A stretch of DNA of 47,292 nt from a virus. The notes beneath the pieces are model-generated. The model was not told where the DNA came from, made no database searches, and saw only the letters and a list, made by a program, of their open reading frames with translations. Within the stretch, counting starts at the first letter, position 1. Each line of letters starts with the position of its first letter. The translations under genes and the position numbers were made by a program. The stretch lies in the IMG/VR virus record IMGVR_UViG_3300022591_000018, positions 1 to 47,292 of that record; one strand, given 5' to 3'. Shown in pieces: positions 1 to 47,292 of this stretch.

Positions 1-1
1 G

Positions 2-694
2 TATGAGATCACATCCACAAATAAACACGCAACAGCTACAGACGCTAGTAAGTTGTCACAAAATCTTAGAGTTGCCCTTGAGATAGAAGCGTATCGCCTA
101 GCGGATGAGGCTAGTAAACATAGAACGCCTGAGCGTTTAAGGGAACTCTGTATCCATCAATTGACAATCCACGCCCTTGATGAGGATATAAACCCAGCCC
201 AGCGCATCAAATCACTAGAACTTCTAGGCAAGATTGCAGAGGTTGGACTCTTTGAGGATAGGAAAACGACTACGATAGTGCATCAATCGGGGGATATTAA
301 AGCCCGCTTACTGGAAAAGCTCAGAGGCGTTATAGATATGGAAGTGAGCGAAGCTCGAAGCGATGATGGGGAGTCATTACTAGCAGAACTCAGGGGGGAA
401 GGCATAAGCGAACCTGATCCAGCCAAACCCACTACACCCCCACAAGCCGATTTTGACCTGCCCGAACTGGAGTCACCTACACATACTATTCCACACAATA
501 GATCACCTGATTTATCCGATGTTAGTGACCACTCCGTGAAATCGACCTCGCAAGTCATTGAGTCTGAACAAGAAAATATGAGTACCTGCAACGTTTCAGG
601 TACAGACACCCCCACGGCATATATAAATGCCACAGATATGCGTAAGATAATTATGGAGAACACCCCCCCTTCTGTTTCTGAAACGAAAGACTAG
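2..694 (+). CDS. terS: Terminase small subunit-like protein (5' partial)
   Basis: The small terminase subunit recognises phage DNA and hands it to the large subunit for packaging. The frame is open from base 2, so the start probably lies outside the window; the first internal start is a TTG at 53 with no good ribosome binding site. A segment beginning INPAQRIKSLELLGKIAEVG and running into a LFEDRK stretch resembles the conserved core of small terminase subunits in related podoviruses. The C-terminal third is acidic, Pro/Ser/Thr-rich and probably disordered. It lies upstream of the large subunit, separated by five small genes. I infer the role from this motif and the position; no helix-turn-helix is obvious in the visible part. 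Confidence 0.65.
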   Translation, partial: YEITSTNKHATATDASKLSQNLRVALEIEAYRLADEASKHRTPERLRELCIHQLTIHALDEDINPAQRIKSLELLGKIAEVGLFEDRKTTTIVHQSGDIKARLLEKLRGVIDMEVSEARSDDGESLLAELRGEGISEPDPAKPTTPPQADFDLPELESPTHTIPHNRSPDLSDVSDHSVKSTSQVIESEQENMSTCNVSGTDTPTAYINATDMRKIIMENTPPSVSETKD

Positions 695-708
695 GGGGGT
701 ATATTTTT

Positions 709-1014
709 ATGAAAAATGCGTTTCCTGATTACAAGAAGTTTACTTTTGATGGAATAGAGTGGGCTAGTGTCTTAACCCGTATGAATGGGCTTTTTGGTAG
801 GAATGCTTATGACTCCGACTTTAATACTGTGGGCTTTTGGGATGAGATAGAGAAGGTTCGTATGGAAGGGTTCAGGGAAGCTATAGAGGTATTAGAAGAA
901 ATGGACCGGGCTGATAATAAGGCGAAGACTTATATTAGTACTATGAAGCAACTGTACGATGCCGCCATTCTTTCCAGCAAACCAGCGGGATTTAAGGCTA
1001 GAGGTATTAAATGA
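709..1014 (+). CDS. Hypothetical protein, 101 aa
   Basis: I do not recognise this gene. It starts with ATG after a G-rich ribosome binding site (GGGGGG at about 695-700). The product is soluble, mixed-charge and mostly helical by composition, with an acidic helix around EAIEVLEEMDRAD. Its last bases overlap the next start (ATGA), so it is the first member of a translationally coupled chain leading to the large terminase. A packaging-associated or early regulatory role is possible from position only. Confidence 0.6.
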   Translation: MKNAFPDYKKFTFDGIEWASVLTRMNGLFGRNAYDSDFNTVGFWDEIEKVRMEGFREAIEVLEEMDRADNKAKTYISTMKQLYDAAILSSKPAGFKARGIK

Positions 1015-1193
1015 AAGAAGCATTAGCGCCATATATAAATCCAGAGGTACAGCCCTCTATTACAAAACCGACTATTGGGCACATCATTAACTTGGCTTTG
1101 CAGTTAGATGAAGCAGAAAGAAAGACGCTTGTTCGGATCTTACGTCAGATGCAAGCTAGTACTATAGATAAGCACTGGGAGGATTACCTGTGA
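1011..1193 (+). CDS. Hypothetical protein, 60 aa
   Basis: This small gene overlaps its upstream neighbour by ATGA and its downstream neighbour by GTGA, which supports that it is translated. The product has one amphipathic helix (INLALQLDEAERKTLVRILR region) and no recognisable domain. I cannot assign a function. Confidence 0.55.
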   Translation: MKEALAPYINPEVQPSITKPTIGHIINLALQLDEAERKTLVRILRQMQASTIDKHWEDYL

Positions 1194-1414
1194 CCCCGAA
1201 GCAAAGAGAAGTCTTTCTGGTGATAGACGAATGGTGGAAGAAGTGGGGTTACTCTCCCTCTATAGATGAAATAATGATGGTGACTGGAGACAAGTCTCGG
1301 TCTAACGTTCACCGGATTATAAAAAGACTATGCGAGTCTGGAGTCTGTAAGAAGTTACCGAACAGATCCCGTACTCTAAGACCGACTTATATTAACTTTA
1401 GGAACTTGCCATGA
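1190..1414 (+). CDS. LexA N-terminal-like winged helix-turn-helix protein
   Basis: This 74-residue protein looks like a stand-alone LexA DNA-binding domain. It begins TPKQREVFLVIDEW, followed by GYSPSIDEI, a turn with TGDKSRSNVHRIIKRL (the likely recognition helix) and a C-terminal wing ending near LRPTY. This order of motifs is that of the LexA winged helix; the autoprotease domain is absent. The start is a GTG overlapping the upstream stop (GTGA). It could be a phage transcription regulator or a competitor for host LexA operators; both are inference. Finding a regulator inside the terminase leader is uncommon. Confidence 0.7.
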   Translation: MTPKQREVFLVIDEWWKKWGYSPSIDEIMMVTGDKSRSNVHRIIKRLCESGVCKKLPNRSRTLRPTYINFRNLP

Positions 1415-1620
1415 ACCCATACCAACTAGCGGAATTGCTAGATACTGCAAACGACCACGGATATTGCCAAGATGCAGCTAAAGAGATCCGCAAATTGTGT
1501 GCAGAAAATACCAGTCTGTTTGACTTTCTCCACAATACCAACCAATACGGTCTTTACTTGGCTTTCAAAGCGTTAAACCAAGCGGGCGAAACCGAACTTG
1601 CTAATACGGTGGGCAAATGA
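1411..1620 (+). CDS. Hypothetical protein, 69 aa
   Basis: An ATGA overlap joins this gene to the LexA-like gene, and its own end overlaps the next small gene. The product is a small helical protein with two cysteines (YCQD and LCAEN) and no domain I recognise. Confidence 0.55.
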   Translation: MNPYQLAELLDTANDHGYCQDAAKEIRKLCAENTSLFDFLHNTNQYGLYLAFKALNQAGETELANTVGK

Positions 1621-1760
1621 ACTTAATGGAAGACCTATTCCAATTGGCTAAGGATTTAGAAAAAAACCGTCAGCAGTGGCAAGCTACTGTGGTGAAGGAG
1701 TGCTACAGGGTAATGCAAGAGCAAGCAGAACTCATAAAGAAATTGACTAATAAAGAATGA
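1617..1760 (+). CDS. Hypothetical 47-aa coiled-coil peptide
   Basis: This short frame starts at an ATG overlapping the upstream stop (ATGA, 1617-1620) and stops in an ATGA overlapping the terminase start (1757-1760). It fills the interval between two coupled genes exactly, which is good evidence that it is translated. The product is about 47 residues, charged and helical (AKDLEKNRQQW, QEQAELIKKLTNKE), probably a short coiled coil. The function is unknown; translation through it would deliver ribosomes to the terminase start. Confidence 0.6.
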   Translation: MNLMEDLFQLAKDLEKNRQQWQATVVKECYRVMQEQAELIKKLTNKE

Positions 1761-4135
1761 AACTAGCTGACTTTATCGAAGCCTTACCTGAAGGGGATAG
1801 GGCTGAACTAATAAAGGAAGTAGATGAGTACCGTTCTGCGGTGCATCGGGAAGCTGCCCAGAAAAACTTTATCCAGTTCACCAAAGAGATGTGGGCTGGG
1901 TTTGTAGATGGAAGACACCATAAAGTAATGGCAAAGCAGTTTGAGAGAATCGCTGCTGGGGAATGTAAGAGACTTATTATCAATATGCCTCCTCGCCATA
2001 CGAAGTCGGAGTTTGCATCTTATCTTCTGCCAGCATGGTATTTAGGTCAGTTTCCGGATAGAAAGATCATCCAATGTTCTAACACGGCTGAATTGGCGGT
2101 GGGTTTTGGACGAAAGGTGCGTAACTTACTAGACTCCAATCAGTATGCAGAAGTCTTTCCCAACGTACATCTACGCCATGACTCAAAAGCAGCGGGGCGG
2201 TGGGCTACCAATATGGGTGGGGACTACTTTGCGATTGGTGTCGGAGGAACGGTAACGGGTAAAGGTGCGGATTTACTCATAATTGACGATCCACACTCCG
2301 AACAAGAAGCAAGATTAGCGTCATCTGATGCTTCTGTCTTTGATAACGTCTACGAATGGTACACATCTGGTCCTCGGCAACGTCTCCAACCGGGCGGTTC
2401 TATCGTAATTGTGATGTGCATGACGGGTGATACACCTGTTCTTATGGCGAATGGTACAGAAAAACTATTAAAGGACATCCGACAGGGAGATCAGGTAGCT
2501 ACCTTTGACCACGGAAAACTAACGATTAGTAAAGTTAATAATTGGCAGTCAAGTGGTGTTGATTTCATATACAAAATACAAACACAATCTGGTAAAATAA
2601 TTCGTGCAAACGAACGACATCCGTTTCTTGTGATGAATGAAGGAGTATTGGAATGGACCAGATTAAATCAACTAAAAGTGTGGGATTTACTTGTATCGTT
2701 GAAGGATGCACAAGACCATCTAGATCAAAAACAAAACAAGGAAAATGCTCCCCATGCCAAGCAAAATCTAGCTACCACCGCAAAAACCCTGAATCACCAT
2801 ATCAACCTATCGGACACCACGGAAAATGGGTTGGAAAGCAATGTGGATGCGGCAAGCCAATTGTTTCAAAAGGACTATGTAGCTCATGCTACCCAAAACA
2901 GTTCCCGCCAGAAAAACCAACTCCAGAGCAAAACAGGGCAAGAAGGATCAAACACAGGTACGGAATTACTGTTGAGCAATATCAAAAAATGGTTGAAGAA
3001 CGTGGCAATCTTTGTGATGTGTGCAAAAAACCACCAACAAGTCATAACACCCGAGCACACTGGGACGGAAAACTGTGCATTGACCACTGCCACGAAACAG
3101 GAAAAATCAGAGGATTGCTCTGTAATGACTGCAACTTGGCTGTCGGATATGGAAAGACACCAAGCGTACTTGAACGAGCTGCATCGTATCTCCGACTTCA
3201 CAGTAGATCCGATAATCTCAATAACTCCTGACGGAGAAGAAGAAGTATTTGATGTTGAGATAGATCGTACTGAAAACTTTATAGCCAATGGTTTTGTAAG
3301 TCACAATACCCGTTGGGCAAAACGGGATTTAACAGGGCGAATCCTGCAATCTATGGTGGATAAAGACGGGGAAACATGGGAAGTTATCAATTTCCCTGCA
3401 ATTTTGCCGTCCGGATTGCCATTATGGGGGGAGTTTTGGAGCCTAGAAGAGCTAGAAGCCCTACGATTAGAACTTCCACTATCTAAATGGAACGCTCAGT
3501 ACCAGCAAGACCCGACTTCTGAGGAAGGCGCAGTCATAAAACGGGAGTGGTGGAGGGAGTGGGAGAAGGAAAATCCTCCGCATTGCGAGTTTGTCATCCA
3601 ATCTTGGGATACTGCCTTTACCAAAAACGAACGGTCAGACTATTCTGCCTGTACGACATGGGGAGTCTTTTATTTGAATGAAGATCCGAATGATGCCCAT
3701 ATTATTTTGCTAGATGCGTTCAAAAGACGGATGGAATTTCCAGAGTTGAAAGAGACTGCGTTCAATCATTACAAGACTTGGGAACCGGACGCTTTTATCG
3801 TGGAGGCAAAAGCTTCTGGCGGTCCACTTATTTATGAATTAAGGTCTATGGGAATACCTGTTTCGGAGTTTACTCCTAGCAGGGGGAATGATAAGATGGT
3901 GCGTATTAATGCAGTAGCAGACTTGTTTGCTTCTGGGAAGGTTTGGTGTCCTCGAACCCGATGGGCAGAGGAAGTAGTAGAAGAGATGGCAGCGTTTCCT
4001 AATTCGGACCATGATGACTTGGTGGATAGCTCCACACAGGCTCTTCTCCGCTTTAGAAAAGGCGGCTTTATTAGATTAGATTCTGATGAGCAGGACGAAC
4101 CAGTATCATTTAGACGCAAAATTGCTTACTACTAA
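1757..4135 (+). CDS. terL: Terminase large subunit precursor containing an intein
   Basis: This is the packaging motor ATPase and nuclease. Walker A is MPPRHTKS (residues 77-84) and Walker B LLIIDD (173-178). The nuclease domain shows IQSWDTAF and, near the end, HDDLVDSS. An intein at residues 221-517 splits the conserved VIVM|TRWAKRDLTGR segment of the ATPase domain. Removing it leaves about 495 residues, a normal length for this family, and rejoins VIVMTRW as seen in intein-free terminases. A separate HNH gene lies inside the intein in another frame. The ATG overlaps the preceding stop, and the stop TAA is followed directly by the next gene's binding site. Packaging activity should require splicing. 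Confidence 0.95.
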   Translation: MKLADFIEALPEGDRAELIKEVDEYRSAVHREAAQKNFIQFTKEMWAGFVDGRHHKVMAKQFERIAAGECKRLIINMPPRHTKSEFASYLLPAWYLGQFPDRKIIQCSNTAELAVGFGRKVRNLLDSNQYAEVFPNVHLRHDSKAAGRWATNMGGDYFAIGVGGTVTGKGADLLIIDDPHSEQEARLASSDASVFDNVYEWYTSGPRQRLQPGGSIVIVMCMTGDTPVLMANGTEKLLKDIRQGDQVATFDHGKLTISKVNNWQSSGVDFIYKIQTQSGKIIRANERHPFLVMNEGVLEWTRLNQLKVWDLLVSLKDAQDHLDQKQNKENAPHAKQNLATTAKTLNHHINLSDTTENGLESNVDAASQLFQKDYVAHATQNSSRQKNQLQSKTGQEGSNTGTELLLSNIKKWLKNVAIFVMCAKNHQQVITPEHTGTENCALTTATKQEKSEDCSVMTATWLSDMERHQAYLNELHRISDFTVDPIISITPDGEEEVFDVEIDRTENFIANGFVSHNTRWAKRDLTGRILQSMVDKDGETWEVINFPAILPSGLPLWGEFWSLEELEALRLELPLSKWNAQYQQDPTSEEGAVIKREWWREWEKENPPHCEFVIQSWDTAFTKNERSDYSACTTWGVFYLNEDPNDAHIILLDAFKRRMEFPELKETAFNHYKTWEPDAFIVEAKASGGPLIYELRSMGIPVSEFTPSRGNDKMVRINAVADLFASGKVWCPRTRWAEEVVEEMAAFPNSDHDDLVDSSTQALLRFRKGGFIRLDSDEQDEPVSFRRKIAYY
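2640..2645 (+). promoter_or_regulatory. Internal ribosome binding site for the nested HNH gene
   Basis: AAGGAG lies seven bases before the ATG at 2653, an ideal Shine-Dalgarno site inside the terminase/intein coding sequence. In the host frame it encodes part of NEGV just after splicing block B. It supports independent translation of the nested gene. Confidence 0.75.
2653..3231 (+). CDS. Endonuclease VII-type HNH homing endonuclease nested out of frame in the intein
   Basis: This 192-residue protein is encoded in a different frame (offset 2) from the surrounding terminase-intein. Residues 98-185 match the recombination endonuclease VII family: CDVC (121-124), LCIDHCHETG with catalytic-type Asp144-His145, RGLLCNDCN with zinc cysteines 157 and 160 and Asn161. 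Two further zinc-knuckle-like clusters precede it (C14, C19, C32, C35 and C64, C66, C76, C79), probably for DNA binding. It has its own AAGGAG site and spans only the region between splicing blocks B and F. The likely role is to cut intein-less terL alleles and drive homing of the intein. Function is inferred from family and position; the intact active site argues that it is not decayed. Confidence 0.85.
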   Translation: MDQIKSTKSVGFTCIVEGCTRPSRSKTKQGKCSPCQAKSSYHRKNPESPYQPIGHHGKWVGKQCGCGKPIVSKGLCSSCYPKQFPPEKPTPEQNRARRIKHRYGITVEQYQKMVEERGNLCDVCKKPPTSHNTRAHWDGKLCIDHCHETGKIRGLLCNDCNLAVGYGKTPSVLERAASYLRLHSRSDNLNNS

Positions 4136-4145
4136 GGAGCAAACA

Positions 4146-4430
4146 ATGTTTTTCATGAATACCGCAGACGTACTATACGAAGCGTACAAAAAAGCATTAC
4201 GAGTTGAACTTGCTCTAGATGGTTCACAAATGCCTAAATCATGGCATAGCATTAATGCAGAAACGTCCTCTAGGGAATGGAAAGAGCGTTTCACAGATGA
4301 GATTATTAGGACATACTCTGAATACAAAGAGTATGGATTGGAATTACAGAAACAAATTTTTGATATGCAAAAAGAAATATCAAAGCTCAAAACAGAAAAC
4401 TTAGCGTTGTTAGAATCGAAAGAGAAATAA
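4146..4430 (+). CDS. Hypothetical protein with C-terminal coiled coil, 94 aa
   Basis: I chose the ATG at 4146 because AAGGAG (4134-4139), overlapping the terminase stop, sits six bases upstream; an ATG at 4086 would overlap the terminase by 50 bases. The C-terminal half (LQKQIFDMQKEISKLKTENL) is a strong coiled coil. It lies between the terminase and portal genes. I do not recognise the family. Confidence 0.6.
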   Translation: MFFMNTADVLYEAYKKALRVELALDGSQMPKSWHSINAETSSREWKERFTDEIIRTYSEYKEYGLELQKQIFDMQKEISKLKTENLALLESKEK

Positions 4431-4431
4431 T

Positions 4432-6858
4432 ATGGCAATGGAAAAAGGCTTATACCAAGCTCCCCAAGGACTAGAATCATTGGACGATTCAGAAGACGTA
4501 GGAATGGAGTTTGAGATTGTTGATCCTGAAGCAGATCTAGAAAATTTACTGGATGTTCTTCCAGCAGAAGAAGGTGACTTCAACGATAACTTAGCTGAGG
4601 TAATTGATCCCGGAACATTACTCATGATTACCGGAGACTTAATCTCCGACTTTGATGATGACGTATCTTCCCGTAGAGATTGGATGCAAACTTATGTAGA
4701 TGGTTTGGAACTCTTGGGAATGCGAATTGAAGAGCGCACCGATCCCTGGCCCGGAGCTTGCGGTGTCTATCATCCGCTATTGTCCGAGGCGTTGGTTAAG
4801 TTTCAAGCAGAAACAATCATGGAGTTATTCCCTGCCTCTGGTCCAGTAAGAACAGAGATTGTAGGACGTGAGACTCCAGAGAAAAAAGATGCAGCAGTTC
4901 GTGTTCAAGCCGACATGAACTATCAATTAACAGATGTAATGACAGAGTATCGTCCTGAGACAGAGCGTATGCTTTGGGGCTTGGGTCTTGCTGGTAACGC
5001 ATTTAAAAAGGTTTACTACGATCCGAACTTGGGTCGACAGGTGTCTTTGTTTGTACCAGCAGAAGATGTAGTTGTTCCATACGGAGCTTCTAATATTGAG
5101 ACAGCTCCTCGTATTACGCACATCATGCGTAAAACAGAAAACGAACTGCGTAGGTTGCAGGTCGCAGGGTTCTACTTAGACGTAGATCTTGGTACGCCAG
5201 ATAACGTCATGGATGAAGTAGAGAAGAAGATTGCCGAGAAAATGGGCTTTCGTGCCACAGTCGATGACCGCTATAAGGTCTTGGAAATGCACGTTGACCT
5301 AGATATTCCGGGATACGAACATAAGGATGAAAATGGAGAACCTACAGGCATTGCTTTACCGTATGTGGTCACTATTGAAAAAGGCAGCAATACAGTTCTA
5401 TCTATCCGTAGGAACTGGGATCCAGAAGATGATACGTTCCAGAAACGTCAGCATTTCGTCCATTATGGATACGTTCCGGGCTTTGGCTTTTATTGCTTTG
5501 GGCTTATTCATCTTGTCGGTGCTTTTGCTAAGTCTGGTACTTCTATTATCAGACAACTCGTGGATGCAGGGACATTATCAAATCTGCCGGGTGGCTTTAA
5601 GACCCGTGGGCTGCGAGTAAAGGGGGACGATACTCCTATCGCTCCAGCGGAGTTCCGAGATGTAGACGTACCATCTGGCACGATCAAAGACAACATCATG
5701 ACTCTTCCTTACAAGGAACCAAGTCAGACTTTGTTAACTCTCCTCAATACTATTGTGGAAGAAGGTCGTAGATTCGCCAATTCAGCAGATATGAAAATCT
5801 CTGATATGTCGGCTAACTCTCCAGTCGGTACAACACTTGCCATCTTGGAAAGAACTTTAAAGACAATGACTGCGGTACAAGCCCGTGTTCATTACTCAAT
5901 GAAGCAAGAGCTACGTTTATTGAAAGGAATTATCCGTGATTACACACCTGAAGAATATTCGTTTGAGCCTGAAGAAGGTGACCGCAAGGCTAAAAAGTCC
6001 GATTACGATCTGGTGGATGTTATTCCCGTGTCAGATCCGAATGCGGCTACGATGTCGCAAAAAGTTGTCCAATACCAAGCAGTCATCCAATTAGCACAGC
6101 AAGCACCACAGCTTTATGACTTGGCATACTTGCACCGTCAAATGTTGGAAGTCTTAGGTATTAAGAATGCTTCTAAGCTAGTGCCGTTGACAGATGATCA
6201 AAAACCAGTAGATCCAATCTCTGAGAATATGAATGCCGTTAATGGTAAACCTATGCAGTCATTCATTTTCCAAGATCACGATGCCCATATTGCAGCGCAC
6301 CAAGCATTCATGACCGATCCAGTTGTGATGAAGACCATTGGTCAAAATCCAGCAGCTAATCAAATCATGGCAGCATTGCAAGCGCATATTGCTTCTCACT
6401 TAGCGTTCCAGTACAGAGCACAAGTTGAAAAACAAATGGGCGTTACTTTGCCAGCTCCGAATGCCGAACTTCCTCCAGAAGTGGAAGTACAGGTATCTCG
6501 TCTGGTTGCTCAGGCAAGCCAGCAGTTACTACAGATCCATCAAGGAGAAGCTGCACAACAACAGAATCAACAAGCTGCACAAGACCCATTGGTTCAATTG
6601 CAACAAGCAGATCAACAGCTCAAAGCGCAAGATATTCAGCGCAAAGCCCAAAACGATCAAGCAAATATTCAGCTCAAAGGTCAACAGATTCAGGTCGAAA
6701 AAGACCGTATTGCAGCTCAAAGTCAAACAGAAGCCATGCGTATTCAGGCTGATGTACAGAAATCAATCGCTCAGAAACAGCACGAAACTGAGATGGAACA
6801 GCTCCGTCTTGGTGTAGATGTTGCTAAAACGGACGCTAATTTAAGGAATAAATCGTGA
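4432..6858 (+). CDS. Portal protein
   Basis: This 808-residue protein forms the dodecameric portal through which DNA enters and leaves the head. The size, the place directly after the terminase, and the segments RTDPWPGACGVYHPLLSEA, MLWGLGLAGNAFKKVYYDP and the SPVGTTLAILERTLKTMTAV helix are typical of podovirus portals. The last 150 residues are a Gln/Ala-rich helix (HQGEAAQQQNQQAAQDP onward), consistent with a P22-like barrel extending into the capsid. Its stop overlaps the GTG of the next gene. The barrel reading is inference. Confidence 0.9.
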   Translation: MAMEKGLYQAPQGLESLDDSEDVGMEFEIVDPEADLENLLDVLPAEEGDFNDNLAEVIDPGTLLMITGDLISDFDDDVSSRRDWMQTYVDGLELLGMRIEERTDPWPGACGVYHPLLSEALVKFQAETIMELFPASGPVRTEIVGRETPEKKDAAVRVQADMNYQLTDVMTEYRPETERMLWGLGLAGNAFKKVYYDPNLGRQVSLFVPAEDVVVPYGASNIETAPRITHIMRKTENELRRLQVAGFYLDVDLGTPDNVMDEVEKKIAEKMGFRATVDDRYKVLEMHVDLDIPGYEHKDENGEPTGIALPYVVTIEKGSNTVLSIRRNWDPEDDTFQKRQHFVHYGYVPGFGFYCFGLIHLVGAFAKSGTSIIRQLVDAGTLSNLPGGFKTRGLRVKGDDTPIAPAEFRDVDVPSGTIKDNIMTLPYKEPSQTLLTLLNTIVEEGRRFANSADMKISDMSANSPVGTTLAILERTLKTMTAVQARVHYSMKQELRLLKGIIRDYTPEEYSFEPEEGDRKAKKSDYDLVDVIPVSDPNAATMSQKVVQYQAVIQLAQQAPQLYDLAYLHRQMLEVLGIKNASKLVPLTDDQKPVDPISENMNAVNGKPMQSFIFQDHDAHIAAHQAFMTDPVVMKTIGQNPAANQIMAALQAHIASHLAFQYRAQVEKQMGVTLPAPNAELPPEVEVQVSRLVAQASQQLLQIHQGEAAQQQNQQAAQDPLVQLQQADQQLKAQDIQRKAQNDQANIQLKGQQIQVEKDRIAAQSQTEAMRIQADVQKSIAQKQHETEMEQLRLGVDVAKTDANLRNKS

Positions 6859-7049
6859 TCAATAAAGCGATAAAACATCTATGCGGCAAGATAGATGACA
6901 AAGTGCAACAACTTCAGGATTCTCTAGGCAGCTCATCAGCCAAAGACTTCGCTGAGTACAAAGCAATGTGTGGTGAGATAAAAGGTCTTCTCACTGCTCG
7001 GATGTACCTTACAGACCTAGAAACCAAGATAGAGGAATTAGATGAGTAA
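6855..7049 (+). CDS. Hypothetical small helical protein, 64 aa
   Basis: The start is GTG overlapping the portal stop (GTGA), and the end overlaps the next ATG. The product is almost wholly helical and charged (KIDDKVQQLQDSLG, LTDLETKIEELDE), suggesting a short coiled coil. Small genes of this kind are common right after the portal gene in related phages; the function is unknown. Confidence 0.6.
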   Translation: MINKAIKHLCGKIDDKVQQLQDSLGSSSAKDFAEYKAMCGEIKGLLTARMYLTDLETKIEELDE

Positions 7050-7446
7050 CTCACTGGATTTGACTCAGGCAGTGGATTTATCCCTGCTTATGAAGAAAAC
7101 AGACACTGAAAAAGCAAAACAACTTCCAAAGCCATCTGGATATCACATTCTATGTGCCATTCCTGAAGCAGAAGAAGAGTACGAAAGTGGAATAATTAAA
7201 GCTGATGAAACCAGAAGATATGAAGAATTGCTAACTACAGTTTTATTTGTAGTGGCATTAGGCGATGATTGCTATAAAGATCCGACTCGTTTCCCGTCTG
7301 GTCCTTGGTGCAAGCAAGGCGACTTTGTTCTGGTTAGACCGAATTCGGGATCAAAATTAATTATTCATGGTAAAGAATTCCGCTTGATCAACGATGATTC
7401 CGTAGAAGGTACAGTCGATGATCCCCGTGGCGTGAAACGAAAATAA
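7042..7446 (+). CDS. GroES-like co-chaperonin fold protein
   Basis: This 134-residue protein resembles GroES (Cpn10), the lid of the GroEL folding chamber. It shows PKPSGYHILCAIP in the place of the first barrel strand, then a SGIIKADETRR segment in the place of the mobile loop and following strand, a VVALGDDCYKDP turn, and GDFVLVRPNSGSKLIIHGKE matching the GD-x-V-x(n)-G-x-x-x-x-x-G-x-E pattern. It is longer than GroES (about 97 residues). The position between portal and scaffold suggests help in folding the capsid protein, as T4 gp31 does. The hydrophobic IVL tripeptide is only partly matched (GII), so GroEL binding is uncertain. Confidence 0.6.
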   Translation: MSNSLDLTQAVDLSLLMKKTDTEKAKQLPKPSGYHILCAIPEAEEEYESGIIKADETRRYEELLTTVLFVVALGDDCYKDPTRFPSGPWCKQGDFVLVRPNSGSKLIIHGKEFRLINDDSVEGTVDDPRGVKRK

Positions 7447-7457
7447 GGAGCGACAGC

Positions 7458-8393
7458 ATGGCAGAAAACAAGGGATTCCAATTCCCAGACGAAGCAGATG
7501 AAGTAGATGAAAACGACAAGATTGATGATATTCAGATCGAGTTAGTTGATGACACTCCTGCGTCTGACAAAGATAAAGAACCATTACCAAAAGAAGTCAA
7601 AGAAGATCTGTATAACGATGAGCTGGAAGACTATTCCACCAAAGTTAAAAACAAACTTCTGAAGATGAAAAAGCTCGCTCATGACGAAAGACGTGAGAAA
7701 GAAGCAGCTTTGCGTGAGCAAAATGAAGCTATTGCGCTCGCCCAAGCGGTAATGGAAGAGAATAAATCTCTCAAAAACCGCATTAACGATACAGAAAAGA
7801 ACACTCTAGCCTCTATCCAACGTGCCGTAGAGTTGGAAATGGAAGCAGCAGAGCGTCAGTATCGTGATGCTTTTGAGTCCGGTGATACTGAAAAGATCAT
7901 GGAAGCTCAAAAACAACTCAACAATGCGTCAATTAAACAAGACAAGGTAAAGAATTTTAGACCTGCCCCTTTACAAATTGATACACCTGTTGTAAAAACT
8001 AATCATCAGGTGGCACAACAGCCTCAAGTTGACCCTACCGCAGTGGATTGGCAGTCTCGCAATTCATGGTTTGGTGATGATGAGGAAATGACTGCTCTTG
8101 CTTTAGCTTCTCATGAGAAGTTAAAGAAAGAAGGAGTTGCTGTGTCATCGAAAGAGTACTACAGACGGATTGATGAGTCAGTCCGTAAACGCTTCCCAGA
8201 GAAATTTGAGAGCGACACTGAAGATGATCAGAAGCCTGAAAGGGCTACCAAGCAAAGCGTGGTGGTTGCACCCGCTACAAGAAGTACAGCGCCCAAGAAG
8301 CTTCGCCTTACTACATCCCAGATGAGTATCGCTAAGAAACTTGGATTGACACCTGAGCAATATGCTCAAGCAGTATTAAAAATGGATGCTTAA
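7458..8393 (+). CDS. Scaffold protein
   Basis: A 311-residue, highly charged protein lies between portal and major capsid, the normal scaffold position. The N-terminus is very acidic (DEADEVDENDKIDD), the middle is a long coiled coil (about residues 60-165), and the C-terminus is basic (APKKLRLTTSQMSIAKKLG) with a helix-loop-helix end, as in scaffolds that bind the capsid protein by a positive C-terminal hook. A ribosome binding site (AAGGAG) precedes the ATG. The call rests on composition and order. Confidence 0.75.
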   Translation: MAENKGFQFPDEADEVDENDKIDDIQIELVDDTPASDKDKEPLPKEVKEDLYNDELEDYSTKVKNKLLKMKKLAHDERREKEAALREQNEAIALAQAVMEENKSLKNRINDTEKNTLASIQRAVELEMEAAERQYRDAFESGDTEKIMEAQKQLNNASIKQDKVKNFRPAPLQIDTPVVKTNHQVAQQPQVDPTAVDWQSRNSWFGDDEEMTALALASHEKLKKEGVAVSSKEYYRRIDESVRKRFPEKFESDTEDDQKPERATKQSVVVAPATRSTAPKKLRLTTSQMSIAKKLGLTPEQYAQAVLKMDA

Positions 8394-8397
8394 TAAA

Positions 8398-8847
8398 ATG
8401 GCTGAAAACAGATTACCCCGTGAATTGAATACCCGTAACCAAGTGGAGCGAGTCAAACAGTGGACTCCACCTGAGCTGCTTCCTGAACCAGATAAGCAAC
8501 CCGGATATTCTTACAGATGGATTCGTGTCTCAATGTTAGACAAGGCTGACCCCCGTAACTTATCTGCAAAGGTTCGTGAAGGCTGGGAGCCAGTAAAACT
8601 TGAGGAACAACCAAAGTTTCGACTGTTAATTGATCCAAATAGTCGCTTTAAGGACGAAATTGAGATTGGTGGATTATTGCTTTGCAAGACTCCGACTGAG
8701 CTGGTTCAACAACGTAATGCTTATTACAACGAAGAAACCCGCAAACAGACGGAAGCTGTAGACAATAATTTAATGCGCCAAAGTGACCCACGGATGCCAA
8801 TCTTTAGTGAACGGAAATCTACAAGTAGCTTTGGAAAAGGCAGTTAA
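8398..8847 (+). CDS. Putative head-associated virion protein, 149 aa
   Basis: The product carries YSYRWIRVSMLDKADPRN followed by a WEPVK stretch, a pattern I associate with a small conserved protein near the capsid genes of related phages. It may be a head completion or minor capsid component. Two starts in frame are possible (8386 and 8398); neither has a clear binding site. I chose 8398 because it follows the scaffold stop rather than overlapping it. Confidence 0.6.
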   Translation: MAENRLPRELNTRNQVERVKQWTPPELLPEPDKQPGYSYRWIRVSMLDKADPRNLSAKVREGWEPVKLEEQPKFRLLIDPNSRFKDEIEIGGLLLCKTPTELVQQRNAYYNEETRKQTEAVDNNLMRQSDPRMPIFSERKSTSSFGKGS

Positions 8848-8870
8848 TTTAATTAATTTTAGGAGTTTAT

Positions 8871-9689
8871 ATGGCTTATCCTACAGTATCTGCGCCATAC
8901 GGCTATAAACCAGTCAATCTGATTGGTGGACAGCCTTACGCTGGTTCTACTCGTAATCTTCCGATTGCGTATAACCAGTCTGGCGCTATTTATTATGGTG
9001 ACCCTGTTGTTATTACTTCAGGCTTTGCAGTACTTCCATCTTTGCCAGTTAACAGCACTAACGTGATTGTTGGCTACTTTGCTGGTTGTTATTACACAAG
9101 TCCGACTACTAAACAGCGTCTTTATTCACAATACTATCCCGGCTCAGTAACTGCTGGTGACATCACAGCTATCGTTGTGGATGATCCAGATGTTGTACTG
9201 AAAGCGGCTGTTACTACTACTGCTGGTGGTACTACTATTGGTTCAGCTTCATTGTTGACCGTTGGTGGTAACTTGGTTGGTGGTACACAAACTGGTTCAG
9301 CTTCTAATGGTGATTCAGCTTTGTCAGTGGTTGGATCTTCTGCTGCTGGTGCAACAACTGCTGGCTTCCGTGTCTTGAACCTCGTTCCTGATACTCAAGT
9401 TGTTTACAGCGGCACTTACGTTTCTGGTACAGGCACAACTTCTTTGGTTGTTTCTGGACTTGCTGTTGGCACATACTTGCCAATCGGTACAGACGTATTT
9501 AACGTAGTAAATGGTCAGTTGCAGTTCACAGGTTCTTCCTTGACAGCCGCTTCCACAATCGTAGCTGGTAACAATACTTTGACAGTAACAGCGTCAACTG
9601 CAACCGTTGCTGGCACTTTGGCTTTAGTTCAGACACCAGAAGTTTTGGTTAAGACTAACTTTGGCTGCCACCGTTACAACTTAGCTTAA
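8871..9689 (+). CDS. Capsid decoration-type structural protein, 272 aa
   Basis: A strong site (TAGGAG) precedes the ATG. The N-terminus (APYGYKPVNLIGGQPYAGS) is a conserved signature of a protein found just upstream of the major capsid gene in related phages. The rest is rich in Gly, Thr, Ser and Val in alternating patterns, so a beta-rich surface or decoration protein is likely. Residues about 120-260 look like repeated beta-strand units (TTTAGGTTIGSASL, GGTQTGSASNGDS), probably an Ig-like insertion. The decoration role is inferred. Confidence 0.65.
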   Translation: MAYPTVSAPYGYKPVNLIGGQPYAGSTRNLPIAYNQSGAIYYGDPVVITSGFAVLPSLPVNSTNVIVGYFAGCYYTSPTTKQRLYSQYYPGSVTAGDITAIVVDDPDVVLKAAVTTTAGGTTIGSASLLTVGGNLVGGTQTGSASNGDSALSVVGSSAAGATTAGFRVLNLVPDTQVVYSGTYVSGTGTTSLVVSGLAVGTYLPIGTDVFNVVNGQLQFTGSSLTAASTIVAGNNTLTVTASTATVAGTLALVQTPEVLVKTNFGCHRYNLA

Positions 9690-9704
9690 TTAGGAGAATT
9701 TTAA

Positions 9705-10616
9705 ATGGCTATTTCTCGTGCACAACTCTTAAAAGAGCTATTACCGGGTTTGAATGCTTTGTTTGGTCTTGAATATGCTCGCTATGGCGAAGAACATAAA
9801 GAGATCTACGAAACAGAAACTTCTGAGCGTTCTTTTGAAGAAGAAACAAAACTGTCAGGTTTCTCTGCTGCTCCTGTTAAAAACGAAGGCTCTGCCATCG
9901 CTTATGACAATGCACAAGAAGCATGGACAGCTCGCTACAACCACGAAACTATCGCCCTCGGCTTTAGCTTGACTGAAGAAGCAATCGAAGATAACCTCTA
10001 CGATTCTTTGTCAGCTCGCTACACCAAAGGCTTGGCTCGTGCTATGGCTTATACCAAGCAGGTTAAAGCTGCTGCTGTATTGAACAACGGTTTCAACGCT
10101 GCTTTCCCGGGTGGTGATGGTGTTGCTCTTTTCAGTACTGCTCACCCATTGGTTAACGGTGGTTCAAACAGTAACACTCCATCTACCGCTGCCGACTTGA
10201 ATGAAACATCATTGGAAAATGCTGTTATTCAAATCGCTGCTTGGACTGATGAACGTGGTCTGTTGATCGCTGCTAAACCTAAGAAACTCATCGTTCCACC
10301 AGCATTGCAATTCGTTGCAACTCGTTTGTTGGAAACTGAGCTTCGTGTTGGTACTACCGATAACGACATCAACGCTATCAAAAACAACGGTTCTATTCCT
10401 GATGGTTACACAATTAACCACTTCTTGACTGATAACAACGGTTGGTTCTTGACTACTGATGTACCTAACGGTATGAAGCACTTTGTTCGTACTCCTTTGA
10501 GCAACTCAATGGACGGTGACTTTGACACTGGTAACGTTCGTTACAAATCTCGTGAGCGTTATAGCTTCGGCTATTCTGATCCACTAGGTATGTACGGATC
10601 TCCGGGTGCTAACTAA
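9705..10616 (+). CDS. Major capsid protein
   Basis: This 303-residue protein is the best candidate for the shell subunit. It follows scaffold and decoration genes, has a strong site (TAGGAG) and ends at a strong terminator. Segments SERSFEEETKLSGFSAAPVK, ALGFSLTEEAIEDNLYD and KPKKLIVPPALQFVATRLL resemble HK97-fold capsid proteins of the Mu gpT-like type. Codon use is more uniform than in neighbours (many GCT, GGT, AAC), as expected of a highly expressed gene. No prohead protease gene is visible in the window, so maturation by cleavage is not indicated. Confidence 0.9.
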   Translation: MAISRAQLLKELLPGLNALFGLEYARYGEEHKEIYETETSERSFEEETKLSGFSAAPVKNEGSAIAYDNAQEAWTARYNHETIALGFSLTEEAIEDNLYDSLSARYTKGLARAMAYTKQVKAAAVLNNGFNAAFPGGDGVALFSTAHPLVNGGSNSNTPSTAADLNETSLENAVIQIAAWTDERGLLIAAKPKKLIVPPALQFVATRLLETELRVGTTDNDINAIKNNGSIPDGYTINHFLTDNNGWFLTTDVPNGMKHFVRTPLSNSMDGDFDTGNVRYKSRERYSFGYSDPLGMYGSPGAN

Positions 10617-10631
10617 GCACTAGCAATATGG

Positions 10632-10662
10632 AAAACCCTACCTTAAAAAAGTAGGGTTTTTT
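10632..10662 (+). terminator. Intrinsic terminator after the major capsid gene
   Basis: A ten-base stem (AAAACCCTAC / GTAGGGTTTT) with a nine-base loop is followed by more T residues. It separates the packaging/head transcript from the virion-protein genes downstream. Confidence 0.88.
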
Positions 10663-10674
10663 CTTATTTATCCC

Positions 10675-10702
10675 TTGCATAAAGCTTGGAAAGTAGTAAG
10701 AT
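10675..10702 (+). promoter_or_regulatory. Possible sigma-70-type promoter
   Basis: TTGCAT (10675-10680) and TAAGAT (10697-10702) are separated by 16 bases and lie just after the capsid terminator. Both boxes match the consensus only in part, so this is a weak call supported mainly by position. Confidence 0.3.
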
Positions 10703-10710
10703 TATTGAAA

Positions 10711-10782
10711 CCGGGAGAATCCGGCTTATTAGATTGCCCCGGCAAGCGCATACAAGACTAATGAGCTTATCTTTGTATGGAG
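10711..10782 (+). ncRNA. Structured 5' leader between capsid and next virion gene
   Basis: Three inverted repeats follow each other in about 70 untranslated bases: CCGG/CCGG (10711-10714 and 10721-10724), TTGCC/GGCAA (10734-10738 and 10741-10745), and CATACAA/TTGTATG (10749-10755 and 10773-10779). The last arm abuts the GGAG ribosome binding site (10779-10782) of the gene at 10790, so folding could control its translation. I do not recognise an Rfam family. Confidence 0.4.
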
Positions 10783-10789
10783 AAATATT

Positions 10790-11281
10790 ATGGGTTTAGC
10801 TACACATTTAGGTCCTTGGCTACTCGGAACCGTTAAAAATACTACTGGTTCTACTGCTGGAACAATTCGCAATATGGGTGCAACAACAGTTGCCCAATCT
10901 ATTCCTGTAGCGTATACAGATGTAACTGCTGGAACTTATGCTTTTACTTTGCCCGCTGGTGCACAGATTCTTGATGCACAGTTCAATACAACTACAGCTT
11001 ATGCTACTACTACCCCTACTTATGCTTTGTTTGTAAATGGTACAGCCATTAATACAGCAGCTAACGGTAGCGTATTTACAAATACAGGTATTGTTAACAT
11101 TTTGCTAGGCAATAACAACGCTGCCGGAGCAGCATTGTGCGCTAACGTAGGTTCTAGCGATGCTTTAATTACATTTACACAAGCTAACGTAACAGCTACC
11201 TCTGGTGCTGGCGTGTTAACTGTACGTTATGTAGTTAAACAAAGTGACGGTACTTATACTCCTACATCATTTACAGCTTAA
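10790..11281 (+). CDS. Virion structural protein, 163 aa
   Basis: The N-terminus GLATHLGPWLLGTVKNTTG is a recurrent start among structural proteins in related phages. The rest is Ala/Thr/Asn-rich with alternating hydrophobic residues, likely a beta-sandwich (TYAFTLPAGAQILDAQF, TYALFVNGTAINTA). It is flanked by terminators on both sides and preceded by a structured leader, so it forms its own transcription unit. Its strong isolation suggests high expression, perhaps as a capsid decoration protein. Confidence 0.6.
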   Translation: MGLATHLGPWLLGTVKNTTGSTAGTIRNMGATTVAQSIPVAYTDVTAGTYAFTLPAGAQILDAQFNTTTAYATTTPTYALFVNGTAINTAANGSVFTNTGIVNILLGNNNAAGAALCANVGSSDALITFTQANVTATSGAGVLTVRYVVKQSDGTYTPTSFTA

Positions 11282-11290
11282 TTAATCTTC

Positions 11291-11319
11291 GGGGGTAGTA
11301 CAAACCCTACCTCCTTTTT
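11291..11319 (+). terminator. Intrinsic terminator
   Basis: An eight-base stem (GGGGGTAG / CTACCTCC, one G-U pair) with an eight-base loop precedes a run of five T. It follows the gene ending at 11281. Confidence 0.8.
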
Positions 11320-11337
11320 AACTTTAGGAGATTAATT

Positions 11338-11625
11338 ATGACGATGCAATATGACGTAAAGTCGGCTTATGCTGGAACATTTCCAGTACAGCTATTTACT
11401 GGTAGAACTCGCTTAAAGTCTATTGTCTTTATTGGCAATGGTACTGGAGCAACTTTTACTATCTATGATGGTACAGATACTTCTGCAAACATCATTTATC
11501 AATTTAAGTATTCAACGGAAGTGCAACCATTTCAAGTATTGATTCCCGGTGAAGGAATTCTTTGCCAAAATGGTATCTATGTAGTAGGAACAACTCTTTC
11601 TGCTCTCACTATTACTTATGGCTAA
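11338..11625 (+). CDS. Small virion protein, 95 aa
   Basis: A ribosome binding site (TAGGAG) precedes the ATG. The product is beta-rich (TRLKSIVFIGNGTGATFTIY) and ends TITYG. Its sequence is like small capsid-surface proteins of related phages. The stop lies inside the next gene (eight-base overlap). Confidence 0.55.
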   Translation: MTMQYDVKSAYAGTFPVQLFTGRTRLKSIVFIGNGTGATFTIYDGTDTSANIIYQFKYSTEVQPFQVLIPGEGILCQNGIYVVGTTLSALTITYG

Positions 11626-11872
11626 GAAAACTCCTTCTCTCTCTGTTGGTAGAGGCGAAAAGCTTTCAGTCTCAAAAGGGGCTGGTCTTACCGCTAAGGG
11701 AAGGGCTAAGTACAACAAAGCTACCGGATCTAACCTAAAGGCTCCACAGCCTGAAGGTGGCGCTCGCAAGAAGTCTTTTTGCGCCCGTATGTCTGGTATG
11801 CCCGGTCCGATGAAAGATGAGAATGGTAAACCAACTCGCAAAGCAGCAAGCTTAAAAAGATGGAAGTGTTAG
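11618..11872 (+). CDS. DUF6321-like small basic protein
   Basis: This 84-residue, Lys/Arg-rich protein matches a phage family I remember as DUF6321: GAGLTAKGRAKYNKATGSNL, then PQPEGGARKKSFCARM, GPMKDENGKPTRKA and a terminal LKRWKC. The basic character suggests nucleic acid or virion binding; the function is not known. It ends in a Cys, as do two downstream genes. It overlaps its upstream neighbour by eight bases. Confidence 0.65.
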   Translation: MAKKTPSLSVGRGEKLSVSKGAGLTAKGRAKYNKATGSNLKAPQPEGGARKKSFCARMSGMPGPMKDENGKPTRKAASLKRWKC

Positions 11873-11874
11873 GA

Positions 11875-12117
11875 ATGGAACTAACTTTTTGGAATATTCT
11901 ATTGTCTGCTGGCGTTGCTGGTCTTGGCTATGTGTTAAAAGATAAATCAGACGAATTAAAACGTATTGATATTCTTTTAAACAAAACTCGTGAAGAGATT
12001 GCTAAGGAGTATGTTACAAAAGTAGACGTTCATTTAGACATTAACAGAGTTCTAGATCGTTTAGATCGTATGGAACAGAAGCTAGATACTGTAATTAAAG
12101 AGAACAGAAATGCCTAG
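11875..12117 (+). CDS. Small membrane protein with coiled coil
   Basis: The product has one membrane segment (TFWNILLSAGVAGLGYVL) followed by a charged coiled coil (VHLDINRVLDRLDRMEQKLD). I chose the ATG at 11875, where the MELTFW start matches related proteins as I recall them; an ATG at 11860 is also in frame. It is likely a membrane-associated accessory protein, perhaps in lysis timing or ejection, which is inference. Its end overlaps the next gene. Confidence 0.55.
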   Translation: MELTFWNILLSAGVAGLGYVLKDKSDELKRIDILLNKTREEIAKEYVTKVDVHLDINRVLDRLDRMEQKLDTVIKENRNA

Positions 12118-13015
12118 TACATCTAAAAAACAACATAATTTTATGGAAGCTATTGCCCATTCTTCAGCTTTTGCTAAGAAGGCTGGAGTTCCAATGTCAG
12201 TTGGTAAAGATTTTATTACTGCGGATAAAGGCAAAAAATTTAAAGGTGGTGGTATGGCACATCCAGATATAAAAGAAGACAAGAAATTAATTAAACGTGC
12301 GTTTAAGATGCACGATGAGCAAGAGCATCAAGGTAAACACACTAACTTAAACAAATTGAAAAAGGGCGGTCTCGCTATGAAAAAAACATTTAAAGATATG
12401 GAAAAAAATGAAGTGGAATTCATGCGTAAAAAAGGCGCTCCATCTTCTATGATTAAACATGAGAAGAAAGAAATGTCTGAAGAAAAAGGTGAACCAATGT
12501 GCGGTGGTGGCAAGGTTAAGAAAATGGCTGCTGGTGGTAAAGCCAAGATTGATCCTAAAGTAGTAGCCTCTTTAAACTCTCAGGCTGCTCGTGGACCTGC
12601 TGCTCCAACTCCTACTATGCCAATGACTGCTCCTCCTGTAGCACGTCCTCCTATGGCTGCTGTTAATCCAGCCCGTCCTCCAATGGCTCCTGCTCCTGTT
12701 CGCCCTCCTATGGCTCCAATGCCAATGAAAAAAGGTGGCAAAGTTAAAGAGACTATGGGTCCAAGAACTATGGCTAAAGATGTAGAAAAAGGCTCTAACA
12801 AACTGTTGAAGTTTGGTGAGTCTGCTGTTCAGAAACGTGGTCATACTAAAGGTATGGAAGAGCGTGGCTATAAGGTAGAGAAGATCCAAGGTGGCGCTAA
12901 AGGTGGTAAAGGCGTATACGGTGCTAAACCAATCAAGATGGCTGCTGGTGGCTCTACTTCTAGCCGTGGTGATGGTATTGCTCAACGTGGTAGAACTAAG
13001 ACTAAGTACTGCTAA
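12110..13015 (+). CDS. Basic Gly-Gly-motif virion-associated protein, 301 aa
   Basis: The N-terminal domain (KKQHNFMEAIAHSSAFAKKA, then SVGKDF) is a conserved small basic module of phage proteins. Several Gly-Gly motifs follow (KKGGLAM, GGGKVKKMAAGGKAK, KKGGKVK), then a Pro-rich linker with three RPPMA repeats (about 179-202). The C-terminus is SRGDGIAQRGRTKTKYC. The end motif DGIA-x-(R/K)-G-(R/K)-T and the terminal Cys recur in the next gene. It may be a DNA-packing or ejected protein; the function is not established. Confidence 0.6.
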   Translation: MPSTSKKQHNFMEAIAHSSAFAKKAGVPMSVGKDFITADKGKKFKGGGMAHPDIKEDKKLIKRAFKMHDEQEHQGKHTNLNKLKKGGLAMKKTFKDMEKNEVEFMRKKGAPSSMIKHEKKEMSEEKGEPMCGGGKVKKMAAGGKAKIDPKVVASLNSQAARGPAAPTPTMPMTAPPVARPPMAAVNPARPPMAPAPVRPPMAPMPMKKGGKVKETMGPRTMAKDVEKGSNKLLKFGESAVQKRGHTKGMEERGYKVEKIQGGAKGGKGVYGAKPIKMAAGGSTSSRGDGIAQRGRTKTKYC

Positions 13016-13017
13016 TC

Positions 13018-13326
13018 ATGCCAAAAGAACTTCCACAAGAGTTGACAGACCGTATTGCTCGTGAAGAGAATGAGGCTGATACTGCCGCTATGGATAAGTA
13101 CATTGTTAATCCAGTAAAGCGTGGCGCTAAATCTCTTTATGAGAATGTGGTTGGTACTGAAGAACAGAACCGTAAAGGTCAAGAAATGCTTGATAAACAA
13201 GCTAGAGAAGGTTCTGGCTTGGCTAAAGCTCTTGGTGGTAAAGGTATGAAGTCAGGTGGTATGACTGCTTCTAAACGTGCCGATGGTATTGCTATTAAGG
13301 GTAAAACCCGTGGAAAGATCTGCTGA
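13018..13326 (+). CDS. Small virion-associated protein with DGIA C-terminal motif
   Basis: This 102-residue protein has a charged N-terminus, a GGKGMKSGG segment and a C-terminus RADGIAIKGKTRGKIC that closely resembles the end of the preceding protein. The shared tail and terminal Cys suggest a common binding partner or assembly signal. Function unknown. Confidence 0.6.
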   Translation: MPKELPQELTDRIAREENEADTAAMDKYIVNPVKRGAKSLYENVVGTEEQNRKGQEMLDKQAREGSGLAKALGGKGMKSGGMTASKRADGIAIKGKTRGKIC

Positions 13327-13328
13327 TC

Positions 13329-13586
13329 ATGCGTCCAAGTAGAGGAATGGGAGCGATACTACCGTCTAAGATGGGTAGAGGCGTTACTAAAGCTCGTAGG
13401 GACAATACAGACTTTACAGAGTATGCTGAAGGCGGTCAGGTATGGGATAAGCCTCGCCCTAAAAAGCTAGGTACTCCTAAGAAGTTATCTGCCAAAAAGA
13501 AAGCATCGGCTAAGTCAATGGCTAAAGCTGCTGGCAGACCATATCCTAACTTAGTAGATAACATGAGAGCAGCAAAAGGAAAATAA
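13329..13586 (+). CDS. Small basic protein with YAEGG motif, 85 aa
   Basis: The N-terminus RPSRGMGAILPSKM and the middle TEYAEGGQVWDKPRPKK belong to a small conserved phage protein I have seen next to head-tail connector genes. It is very Lys-rich and likely binds nucleic acid or acidic virion surfaces. Its stop overlaps the next start (TAATG). Confidence 0.55.
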   Translation: MRPSRGMGAILPSKMGRGVTKARRDNTDFTEYAEGGQVWDKPRPKKLGTPKKLSAKKKASAKSMAKAAGRPYPNLVDNMRAAKGK

Positions 13587-13762
13587 TGGCTACTAAAAAC
13601 TGGATTAAAGAAGCGATTAAAAAGCCCGGTGCGCTTCGTAAAGAGCTAGGCGTAAAGGCTGGCAAGACAATCCCCGCCAAGAAGCTTGCAGTGGCTGCTA
13701 AGAAGCCCGGTAAGCTAGGGCAACGTGCTCGTCTCGCTGAGACACTCAAAGGACTTAAATGA
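13586..13762 (+). CDS. Small basic protein, 58 aa
   Basis: This short frame starts in a TAATG overlap and ends in an ATGA overlap with the adaptor gene. It encodes the recurring pattern WIKEAIKKPGALRKELGVKA, then IPAKKLAVAA and LGQRARLAETLKGLK. The same pattern occurs widely in phage genomes as a very small, basic, helical protein of unknown function. Confidence 0.75.
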   Translation: MATKNWIKEAIKKPGALRKELGVKAGKTIPAKKLAVAAKKPGKLGQRARLAETLKGLK

Positions 13763-14670
13763 CAACTACTGGCGTTCAGTCGTTTAATCTACCATTTACG
13801 GACATAGCTGAAGAAGCCTATGAGAGATGTGGCGTAGAAATGCGTACTGGATATCAGTTGCGTACAGCCAGACGCAGCTTGAATTTGCTAACTATTGAGT
13901 GGGCAAACCGAGGCATTAACCTTTGGACAATCGAACAGATTGAGATCCCGTTAGTTACTGGTCAAGTTACTTATGCTTTGCCAATAGATACCATTGATCT
14001 TTTGGATACCGTGGTTCGTAACGGAACTGGTCAGAATCAGATTGACATCAACATTACTCGTATCTCCGAGACTATGTACATCACGATCCCGAATAAGCTC
14101 GCCCAAGGCAGACCTATTCAGGTATGGGTAAATCGTCAAACTGGCGAATCTAACCCTACATCGGTGACTCTAGTAGGCGATATCTCCGCTACAGATACGA
14201 CAATCACTGTAAGCTCTACAGTTCCATTGGCAAGTAATGGCTACGTTCAGATTGGTTCTGAAGTCATTTACTACAACACAGTATCAGGCAATCAGCTTCA
14301 GTTATGCTCCCGTGGACAAGCTAATACAACAGCTACACTCCACCTTTCAGGTGCAACTTTATCTGTTCCAAACCTGCCTTCCATCAATGTCTGGCCCACC
14401 CCGAACTCCGGTGGTAACTATACATTCGTGGCGTACCGCTTAAGAAGAATTCAAGATGCTGGATCTGGTACTCAGACTCAGGATATTCCTTTCCGTTTCC
14501 TTCCTCCAATGATTGCTGGCTTGGCATATTACTTATCCCAGAAAGTTCCTGAAGCTGCTGGTCGAATTGATATGCTTAAGTCTTCTTATGAGGAACAATG
14601 GACGTTCGCTTCTCAGGAGGACCGTGAAAAAGCTTCTCTGAGATTAGCTCCTAGACAGATGTTCTGGTAA
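13759..14670 (+). CDS. Head-tail adaptor (gp4-like)
   Basis: The 303-residue product resembles the first adaptor ring below the portal. The helical core appears in ARRSLNLLTIEWANRGINLW and in the C-terminal LPPMIAGLAYYLSQKVPE with RLAPRQMFW. A beta domain is inserted at about residues 135-205 (TSVTLVGDISATDTTITVSS, then NGYVQIGSEVIYY), so this adaptor may carry an outer beta-sandwich. It is coupled to its neighbours by ATGA and TAATG overlaps. Confidence 0.75.
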   Translation: MTTTGVQSFNLPFTDIAEEAYERCGVEMRTGYQLRTARRSLNLLTIEWANRGINLWTIEQIEIPLVTGQVTYALPIDTIDLLDTVVRNGTGQNQIDINITRISETMYITIPNKLAQGRPIQVWVNRQTGESNPTSVTLVGDISATDTTITVSSTVPLASNGYVQIGSEVIYYNTVSGNQLQLCSRGQANTTATLHLSGATLSVPNLPSINVWPTPNSGGNYTFVAYRLRRIQDAGSGTQTQDIPFRFLPPMIAGLAYYLSQKVPEAAGRIDMLKSSYEEQWTFASQEDREKASLRLAPRQMFW

Positions 14671-15098
14671 TGGCTACACAGTATGCTTCAGGTAAGTATT
14701 CAATTGCTGAGTGCGATAGGTGCGGTCAGCGGTATAAGCTTAAGGAATTAAAGAAGGAAATCATCAAGACTAAGCTGTTTCAGATCAAGGTCTGCCCAGA
14801 ATGCTGGGATCCTGATCAGCCTCAGTTATCTCTTGGGCTTTACCCGGTTTATGATCCACAAGCAGTACGGGAGCCTAGACCAGATACTAGTTATGTTGTT
14901 TCAGGACCTAGCGGCTTGCAGATTAGTAACCAATCTAACAATACCGTGAGATCTGATGGATATAGCGGTGATGGTAGTAGGCAATTTCAGTGGGGGTTTA
15001 ATCCTGTAGGCGGTTCTAGTCAAAGCGATGCTGGTTTGACACCTAATGATTTAACCTTGAATTTTATAGTTAGCAATGTAACAATATCAGTAACTTAA
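14670..15098 (+). CDS. Zinc-ribbon virion protein, 142 aa
   Basis: Two CxxC pairs (CDRCGQRYKLKEL and VCPECWDPDQPQLSLG) make a zinc ribbon in the first 55 residues; the rest is Ser/Gly/Asn-rich and ends in beta-like segments. The CDRCG...CPECWDPD pattern is familiar from structural proteins encoded beside adaptor genes in related phages. A role in stabilising the head-tail junction is inferred from location. Confidence 0.65.
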   Translation: MATQYASGKYSIAECDRCGQRYKLKELKKEIIKTKLFQIKVCPECWDPDQPQLSLGLYPVYDPQAVREPRPDTSYVVSGPSGLQISNQSNNTVRSDGYSGDGSRQFQWGFNPVGGSSQSDAGLTPNDLTLNFIVSNVTISVT

Positions 15099-15108
15099 GG
15101 AGTCTCAA

Positions 15109-15312
15109 ATGACATTCAAAAAAGGTGCAGACGGCATCACTAAAACAGGCAAAACTAAGGGTACAAACCTTGGTGATACAGGTCCAACAGTCGGTATCCA
15201 AAGTGGCAAAGGCTCTAAAGGCGCTTCTACGGTTACTTCTCTTAAGATGAAACAAGTGGGTCGCAATATGGCTCGTGCGATGAATCAAAAATCTGGAAGC
15301 AGAGGTCGTTAA
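15109..15312 (+). CDS. Small basic Gly-rich protein, 67 aa
   Basis: An AAGGAG site precedes the ATG. The N-terminus KKGADGITKTGKTKGTNL is similar to the DGIA tail of the proteins ending at 13015 and 13326, here at the N-terminus. The rest is basic and Ser/Gly-rich. Function unknown. Confidence 0.55.
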   Translation: MTFKKGADGITKTGKTKGTNLGDTGPTVGIQSGKGSKGASTVTSLKMKQVGRNMARAMNQKSGSRGR

Positions 15313-15314
15313 TC

Positions 15315-15662
15315 ATGGCTATCGAAAAGAAATTTAAAGTAACACCAGCAGGTTCTTATCCTTTAGGTCATGCCAAAGAGAATAAGGACGCTAGTACATG
15401 GTCTTACAAGTTCCCAGAAAGCACTGGCACAGACAGAGATATTGGTGTTTATGCTCAACCAAAGCCTAATACTCAAAGTGCTGATATCGAATACGCTACA
15501 GATCCTAACTCTATGGCTGCCAATGAGTCTACTCCGGGCGGTATGCCAGCTCGCAGAGTAAACGCAGGTAACATTACTCGTGGTCCAAAGACTGAAGGTA
15601 TTACTATGCGTGGCTACGGTGCTGCTACTAAAGGCATTAAATCTCGTGGTCCTTTAGCATAA
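15315..15662 (+). CDS. Small virion-associated protein, 115 aa
   Basis: The product is polar and basic with a C-terminus rich in Gly/Arg/Lys (GPKTEGITMRGYGAATKGIK), echoing the DGI-T-(R/K)G motif of nearby genes. Its stop overlaps the next start (TAATG). I do not recognise a fold. Confidence 0.5.
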   Translation: MAIEKKFKVTPAGSYPLGHAKENKDASTWSYKFPESTGTDRDIGVYAQPKPNTQSADIEYATDPNSMAANESTPGGMPARRVNAGNITRGPKTEGITMRGYGAATKGIKSRGPLA

Positions 15663-16324
15663 TGAATTACGCTGAACTTGTTACCGCTGTAGAGGATTAT
15701 TGCGAGAATTCATTTCCCACAGTGGATATGAATCGCTTTATCGAGCAAGCAGAACAGAAGATTTATAACTCTGTTCAGCTTCCTGCTTTGCGTAAAAACG
15801 TAACAGGAGTAACAGTTCCGTCTAATAAATACTTGTCATGCCCACCAGATTTTCTTTCTCCGTTCTCTTTGGCAGTGATTGAAAACTACGGTACAGACCA
15901 AGAAACCTACACTTATCTGTTAAATAAGGACGTAAACTTCATTCGTGAAGCCTATCCTAATCCAACAGATACGGGTTTACCCTTGTATTACTGCTTGTTT
16001 GGACCACAGACTACCATTCCTCAAGACTTGTCTATGATGATGGGACCTACTCCGAACGCTGTATATCGCATGGAGCTTCATTATTACTTCTACCCAGAAT
16101 CAATTGTGACCGCTGGAACTACTTGGTTGGGCGATAACTACGATTCAGCTCTATTGAATGGTACTTTAATGGAAGCAATTACCTACATGAAGGGTGAAGC
16201 TGACATGGTTGCTCTGTATCAGACTCGTTACCAAGAAGCTATGATGCTTCTCAAGAACTTGGGTGATGGCAAAGATCGTGGTGATAGTTATAGAGATGGA
16301 CAAGTGAAAAATAAAGTCATCTAA
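15662..16324 (+). CDS. Head-tail connector (gp11-like adaptor)
   Basis: This 220-residue protein starts with YAELVTAVEDYCENSFPT and AEQKIYNSVQLPALRKNV, and has a C-terminal helical part (SALLNGTLMEAITYMKGEADM). This is the pattern of the second adaptor/gatekeeper ring of podoviruses (T7 gp11-like). It probably joins the portal-adaptor complex to the nozzle protein at 22965. Confidence 0.7.
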   Translation: MNYAELVTAVEDYCENSFPTVDMNRFIEQAEQKIYNSVQLPALRKNVTGVTVPSNKYLSCPPDFLSPFSLAVIENYGTDQETYTYLLNKDVNFIREAYPNPTDTGLPLYYCLFGPQTTIPQDLSMMMGPTPNAVYRMELHYYFYPESIVTAGTTWLGDNYDSALLNGTLMEAITYMKGEADMVALYQTRYQEAMMLLKNLGDGKDRGDSYRDGQVKNKVI

Positions 16325-16857
16325 TGAGATCTTGCAAAAAATGCCTACAAACTAAGCCATTGAGTGACTTTAAAAAGCACTCTAATGGGCATAGGCATAC
16401 TTGTAAAAAGTGTCAATATTTAGCTGAAATAAATAATCCCGTATCTTATGCAAACAGAATTGCAAGAATGAAGCGATATAGAGATTCAGATCAAGGAAAA
16501 ATTACTGAAAGAGCTTATGTAACTTCAGATGAAGGAAAGCAAAATAGGGCAAAAGCAGTAAGAAAATATGAAATGACAACTGGTAAAAGTGCAAAAATAT
16601 CACGCACAGCTACTAGAAGAGCATCTCAAATGCAGCGCACTCCTTGCTGGTTAACAGATATTGATCATGATCGCATTAAAAATGAGTACAAATTGGCTGC
16701 TTTATTGAGCAAAGTTGAAGGAATTCAATGGAGCGTTGACCATATTATCCCTTTGCAGGGTAAACTAGTATCTGGTCTTCATGTTCCAAGCAATTTACAG
16801 GTTATGCGGGCATCAGAAAATTTTGCAAAACGCAATAAATTTGAGGTATTTGCATGA
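16324..16857 (+). CDS. Free-standing HNH endonuclease
   Basis: The 177-residue product has an N-terminal zinc ribbon (SCKKCLQTKPLSDF, then CKKC) and a C-terminal HNH motif (WSVDHIIPLQGKLVSGLHVP, then NLQVMRASENFAKRNKF). It lies between two structural genes, overlapping both by one to four bases. Codon use is richer in AAA, ATA and AGA than the neighbours, which suggests later arrival. It is probably a homing endonuclease; no intron boundary is apparent, so it is free-standing. Confidence 0.88.
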   Translation: MRSCKKCLQTKPLSDFKKHSNGHRHTCKKCQYLAEINNPVSYANRIARMKRYRDSDQGKITERAYVTSDEGKQNRAKAVRKYEMTTGKSAKISRTATRRASQMQRTPCWLTDIDHDRIKNEYKLAALLSKVEGIQWSVDHIIPLQGKLVSGLHVPSNLQVMRASENFAKRNKFEVFA

Positions 16858-17264
16858 TCATTCAAACAGTCACCACTTCTTTTAAGAATGACATCCTAGC
16901 TGGTCTACAAGACTTAAATACAGACGTTTTATACATCGCTCTGTACAGTAACCTTGCTGATTTAGGTCCACAAACTCTGGCTTACAGCTCTGATGCTGAA
17001 GTGACCTCTCCCGGCTATGCGCCCGGTGGTCAACAATGCCAAAATGTGACCGTTACTACCTACGAATCCACTGTTTACATTAGTTTTGACAATGTATCAT
17101 GGAGCAATGTAGCCTTTACTTGTCGTGGAGCTTTAATCTACAATCAGACGAAGGGAAACAAGTCAATTGCTGTACTGAACTTTGGTTCAGATAAGACTTG
17201 TACAAGTACTTTTACAATCACGTTGCCAGCTAATACAGCAGACAGCGCATTAATTCGTGTTTAA
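16854..17264 (+). CDS. Virion protein, paralogue of the protein at 17473
   Basis: This 136-residue beta-rich protein shares a pattern with the gene at 17473: an LYIALYSN-like strand, then EVTSPGYAPGGQ, then ALIYNQTKGNKSIAVLNFG, ending in an LPANTADSALIRV-like segment. The pair probably arose by duplication. It precedes repeat-rich proteins and the tail fibre, so a tail or surface structural role is likely. Confidence 0.6.
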   Translation: MIIQTVTTSFKNDILAGLQDLNTDVLYIALYSNLADLGPQTLAYSSDAEVTSPGYAPGGQQCQNVTVTTYESTVYISFDNVSWSNVAFTCRGALIYNQTKGNKSIAVLNFGSDKTCTSTFTITLPANTADSALIRV

Positions 17265-17273
17265 GGAGTTTAT

Positions 17274-17468
17274 ATGGCGTTAGTAACTACTACCAAAGGC
17301 GATATGGACGATTCTTTGCTGGAAAAGCGAGAAGGTTCTGTTGACAATGACATCGAATACACAACTTGGGTCGAATACTGGTTAGATGGTGAACTTGTTC
17401 ATCGTTCTGCTCATGTAACTCTTAAAACATCACCTTTCTTGGGTGCAGAAACCGCTTCTTTAGGATAA
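17274..17468 (+). CDS. Conserved small phage protein, 64 aa
   Basis: The pattern VTTTKGDMDDSLLEKREG followed by TTWVEYWLDGELVHRSAHVT is a small conserved protein seen next to tail genes in related phages. An AAGGAG site precedes the ATG. The function is unknown. Confidence 0.65.
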   Translation: MALVTTTKGDMDDSLLEKREGSVDNDIEYTTWVEYWLDGELVHRSAHVTLKTSPFLGAETASLG

Positions 17469-17472
17469 TAAA

Positions 17473-17952
17473 ATGGCAAATACACAATCAATGTGCACAT
17501 CGTTCTTAGGCGAAGTCCTAGATGCGGTACACAATTTCTCTACATTAAACCCTGCTCGCTCTGCTGGTGTAGCAGATACATTTAAAGCTGCCCTGTATTT
17601 AACTACAGCTACTCTAAATGCTTCTACTACTGCTTACTCAGCAACTGGTGAAGTAACTGGTGCTGGCTATACGGCTGGTGGCGTTGCTGTAACTAACGCT
17701 ACTAACCCAGCGTCTACCAATGCCTCTTCTACGGCTGGCGTAGGCTATTGGACACCTTCAGCAGCTATTGTTTATACAAGCGTAACGCTCTCTACTGCAT
17801 TTGACACAATGTTGATGTACAACTCTAGCCAATCTAATAAGGCTGTAGCGGTATTTACATTCGGTTCACAGACGATTACAGCGGGCAACTTTACATTGAC
17901 AATGCCTTCTAACACTACCACGACTGCTTTAGTGCGTCTGGCAACAACCTAA
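17473..17952 (+). CDS. Virion protein, 159 aa (paralogue of 16854)
   Basis: The order of motifs is the same as in the protein at 16854: AALYLTTATLN, EVTGAGYTAGGVAV, MLMYNSSQSNKAVAVFTFG and LTMPSNTTTTALVRL. It carries an extra N-terminal segment with SFLGEVLDAVHNFS. The product is probably a beta-sandwich on the virion surface; the precise location is unknown. Confidence 0.6.
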   Translation: MANTQSMCTSFLGEVLDAVHNFSTLNPARSAGVADTFKAALYLTTATLNASTTAYSATGEVTGAGYTAGGVAVTNATNPASTNASSTAGVGYWTPSAAIVYTSVTLSTAFDTMLMYNSSQSNKAVAVFTFGSQTITAGNFTLTMPSNTTTTALVRLATT

Positions 17953-17964
17953 TCGGGGGCTTGA

Positions 17965-18978
17965 ATGTCCCTCGGCTGGGGTGATAGCTCGTGGGGCAGC
18001 AATGGTTGGGGTGGCACATTAGCATTAACTAGCGTTACTGCGAATGGGCAAGTTGGTACAGAAACACCCAATGTCACTGTTGCCCTAACGGGTGTCGTGG
18101 CAGTAGGCAATGTAGGAACTGTAGTAGCTAACGAAAACCCAGCAGATACTGGTGACGTTGCACAGGGATACGTTGGCACTGTTGCACCAAACTTATCCGT
18201 TACTTTAAGCGGAGTAGTAGCTGCGGGATTGGCAGGAACAGTAGCACCTAGTAAAACTGTTGCATTAACTGGTGTAGTAGCAAGCGGGCTTGTTGGCACA
18301 GTAGTTGCTAATAGCTCAGAAGCAGAAACTGGTGATATCGCTTATGGATTCACCGGAACTACGGTAGCAAATATTGCTGTTGCGTTGACTGGTGTTAGCG
18401 CAGCAGGTTTAGCAGGATCAGTATCACCAAGCAAGTCTGTAGGACTTACTGGTGTAGTGGCATACGGATATGATGGAATTGAGACTCCTAATATTGCAGT
18501 AGCCCTTTCAGGAATCAGTGCTAATGGATATACTGGCACTGTAGCGGCAGAAAAAACCGCTACGCTTTCTGGCGTTGTAGGTACAGGCGTATTAGGTACA
18601 TTAGTTGTCAATAAAACATTAGCTATTTCTGGAATACAAGCTATTGGATCTACAGGAATAGTGGCTCCAGTTGTATCCCCGGCATTGACTACAGTGCTGG
18701 CAAAGGGTAATGTAGGGAATATACTTCCGGGTAAATCGACACCGATTACTGGAGTAGCGGCAAAAGGAAATTTAGGAACAGTTGGCGTAACAAAGACAGT
18801 CACTTTGGTAGGTGTAAAAGCGAATGGAATACTTGGTCAACTTGGGTATTATTATTGGAGTGTGATTGACGATGATCAAAACGCTAACTGGGGTCAAATT
18901 AATGATGATCAGTCTGCTGGATGGACAGATGTTGATGATACTGCGGATGCAAACTGGACAGAAATAACAACGGTATAG
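17965..18978 (+). CDS. Repeat-rich virion protein with 20-residue repeats
   Basis: The 337-residue product starts with a Trp-Gly segment (GWGDSSWGSNGWGG), then carries 13 full and one partial 20-residue repeat (residues 22-294) of the form TGVVAxGxxGTVxPxxxVAL. The tail (YYYWSVIDDDQNANWGQIND onward) has a shorter repeat of W/DDQ units. The regular two-strand-per-repeat pattern suggests a beta-helix or beta-solenoid, as in fibres and spikes. It lies just upstream of the tail fibre, so it may be a fibre-associated or surface protein. No start binding site is strong. Confidence 0.65.
   Translation: MSLGWGDSSWGSNGWGGTLALTSVTANGQVGTETPNVTVALTGVVAVGNVGTVVANENPADTGDVAQGYVGTVAPNLSVTLSGVVAAGLAGTVAPSKTVALTGVVASGLVGTVVANSSEAETGDIAYGFTGTTVANIAVALTGVSAAGLAGSVSPSKSVGLTGVVAYGYDGIETPNIAVALSGISANGYTGTVAAEKTATLSGVVGTGVLGTLVVNKTLAISGIQAIGSTGIVAPVVSPALTTVLAKGNVGNILPGKSTPITGVAAKGNLGTVGVTKTVTLVGVKANGILGQLGYYYWSVIDDDQNANWGQINDDQSAGWTDVDDTADANWTEITTV
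18028..18846 (+). repeat. Tandem 60-base coding repeats (20-residue units)
   Basis: Thirteen full units and one partial unit of 60 bases run in frame within the gene at 17965. The protein units align without gaps on T/S-G-V and G-T-V positions, while DNA identity between units is only moderate. Copy number change by recombination could vary the length of the product. Confidence 0.8.
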
Positions 18979-18988
18979 GGGTATAACA

Positions 18989-21250
18989 GTGTCAACTTAT
19001 TCTACAAATCTAAAAATTGAAGAAATCGGTACTGGCGAACAAGCTGGTACTTGGGGTACTACTACTAACAATAACTTTCAAAACGTATTTGAACAGGCTA
19101 TTGTTGGACAAGTAGTCGTTCCATTTACCGATGCTGATGTCACATTGACCGCTACAAACACTGTAGCAAGTCAGTCTTTTCGTAACGTTTATCTCAATTG
19201 CACAGGAACAAATACTGCTTCTCGCAACTTAATTGTTCCTACTATCAATAAGAACTATGTAGTGCAAAATAACACTACTGGTGGTTTTAACATTGTTGTT
19301 AAGACTTCCGCAGGTACAGGTATTACTATTCCGGCTGGTTATTCTTGTGCTGTTTATGCTGATGGCACTAACGTTATTCAGGCTTCTACATACATCCCAA
19401 CATTAACTGTTAACTCATTGACAGTTACTGGCGGTACTTCTGTTACTGGTGATGAAACTGCTCGTAGCTTCTATGCTACTGGAGCGTTTGCTGGTTCATT
19501 TACAGACGGCATCGTAATGGACTATGCGACTGGTATTGGTCGCTTAACTGTTGGTTCAGGTGATGGAATTACTTTCTACACTGGCGGTACTGGTGCTCGT
19601 AGTTCTATTGGTTCTGTATCTAGTGCAGGTGCTTGGACTTTACCAGCAGATGCTTCTATATCAGGTCTTACTGTTGGTAAAGGTGGTGGTAGTGTTGCTA
19701 GTAATACAGTAGTTGGTAATGGTGCTTTTGCAACAAATTCAAGCGGAACAAGCAATGCCGCTTTTGGTGTAAGCGCATTAGCCGCAAATACTTCAGGTGG
19801 CGATAATTCTGCATTTAACCAAAATGCTTTGCTATCAAATACAACTGGTAATGATAATACTGGTTTAGGTGTTGCTTCTTTAAAATTTAATACAACTGGT
19901 TCTAATAATACAGGCGTTGGTTCTCAAGCACTTTTAAACAACACCACCGCATCTAACAACACAGCAGTAGGTTATCAAGCTGGGTATAGTAATACTACTG
20001 GTGCAGATTTTGTAGCTGTTGGTTGGCAAGCTGGGTACAGTAATACAACTGGTGGTCAAAACAACGCTTTTGGTAAAACCGCGCTTCGTCAAAACACTAC
20101 AGGTACAAACAATAATGCTTTTGGTACTGGTGCGTTATATAACAACACAGGCAGTAACAACACCGCAGTTGGTGATTCAGCCCTTGCAGCAAACACCACC
20201 GCACCTTACAACACAGCAGTTGGTTGGCAAGCTGGGTATTCAAACAGCACAGGTCGTATTGATGCAATTGGTGCTCAAACTTTATATTCAAATACAACTG
20301 GTGTCGCTAATATTGCCATTGGTGGTAGCTATGTTGATAATATTAGACCAGCTTTATATGGAAATACTACTGGTTCTTATAATGTTGCCGTAGGACAAGC
20401 TGCATTAGCTTATAGCACCACCGCATCTAACAACACCGCAGTAGGTTATCAAGCTGGGTATAGTAATACTACTGGTGCTTATAATGTTTATTTTGGTCAA
20501 GCTGCTGGATATTCAGCAACAACAGGAACTTCATATTCTTGTTTTATTGGCGCACAAGCTGGACAAAATACTACTGGCACACAAAATCATTTCTTTGGTC
20601 AAGGTGCTGGTCAATATGTAACATCAGGCGCAAAAAACGTCATTCTTGGTGGATATGGTGGCAACGCTGGCGGTCTAGACATCCGTACAGCAAGTAACTA
20701 CATTGTGTTATCTGATGGTGATGGTAATCCTAGAGGATATTGTAGCAATAATGGAACTTGGAATTTTGGTAATTCTACATTAAATGGTGGTGGTATAAAT
20801 GTTTCTTATGATGGAAATAGTTATGCTGGCGCAAACTTTGTTGATAATTCTGCTGGTTCAAGCACACACAATGCCGTTTTATTTTATCGTGGCGCAACAA
20901 ATACTGGTTATATTCAAATAACTGGCACAACAACAAGCTATGGTTCTGCTTCTGACCAAAGATTAAAAGAAAACATTGTTGATGCTCCTTCAGCTATTGA
21001 TAGTATTAACTCTATTAAAGTCCGTAGTTTTGATTTTATTTCAGATAAATCTTCGGTCAAATATGGTTTTATTGCTCAAGAATTAAATGAAGTGGCTTCT
21101 GATGCCGTTGTTGTAGGTACGGATAAAGAAGATGGCTCTATGGAAATTCCATGGGGTGTAGATGCAAGTAAATTAGTACCAGCAATGATTAAAGCAATCC
21201 AAGAACTTAAAGCAGAAGTAGATTCCCTTAAACAACAATTAGGAAAATAA
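18989..21250 (+). CDS. Tail fibre with adhesin-like repeats and S74 autoprocessing chaperone
   Basis: The 753-residue protein likely binds the host surface. The N-terminus (KIEEIGTGEQAGTWGTTTNN) is a typical virion-attachment segment. Residues about 240-557 carry repeats such as NTAVGYQAGYSNTTG, similar to YadA-type trimeric adhesin heads. The C-terminal 99 residues are an intramolecular chaperone (peptidase S74): S655-DQRL-K660 gives the Ser/Lys dyad spacing of endosialidase chaperones, followed by KYGFIAQELNEV. Cleavage before Ser655 should release the chaperone after trimer folding. The start is GTG with an AGGGG site. Confidence 0.88.
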   Translation: MSTYSTNLKIEEIGTGEQAGTWGTTTNNNFQNVFEQAIVGQVVVPFTDADVTLTATNTVASQSFRNVYLNCTGTNTASRNLIVPTINKNYVVQNNTTGGFNIVVKTSAGTGITIPAGYSCAVYADGTNVIQASTYIPTLTVNSLTVTGGTSVTGDETARSFYATGAFAGSFTDGIVMDYATGIGRLTVGSGDGITFYTGGTGARSSIGSVSSAGAWTLPADASISGLTVGKGGGSVASNTVVGNGAFATNSSGTSNAAFGVSALAANTSGGDNSAFNQNALLSNTTGNDNTGLGVASLKFNTTGSNNTGVGSQALLNNTTASNNTAVGYQAGYSNTTGADFVAVGWQAGYSNTTGGQNNAFGKTALRQNTTGTNNNAFGTGALYNNTGSNNTAVGDSALAANTTAPYNTAVGWQAGYSNSTGRIDAIGAQTLYSNTTGVANIAIGGSYVDNIRPALYGNTTGSYNVAVGQAALAYSTTASNNTAVGYQAGYSNTTGAYNVYFGQAAGYSATTGTSYSCFIGAQAGQNTTGTQNHFFGQGAGQYVTSGAKNVILGGYGGNAGGLDIRTASNYIVLSDGDGNPRGYCSNNGTWNFGNSTLNGGGINVSYDGNSYAGANFVDNSAGSSTHNAVLFYRGATNTGYIQITGTTTSYGSASDQRLKENIVDAPSAIDSINSIKVRSFDFISDKSSVKYGFIAQELNEVASDAVVVGTDKEDGSMEIPWGVDASKLVPAMIKAIQELKAEVDSLKQQLGK
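19942..20004 (+). repeat. Direct repeat copy 1 in tail fibre
   Basis: This 63-base segment recurs at 20416-20478 with one base difference. It encodes one adhesin-like unit (TTASNNTAVGYQAGYSNTTG). The near identity suggests recent gene conversion or duplication, and the two copies could recombine to delete about 474 bases in frame (158 codons). Confidence 0.9.
20416..20478 (+). repeat. Direct repeat copy 2 in tail fibre
   Basis: This is the second copy of the 63-base repeat at 19942-20004; the only difference seen is ACAGCAG against ACCGCAG. Confidence 0.9.
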
Positions 21251-21251
21251 A

Positions 21252-21485
21252 ATGACTGACATCATTCAACCAGAATTAGATAAACCAACAGCAGAACAAA
21301 TTGCCCAGCACTACAAGGCGGCTCTTGACTCTGTTGACCTCATCAACAGCACTAAGCCAGAAGACACTTCTGACGAAGATTGGGCAGATACTATCAAGCG
21401 CAACAAAGAGCACTTAAACATTATGTTGGCTAAAGACTTTTGGACTACAGAAGACTTAACACCGCTGGAAAAAGCAGCTAAGTAA
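21252..21485 (+). CDS. Hypothetical protein after the tail fibre, 77 aa
   Basis: This soluble, acidic, helical protein (KPTAEQIAQHYKAALDSVDL, then ENP-less DEDWADTIKRNKEHL) lies one base after the fibre stop. Small genes in this place often encode fibre assembly factors, but nothing in the sequence proves this. Confidence 0.55.
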   Translation: MTDIIQPELDKPTAEQIAQHYKAALDSVDLINSTKPEDTSDEDWADTIKRNKEHLNIMLAKDFWTTEDLTPLEKAAK

Positions 21486-21495
21486 TTTAGGGCAA

Positions 21496-21524
21496 GCCAG
21501 CAGCCCACCTTGCTGGCACATTTT
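21496..21524 (+). terminator. Probable intrinsic terminator
   Basis: GCCAGCA (21496-21502) and TGCTGGC (21511-21517) form a seven-base stem with an eight-base loop, followed by ACATTTT. It marks the end of the fibre unit. The T run is short, so termination may be partial. Confidence 0.6.
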
Positions 21525-21535
21525 AGGAGAAAATT

Positions 21536-21778
21536 ATGGGCGAGAAAAAACCAAACCCCGTAACAATCAATGATAAAGAGTATGAGTATTCTGATTTAAC
21601 ACCAGAGCAACAAGCGTTATTTTCACATTGTGTGGATTTAGACCGCAAGATTGGTTCTTCTCAGTTTGCGCTAGACCAGCTTCAAGTTGGTAAAAAAGCG
21701 TTTATTGATATGTTAGAACAGTCATTAGCTCATCAACCTGAAGTTGAGGTTATACCAGCGGAAGCAGTAGTACAGTAA
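21536..21778 (+). CDS. DUF6447-like small protein, 80 aa
   Basis: The pattern VTINDKEYEYSDLTPEQQAL followed by a helical hairpin (DLDRKIGSSQFALDQLQVGK) resembles a small family I recall as DUF6447, common near phage lysis and tail genes. A TAGGAG site precedes the ATG. The function is not known. Confidence 0.6.
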   Translation: MGEKKPNPVTINDKEYEYSDLTPEQQALFSHCVDLDRKIGSSQFALDQLQVGKKAFIDMLEQSLAHQPEVEVIPAEAVVQ

Positions 21779-21780
21779 GG

Positions 21781-21804
21781 AAAGGGGGAGAAATCCCCCT
21801 CTTT
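21781..21804 (+). terminator. Possible intrinsic terminator before the lysis genes
   Basis: GGGGG (21784-21788) and CCCCC (21795-21799) form a strong stem with a six-base loop, flanked by AAA and by CTTT. It overlaps the leader of the holin gene, so it may reduce or delay lysis gene expression. Confidence 0.6.
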
Positions 21805-21808
21805 AAAT

Positions 21809-21994
21809 ATGAAATGCTATAAGAGTCGTACTATGTGGTTCTCAGTAACGCTCGTCATATTCGGAGCGTTATTGGATAACTTGCCAATGTTGCAGTCAAT
21901 TATTGATCCTAAGTACTATGGACTAATTTTTACTGGAGTGGGGATCATTGTTGCCCTGTTACGCTATGTAACCAAAGAACCTATTAACCCATGA
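21809..21994 (+). CDS. Holin-like membrane protein
   Basis: This 61-residue protein has two hydrophobic segments (MWFSVTLVIFGALLDNLPML and YYGLIFTGVGIIVALL) and ends RYVTKEPINP, the pattern of a small phage holin. It precedes spanin and endolysin genes. Pore formation in the inner membrane to set lysis time is the expected role. No ribosome binding site is clear, because the leader is a hairpin. Confidence 0.7.
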   Translation: MKCYKSRTMWFSVTLVIFGALLDNLPMLQSIIDPKYYGLIFTGVGIIVALLRYVTKEPINP

Positions 21995-22374
21995 ATATCT
22001 ACGCAATCTACGCTATGGTAGCCATTAGCCTATTTTGTGGTGGTTTTGTAAGCGGCTGCCAGCATGAGCAAGCTGCCCAAGAAAAAGTCATTAGAGATAA
22101 AGAACACGATTACCAAGCCTCAGCCGACAAAATAAGGACAGAAAAAGATGCTCAAATTAAAGCTATTAACAATCAGCTTGTCGATGCTATTAGTGAGCTG
22201 CGTAAGCGCCCCAGTCGTACCTCAGAAGCCAGCGTTGGACAAGCAACCAAAGGCTGTAATGGAAGCCAGCTTTTCGCAGAGGACAGCGAGTTTCTTGTCA
22301 GGGAATCTGCCAGAGCCGATACAATAAGAGTAGCCCTTCAAGCCTGTTATGAACAATACGATTCAATCAAATGA
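21991..22374 (+). CDS. Rz: i-spanin (Rz-like)
   Basis: The 127-residue protein has an N-terminal membrane segment (IYAMVAISLFCGGFVSG), a charged coiled coil (residues 27-70) and the C-terminal pattern SELRKRPSR, then CNGSQLFAEDSEFLVRESA with a Cys near the end. This matches Rz-type inner-membrane spanins, which link to an outer-membrane lipoprotein. A nested gene in the +1 frame encodes such a lipoprotein. A VSGC sequence near the membrane segment resembles a lipobox, but the Rz layout is a better fit. It overlaps holin and endolysin genes by four bases. Confidence 0.82.
   Translation: MNIYAIYAMVAISLFCGGFVSGCQHEQAAQEKVIRDKEHDYQASADKIRTEKDAQIKAINNQLVDAISELRKRPSRTSEASVGQATKGCNGSQLFAEDSEFLVRESARADTIRVALQACYEQYDSIK
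22148..22327 (+). CDS. Rz1: Embedded o-spanin lipoprotein (Rz1-like), 59 aa
   Basis: A complete 59-codon frame lies wholly within Rz in the +1 frame. The product begins with a signal peptide (MLKLKLLTISLSMLLVSC) whose LVSC is a lipobox, so the mature protein starts at Cys18. The mature part is Pro-rich (APVVPQKPALDKQPK), as in known Rz1 proteins. AAGGA at 22134-22138 lies nine bases before the ATG. It is the classical embedded spanin arrangement of lambda-like phages and indicates a host with an outer membrane. Confidence 0.88.
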   Translation: MLKLKLLTISLSMLLVSCVSAPVVPQKPALDKQPKAVMEASFSQRTASFLSGNLPEPIQ

Positions 22375-22958
22375 ATAGCACCCAATTATTAGCCCTTGGC
22401 ATAGATGCTAAGTGGCTAGAACCGCTAAATCAAACTTTTCAAAAGTATGACATTAGCACCCCTGCACGTCAGGCTTACTTCATAGGACAGTGCGCTCATG
22501 AATCTGGAAATTTTCGAGTATTGGAAGAGAATCTTCATTACAGTGCCGCTGCACTTATGCGTGTTTGGTCCAGCAGATTTCCTGATATGGACACTGCTGA
22601 GAAGTATGCAAACAACCCAGAGAAAATAGCCAACAAAGTATATGGCGGGAGGATGGGCAATGTTGAAGATGGTGATGGCTGGAAGTATCATGGGCGTGGT
22701 CTTATACAACTTACTGGTAAAGACAACTATGCCAATTGCGGATCTGGTCTGGGTGTGGATCTTATTGACAACCCTGATATGCTCATTACTCCTGAATATG
22801 CGGCTCTAAGTGCGGGCTGGTTTTGGAACCGCAAACAGTTAAATCTCTTGGCAGATAGCCGGGATTACGAGACAATGACTAAGAGAATCAATGGTGGGCT
22901 TTTGGGTTTAGATGACCGTAAAGCTAAGATTGCGAAAGCATTGTCGGTACTAGGGTAA
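22371..22958 (+). CDS. Endolysin, glycoside hydrolase family 19
   Basis: This 195-residue enzyme should cut the glycan strands of peptidoglycan. The GH19 pattern is clear: FIGQCAHESGNFRVLEENLH with the catalytic Glu44, a second acidic residue near Glu53, and WKYHGRGLIQLTGKDNY. There is no signal peptide or separate binding domain, so export needs the holin. The gene starts in an ATGA overlap with the spanin gene. Confidence 0.92.
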   Translation: MNSTQLLALGIDAKWLEPLNQTFQKYDISTPARQAYFIGQCAHESGNFRVLEENLHYSAAALMRVWSSRFPDMDTAEKYANNPEKIANKVYGGRMGNVEDGDGWKYHGRGLIQLTGKDNYANCGSGLGVDLIDNPDMLITPEYAALSAGWFWNRKQLNLLADSRDYETMTKRINGGLLGLDDRKAKIAKALSVLG

Positions 22959-22964
22959 ACCAGA

Positions 22965-25103
22965 ATGCCATTAAAGAAAATTGTATTTAAGCCCGGAATA
23001 AATAGGGAAAATACTCGATACACTACCGAAGGCGGGTATTATGAATGTGACAAGATCCGTTTTCGCCAAGGAACACCTGAAAAAATAGGTGGTTGGGCAC
23101 GGATTTCATCTACTTTTTTCTTGGGTATTTGTCGTTCTTTATGGAATTGGATTACCTTAGGCGGTTTAAACCTTATATCTTTGGGTACAAACTTAAAGTT
23201 TTACCTAGAGCTAGGTGGTGTTTACTTTGATATTACTCCACTGCGCTATACAACTCATTCAGACATAGTAAATAACCCATTTACTACTGTTGCTTCATCA
23301 AACGTCATTACTGTTACTGATGCTGGATCTAACGTTCAGACCGGAGATTTAGTTAACATTTCCAATGTAACAGTGCCTGTAGATGGAATTCCAGCTAGTC
23401 AAATTAATGGTCAGCATACTGTTACCAGACTTAGCAGTACTCAGTACACATTTACCGTTACCACTGGGGCTACTGCTGGTATTGCAGGAACTGGCGGTGT
23501 AGTCACTTTTAACTACATTTACTATTCACAACTATTAACTAATGCTTACACCACTGTTAACTTAAGCAAAACAGTAACGGTTCATGCTCCCGGAAACGGC
23601 TGCATTACCAATGACTTTGTAACGCTTTCTCCATCTGTTACCTTTAATGGCGTAACGATTAGCGGTGAATATCAAGTAAACGTAATGGATCCTGATAACT
23701 ACACTATTCAAGCCTCTACTGCGGCTAATGCTTCAGGTACATATTCTGGAAATACTTATGCTGTTTACCAGATAAATACTGGTCCTGAATATCAGGTTCC
23801 CCGTGTTGGTTGGGGAGCTGGTTCTTGGGGTGCTGGAGGATGGGGTATTGGTCAGGCAAGCGATGCAGAATTGCGTATCTGGTCACAGTCTAACTTTGGT
23901 GAAGACTTAGTATTCTGCCCTCGTTATGGAGCTATTTATTATTGGTCTGCCAATAGCGGCATTACTTCTCGTGGAGTAGATATTGCTACTTTACCGGGTG
24001 CTTCAGATGTTCCTACAGTGGCACAGTTTGTTACTGTTTCTGATATATCTCGCTTTGTGTTTGCTATGGGGTGTAACGATTATGGCTCTACAGAATTAGA
24101 TCCAATGTTGATTCGCTGGTCAGACCAAGAGTCTGTAACCATGTGGACTCCTGATGCAACCAATCAGGCAGGTAGCTTAAGACTTTCTCATGGATCTGAA
24201 ATTGCTTCAGCATGGCAGGTACGTCAAGAGATCGTAGTCTTTACCGATTCTACAGCTTATTCTCTGCAATATTTAGGTGCTCCAGCAGTATGGGGTTCTA
24301 CATTGCTTGGTGACAATATATCCATCATTAGTCCTAATAGTGCTTCTCTGGCTTCGGGTGTTTTATATTGGATGGGACGTGATAAGTTTTATAAATATGA
24401 TGGTTCTGTAAGCACATTGTCTTGTGACCTTCGTCAATATATTTTTGGCGACATCAATTTAGGGCAGCCATATCAAGTGTTCTCTAGCACCAATGAAGGA
24501 TTTAACGAGGTTTGGTGGTTCTATTGCTCTGCAAATAGCACAGTAGTTGATAGATATGTCATATATAACTACCTTGAAAATATTTGGTATTACGGCACAA
24601 TGAATCGTTCTGCTTGGCTAGATTCTGGATTAAGAAACTATCCAATTGCCGCTACCTATGCAAATAACTTGGTATACCATGAAGATGGCGTAGATGATGG
24701 TACTGCTTTGGTTCCAGTTGCTATTGACTCCTATATCCAATCTTCTGAATTTGACATAGATGACGGTCATAACTTTGGATTTATCTATCGTATCCTCCCA
24801 GACTTAACATTCCGAGGATCTTCTGTAGCATCTCCAGACACTCCGCAAGTAACGATGACGCTTATTCCTTTGCAAAACTCAGGCTCTGGATACACTAATC
24901 CAGCCTCTGTAGGTGGAGCAGATAATGGAGTTGTAAGTAGGATTACTGAGGTTCCAGTGGAAGAATTTACTGGTCAGATCTTTATCCGTGTTCGTGGAAG
25001 ACAGCTAGTCTTTAAGATTGAAGGTAATCAACTTGGATTGGCATGGCAGTTAGGTGCGCCTCGTATTGATATTCGTCAGGATGGTCGTAGAGGAAACTCC
25101 TAA
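22965..25103 (+). CDS. Tail nozzle-like structural protein
   Basis: This 712-residue protein starts with KIVFKPGINRENTRYTTEGG, then DKIRFRQGTPEKIGGW, a conserved signature of a large tail protein in podoviruses. An Ig-like or beta insertion lies around residues 100-260. The rest is beta-rich and could be a propeller (SGVLYWMGRDKFYKYDGS, then NEVWWFYCSA). By size and order it is the best candidate for the nozzle (T7 gp12 / P22 gp10 role) below the adaptor. The Trp-Gly segment GWGAGSWGAGGWG resembles the start of the protein at 17965. Confidence 0.7.
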   Translation: MPLKKIVFKPGINRENTRYTTEGGYYECDKIRFRQGTPEKIGGWARISSTFFLGICRSLWNWITLGGLNLISLGTNLKFYLELGGVYFDITPLRYTTHSDIVNNPFTTVASSNVITVTDAGSNVQTGDLVNISNVTVPVDGIPASQINGQHTVTRLSSTQYTFTVTTGATAGIAGTGGVVTFNYIYYSQLLTNAYTTVNLSKTVTVHAPGNGCITNDFVTLSPSVTFNGVTISGEYQVNVMDPDNYTIQASTAANASGTYSGNTYAVYQINTGPEYQVPRVGWGAGSWGAGGWGIGQASDAELRIWSQSNFGEDLVFCPRYGAIYYWSANSGITSRGVDIATLPGASDVPTVAQFVTVSDISRFVFAMGCNDYGSTELDPMLIRWSDQESVTMWTPDATNQAGSLRLSHGSEIASAWQVRQEIVVFTDSTAYSLQYLGAPAVWGSTLLGDNISIISPNSASLASGVLYWMGRDKFYKYDGSVSTLSCDLRQYIFGDINLGQPYQVFSSTNEGFNEVWWFYCSANSTVVDRYVIYNYLENIWYYGTMNRSAWLDSGLRNYPIAATYANNLVYHEDGVDDGTALVPVAIDSYIQSSEFDIDDGHNFGFIYRILPDLTFRGSSVASPDTPQVTMTLIPLQNSGSGYTNPASVGGADNGVVSRITEVPVEEFTGQIFIRVRGRQLVFKIEGNQLGLAWQLGAPRIDIRQDGRRGNS

Positions 25104-25420
25104 TGAAGCTAGATGCACCAGCCGTACCAAACTTACCTTTACCAAAAGATCAGTTTGATAAATTATATTTAAACCAGCTTACAAACGTTTTACGCATATA
25201 CTTTAATCAAGTAGGAAATGTATTGCAAATTGTTGTAAATGACATTCCAACAAACCAAGTTTATGCAATAGTTAATTTGCCAACACCTGAAGACGCTGGA
25301 ATTGGTTTTAGGGCTTTTGTAACAGATTCATCAGTTACTACATTCGGTGCAGTAGTTGTGGCTGGTGGAACAAGTAAAGTACCAATCTATTCCGATGGGA
25401 CTGATTGGCGAGTAGGTTAA
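25103..25420 (+). CDS. Small virion protein, 105 aa
   Basis: The product has an N-terminal helical segment (LNQLTNVLRIYFNQV) and a C-terminal beta module (AGIGFRAFVTDS, then VPIYSDGTDWRVG) that recurs in many phage tail proteins. The gene starts in a TAATG overlap with the nozzle gene. A tail-associated role is likely. Confidence 0.6.
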   Translation: MKLDAPAVPNLPLPKDQFDKLYLNQLTNVLRIYFNQVGNVLQIVVNDIPTNQVYAIVNLPTPEDAGIGFRAFVTDSSVTTFGAVVVAGGTSKVPIYSDGTDWRVG

Positions 25421-25435
25421 TTGTGATCCACACAA
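25421..25435 (+). promoter_or_regulatory. Small inverted repeat before the ACP gene
   Basis: TTGTG and CACAA flank five bases, 14 bases before the ATG of the ACP-like gene. It could be an operator half-site pair or a small RNA hairpin; the stem is short, so confidence is low. Confidence 0.25.
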
Positions 25436-25448
25436 ACACGAGGAAAAA

Positions 25449-25733
25449 ATGGACTTTTTAGAATTATTTAATGCAGTAGCTGTAGCAGTACGCCCAGCCT
25501 ATCAAGAATACAAGCCAGTCACTGACCTAGATATTCCTATGACCGAAACAGGCTTAGATAGCATGGATTCACTTATGATGGGCATATTCTTTTGCGAGAT
25601 CTATGGCATCTCAGAAGAACTAGGAAAGACCATGCACCCTACTACTCCTAGAGGATTTCAGGAGTTTTTAGAAGCTCATAAGACAAAGACACCAGCTTCA
25701 GTAGAAGAAGCTATTAAAGGAGTTAAATGGTGA
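25449..25733 (+). CDS. Acyl carrier protein-like protein
   Basis: This 94-residue acidic protein has the ACP signature TGLDSMDSLMMG, with Ser38 as the expected 4'-phosphopantetheine site in a DSM motif (DSL in most ACPs). The preceding helix and the later FFCEIYGI segment match the usual helix order. A GAGGA site lies close to the ATG. Its last bases overlap the ketoacyl synthase start (ATGGTGA), so the two are coupled. A phage ACP would depend on host holo-ACP synthase unless it works unmodified. Its position between tail and ejection-protein genes is very unusual. Confidence 0.75.
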   Translation: MDFLELFNAVAVAVRPAYQEYKPVTDLDIPMTETGLDSMDSLMMGIFFCEIYGISEELGKTMHPTTPRGFQEFLEAHKTKTPASVEEAIKGVKW

Positions 25734-26845
25734 TATATCTTACTGAGACAAGGACTGCCTCAACTGAGACGCTATCTCTTATAGAAGACATCTCCTATCC
25801 CCAGCAAGTACATTGGTTCCCAGAAAGCTATAACCGGATTAAATCTGGAATGTCTTATGTACCTCATAGAGTTGCAGAAAAAGTACTAGATAGTGAATTA
25901 CTAAAGAAACTAAGGGAAAACCCTGTAAAGACTGCATTTATTCTTGCTTCTGGGAATGCTCACTTTGCTGGAATTGGTCCTATTGCTTTTGATAATTCCC
26001 TTTCTTATGAGTACAAGTTCACTCCATTAACGCTTACTCAGGTTTATGCAGGACGGGTAGCTCAGTCTTGTGGTGCTTCAGATCACATCGTTACTGACTC
26101 TACTGCGTGTGCTTCTAGCCTTAAAGTCATGATGGATGTTCAGAACCTAATTAAGTTCTATGGTTTTAAGCGAGTCATTGTGCTTACATTGGAAGATCCC
26201 GTATCCAATACTGTTCTGAAGTTCTTTGGAGACTCCGGTGCAGTACTTACTCAAGCTGTAGAAGATGCAGAAAACATCGTGCCCAGTGCTTTTGATAGCA
26301 AAAACTATGGTTTTCACATCGGGCAAGGAGCTGCTTTAGCCGTCTTTGAGACAGAAGATAGTCTGAAAGTAACTGGATTTAAGCCCAAGGCAAAGCTTAT
26401 TGGGGCGTATACAGCGTCCGAAGATTGTCCTAATGCCATCGGTCAACGAGAGGATGGACAAGGCTTTACAAGGGCTATGGAAGGCGCTATGTATGTAGCT
26501 GGAGTACTGCCTTATCAGATTACTACAGTTAAAACACATGGCACTGGAACCAAGTCTAACAATGTAGCTGAAGGTAATGCTCTTACAACTACCCTAAAAG
26601 ACTTTGTGGCTACATCATTTAAGCAAAAAATAGGTCATACTATGGGTGCAAGTGGCTTGCTAGAAACCATACTATTGTTGGATAATCTAAAAAACGGTAC
26701 TGTGCCTCCTATAGCTAACCGTACAGAAGAAGATAAAGTCTTTTTAAGCAAACCAGCTTCCTATGATGGAGGGCTGGTTCTTAGTCTTGCAGCAGGAATG
26801 GGAAATGTCTATTCCGCAGCAATCTTTAAGGATGCACAATGTTAG
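25727..26845 (+). CDS. Beta-ketoacyl-ACP synthase-like enzyme
   Basis: The 372-residue product has the full KAS I/II active site: Cys128 in DSTACASS, His271 in KTHGTGT, Lys299 and His304 in FKQKIGHTMGASG. The Cys-His-Lys-His spacing is close to that of FabF (C163, H303, K335, H340). The family catalyses decarboxylating condensation of acyl and malonyl groups on ACP. It is shorter than FabF (about 410 residues) and the usual C-terminal GFGGTN loop reads AAGMGN, so the substrate may differ. It overlaps the ACP-like gene and the next gene by seven bases each. It could extend or modify fatty acids, or make an acyl product for the virion or host membrane. Confidence 0.88.
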   Translation: MVIYLTETRTASTETLSLIEDISYPQQVHWFPESYNRIKSGMSYVPHRVAEKVLDSELLKKLRENPVKTAFILASGNAHFAGIGPIAFDNSLSYEYKFTPLTLTQVYAGRVAQSCGASDHIVTDSTACASSLKVMMDVQNLIKFYGFKRVIVLTLEDPVSNTVLKFFGDSGAVLTQAVEDAENIVPSAFDSKNYGFHIGQGAALAVFETEDSLKVTGFKPKAKLIGAYTASEDCPNAIGQREDGQGFTRAMEGAMYVAGVLPYQITTVKTHGTGTKSNNVAEGNALTTTLKDFVATSFKQKIGHTMGASGLLETILLLDNLKNGTVPPIANRTEEDKVFLSKPASYDGGLVLSLAAGMGNVYSAAIFKDAQC

Positions 26846-27276
26846 TAGATAGCAAGAAAAAACAATTAAATACCACTGAGATAATCAAGACTGCCTTGGC
26901 TGAGATTAAGGAACCGCTTCCTTTACAGCAAGCGTTTTTGAATATCATGAAGGAATTGACTTCTCCTACTGCATGGGCTGGCAAGTCTGGCAATACATTA
27001 TTCATTGTTCACAAGTCCCCACAAAACCCAAAACAAGGCTTCTTTCGTGCTTTAAATGCTGATACTGCTGCCAATTACTTGGAAAACAGCCGTGAGTTTA
27101 TTGATCAAATGAAAAAGCAAAAGTATGAAACTCTTGTTAGCCAATTCAAAGATCCAGCAATTCTTAATATTTTCAAAGCTATTGCTAGAACTAGTGACCC
27201 AAAAGAAATGGGATATAAGGCTATTAAGTCTGGCGATACATATCAAGCAACAATTCAGTTAGCTCCAAAGGCATAG
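26839..27276 (+). CDS. Unknown protein coupled to the ketoacyl synthase gene, 145 aa
   Basis: This gene starts within the last codons of the ketoacyl synthase gene and is followed at once by the ejection genes. Its predicted strand/helix order (NTLFIVHK, GFFRALNAD, a long helix, LVSQFK, a helix, YQATIQL) recalls small GNAT-like virion proteins of podoviruses, but no acetyl-CoA loop (Q/R-x-x-G-x-G/A) is visible. It could be an inactive GNAT-like structural protein, or an acyl-ACP-dependent partner of the two preceding genes. I cannot decide between these. Confidence 0.5.
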   Translation: MLVDSKKKQLNTTEIIKTALAEIKEPLPLQQAFLNIMKELTSPTAWAGKSGNTLFIVHKSPQNPKQGFFRALNADTAANYLENSREFIDQMKKQKYETLVSQFKDPAILNIFKAIARTSDPKEMGYKAIKSGDTYQATIQLAPKA

Positions 27277-27277
27277 T

Positions 27278-29980
27278 ATGAAATACAACCACTTTAGTAC
27301 TCTACCAATCCGAGCTTTTTCTCCTCGTGGAAAAGGTCCGTTTGCTCATGGAATGACACTAGAAGGTGGTGGCGGTGGAATTATTTCTGACATTGTTAGT
27401 AGCGTTACTGATGTAGTTGACTCTGTAGGACAAGCTGTTAGCGATGTAGCTCAAACAATTAGCGATGTTGGCGTATCTATTGATAAGTCTGTAAATGACG
27501 CTGTTCCCGGTGGCTGGGCTACCGTAGGTGCTGTTGTTGCTACTGTTGCTACTATGGGAGCTGCTGCTCCATTAGCTGAAGCCGCTGTTGCTGCCGATGC
27601 TGCTATGGCTGCGGAAACTGCTGGTGCTGTTGAAGCTGGTATGGAAGCTGCAACTATTGGTGCAGATGCGGCTGTTCAAACAGGTGCTGATATAGCTGTA
27701 GCTTCTGGTGAAAGTACTTCTATTGCTGCTGAAGTAGGAACGACTGTATCTGAAACAATTCCTGCTGCTGACGTAGCTATTCCTGCTGATTTTGTTGGTC
27801 CTCCATCTGAATTAGCTGCTGACTTTGTTGGTCCTACTGGTATAGCTGACATTCCTGCCGCTGATGCTGCTGCACAAGAGGCTGCATTACAACAAGCTGC
27901 ACAAGCTGCCGCTACTGGTGCTGCTAAAGGTGCTGGTATTGCTGGTGTAAAAGACTTAGTTACTACTGGAACTATCAATCCAAACGACTTATTAACTGGC
28001 GCTGTAACTGGTGGCGTAGGTGGTGGTATTGGTAACTTAGCTGGTGGTTTTGCTCAAGGATTAGCTTCTACTCCTGAGCTTGGACAATACGCTTCTACTA
28101 TTGGTAAGGCTGCTTCAGGTATCGCTGGTGGTATTGCTGGTGGTGCTACTGGTGCAGAAATGACTGGTAGAGATCCTTGGATGGGCGCTATGACTGGTGG
28201 TATTTCCGGTCTAACAGGAGCCGCTGCATTAGGTGCTAATACTGGATTGCAAGCTGCTGGTTTAGATCCTATGGGTGCTGGTCTTCTTACTCAGACAGCA
28301 ATGGGAGCTGGTAAAGCTGCATTAGCTGGTGGCGATCCACTTGCAGGAGCCTTAAATGCTGGCGTAGGCTCTATGCTTGGTACAGGTATTAGTACTGCTG
28401 GTAATGCTGCTTATCAGGATATTAAAGGTGCTTTGCCAAGCATGAGCGATATTACTTCTGGCATGTCTTCTGCTGGTCCTACGATAGCGGATACTACGAC
28501 TCCATCTGATGTAATGTTGGCTGCCACTAGCGGTGGATCTAACGCTGATATATTCCAGTCAGATAACTACAAAATGGCTATTGCTCTTGGATATACTCCA
28601 GATCAAGCCGTTCAGTTTGCTCAAAATCTTAGTGCTGATCAGGCTGCTACAAGCGGTCCTTCTCCTTATGCTCCACTAGCTTCTACTGGAGAGACTCAAT
28701 TAGTTAAGGTTAGCCCAGCTCCATCTAGCACAGATACAGGGACATCTTCTACTGGATCTAAAGACCAATTAGCCTCAGATCTTGCGGCAGGTAACATTAC
28801 TCAGGATGAGTACAACAAAGATATGTCTGTAATAGACCCATCTTATGTACCACCTACAGCTCCAGATTTAACAGCTAATCCAAGCACAATATCTGACTTA
28901 GCTAATGCTGTATCTACAGATACAACAAAAGCTCCTGCAAGCACTCCTGATATCACTACTCCAGTAACATCTTCTAATCCATTAGGCATTACTCAGTCTG
29001 AATCTGCGGCTGATAATCCAATGAAAATTACCAATAATCCTGATGGATCAGTTACTGTTAATGAAAATGATGGTACTCAGCGTGTATTTACACCTGCTGG
29101 AACTGTAATTAGCATTGCTCCAGTTGGCAGTATGACTGTTGATTCACCTACTCAAGCTGCTGCTGATGCTGCCGCAGTTCAAGGTAGCGGTGTAAATCTT
29201 GGTAATTTAGCTAGTGGATTATTAGGAAACATTTTAAATAATGCTACTGGCAAAGGCGCTAGTTTAATTCCGGGTCTTGCTGGTATTGGAGCTGGTATTG
29301 CTGCTGCCGCAAGTCAACCTGCTGGCTGGAATCCTACGGAACAAGTAGTTCCTAACTCTTCATTAAATTGGCAATCTAATCCTGTAGTAGTTGGTCCAAC
29401 AGGTCAATCCTTTGGTCAAAAGATTATTAATCCAATTAGAGCTGCTGAAGGTGGATTAATGAGTATTACCCCTACAGTTGGTCAAAATGGTTTTAATAAT
29501 CTCCAAGATAACAACGGAGATCCTACTAGTTCAGTACAGGTATACGCTCATGGCGGGGTAGTAAAGGCTATGAGTGATCATGGCGTTCATCCAACTAAAG
29601 AAAACCTTGCTACTGCTCATCATTTAATTAAAAGTGGTCAGCCAGCGCATTTAGTCATGGGATTCTTAAAGCATCGTATGGCTCAGGGTGGATCTACTTC
29701 TGATTTAGGTGGATACTCAGATGGCGGGCGTATGCTTAAAGGTCCCGGAGATGGTATGTCAGATGACATTCCTGCTTCCATTGGTGGCAAACAGCCAGCT
29801 CGCCTAGCAACAGATGAATTCGTAGTTCCAGCAGATGTAGTCAGTCATTTAGGTAATGGCTCGTCAGATGCTGGTGCTAAAGTTTTGTATAACATGATGG
29901 ATAAGATTCGCAAAGCCCGTACAGGTACAACCAAACAAGGCAAACAGATTAACCCACATAAATTCATGCCAAAAGGATAA
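27278..29980 (+). CDS. Large Ala/Gly-rich ejection-type protein, 900 aa
   Basis: Residues about 80-450 are extremely Ala/Gly-rich with glycine-zipper patterns (TGGVGGGIGNLAGGFAQG, AASGIAGGIAGGATGAEM) that could enter a membrane. Gly-Gly motifs follow (AAEGGLMSI, YAHGGVVKAM, MAQGGSTS). The end has the conserved block GPGDGMSDDIPASIGGKQPA, then EFVVPADVVSHLGNGSSDAG, known from virion proteins of related phages. It is the first of the large late genes and probably part of the ejected core that forms a channel across the host envelope; that role is inferred. Confidence 0.65.
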   Translation: MKYNHFSTLPIRAFSPRGKGPFAHGMTLEGGGGGIISDIVSSVTDVVDSVGQAVSDVAQTISDVGVSIDKSVNDAVPGGWATVGAVVATVATMGAAAPLAEAAVAADAAMAAETAGAVEAGMEAATIGADAAVQTGADIAVASGESTSIAAEVGTTVSETIPAADVAIPADFVGPPSELAADFVGPTGIADIPAADAAAQEAALQQAAQAAATGAAKGAGIAGVKDLVTTGTINPNDLLTGAVTGGVGGGIGNLAGGFAQGLASTPELGQYASTIGKAASGIAGGIAGGATGAEMTGRDPWMGAMTGGISGLTGAAALGANTGLQAAGLDPMGAGLLTQTAMGAGKAALAGGDPLAGALNAGVGSMLGTGISTAGNAAYQDIKGALPSMSDITSGMSSAGPTIADTTTPSDVMLAATSGGSNADIFQSDNYKMAIALGYTPDQAVQFAQNLSADQAATSGPSPYAPLASTGETQLVKVSPAPSSTDTGTSSTGSKDQLASDLAAGNITQDEYNKDMSVIDPSYVPPTAPDLTANPSTISDLANAVSTDTTKAPASTPDITTPVTSSNPLGITQSESAADNPMKITNNPDGSVTVNENDGTQRVFTPAGTVISIAPVGSMTVDSPTQAAADAAAVQGSGVNLGNLASGLLGNILNNATGKGASLIPGLAGIGAGIAAAASQPAGWNPTEQVVPNSSLNWQSNPVVVGPTGQSFGQKIINPIRAAEGGLMSITPTVGQNGFNNLQDNNGDPTSSVQVYAHGGVVKAMSDHGVHPTKENLATAHHLIKSGQPAHLVMGFLKHRMAQGGSTSDLGGYSDGGRMLKGPGDGMSDDIPASIGGKQPARLATDEFVVPADVVSHLGNGSSDAGAKVLYNMMDKIRKARTGTTKQGKQINPHKFMPKG

Positions 29981-29983
29981 ATT

Positions 29984-31555
29984 ATGGGCTTGACTACATC
30001 TAGTGGATTGGCAACTACTCCATCTACTTCGTCAGTAACCTCAGTAGATACTTATTTACAGCCGTATGTAAATAATATGTTGAGTTCTGGTCAGGCTTTG
30101 GCTAATGCGCCAATGCCAGCCTATACTGGTGAGCTTACTCCCGGCTCTTCTCAGCTACAAGATCAAGCTTGGGGTGGATTAGCAAACCTTTCTTTGCCAT
30201 CTTCTCTTACTAATGCTGGTAATAATCTAAATGATATTGCCAATCAAGCTCAGAATATGAGCTATACACCTACGACTTTTACTGATTCATACAATGCTCC
30301 TGCTGCATATCAGCCTACTACTGTAACTAATGAATATAACGCTCCTACTGCGTATCAGGGTATTAATGCAACTAATCAATATGTAGCCCCTACTACTGGC
30401 TATACACCAACTAATGTAACTACTGGTTCTTTTGATCAAGCTGCTGCACAGCAGTACATGAATCCGTATATTCAAACTGCTTTAAACCCACAATTACAAG
30501 CATTGCAACGTCAAGCTGCTATTAATCAGCAGGGTGACTTAGCTAAATTAACACAAGCTGGCGCTTATGGCGGTTCCCGTCAGGCGATTTTGCAAGGTCA
30601 AAATAACTATAACTTGTTGGCTCAACAGGCTAATCTTATTGGCACTGGATATAACCAAGCCTATAACCAAGCAGGTCAACAGTTCACTGCTGATCAGGCT
30701 CGTGCATTACAAGCTCAACAAGCTAACGTACAGCAAGCTCAATATGGCTCTACATTAGCCCAGCAAAATGCTGCCGCTGCTGCTCAGTATGGATCTACAG
30801 CTCAGGCTGCCAATATTCAGCAAGCTCAGTTTGGCGCACAACAGGGCATGACTGCTGCTCAGTTACAAGCTCAGTATGGATTGTCTGCTGATCAAGCTAA
30901 TCAATTGGCACAGCAATATGGTTATACCCAACAGATGACTCAGGCTCAACAGCAAGCTGCGGCTACTCAAGCTCAACAAAATGCTACTCAAGCTGCTAAT
31001 CAGTTTGGCGCTACCTATGGTTTACAAGGTCTGCAAGCTGCAACTACAGCTCAACAGGCTGCGGCTAATGCTGGTGCTCAACAAGCACAGTATGGTCTTG
31101 CTAATCTTCAAGCCTTGTCTACTGCTGGTGGTCAACAGCAAGCTCTGCAACAAGCTGCGGATACTGCTCAATACAATCAGTACTTGGCTCAATTGCAATA
31201 CCCACAAACCATGCTTACTATGCAGAAAAATCTGCTTAATGGTCTTCCAATTACTACTACAAGTAACTACCAAGCTACTCCAAGCACCTTCCAAACAGCT
31301 CTTGGAGCCGCTGGTGGTGTTGCTGCATTGACTAAGAACTTAACTGATATGGGATTAACACCTGCTGCTATTAAGGCTTACTTCTCAAGCAATGGTTATG
31401 ATGCTTCTAACCCCGGTCCTGTTTCTGGTGGTAATCCAATTAACTCTGTAGATAACGGTAATGGTACAAATACAGTGACTGAAGATAGCGGTGCTACCTA
31501 TCAGACAGATTCAAATGGAATTATGATCCCCGGATCATGGGTTGATGCTCCTTAA
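29984..31555 (+). CDS. Gln/Ala-rich virion protein, 523 aa
   Basis: The N-terminal part has PAYTGELTPGSSQLQDQAW, then repeated YNAPAAYQPT / YNAPTAYQG / YVAPTTGY units. A block AYGGSRQAILQGQNNYN follows, then a long helix very rich in Gln and Ala with QYG repeats (about residues 240-380). It probably forms an elongated helical bundle of the ejection apparatus. The gene starts three bases after the previous stop. Confidence 0.6.
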   Translation: MGLTTSSGLATTPSTSSVTSVDTYLQPYVNNMLSSGQALANAPMPAYTGELTPGSSQLQDQAWGGLANLSLPSSLTNAGNNLNDIANQAQNMSYTPTTFTDSYNAPAAYQPTTVTNEYNAPTAYQGINATNQYVAPTTGYTPTNVTTGSFDQAAAQQYMNPYIQTALNPQLQALQRQAAINQQGDLAKLTQAGAYGGSRQAILQGQNNYNLLAQQANLIGTGYNQAYNQAGQQFTADQARALQAQQANVQQAQYGSTLAQQNAAAAAQYGSTAQAANIQQAQFGAQQGMTAAQLQAQYGLSADQANQLAQQYGYTQQMTQAQQQAAATQAQQNATQAANQFGATYGLQGLQAATTAQQAAANAGAQQAQYGLANLQALSTAGGQQQALQQAADTAQYNQYLAQLQYPQTMLTMQKNLLNGLPITTTSNYQATPSTFQTALGAAGGVAALTKNLTDMGLTPAAIKAYFSSNGYDASNPGPVSGGNPINSVDNGNGTNTVTEDSGATYQTDSNGIMIPGSWVDAP

Positions 31556-31567
31556 GGATAAAAAGAT

Positions 31568-33337
31568 ATGATGAATTTGATTCAACTCCAAGATGAGATG
31601 AAAAATCTCCCATTAGCAGATGTTCAAAAGTATGCTAATGGTTCTAATCCACAGGTTCCTGCTTATCTAGCTTTGTCTGAGATGATGAGAAGAAAACAGA
31701 TTGAGGCTACTCAACAGGCTTTTCAAGGTAATCCTCCTACTGTTAAAGATCAGTTAAGTAATGCTTTGTCTAAGCCAAGTCAGTTTGCTGTTGATCCTAC
31801 TCAGCAACAAGGTGGAGTTAATCCTACATTAACCAAAGGTATTGTTAATCCTGCTGCCCAGCAAGATGCTGCTGCTATGCTGCGTGGTCAAAAGATGGCT
31901 ACTCAATCTGGTTTAACTGGCGAACAACAAGGTCAACAGGGTATTGCTGATATTGCTGCATTTGAAAAAGCTAATCCTGTAGCTCAATTTGCAGATGGCG
32001 GTATTGTTGATTTAACTACCAACCAATTGCAACAACCGCAGCCTCCCTTAGATGGAAGTACACAGCAACCTACTTCTATGCCACAACAATCTGGTAGCCC
32101 TACTTCTTTTTGGGGTCAGCCACAATGGATTGCTCCTCCTCCACAGCCTTCTACCCAACAGACTTCCCAAGCACAGCCACAGGCTTTGCCACAGAATGTT
32201 CAGGGTCTTAGCAGCTTGCCTACATCTAATATGTTCCAACAACAGTCATTTGCTGGCGGTGGAATCGTAGCTTTTAGTGGTACTGACGGTAGCCAAGTTC
32301 CAGATATTTCTGGTACTGCTTCCTTTGGGAATACTGGTCTGGCTACTACTGAGAACACTCCATCTGGTTATCAAGCTCCTCCTACATCAACACCAGTTAC
32401 TGACTTTTCTACATTGCCACAAGCTCGTCAAGCTCAGATTAGTAGCTTTTACAACCAGACTCCTGAGCAGTTCTCGGCTGCACATAAAGCTCGTTTGGCT
32501 GCTGAAGGTGTATCAGAAGATCCATTCTTAGGCATTAAAGATCGCTATTCCAAGATTGAAGAGCGTCAAGCTGCACAAGCTGCAAGCAATCCTTTAGACC
32601 GTATCATTGCTCAGTTCTCTGCTATGGCTCAGGCTAATCCAGTTATGGGTATTGGCTATCAAGCTGGCGTAGGCGCACAGGCTAGTCAGAAATTGGAAGC
32701 TGCTCAGAACGAATTGTTGGATAAACAACAAGAGAAAATGGCTGAGTTGCAACATAACATTGCTAAAGAAGATGATGCTCGTAAGCGTGGTAACGTGGCT
32801 GCTGAAGAAGGCTATGCTGTTGCTAAAGAGAAGAATGTTCAAGAACTTGCTAAGTTGGAGAATGAATCTACTATTGCTAAAGCCCACATGATTAGCGCAT
32901 TGGCTTCTCAGTCTCAGGCTGGTACTGCTGCTGCTAGAGAAGGCGCTAATGATAAAGCGTTGACCACTCTCATGGCTCGTGTAAATGGGGATCCAGCTAT
33001 CAAAGCTCTTAGCGGTAGATTGAAAGATGCTGAAGTTGGTAGCGAAGAATACAACGGAATTGTGTCTGAAATCCAAAGATTGTCTGTTCCATATTACAAG
33101 TCTGCCGGATTAGAGCCTCCTGAGCTGGGAGTAACCACAGTAGCTCCTAAACCAGCTAAGACTCCTTGGTGGAAGTTTGGATCTAGCTCATCTGATAACA
33201 CACAAAAAGTTAACGTAGGTGCACCACAAACTCCCACAGGATTACCCGCTGGCGCTAAAATAGTTGGATATGAGCCGGGCACAACCAATCCTGTATATGA
33301 AACGCCAGACGGTAAGAAATTCGTACAAAAACAATAG
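31568..33337 (+). CDS. Virion protein with Gly-Gly-Ile-Val motifs and coiled coil, 589 aa
   Basis: The N-terminus (IQLQDEMKNLPLADVQKYAN, then PAYLALSEMMRRKQ) is a conserved start of ejection-region proteins. Gln/Pro-rich stretches hold FADGGIVDL and FAGGGIVAFSG motifs. Residues about 335-450 form a long coiled coil (EAAQNELLDKQQEKMAELQH and onward). It likely joins the ejected complex. The end carries a small Pro/Gly-rich module (GLPAGAKIVGYEPGTTNPVY). Confidence 0.6.
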   Translation: MMNLIQLQDEMKNLPLADVQKYANGSNPQVPAYLALSEMMRRKQIEATQQAFQGNPPTVKDQLSNALSKPSQFAVDPTQQQGGVNPTLTKGIVNPAAQQDAAAMLRGQKMATQSGLTGEQQGQQGIADIAAFEKANPVAQFADGGIVDLTTNQLQQPQPPLDGSTQQPTSMPQQSGSPTSFWGQPQWIAPPPQPSTQQTSQAQPQALPQNVQGLSSLPTSNMFQQQSFAGGGIVAFSGTDGSQVPDISGTASFGNTGLATTENTPSGYQAPPTSTPVTDFSTLPQARQAQISSFYNQTPEQFSAAHKARLAAEGVSEDPFLGIKDRYSKIEERQAAQAASNPLDRIIAQFSAMAQANPVMGIGYQAGVGAQASQKLEAAQNELLDKQQEKMAELQHNIAKEDDARKRGNVAAEEGYAVAKEKNVQELAKLENESTIAKAHMISALASQSQAGTAAAREGANDKALTTLMARVNGDPAIKALSGRLKDAEVGSEEYNGIVSEIQRLSVPYYKSAGLEPPELGVTTVAPKPAKTPWWKFGSSSSDNTQKVNVGAPQTPTGLPAGAKIVGYEPGTTNPVYETPDGKKFVQKQ

Positions 33338-33346
33338 GAGTTTTTA

Positions 33347-36300
33347 ATGGCTTTAGTTGAATACACTGGGGAAATTGCCCCAGTAGAAAAACCTGCTGTA
33401 ACTCCTGCTTTTGTTCCATATACAGGCGAAGTAGCTCCAGTAGCTAAACCTGTCCCTGCTGGTGGTTTTCTGCAAGATATTGGAAAACTGGTAGGTGCTG
33501 GTGCTCTTCAGACTTTAGCTGGTTCTCCAGAAGCTCTTCAGTACGCTGGTGCTGAGACTACTAAAGATACATTCTTTAAGCCAACAGAAACCCTGAATTT
33601 ACTGGCTGATCCTGCTGCTTTGACCAACAAAGTAGTAGGTGCTTTTGGATTCTCTCCTGTATTCCAAGAGGCTACTAATCTTAAGATCGTTCCTGATGCT
33701 GTAGTTCAACAGCAAAGTGCTGCTTTAGATAACGTACTTACTCGTGGCAAGATCCCGCAGTTACGTCAGCTTACCGACTACGGTACTGAAGTAGCCAAGA
33801 ACATAGAAGACTCAGTAACGCCTGAAATGAAACAGGCTATGGCTGAAAGTTCTCCTACTGGTAACTTGATTAAAGCTCTAGGTACAGGTGACTTTAGCGA
33901 ACTCAGCATTGGTCAAGCACCGTCTGTTCAAGGTTTAGCTGGTCAAGCTGCTAAGGTGTTTGGCTCTACAGGTACAGGCATATTGATGTCTTTACTGACC
34001 AAGAGTCCTACTGTTGGCGGTGCATTCGGATTCGGTCAAGCGTCTGCTGAAGGTGTTGGCGATGCTCGTTCCTATATCGAGAAGATGCCTGAAAATGAAC
34101 TGGCTCAGAAAAGTGAGTACTACCGTAACCTGTTAGTGCTTGGCTATGATCCAGCTACAGCTAAGGAAATGACTGTAGATAAGGCTGCTAGTACAGCGGC
34201 TATGGCACAAGGTATTGTTGGCTCATTAGGTGGTGAATTCACAGGAAAACTGATTACTGGTCAGTTGGATAAGACTTTACTTGGTGCTGTAGAAAACAGA
34301 CTAGGTAAGGTAGCTTTAGGTACTGCTACTGGTATGACTGAGGAAGGTTTGCAAGAACTTGCCGAGGGCGTAGCTACAGACTTGGGTATTGATAAGACCG
34401 TAGTTCGTGAGATCGGTGCTGATTCTTTTGCCAACTTAATATTGGGTGCTATCGGTGGTGGTGGTCCGGGTGCGGTTAGCGGTGCTAAAGCTAAGACTGA
34501 AACTAAAGTAGAAGCTCCTAAGTTTGTAGAGTACAAAGGTGATATCGAACCTGCTCCAGCTCCTGCTGCCGTTACCCCAGCTCCTGAAGCTAAAGTAACT
34601 GTAGAAGCTGCCCCTGCTACATTTGAAAAAGCCCAGCCATTACCATCTCCTTTATCTGAAGATGAGCAATATCGTGCCGATATGTTGGCTGAATTAGAAG
34701 ATATCCCAGCACAAGCTCCTGCCGCTGCACAGACTCCAGTAGAAAAAGCTGTAGAACCTGAGATTGCCGCAGCTCCAGAAGAAGTCAAAGAACCAGTCAT
34801 TCAGAACCGTAATAGAGCTACTCCAGCATCTATTAACCAGATGAATCAGATTGCTGGCAACCCAGACTATGACCGTATTAGCTTCTCCAAAGACTTTGCT
34901 AATGGCGCTCCTGTTGTTGCTGGTAACTTAGAGCTGCCTACCGATCAGCTCGGAAGTAAATCTACACTTACGTCTGCCGATGGACGCAAGATTCCTATTC
35001 AATATGGCGTAGTAGAAGCTGATGAGATTCTCCCATCTAACAATGCAGATGGATCAGTCAATAAAGAATTCCTAGATCCTAGCTATCAGGGATTCAAAGC
35101 TATTGCAGGAAATGCTCGTACCGCTGGAATACAGGCTGCCTATGACCGTGGAACAGCAGAACAGTACAAAGTATCAATGATTGAAGATGGACTGCATGGC
35201 ATTGATCCTAGCGTGATTGAAGGCATGAAGAAGCCAGTATTAGTTCGTGTAATGCCACAAGATCAGCTTACTAATGACATTGGTGACATCTCCAACGTAG
35301 CTACTAACCTTACTCTGTCTGCTGTAGAACAGGCTAAGAATGACGCTAATCGTGTAGATTTACAGGGTCTTGCTTTTGATCCTAACGGCAATATCACTAT
35401 GTCTGCATTGCGTGGATTCATCCAATCCATGCCTGTATCTGAGCAAGCTAGTCTGATTGACACTAATGGATTGCCTACAAAACAGGCAGTTGACCGCTTA
35501 AATGCCGCTATTTTCAGCAAAGCCTATGAGAATGAAGAACTAGTTCGCCTGTCTCATCAAGCTGAAGATGCAGAAGCCAAGCTGGTTCTGAAGGCATTAT
35601 CAGAAGTAGCTCCACAGATGTCCCGCCTAGAGGGTGCTGGTGAGTACGACATTCGCCCGCAAGTAGCTCAAGCTGCTGAGTTAGCTGTTAATGCCCGCAG
35701 GAATGGCATCAAGCTTGATAGTCTAGTCAAGCAACAAGATATGACTGTTGATCCATTGGCACAGCATATCCTTCAGATCATGGCTGATAATGCTCGCTCC
35801 GGTAAGCGTATGGCAGAAGCTCTAAAAGACTTGGCAGATCGTGCTTATGAAGAGTCTCAAGGTGCTGCGGTAGATATGTTCGGTGAGAAGCCTAAGCGTA
35901 CTGTTACTGAGCTTGCTCAAGAACGTCCAGCTCCAGATCCTAATCTATTAGCACAACCAACTGAAGAAGAGCAGATTCAAAGAGAATATAAGCGTCAGCA
36001 AGAAGCAACTGCACCTGAAGTTCCAGTTAAGAAGACCAAAGCTACAACGGTTTCTACTGTAACCCGTGGACCAGACTTCTCATTTAATGGCGAGTATGTA
36101 GTCACTATGGAAAATGGTGATCAGTACACAATGTATCGTGATATGTCAGGCTTGACCAACGTTCCAGCGTGGAGATTGACTCCTGATTCTGCCATTAGCA
36201 AAGAGTACGACTTGCTTGGTTGGAATAGAAAAGAAGCATTAGAAGAGCTTCCTAATTGGATTAATACCAACAGGGCTATACCGCTTAAAGAAAAGATTGA

Positions 36301-36727
36301 AGTATCTAAGAAAGCTAAGAAACCTAGCAAAGAGCCTTTAATTGATGAAAGCTTAAGCAAGCTTCAAGCTAATCCAGAACAGATTGAAAAAGCTAAAGAT
36401 ACTGTCAGAAGATCTATTCCAAGCGCTGATCTTGTTTGGCAAGACGGTGATATTGGATTAGTCCGTGGTTACGATAAATACACTGGCAATCCAATGTATG
36501 TTCCATATAACAATGGAAGTATCTACAACCTTGATATCAAAGATATTGGATCACATGGGCTGTATAGCATTGGATTTAATGAACAACAACAAAATGAATT
36601 ACTAAAAGCTAGAGAAGACCTAGAGGCTGAAGCACAAGCTAAACATGAAAAAACTCCATATTTGAAGTTTGAAAATGACGCTGAATTCTCTCCTGATGTT
36701 CCTATTAGTATGCGGAATGTTATTTAA
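33347..36727 (+). CDS. Polyvalent protein, N-terminal part with DdrB-like ParB domain
   Basis: This 1126-residue product starts with two copies of the motif YTGE(I/V)APVxKP, with a third related copy near residue 395 (EYKGDIEPAPAP). A hydrophobic/glycine-rich section follows. Residues about 490-850 match the ParB-like ddrB domain of large polyvalent phage proteins (FKAIAGNARTAGIQAAYDRG, then PVLVRVMPQDQL and AVEQAKNDANRVDLQG). Such proteins are injected with the DNA and protect or process it. The frame ends at a TAA, but the same frame continues with the metallopeptidase/LPD38 part, so this may be the first half of one giant protein. Confidence 0.75.
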   Translation: MALVEYTGEIAPVEKPAVTPAFVPYTGEVAPVAKPVPAGGFLQDIGKLVGAGALQTLAGSPEALQYAGAETTKDTFFKPTETLNLLADPAALTNKVVGAFGFSPVFQEATNLKIVPDAVVQQQSAALDNVLTRGKIPQLRQLTDYGTEVAKNIEDSVTPEMKQAMAESSPTGNLIKALGTGDFSELSIGQAPSVQGLAGQAAKVFGSTGTGILMSLLTKSPTVGGAFGFGQASAEGVGDARSYIEKMPENELAQKSEYYRNLLVLGYDPATAKEMTVDKAASTAAMAQGIVGSLGGEFTGKLITGQLDKTLLGAVENRLGKVALGTATGMTEEGLQELAEGVATDLGIDKTVVREIGADSFANLILGAIGGGGPGAVSGAKAKTETKVEAPKFVEYKGDIEPAPAPAAVTPAPEAKVTVEAAPATFEKAQPLPSPLSEDEQYRADMLAELEDIPAQAPAAAQTPVEKAVEPEIAAAPEEVKEPVIQNRNRATPASINQMNQIAGNPDYDRISFSKDFANGAPVVAGNLELPTDQLGSKSTLTSADGRKIPIQYGVVEADEILPSNNADGSVNKEFLDPSYQGFKAIAGNARTAGIQAAYDRGTAEQYKVSMIEDGLHGIDPSVIEGMKKPVLVRVMPQDQLTNDIGDISNVATNLTLSAVEQAKNDANRVDLQGLAFDPNGNITMSALRGFIQSMPVSEQASLIDTNGLPTKQAVDRLNAAIFSKAYENEELVRLSHQAEDAEAKLVLKALSEVAPQMSRLEGAGEYDIRPQVAQAAELAVNARRNGIKLDSLVKQQDMTVDPLAQHILQIMADNARSGKRMAEALKDLADRAYEESQGAAVDMFGEKPKRTVTELAQERPAPDPNLLAQPTEEEQIQREYKRQQEATAPEVPVKKTKATTVSTVTRGPDFSFNGEYVVTMENGDQYTMYRDMSGLTNVPAWRLTPDSAISKEYDLLGWNRKEALEELPNWINTNRAIPLKEKIEVSKKAKKPSKEPLIDESLSKLQANPEQIEKAKDTVRRSIPSADLVWQDGDIGLVRGYDKYTGNPMYVPYNNGSIYNLDIKDIGSHGLYSIGFNEQQQNELLKAREDLEAEAQAKHEKTPYLKFENDAEFSPDVPISMRNVI
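36725..36727 (+). other. In-frame ochre codon splitting a giant open frame
   Basis: The frame opened at 33347 meets TAA here and then stays open to 40183 (3456 further bases). The downstream stretch reads GWKNLLGIKQKIYFTTLEHA directly after the stop and looks like coding sequence, but has no ATG and no ribosome binding site before the metallopeptidase motif. It could be a true nonsense mutation, an assembly error, or a readthrough site. Confidence 0.85.
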
Positions 36728-36823
36728 GGATGGAAAAATCTTTTAGGTATTAAACAAAAGATCTATTTCACCACCTTAGAACACGCTACTGCAATTAAAA
36801 ACGAGTTTACTGGTCCACATAGA

Positions 36824-39800
36824 TTGATTGGTTCCGCTTCTGCAAATAGAGAAGAAGGTGGATTTACAGCTCCCCTTAAAGATGGAAACAGAGTTATTGT
36901 TTACAAAAAAGCTGCAAGTAATGCTAAGAATCTTGAGATCATTGCTCATGAGCTAGGTCATGCTCATATGTATGAAGTCTATAAAGACGCTTCTCCAGAA
37001 GTAAAAGCTGAGTTAGAAAAGGAACATTTAAAGTGGGCAAGATCTATCAAAGGCGATACATTTGCTAAAGACTTGGTTGATTCTCTACGAGCTAGAAAAA
37101 CAGCCAAAACAACTAGCATGGTCGAAGGGTTAAAAGCAAGAGACCTTAAGAATGTTGATAATTACTGGAGATCATTTAAGGAATGGTACGCAGATCAGAC
37201 TGCTAAGTGGGCTACTACTAGTGAGAAACCATTAACTGTTGTAGAGAAATTCTTTAGCAGACTTGGTAAAGCCATGAAGTCTTTCTATGGCAAGCTAAAA
37301 AACTCTGGTTATTTGCCTACTGAGACATTTAAAAAGTACATGGATAGTCAAGCTTCTCAACTTGATTTACAGCCCATAGAAGAGAAACAAGTCCAGCCTC
37401 CTTCAATGGATGAGCAGATGACATTATTTAGTAAGTCTAAAGTTGAGCCTGTAGAAAAGCCAACTTTAAAGACTATCCATAAGAACTATAAGGGTGGTCC
37501 TGCTCCATTGGCTGAATGGAATAGTCCTGAAGTGACCCAGAAAGAGTCCCTGATTGACTCATTCCTGTACAGAATGCAGGATAAGTTTATTGATACTAAG
37601 CGTGTACAACAGGCTATTACTCAGCAAGTTGGTGAGATTGAAGACAAGTTCAATGCTTACAACAAAGAGAGCTTGATGCACGAAAAGACTGCCAAGCAGA
37701 CTCAGGACTTCCTAAAGAATGAGCTATTGCCAATCATTAAAGATATGCAAAAGTATGGCATTACCATTCAGGAATTCGGTGGAGATAAAGGCTATCTGCA
37801 TAACCGTCATGCCATAGAGCGTAACGAACAGATCGCTACTATTAATCCTGAGCTTCAAGATGCAGGTTCCGGTATTAAGACTGCCGATGCTGAGAAGTAC
37901 ATGGATAACCTAGATCCAGCTAAGAAGAAAGTAATGGAAGCATTAGCCAAGAAGGTTGATGCCATCATTAAAGAAACTCAGCGTATCTTGGTGGACTCAG
38001 GATTAGAGACTCAGGAAACTATCAATGCTTGGAATAAAACCTACAAGCACTATATGCCTTTGTTCCGTGAGAACTTAGAGTTTGCTACTGCTAAGAAGGG
38101 TAAGGGTACTGGAGTTGGTACTCGTGGACCATCTACTAGACGTGCTTTAGGTTCTACAAAAGAAATCTCCGAGATCTTATCCAATGTGGCTGAGTTCAGA
38201 GAGAGCGCAATTATGCGAGCTGAACGGGCTATTGTTGGTCGTGCCATCTATGGTCTAGCTATTAAGAATCCTAATACTGATTACTGGTTAGCTGTTAATC
38301 CTGATGCCGCTAAGAATAAGAAGAAGCTAGAAGCAGAGTTGGTATCTCATGGAATGACTAAAGAAGATGCTAAGAACTTTATTCAGGAACCACAGCAAGC
38401 GTACATTGATCCTAAGACTGGATTGGTTGCGTATAGGGTAAACCCTGTACTCCGTAACAGCGATAACGTATTGCCTGTTCGTGTCAATGGTAAAGATCGT
38501 TATGTGTTCTTTAATCCTAATGATGAGCAAGCCATGCGTATGGTTTCAGCTTTGAAGAACTTGGACACCAAAGGATTCAATGCTTTCTTTAACATGATTG
38601 GTAAGGGTACTCGCTGGTTAGCTTCTGTTAATACACAGTACAACCCAGTGTTCGGTATCTGGAACTTCGTGCGTGACGTACAAGGTGCAGCCTTAAACGT
38701 AACTTCTACTGAGCTTGCTGGTCATGAGAAGGCAATTATGAAAGATACATTGCCAGCTCTGAAAGGTATCTATCAAGACATCCGTAGCCAAAGCAAGGGC
38801 GAAGGTCCTGCTAATAGTGAATGGGCTAAGTTGTGGGAAGACTTCCAACAGGCTGGTGGTCCAACAGGCTATAAAGATCAATTTACTAAAGCCCGTAGAG
38901 AAGCTACGATTATCGAACGTGAGATGAAGAATCTCAATCAGGGTAATGCTATGAAGTTGGCTAAGTCTGTAGCTCAATGGCTATCAGACTACAATGATTC
39001 TATGGAGAATGCTGTTCGCTTATCTGCCTATAAGGTAGGTTTAGAGCAAGGATTATCCAGAGATAAAGCCGCCATCTTAGCTAAAAATCTGACAGTTAAC
39101 TTCAACCGTAAAGGATCTTTAGCTCAAGACATTGGCGTTCTGTATGCGTTCTTTAATGCTTCTATGCAAGGTTCTGCTCGCCTGATTGAAACTCTAAAAG
39201 GTCCAGCAGGGCGTAAGATTATGGCTGGTGGATTGCTAATTGGCGTAATGCAAGCAATTGCTTTAGCTATGGCAGGGTTCGATGATGATGAGCCTCCTGA
39301 GTTTGTTAAGGCTAGAAACCTAATCATTCCTACAGGTGGTGGTACTTATGTCATGATCCCTATGCCATTGGGTTACAACCTTATTCCTACTACTGGCAGA
39401 CTGTTTACTGAAATGCTTATTTCTGGCGGTAAAAAAGTACCTACTAAACTATTTGATTTGATGAGTTCATTGGCTGATGCCTTTAATCCTATCGGTGGAT
39501 CAGGATTACAGTTAATTGCGCCTACAGTATTAGATCCATTCGTAGCCCTCAAGACCAACAAAGATGCCTTTGGTAGACCAATCTTCAGGGAAGATAGAGA
39601 GACTGCGCCAACCCCCGGATATATGCGTTCCCGTGAAAGTGCCAGCACCTTTAGCAAGTACTTATCTGAGTTCCTAAACTATGTATCTTCAGGCGGTATG
39701 AAGTATACGAAGGGAGCTGTAAGCCCTACTGCTGATGAGATTGATTACTTAGCTGGTCAGGTAACTGGTGGTGTCGGGCGTGAAGTCATGAAGGCTGGTC

Positions 39801-40183
39801 AGACTATTGGCAACCTGTTTACGGGCGAGGAGACTGCTCCTTATAAGCGTCCTATTATCAGCAAGCTAATCGGTGATACAGAAGCTCCATCCAATATCGC
39901 TAATAAGTTCTATCAAAACATTATTGATATGGCTAACCATGAGTCTGAAGTTAAGGGTCGCAGAAAGAACCATGAAGATGTTACTGGTTATTTACAAGAT
40001 AATCCTGAAGCTAGACTCTGGCAACGGGCTAACAACGTAGAGAACCAGATCAATAAGCTAAATAAAGAAAAGCGTGAAAAGCAGAAGAGTGGCGCTGATC
40101 AGGAAGTTATTCAGCGTATAGATGATAAGAAAACTAAGCTGATGAAGGACTTCAACGATAAGGTTAGAGCAGCTCAAGAATAA
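36824..40183 (+). CDS. Polyvalent protein, C-terminal part: zinc metallopeptidase and LPD38-like domains
   Basis: The coordinates use the first usable start (TTG at 36824), but the same frame is open back to the TAA at 36725 and the coding pattern continues up to it. Near the start, NLEIIAHELGHAHMYE is a HExxH zinc metallopeptidase site, with FKEWYADQTAKW downstream as the likely third ligand region. The middle is helical. Residues about 600-900 match the large polyvalent LPD38-type domain (NTQYNPVFGIWNFVRDVQGA, then NFNRKGSLAQDI and FFNASMQGSARLIETLKG) with a hydrophobic segment (GGLLIGVMQAIALAMAG). The protein is probably ejected and may act on host cell wall, membrane or proteins. Confidence 0.75.
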   Translation: MIGSASANREEGGFTAPLKDGNRVIVYKKAASNAKNLEIIAHELGHAHMYEVYKDASPEVKAELEKEHLKWARSIKGDTFAKDLVDSLRARKTAKTTSMVEGLKARDLKNVDNYWRSFKEWYADQTAKWATTSEKPLTVVEKFFSRLGKAMKSFYGKLKNSGYLPTETFKKYMDSQASQLDLQPIEEKQVQPPSMDEQMTLFSKSKVEPVEKPTLKTIHKNYKGGPAPLAEWNSPEVTQKESLIDSFLYRMQDKFIDTKRVQQAITQQVGEIEDKFNAYNKESLMHEKTAKQTQDFLKNELLPIIKDMQKYGITIQEFGGDKGYLHNRHAIERNEQIATINPELQDAGSGIKTADAEKYMDNLDPAKKKVMEALAKKVDAIIKETQRILVDSGLETQETINAWNKTYKHYMPLFRENLEFATAKKGKGTGVGTRGPSTRRALGSTKEISEILSNVAEFRESAIMRAERAIVGRAIYGLAIKNPNTDYWLAVNPDAAKNKKKLEAELVSHGMTKEDAKNFIQEPQQAYIDPKTGLVAYRVNPVLRNSDNVLPVRVNGKDRYVFFNPNDEQAMRMVSALKNLDTKGFNAFFNMIGKGTRWLASVNTQYNPVFGIWNFVRDVQGAALNVTSTELAGHEKAIMKDTLPALKGIYQDIRSQSKGEGPANSEWAKLWEDFQQAGGPTGYKDQFTKARREATIIEREMKNLNQGNAMKLAKSVAQWLSDYNDSMENAVRLSAYKVGLEQGLSRDKAAILAKNLTVNFNRKGSLAQDIGVLYAFFNASMQGSARLIETLKGPAGRKIMAGGLLIGVMQAIALAMAGFDDDEPPEFVKARNLIIPTGGGTYVMIPMPLGYNLIPTTGRLFTEMLISGGKKVPTKLFDLMSSLADAFNPIGGSGLQLIAPTVLDPFVALKTNKDAFGRPIFREDRETAPTPGYMRSRESASTFSKYLSEFLNYVSSGGMKYTKGAVSPTADEIDYLAGQVTGGVGREVMKAGQTIGNLFTGEETAPYKRPIISKLIGDTEAPSNIANKFYQNIIDMANHESEVKGRRKNHEDVTGYLQDNPEARLWQRANNVENQINKLNKEKREKQKSGADQEVIQRIDDKKTKLMKDFNDKVRAAQE

Positions 40184-40433
40184 GATCTAGGAGGTCTTCC
40201 TCACATAGATTGTAGTGTTTCTCGAAGGCTTTCCTGCCCATGCCATGTATGCCGGAGTCACCCCTGTGGTGCTCTCGGCAAAGCGGTATTGTCGGTGCTG
40301 TATCTCTCTTGCCAGCCCTGCGTATGTGGTGAATTTCACTTGGCGTACCAGCTCCATACCCTAGCTTGTAGCAAAGAATGCAACCAAACTCAGCCTGTCT
40401 TCTGAAGTGATCTTTCTCAGCCTTTGTTGCCAC
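40164..40433 (-). CDS. Ref-like (RecA-dependent) HNH nuclease
   Basis: This 89-residue protein matches the Ref nuclease domain known from phage P1: a CxxC (FGCILCYKLGYGAGTPSEIH), an IHHIRR motif, then IPLCREHHRGDSGIHGMGRK and a closing helix. Ref enzymes cut DNA in RecA-formed loops. The start is GTG, overlapping the preceding gene on the minus strand. Its 3' end overlaps the 3' end of the plus-strand ejection gene by 20 bases, with no terminator between them. Confidence 0.82.
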   Translation of the reverse strand: MATKAEKDHFRRQAEFGCILCYKLGYGAGTPSEIHHIRRAGKRDTAPTIPLCREHHRGDSGIHGMGRKAFEKHYNLCEEDLLDLILELL

Positions 40434-40704
40434 TAGCCATCTTCTTTAATGAGTCTTGCACCAATTCCCACGGTTGCTTAGGTTTAGGCTTAGGCGTAGG
40501 GATATTCAGGGAGGCTATATCTATGGATGGTTCCAAGATCCAGCTACGGTTAATAGCTGGTAGGATCTTCCCCTCTTTGCCTAGATCACTGACGTAAGTG
40601 CGTACAGTTTCATAGGAATATCCCATGCCATTAGCGATATCTCTACAGCAAGACTTAGGATTTAAAGCTATGTAATGAAGTATCTTAAGTTTTTTAGTGA
40701 GCAT
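40417..40704 (-). CDS. Winged helix-turn-helix protein, 95 aa
   Basis: The sequence LKILHYIALNPKSCCRDIAN, then YSYETVRTYVSDLGKEGKI, is a winged helix with a recognition helix near ETVRTYVSDL. The C-terminal part is Pro/Lys-rich (IPTPKPKPKQPWEL). I chose the ATG at 40704 because it overlaps the stop of an upstream 24-residue gene (TAATG); an ATG at 40764 is in frame but would overlap that gene fully. It probably regulates transcription or assists replication. Confidence 0.65.
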   Translation of the reverse strand: MLTKKLKILHYIALNPKSCCRDIANGMGYSYETVRTYVSDLGKEGKILPAINRSWILEPSIDIASLNIPTPKPKPKQPWELVQDSLKKMASGNKG

Positions 40705-40778
40705 TAGAAGACTGGGTAATAAGCGTGGATGACTGCGATCAATAGCACGAAGAATAAAGCCCAAAGAAAGTTACTCAT
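40704..40778 (-). CDS. Tiny single-pass membrane peptide, 24 aa
   Basis: The frame starts in an ATGA overlap with the upstream gene's stop and ends in a TAATG overlap with the winged helix gene. The product is almost entirely a membrane segment (NFLWALFFVLLIAVIHA). Both overlaps support translation. Function unknown. Confidence 0.55.
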   Translation of the reverse strand: MSNFLWALFFVLLIAVIHAYYPVF

Positions 40779-41323
40779 CTGAACCCCGATATTCTTGGGG
40801 AGAATGCAAACGTAGCTTGATAAGGATCTTGTTTAACTGGGACGTTATCATCGACCAGCCCCATAATATTCCAACCCAAAGTAAGCCGAGCGCACCTAGC
40901 AAAACCAATAGGGGCAATCCAAGTAAATTGAAATAGTCCATTAGCGTGAACCAAGCACCAGCCCGCTTTCGCATTGTCGTTATCCTTTATGGTTTTATCA
41001 CCCCAAACTTTTGTGTAGTAAGGGTTATTTAGATAGCGTAACGCAAAGCTATACGCTGGGTTACGGCATAGCCACTTTACTTGTGACCAGTAGCCATATC
41101 CATTATTAGCTAGGAATGTAGCATCTCCATCTAGGCTATTGTCTGGAGTCATAAACCAACTTAATGAGCTAGGCAGTCTTGGTCCAATTCCCCAATAACC
41201 ATGATTGTCACACCAGCCAAACTTTTGCTCTGCAAACTTAGGCAGAATAGGGGAGATGATCCATGCAACTAGGGTGATCAGCAAGCTAACTGGCACTAGC
41301 AGGATATAGATTAGGTAGATCAT
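40775..41323 (-). CDS. Membrane-associated protein (DUF7338-like), 182 aa
   Basis: The N-terminus is a membrane segment (IYILLVPVSLLITLVAWIIS) followed by PILPKFAEQKFGW and then LSWFMTPDNSLDGDATF, NPAYSFALRYL and a C-terminal FSPRISGFR. This order matches a phage family of unknown function that I recall as DUF7338. It begins at an ATGA overlap with the upstream gene and ends in an ATGA overlap with the 24-residue peptide. Confidence 0.65.
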   Translation of the reverse strand: MIYLIYILLVPVSLLITLVAWIISPILPKFAEQKFGWCDNHGYWGIGPRLPSSLSWFMTPDNSLDGDATFLANNGYGYWSQVKWLCRNPAYSFALRYLNNPYYTKVWGDKTIKDNDNAKAGWCLVHANGLFQFTWIAPIGFARCARLTLGWNIMGLVDDNVPVKQDPYQATFAFSPRISGFR

Positions 41324-41517
41324 GCTCTTTCCTTTACAGCCAATAGTTCTTCAGCTATCTCAATAGCGTCTTGTAAAAACGCACCGCCAAACAATAAAGC
41401 TCCTTGAGGAAAGTTGTCTTTACCAAACTGGATAAATTCCCGCAAGTGCTGGATATCTATGTTCAATGGCATAACGCTTGCCCCGCTATCTACGATTACT
41501 ACTGGCTCATCACTCAT
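41320..41517 (-). CDS. Hypothetical protein, 65 aa
   Basis: The product is small, acidic and soluble (VVIVDSGASVMPLNIDIQHL, then ELLAVKERA). It is chained to both neighbours by ATGA overlaps. I do not recognise it. Confidence 0.55.
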   Translation of the reverse strand: MSDEPVVIVDSGASVMPLNIDIQHLREFIQFGKDNFPQGALLFGGAFLQDAIEIAEELLAVKERA

Positions 41518-41615
41518 CTATATCCCCCGATCATAAGACCTATTCTAACTACGCTGATTAATATTACTGAAGTTATCACTATCATACCAATAGCTACCTT
41601 GTCTGCCCAGTTCAT
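41514..41615 (-). CDS. Tiny membrane peptide, 33 aa
   Basis: This frame starts in an ATGA overlap with the nuclease-like gene and ends in an ATGA overlap with the next gene. The product has one membrane segment (VAIGMIVITSVILISVV) and a short positively charged end. Function unknown. Confidence 0.55.
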   Translation of the reverse strand: MNWADKVAIGMIVITSVILISVVRIGLMIGGYR

Positions 41616-42040
41616 TGCATTTCCTTCCCGTATTTGAATAGCATTTCTTTAGGTATTAGAAAGCTCTTCTTCTGTTTAGTATCCCCAGTTCCCACAAAGG
41701 AAACGTAGACCAGTTTGTTTAAAAAGATACAGTTCACTATCTTCATAGGGGTCAACATGACGTACTTATGGTCATCGTGGAATATCCAATAGTCTGCCTT
41801 AGTGGTCATCAGAGCTGACGGGTTACCGCCAAACTCAAACTCCACAACAATGTTCCCAGTCTTATTGCTCATGGGATCGTACTTAACCTCAACAGACTTA
41901 TGGATCTCCGGTATCCAGATGTCGTAACCTTTAAAGCCGTTCACGATTCCAGCGCAGGGATACTTCTTTTGGATCATCTTTAGGACATCCAGCTCCACAG
42001 CCTTTCCTCGTTCTAGGTCTTGGTAAAACGTATTGGTCAC
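41612..42040 (-). CDS. PD-(D/E)XK-like nuclease, 142 aa
   Basis: The pattern GFKGYDIWIPEIHKSVEVKY gives Asp followed by E-x-K on the next strand, the usual PD-(D/E)XK core. NPSALMTTKADYWIFHDDHK follows, as in restriction- or resolvase-type nucleases. It probably acts in phage recombination or repair. The substrate cannot be told from sequence. Confidence 0.65.
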   Translation of the reverse strand: MTNTFYQDLERGKAVELDVLKMIQKKYPCAGIVNGFKGYDIWIPEIHKSVEVKYDPMSNKTGNIVVEFEFGGNPSALMTTKADYWIFHDDHKYVMLTPMKIVNCIFLNKLVYVSFVGTGDTKQKKSFLIPKEMLFKYGKEMQ

Positions 42041-42225
42041 GCTTTAGCTTTCCTCTTAGGCTTGATGGCTACTATGCCTTCGTTATCCTCTTCCATCATC
42101 AATTTAGCCATAGCTTTAGATAATGTAGGGATCTCGTCTGGATGGTAGTCTCCATTCATAATGTAGCCAGCCATAGCCAACCCCCTGTATACAGCTTCTA
42201 AATACTCTTTTTCATCTTGTCTCAT
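42037..42225 (-). CDS. Hypothetical protein, 62 aa
   Basis: A helical, charged small protein (EKEYLEAVYRGLAMAGYI, then PKRKAKA). It overlaps its neighbours by ATGA. Function unknown. Confidence 0.5.
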   Translation of the reverse strand: MRQDEKEYLEAVYRGLAMAGYIMNGDYHPDEIPTLSKAMAKLMMEEDNEGIVAIKPKRKAKA

Positions 42226-42389
42226 TAGTGCATCTCTTTCTCTTGTTGCATCTTGGCAACGGCTAAAGATAGATCTTGATCCATCTTCATTTTGATTAAC
42301 TGCATCATCTGCTGACGCTCTTCACGCTCGTATCTTTTAGTCTCAAAATACTGGCGCTCATCCATCCTCGTCTTCCATCCGTGTCTCAT
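42225..42389 (-). CDS. Hypothetical helical protein, 54 aa
   Basis: I chose the ATG at 42389 because an AGGAGG site lies just upstream; a longer reading to 42524 would overlap the 53-residue membrane gene in another frame. The product is a charged helix (RYEREERQQMMQLIKMKM), probably a coiled coil. Confidence 0.55.
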   Translation of the reverse strand: MRHGWKTRMDERQYFETKRYEREERQQMMQLIKMKMDQDLSLAVAKMQQEKEMH

Positions 42390-42397
42390 AGATCCTC

Positions 42398-42559
42398 CTA
42401 TTGGAACCAAAGGTAGAACCCATGCAGGATTCCAATTGGAAAGAAGATAGCCCCAGCAATTAGGAACCCCCATGCGGCATGACCAAAACAAAAGAAAATA
42501 TGTGTCAGCCAAGCCAATACGCAACCAATACCTACTAATACTCCTGCGATACTTCCCAT
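42398..42559 (-). CDS. Small two-pass membrane protein, 53 aa
   Basis: An AGGAG site lies six bases before the ATG. The product has two membrane segments (GVLVGIGCVLAWLTHIFFCF and AAWGFLIAGAIFFPIGILHG). The WLTH...AAWGFLIAGA pattern recurs in small membrane proteins of many phages and some plasmids. It may modify the host inner membrane or act as an accessory holin or exclusion factor; this is inference. Confidence 0.65.
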   Translation of the reverse strand: MGSIAGVLVGIGCVLAWLTHIFFCFGHAAWGFLIAGAIFFPIGILHGFYLWFQ

Positions 42560-42568
42560 GTCATTCTC

Positions 42569-42832
42569 CTAGTGTTGAGTCTGTTTAAGCACTTGTTTAA
42601 GCCTACGTTTGGCATTGCCATAAGACTTACGGAAAGCATATACCGCCTTCTCCTCCGGCATCCCAGCCTCTACAGCAACGGTAGCTAGAACCATACTTAA
42701 TGCCGATAAAATAATGGTGGTATCTACCTCAGCCTTTGGAAGTAGGAACCGGAACATCTCCAAAGCCAGCTCCTTAGATGGATCTTTTACTATCTGATCC
42801 AATGTAGCTTCTACATAGTCTTCATTTTCCAC
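42569..42832 (-). CDS. Hypothetical helical protein, 87 aa
   Basis: I chose the GTG at 42832, which follows a GGAG site and overlaps the preceding stop by 11 bases; the ATG at 42871 would overlap by 50 bases. The product is helical (ILSALSMVLATVAVEAGM, then RKSYGNAKRRLKQV). I do not recognise the family. Confidence 0.5.
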   Translation of the reverse strand: MENEDYVEATLDQIVKDPSKELALEMFRFLLPKAEVDTTIILSALSMVLATVAVEAGMPEEKAVYAFRKSYGNAKRRLKQVLKQTQH

Positions 42833-43106
42833 TTGCCATCTCCAGTTGTTTGACCTGATCAGCCAATACATCGTTCAAATACTTGCCACGAATAGCAATA
42901 TGTTCGATCTCTTTACAAGCATCAATTACCTTAACTACATCACGCAAAGCCTTGTTGTAGCCTGAGTTGTAAGCATCACCGCCATCTAAAGCCATAGTGA
43001 TAGCGTCACGAACTAGGGCAGAAGCTTTACGTTCCTTTGCTAATTCACGGATCCTGTCGTAATACTCAATCGGCAGGTACACCGAATAAGGTTTTAGTTT
43101 TTCCAT
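42822..43106 (-). CDS. Ribbon-helix-helix (CopG-like) protein, 94 aa
   Basis: The N-terminus KPYSVYLPIEYYDRIRELAK, then ASALVRDAITMAL, is a ribbon-helix-helix fold with the DNA-contacting strand at YSVYLP. The C-terminal half is a helical extension. A dimeric repressor, perhaps of the early operon itself, is likely. Confidence 0.7.
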   Translation of the reverse strand: MEKLKPYSVYLPIEYYDRIRELAKERKASALVRDAITMALDGGDAYNSGYNKALRDVVKVIDACKEIEHIAIRGKYLNDVLADQVKQLEMASGK

Positions 43107-43510
43107 TTGTCGAACTCTTTTCTTAATTGATTAAATGCTTCTCTTGCTACTTCATTAGTCTTTAATTCTTTGCGGGATTCAATATGGAGAAAGCTGGTAA
43201 GCCATTCAATACAAGCATTCTCGTTCTCATCCATAAGCCATTCCCGTTCAAACAACCACGCCCAAAACTGTGGGTCACGGCATAACATTCCAGCCATCTT
43301 TACAGCATGGTCACCCGGATATGACTGCTCTCGGTTTAGTGGAGTCTCGTTGTCAGCTAGGCGTACCATGACTACAACATACCTAGCACCCACGAAATCA
43401 CGCATTAAATCTTCAGGTAGCTCATCAGGATGGACAGCTAAGGTCAGGCTATACCCGTCCTTAGTCTGCTTCAAAGATGTCTTAATACCCTCGAATTTAA
43501 TAGTCTCCAT
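43094..43510 (-). CDS. Conserved phage protein of unknown function, 138 aa
   Basis: The segment TIKFEGIKTSLKQTKDGYSL, then AVHPDELPEDLMRDFVGARY, recurs in related phages near recombination genes. The C-terminal half is helical with Trp-rich QFWAWLFEREWL. A role in DNA metabolism follows only from neighbours (Erf-like annealing protein and nucleases). Confidence 0.55.
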   Translation of the reverse strand: METIKFEGIKTSLKQTKDGYSLTLAVHPDELPEDLMRDFVGARYVVVMVRLADNETPLNREQSYPGDHAVKMAGMLCRDPQFWAWLFEREWLMDENENACIEWLTSFLHIESRKELKTNEVAREAFNQLRKEFDKWKN

Positions 43511-43922
43511 CTAAGTCTTCCACGGCTTTCTTGAGCTTGCCTTCTAAGTAACCAATAATTCCACGTTGTTCAAGCATCATTTGTTTAAATGAATCAACTT
43601 GCTTTTCTAAGAAATCCACATGATGTTCAATACCAGCATACTTATGCAACTTCTCTAAAGCTACTTCGTTTTCCTTCATCTCTTTCATCAGAGCTTCCTG
43701 AAGTCGTTTAGCAAGATCCTGCCAATTAACTTTGTTCTGCATTGGCTTCTTAACGGCTGGCTTAGGTTTGTTCTTGGAGCCTACTGGTCTGCCACGCTTA
43801 GGGAGCTTTCTCTTTGCTACCTCTTCTAATGGAACATTAAAATGTTTTGCCAGCTCTACTTCAGACCTAGTTAATCGTACTTTGCGGGCAGTCTTAGATA
43901 CCACATTTGGCTTCTTATTCAT
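43497..43922 (-). CDS. AT-hook coiled-coil protein, 141 aa
   Basis: Residues about 40-51 read KRGRPVGSKNKP, an AT-hook-like minor groove binding motif. Before it lies a basic stretch with RLTRSEVELAKHFNVPLEEV, and after it a coiled coil to the end. It may be a DNA-organising or nucleoprotein factor in replication or recombination. Charged composition makes motif matches less specific. Confidence 0.55.
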   Translation of the reverse strand: MNKKPNVVSKTARKVRLTRSEVELAKHFNVPLEEVAKRKLPKRGRPVGSKNKPKPAVKKPMQNKVNWQDLAKRLQEALMKEMKENEVALEKLHKYAGIEHHVDFLEKQVDSFKQMMLEQRGIIGYLEGKLKKAVEDLDGDY

Positions 43923-44157
43923 AAGGTAATTTCTCCTCTGGTTTCTTGTATGTATTTACTTTTAAGGAAATAAAGTTTCCGTTGCGTCCTTCTTTAACCC
44001 AGCCATCCAGTTTGACCTGAACCAACTGACCAGTAGAGTTAGCAATTAACTCTTGGAGCAAGTCTTTATCAATGTTGATATCGCCATAATGATCAGGGGC
44101 TTTCTCATGCTTCTTATTGTTTGCTGTCCACAGGACTCCGCTGTTTGGATATTCCAT
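43915..44157 (-). CDS. Small OB-fold-like protein (possible single-strand DNA binding), 80 aa
   Basis: The sequence EYPNSGVLWTANNKKHEKAP, then DGWVKEGRNGNFISLKV, resembles a small phage protein family with an expected OB-like strand pattern (GxL, GWxKxGxxGxFxSL). It lies beside the annealing protein gene, consistent with single-strand DNA handling. The fold is inferred. Confidence 0.5.
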   Translation of the reverse strand: MEYPNSGVLWTANNKKHEKAPDHYGDINIDKDLLQELIANSTGQLVQVKLDGWVKEGRNGNFISLKVNTYKKPEEKLPYE

Positions 44158-44159
44158 AT

Positions 44160-44846
44160 TTATTCCTTAGTAAGTGCTTCTTTGGTTGCTTTAAATGTAG
44201 CCATAATCTCAGCGTAGGTTTGCTCATGCTCTGCCTTTAGCTTGTCATAGATGGTTCTATTGGTCTTGAAGATGTTCTGCACATCTGTCTCGTCTTTGGC
44301 AAACTGGAGTAATACGCTTGTTGCAGCCTTAACAGCACTACCCCAGTCTCCGTTGCCTTCCAATACTTTTAACTGCCAGTCACCTTCTTTACCCTGCAAC
44401 GTTGCAGGTACGCTCTGTTTTGGTGCTTCAACTTTTACTGGCTTTACTTCTTCAACCTTTTTTATTGGAGCCTTTTGTTCTACTGCATCCACGACATCAT
44501 TCTCAACAATCTCCATCGCCATAAGCCATAGATACCTACGCAAATAGGTATGAGTGCTTCCAAGATTTTGGATAGGCTGGGTCTTTTCTACGCTGGCATA
44601 AACCAATGGTGAAGTAAAGGTTACAAAGCCTTCTCCTTCAACTTCATGGATGGTTAGGTAAGCAGTATCTTGTGTAAACGATACGATCCCGCAAAGTCCA
44701 ACCTTATTAAAGATATCAGTTACTTGTGGGATAAAGTCACCTAATTCAAAGTAATTGAAATTTGCAAACTTATTCCTACCTGATTTATCCAGCTTAGTTT
44801 TATGAAGCATTACTCGTGCTTCTTGTAGTTTTTTATAGATACTCAT
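44160..44846 (-). CDS. Erf-family single-strand annealing protein
   Basis: The 228-residue product matches the Erf family: YKKLQEARVMLHKTKLDKSG, then NFNYFELGDFIPQVTDIFNK and QNLGSTHTYLRRYLWLMAME followed by IVENDVVDA. These recombinases anneal complementary single strands and mediate phage recombination and concatemer formation. A linker and a helical C-terminal domain follow. A nuclease gene upstream (46190) could prepare its single-stranded substrate. Confidence 0.85.
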   Translation of the reverse strand: MSIYKKLQEARVMLHKTKLDKSGRNKFANFNYFELGDFIPQVTDIFNKVGLCGIVSFTQDTAYLTIHEVEGEGFVTFTSPLVYASVEKTQPIQNLGSTHTYLRRYLWLMAMEIVENDVVDAVEQKAPIKKVEEVKPVKVEAPKQSVPATLQGKEGDWQLKVLEGNGDWGSAVKAATSVLLQFAKDETDVQNIFKTNRTIYDKLKAEHEQTYAEIMATFKATKEALTKE

Positions 44847-45055
44847 TTTGTTTCTTTCATCATTTCACGGTTTTTCTTAAACTCGAAATCATTCCGAATC
44901 TCTGTTGGTGCAACCCACCCATACTTACGCCATATAGCTTGGACATTGGCTCCAGTCTGATAAACAAAACTGGAATCAAGATCTAGCAATAAAGGTGGCT
45001 TTCTCTTTGGTTCTTGTGGTGTAGGGTTAATGATCTTCATAAATAGTTTCTTCAT
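44843..45055 (-). CDS. Hypothetical protein, 70 aa
   Basis: The ATG at 45055 lies two bases after the stop of the small secreted peptide; a GTG at 45064 would also be in frame. The conserved-looking part is ANVQAIWRKYGWVAPTEIR. It overlaps the Erf start. Function unknown. Confidence 0.5.
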   Translation of the reverse strand: MKKLFMKIINPTPQEPKRKPPLLLDLDSSFVYQTGANVQAIWRKYGWVAPTEIRNDFEFKKNREMMKETK

Positions 45056-45057
45056 GA

Positions 45058-45201
45058 TTAGCACCCGATTGGAGGATATGGACCATCTCGCTCACTATCC
45101 CAGCAACATTGACCACCACCACTAGTAGGTACGCATTTGACATAAGCCAATGCACTAGTAGAAATTAAACCTACAAATACTAAAATAATTACTTTCTTCA
45201 T
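45058..45201 (-). CDS. Small secreted Cys-rich peptide, 47 aa
   Basis: The frame encodes a clear signal peptide (KKVIILVFVGLISTSALA) with a likely cleavage after ALA. The mature peptide is about 28 residues with four cysteines (VKCVP, QCCWD and a final GC), suited to two disulfide bonds in the periplasm. It stands between a tiny membrane peptide and a small gene, with only a few bases between them. It may be a periplasmic toxin, inhibitor or exclusion factor; function unknown. Confidence 0.6.
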   Translation of the reverse strand: MKKVIILVFVGLISTSALAYVKCVPTSGGGQCCWDSERDGPYPPIGC

Positions 45202-45202
45202 T

Positions 45203-45310
45203 TTACTTTTCCTCTTTTGTTTCTGATTTTCCTACTCTGTAGCCAATATAAAAACTAACTAATATGGTTACAAAGAAGCCTGAAAAAAATGCAATCTCAA
45301 TAAATATCAT
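45203..45310 (-). CDS. Tiny membrane peptide, 35 aa
   Basis: The ATG overlaps the upstream TPR gene's stop (TAATG). The product is a single membrane segment (EIAFFSGFFVTILVSFYIGY) with a charged C-terminus (KSETKEEK). It is followed after one base by the secreted Cys-rich peptide gene. Function unknown. Confidence 0.55.
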   Translation of the reverse strand: MIFIEIAFFSGFFVTILVSFYIGYRVGKSETKEEK

Positions 45311-46188
45311 TACCAGTCCGATCCACTAGAGTCTGAACTGCTAGAACTATCCCAGCTAGAATCTGAACTGCTTGAGCTGTCCCATGAACTGCTAGAAGAG
45401 CTAGAGCTATCATCCCAACTGCTAGATGTAGAGCTTGATCCGCTATCCCAGCTAGAGCTTGTTAGACCTGATATTGATGCTGGTGTTTCACGGATTACTT
45501 CACGCTCAACATAATGGTCATGACTACCCGACAACATACTGCCAAGAATCATTCCAGTTACTAAGCCATCACTGCTTGATCCATAGTGGTTATTAACTAC
45601 TTGTGGAGTTGCTGTACTGCTGGCTCGTGCATCCGTATAGCTTGGTGTATATGGATATGGACTTGTAGCCTGTTGAGCCTTAGCCATTGCTTTTGCTTGC
45701 TCTGTTGGTGGTTGTGGCGGTGTAAATGGAGTAACTGGAGTGCCATTAGGATCTCCTCTAGCCATATCTTCATCATCTTTCCTAAACTTTAACCATGCCC
45801 ATAAAGCTAATACAATTGCAAGCAAGATAACAAGAGTATTTCTGAACCAATGTGATTCATTTACTGATGCAATCTTGTCTGTCTGTGGGGTAATTGCTTC
45901 ACGCAATTTATCCACATTGCTAGAGCTGGCAAATTTAAGCTGTGGATCTAGTCCAGTAGCCTTATCTAAAGCATGGCGAGCCTTCTCTAAATTACCAATA
46001 CCAGCCTGTGCTTGAGCCATTGCATAGTATGCTTTGGCAGAGTTTGGATGGTTGCTAATGATTACTTCTAAGCCCTGAGCTGCGGAGCTGTACTGCTTGT
46101 TGCTAATCATAGTCTCTATTTGATCAAAGCTAGGCTCTGCAAATACAGAAAAACTAAGTACTGCTAATAATAAAATAATCTTCTTCAT
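45310..46188 (-). CDS. Exported TPR membrane protein with Ser/Asp/Trp repeat tail
   Basis: The 292-residue protein has a signal peptide (KKIILLLAVLSFSVFA), a TPR-type helical domain (residues about 21-85, with SAKAYYAMAQAQAGIGNLEK), and one membrane segment (NTLVILLAIVLALWAWL, 117-133). The TPR part should face the periplasm and the rest the cytoplasm. The cytoplasmic tail ends in a repeat of SSSWDS type (244-292, five WD pairs). Such an envelope protein is unexpected among recombination genes. It may be a moron that alters the host envelope, for example in superinfection exclusion. Confidence 0.7.
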   Translation of the reverse strand: MKKIILLLAVLSFSVFAEPSFDQIETMISNKQYSSAAQGLEVIISNHPNSAKAYYAMAQAQAGIGNLEKARHALDKATGLDPQLKFASSSNVDKLREAITPQTDKIASVNESHWFRNTLVILLAIVLALWAWLKFRKDDEDMARGDPNGTPVTPFTPPQPPTEQAKAMAKAQQATSPYPYTPSYTDARASSTATPQVVNNHYGSSSDGLVTGMILGSMLSGSHDHYVEREVIRETPASISGLTSSSWDSGSSSTSSSWDDSSSSSSSSWDSSSSSDSSWDSSSSSDSSGSDW

Positions 46189-46189
46189 T

Positions 46190-47062
46190 TCACTTCTCCT
46201 CGTTATAAGACTTCCACTGCGTACAAAAACTACTTACTGAACAAAAATTAGCACAACGGGTTCTTTCCCCCGGTCTATGCTCTACTTCATAGCCGTTGCC
46301 AAGAGCTGTTGCTTTCTCTTCAGCCTCTTCTGCTGAATCAAATACTGCTGTCGCACGTTTGTTGCCGCTTTTGCGTACCGCCCAAGTTGCACTTTTTTCC
46401 CACATCTGCTCAGGTGTGCAGAAAGGTAGATCTTCCCCAGTCTCGGTAGCGAAAAGCGCATGGGAATGTAGAGTGATCCTCTCCTTAATAAAATTCTCAC
46501 GCTCTTCATACGACCACAAAGGGATATCAATAACCTTAACTGGTGCTTCCGGATAACCTTCCCTTGACTGAGCATCTCTGCGGTTCCAATCTCTAATAAT
46601 GGCAACAACTTCTAGCTTCTTAACTTGCTTCTCTTTGACCTTCTCTACCAGCCAAGCATAGACATTGAGCTGATACTCCCAGTCTTTCTTCTCATTCATT
46701 ACTGACCATGCGCCAGTAGTCTTGTAGTCGCTGACGATCACGCCATCACCATCGGTAATCTGTAGGTCAATAGCTCCTGAGATAGACCAGCCATCCAATA
46801 TGGAATGGAGACGCTCTTCTACCAAGTGGTTATCGTCACGCCCATGCTCCAAGACTCCATGAATGGCAGTCCCGAAGATTGACCAAACCATCTCTGTTAC
46901 GTCTATCTCGATCTGATCTTCATACTTCTTACGCAACTGGACAATCCGTGGGCTAGAGATCAACTCTGTAGCTGACAGGTGTGCGCCACCTTTTGTATAG
47001 GTAGGACGCTTCGTGATGTTCATGAAGGTTTGTGGCAAATTAAACTTATTTGTAATGATCAT
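46190..47062 (-). CDS. PD-(D/E)XK exonuclease, Cas4/RecB-like, with Cys cluster
   Basis: The 290-residue enzyme shows ISGAIDLQITDGDGVIVSDY, then KTTG: the catalytic Asp (AIDLQ) and D-x-K pair (SDYKTT) of RecB/Cas4 nucleases, and a QLNVYAW motif. Four cysteines (PFCTP, TRCANFCSV and SFCTQ) are placed like an iron-sulfur cluster. Such phage nucleases resect DNA ends for an annealing protein, here the Erf-like gene downstream. Its end abuts the TPR gene, with one base between them. Confidence 0.85.
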   Translation of the reverse strand: MIITNKFNLPQTFMNITKRPTYTKGGAHLSATELISSPRIVQLRKKYEDQIEIDVTEMVWSIFGTAIHGVLEHGRDDNHLVEERLHSILDGWSISGAIDLQITDGDGVIVSDYKTTGAWSVMNEKKDWEYQLNVYAWLVEKVKEKQVKKLEVVAIIRDWNRRDAQSREGYPEAPVKVIDIPLWSYEERENFIKERITLHSHALFATETGEDLPFCTPEQMWEKSATWAVRKSGNKRATAVFDSAEEAEEKATALGNGYEVEHRPGERTRCANFCSVSSFCTQWKSYNEEK

Positions 47063-47280
47063 TTCTCTTCCTTCTTAATCAATCCTTCTTCGCCAAGTAG
47101 TGCTCGCTTGTAAAAGTCTGCAAAATCCAAGAAATCGGTAGCCAAAATTTCTCCACTATCCCAATCCCATAAAGACAAAATTTCATCTCTTGTTAAAGTT
47201 TTTAATGGATGGGCATACATAAGAGCTGTGCGTAGGGCTTTAATCTCTGCTTGCTGGGCATGGAGCTGTTCCCGTAACAT
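47059..47280 (-). CDS. Hypothetical protein, 73 aa (possibly 5' partial)
   Basis: The ATG at 47280 is used, but the frame is open to the right edge, so the true start may lie outside the window. The N-terminus is a coiled coil (EQLHAQQAEIKALRTAL) followed by KTLTRDEILSLWDWDSGEIL. It overlaps the nuclease start by ATGA. Function unknown. Confidence 0.5.
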   Translation of the reverse strand: MLREQLHAQQAEIKALRTALMYAHPLKTLTRDEILSLWDWDSGEILATDFLDFADFYKRALLGEEGLIKKEEK

Positions 47281-47292
47281 AGTCTCTGTATC

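Follow-up and report, generated by a model that had tools for sequence, protein, structure and literature searches.

What does an acyl carrier protein (ACP) followed by a ketoacyl synthase (KS) do among the late genes of a phage? The question is raised by a viral DNA of 47,292 nucleotides (IMG/VR record IMGVR_UViG_3300022591_000018, positions 1 to 47,292), referred to here as the window. An initial annotation, made from the sequence without database searches, proposed that these two genes and a third one (T3) form a cassette for fatty-acid or polyketide-type chemistry, described as rare in phages, which could serve the lipid-linked modification of virion proteins, a change to the host membrane before ejection or lysis, or the redirection of host fatty-acid synthesis.

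Organization of the locus

The features of the window are collected in Table 1. The open reading frames and PHROG matches confirm that an ACP-like gene, a KS gene and T3 follow each other on one strand, between a gene for a tail protein and the ejection genes, as initially described. The downstream block at 31568-40183 carries ddrB-ParB and LPD38 domains. Before the capsid genes, positions 7042-7446 (+) encode a weakly matching Cpn10/GroES-like protein (PF00166, E 0.0023, under the cut-off), and the annotated phage genome MW202545 has a chaperonin 10 annotated at a similar place.

Table 1. Features of the window that bear on the ACP-KS locus.
Feature	Coordinates	Strand	Evidence
Terminase large subunit (RNaseH-like domain, PF17289), intein-interrupted	1757-4135	+	Intein: PF14890, 1.3e-15
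Glycoside hydrolase family 19, probable endolysin, just 5' of the gp10-like gene	22371-22958	+	PF00182, 2.4e-11
P22 gp10-like tail stabilisation/virion protein, upstream of ACP	22965..25103	+	PHROG 3287 virion structural protein, 5e-58; relatives annotated stabilization protein
Small 105-aa gene between the gp10-like tail gene and ACP	25103..25420	+	ORF; among close relatives, matches in some only (L002-L010); no match in Pfam and PHROG searches
ACP, 94 aa	25449..25733	+	ORF; Ser38 attachment site in DSMDS
KS, atypical FabF-like beta-ketoacyl-ACP synthase, 372 aa	25727..26845	+	ORF, Pfam
T3 (third gene), predicted GNAT-fold protein, 145 aa	26839..27276	+	ORF, AF2 model
First large ejection/internal-virion-type gene, downstream of T3	27278..29980	+	ORF; no match in Pfam or PHROG; role proposed because it precedes the 31568-40183 block
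Two very large proteins of ejection type, bearing the polyvalent domains ddrB-ParB (PF18763) and LPD38 (PF18857)	33347-40183	+	
ERF-type recombinase and PD-(D/E)XK nuclease, opposite-strand early region	44160-44846 and 46190-47062	-	

A Shine-Dalgarno-like sequence precedes the start of each of the three genes. With ATG starts, the ACP/KS and KS/T3 overlaps are of 7 bases each, as the initial annotation stated for the window; among relatives an ACP/KS overlap of 4 bases is usual and a 7-base KS/T3 overlap is not conserved. The KS start is itself ambiguous, at ATG 25727 or GTG 25730, and the family consensus places the start at GTG 25730, from which the ACP/KS overlap of the window may also be of 4 bases (GTGA) instead of 7.

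The first two genes encode a predicted carrier protein and an atypical ketoacyl synthase

In the translation of the first gene, Ser38 lies within the DSMDS motif. Searched as a single sequence against Pfam, the window ACP matched no family at E<=0.1, and a profile of 39 of its relatives matches solved ACPs in the PDB (E 5.1e-5). Its AF2 model (pLDDT 85; helices 3-14, 38-52, 56-59 and 67-77) is an ACP-like helix bundle in which S38 starts helix II, followed by a conserved C-terminal tail of ~17 residues. VIA-align placed carrier proteins in its top rows (Z 6.5-8.1, best 8.1), and the best Foldseek match reached an E value of only 0.31 at a probability of 0.91, so that the model lends moderate support to a four-helix ACP fold. 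Across 146 distinct sequences, D37, S38 and D40 are invariant and residue 39 is L or M; this and the following invariance counts refer to 146 distinct complete ACP-KS-T3 sets. Sequence and model together identify the first gene as an ACP with a predicted carrier function.

The second gene matches both domains of the ketoacyl synthases in Pfam (Ketoacyl-synt_C, PF02801, 6.5e-19, 68.5 bits; ketoacyl-synt, PF00109, 9.2e-9, 35.7 bits; both over the cut-off of 20.8), and a profile search of the PDB gave KAS II as best match (1.7e-27). It also matches PHROG 35856 at 2.3e-39; two PHROG families match, neither with an assigned function. The active site claimed for this protein is complete in the translation, with C128 in ACASS, H271 in KTHGTGT, and K299 and H304 in KQKIGHTMG, and the four residues are invariant in the 146 sequences.

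The entrance to this active site is unusual. In KAS I and KAS II enzymes, a conserved GFGG loop with two flanking Asn residues gates substrate entry (PMC7138838). The HMMER alignment places GMGN-x-Y in the phage KS where FabF has GFGG-x-N, with Met358, present in 146/146 sequences, at the place of the FabF gating Phe400; the flanked GFGG gate that defines FabF (KAS II) proper is thus lacking. Against the NCBIfam FabF model TIGR03150 the KS scores 114.2 bits, compared with a cut-off of 493.75, and against the model for AmcF, the cispentacin ketosynthase that acts on 2-oxoglutaryl-ACP (PMC10698177), it scores 106 bits over residues 103-367, the cut-off being 325 bits. By these sequence models, the KS is a member of the beta-ketoacyl-ACP synthase superfamily, but neither FabF nor AmcF as curated, and with its GMGN-x-Y gate it may catalyze a reaction other than fatty-acid elongation. 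Identity between the window KS and the cellular KSs detected with tblastn is ~25-30%, and in the tree a long branch separates the window KS from the two cellular sequences included.

The pair is widespread, tightly coupled and under purifying selection

A single-sequence scan of IMG/VR detected 206 relatives, and an alignment scan at least 554 related stretches. Among annotated phage genomes, only MW202545 carries ACP, KS and T3. When 84,980 genomes of bacteria and archaea were scanned by pattern, a method that requires exact short motifs and may miss cellular relatives, the yield was one phage-like contig, part of a Balneolaceae MAG, and a single distant KS. Further matches to the KS in phage collections, all below 31% identity and in unannotated records, resemble normal bacterial FabF from assemblies contaminated with host DNA. 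A cluster of SDR, ACP, another gene, KS and ABC-transporter genes was also noticed on the E. coli plasmid NZ_CP060058 (L262, 99.8 kb), its KS being distant from that of the window (25.7%).

Within IMG/VR, 192 distinct KS loci were recovered, four of them cut by contig ends. At each of the 188 loci with room, an ACP gene lies directly 5' of the KS, and the junction is an exact 4-base overlap in 180 of the 188 scored cases. The KS/T3 junction is variable, with the 7-base overlap at 14 junctions and the others ranging from overlaps to 12-base gaps. Sequence distances correlate with r 0.90 for ACP-KS, 0.82 for KS-T3 and 0.79 for ACP-T3, and the partial correlations computed from these values are ~0.72 for ACP-KS given T3 and ~0.20 for ACP-T3 given KS. 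Median dN/dS ratios (Nei-Gojobori, from non-independent pairs with pS 0.1-0.6) were 0.076 for KS, 0.097 for ACP and 0.081 for T3.

Because at least 554 related stretches exist in IMG/VR and dN/dS is ~0.08-0.10, the presence of these genes is not due to chance: the pair is carried by hundreds of uncultured phages, and ACP and KS are maintained under strong purifying selection. Host-derived fragments with decayed active sites, the outcome that the initial annotation named as fatal to its proposal, are ruled out by the invariant catalytic residues of the 146 sets and by these ratios.

The pair occurs in more than one genomic context

In most loci the pair has the surroundings seen in the window. 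A gp10-like gene lies within 6 kb of the KS in 163/192 loci, and T3 follows the KS in 167/168 loci with room that were sorted as late region, which was the default class in the sorting. Eight loci differ, since their ACP-KS pair lies inside a replication module and lacks T3; the gene order there is D5-type primase, VRR-NUC, SNF2 helicase, ACP, KS, a gene of 99-105 aa, and DUF2800. At a further locus (L288), the pair, also without T3, lies beside a C5 methylase/nuclease region and other non-structural genes. The catalytic motifs are kept in the replication-module pairs. The 99-105 aa gene always follows the KS in these modules, at the place of T3 (L283, 9101-9400; L350, 5153-5470), and may have a link to the pair in this setting.

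The replication-module group forms one clade of the tree (SH-aLRT 98), and L288 falls outside it, beside the clade of the window itself, in a tree in which several forks are weak; because the two contexts thus lie in different parts of the tree, at least two relocations of the pair are likely. As the pair also occurs in replication modules without T3, we conclude that ACP and KS constitute a self-contained, obligate and mobile two-gene metabolic unit, and not a part of the virion. The search for the trio in other phages thus upheld the initial proposal in part: a real, selected ACP and KS with complete catalytic residues lie together in the late region and are always found together, but the pair and T3 also occur apart, and we rejected the trio as a single functional unit. 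The virion-specific roles first suggested, namely modifying virion proteins or acting before ejection, become less likely given the non-structural contexts of the pair.

The third gene is best read as part of the ejection block

Searched by sequence against PDB, Pfam, PHROG and NCBIfam, T3 gave no significant match. Its AF2 model (pLDDT 87, pTM 0.80; topology a-a-b-b-b-a-b-a-b-b) was more informative. The top PDB matches listed by Foldseek are all N-acetyltransferases, with 62 at E<=0.001 (best E 1.2e-5), and VIA-align also gave GNATs as top matches, with Z up to 12.0, so that the model predicts a GNAT fold. The Q/RxxGxG/A acyl-CoA loop is not evident in the alignment, where the strand-helix junction reads ALNADTAxN, and N73, D75, G51, N52 and E39 are invariant in the 146 sequences.

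Scans seeded with KS-linked T3s recovered seven distinct T3 sequences that precede ejection genes without ACP-KS and show the same conserved motifs. They are scattered on the T3 tree, implying at least two and most simply five changes, and include near neighbours of the window T3. In other phages without ACP-KS, the slot is filled by a protein of equal size, which is a true GNAT in CRP-901 (by Pfam), gp13 in T7 and gp14 in P22. T7 gp13 (PF11090, 138 aa) and P22 gp14 (PF11039/DUF2824, 151 aa) resemble T3 (145 aa) in size and in lying directly before the ejection genes, and the structural matches of T3 include a DUF2824 protein. Sequence kinship of T3 with T7 gp13, P22 gp14 or the CRP-901 GNAT was sought with hhalign, which gave no signal; the parallel lies in position and size, and for CRP-901 also in fold. 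Because T3 occurs without the pair and equal-sized proteins fill its slot in phages without ACP-KS, T3 is best read as a gene of the ejection block and not as an obligate member of the ACP-KS unit, even if its near-constant place after the KS in the late region could reflect a functional link. In the pelagiphages HTVC027P and HTVC023P (L085 and L088), recovered as relatives of the gp10-like gene, a glycosyltransferase occupies the slot before the ejection genes, which suggests a cargo site for envelope-active enzymes.

Host partners and possible roles of the pair

Matches to ACPS, adh_short_C2 (FabG-type) and Acyl_transf_1 (FabD-type) were sought in 25 phage records, 42-72 kb in length and possibly incomplete, and none was found, while the bacterial controls were detected. 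As no phage-encoded phosphopantetheinyl transferase, FabG or FabD was found in these records, the host must supply the loading of the ACP, the malonyl groups and the later steps. We favor, at somewhat better than even probability and by analogy with known systems, the view that ACP and KS are a condensing unit grafted onto host fatty-acid synthesis, diverting host malonyl and acyl groups. A host phosphopantetheinyl transferase would load the phage ACP at Ser38; whether this would be the host AcpS is uncertain, because the sequence of the phage ACP, with no Pfam match, is far from those of host ACPs. Host FabD would then charge the phage ACP with malonyl, or the KS would take an acyl group from host acyl-ACP. 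The KS, whose Cys128-His271-Lys299-His304 site is observed, would condense the acyl starter and malonyl on its own ACP to a 3-ketoacyl-ACP, and host FabG/FabZ/FabI or a host acyltransferase would process the chain. The length or type of acyl chain in the infected cell would thereby be set by the phage KS and ACP and not by host FabB/FabF, with T3 a separate ejection-block gene that is a neighbor by chance in the late-region version. During infection the pair thus probably makes an altered acyl chain with the help of the remaining fatty-acid enzymes of the host, and redirecting host fatty-acid synthesis would be the best fit, again by analogy, among the roles first proposed.

Other readings have to be weighed against this one. 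The pair could make a special acyl-ACP from which T3 transfers the acyl group to an amine, for instance that of a lysine or of the N-terminus in an ejection protein or a host protein, on the model of NodF/NodE/NodA, FeeL/FeeM or HlyC-type enzymes. The predicted GNAT fold of T3, its constant residues and its place after the KS agree with this, and the lack of an obvious CoA loop might be expected if the enzyme works without acyl-CoA. A NodF/NodE/NodA-type cassette would also join a dedicated ACP and KS, as seen at 188/188 loci, but its acyltransferase would always accompany the pair, and here nine pairs (the eight of replication modules and L288) lack T3 and seven T3s with unchanged motifs lack the pair. 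With a KS/T3 junction that is not conserved and GNAT-type or equal-sized proteins in the same slot of CRP-901, T7 and P22, phages without ACP-KS, we regard this reading as unlikely, though still a serious competitor. HlyC-type enzymes do not appear among the 50 best structural matches listed for T3, which weighs neither way. Its more specific form for the late region, in which the atypical KS and its own ACP would make an acyl chain absent from the uninfected host and the GNAT without a CoA loop would attach it to an ejection or host protein, appears less likely still.

It is likewise improbable, to a slightly greater degree, that the KS extends a non-fatty starter by a single C2 unit to yield a small molecule or signal, in the manner of AmcF. 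The changed gate loop would suit such a reaction, and the AmcF score (106 bits) is near that for FabF (114), with similar lengths (369 and 372 aa), but the score is far below the AmcF cut-off, no AmcG- or AmcH-like neighbor was seen at the pair loci, and no tailoring enzyme consistently adjoins the pair. A sink, in which ACP and KS would deplete malonyl groups or holo-ACP partners, or would act as a decarboxylase on malonyl-ACP, and so hold back fatty-acid synthesis or ACP-linked signalling in the host, would not require a strictly paired, dedicated ACP. The catalytic Cys of the phage KS is also invariant, unlike in the decarboxylating KSs of the Gln type. On the other side are the absence of downstream enzymes from the 25 phage records and the capacity of a relaxed gate to favor futile products, as in the F400A variant of S. 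pneumoniae FabF, which makes triacetic acid lactone (PMC7138838); we judge a sink to be distinctly improbable. Least credible of all is that both proteins have ceased to be enzymes and are structural or ejected parts of the virion: that most loci place them between tail and ejection genes would fit, but the catalytic residues are fully conserved under strong purifying selection and the pair also occurs in replication modules.

Comparison with known systems

The influence of phages on host lipids has so far been inferred mostly from lone ACPs, desaturases and host-like fab genes. Here, a widespread and phage-specific ACP-KS pair keeps all catalytic residues, has a changed gate and moves as a unit between unrelated modules, which makes it testable which acyl chain the phage wants and for what purpose; if it works, a functional phage KS and ACP could also provide a compact orthogonal pair with which to engineer the synthesis of acyl chains. 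With its phage contexts, its optional presence beside T3 and its dN/dS of ~0.08-0.10, the pair belongs among the phage auxiliary metabolic genes. It is new relative to the PMC literature searched, in which no such phage-specific pair is described (preprints and most subscription papers lay outside the scope of this search).

The initial statement that such chemistry is rare in phages needs qualification, since acpP is known in Erythrobacter phage R6L (PMC5463345) and Alteromonas phage R22Y (PMC11705849), and fabG-acpP-fabF in Rhodobacteraceae prophages (PMC8224337). These cases consist of either an ACP by itself or a fab operon in host order, whereas the pair described here is phage-specific and without FabG; a search of annotated phages with the window ACP matched only MW202545 and not the ACPs of the R6L and R22Y type. 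MW202545 (Caudoviricetes sp. ctpbd312, Manatee Spring), an uncultured genome record, likewise shows ACP, KS and T3 in this order, flanked by a stabilisation protein and ejection genes, with its KS annotated as 3-oxoacyl-ACP synthase and its ACP and T3 as hypothetical; the PMC papers searched contain no discussion of its pair. AmcF is likewise a short KS, and differs in that no AmcG or AmcH partners were seen beside the phage pair.

With FabF and FabB (KAS II and KAS I), the phage KS shares two domains, the Cys-His-Lys-His residues in their usual motifs and KAS II as best PDB match; it is shorter, has GMGN-x-Y for GFGG-x-N, and scores 114 bits against a cut-off of 494. In rhizobia, NodF and NodE are a dedicated ACP and KS for the fatty-acid synthesis of Nod factors that rely on host fatty-acid enzymes. 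The pair described here is carried by phages and has no NodA homolog by sequence, and its likeness to NodF/NodE rests on membership in the same KS and ACP superfamilies and on a common logic, that of a dedicated ACP and KS leaning on the host.
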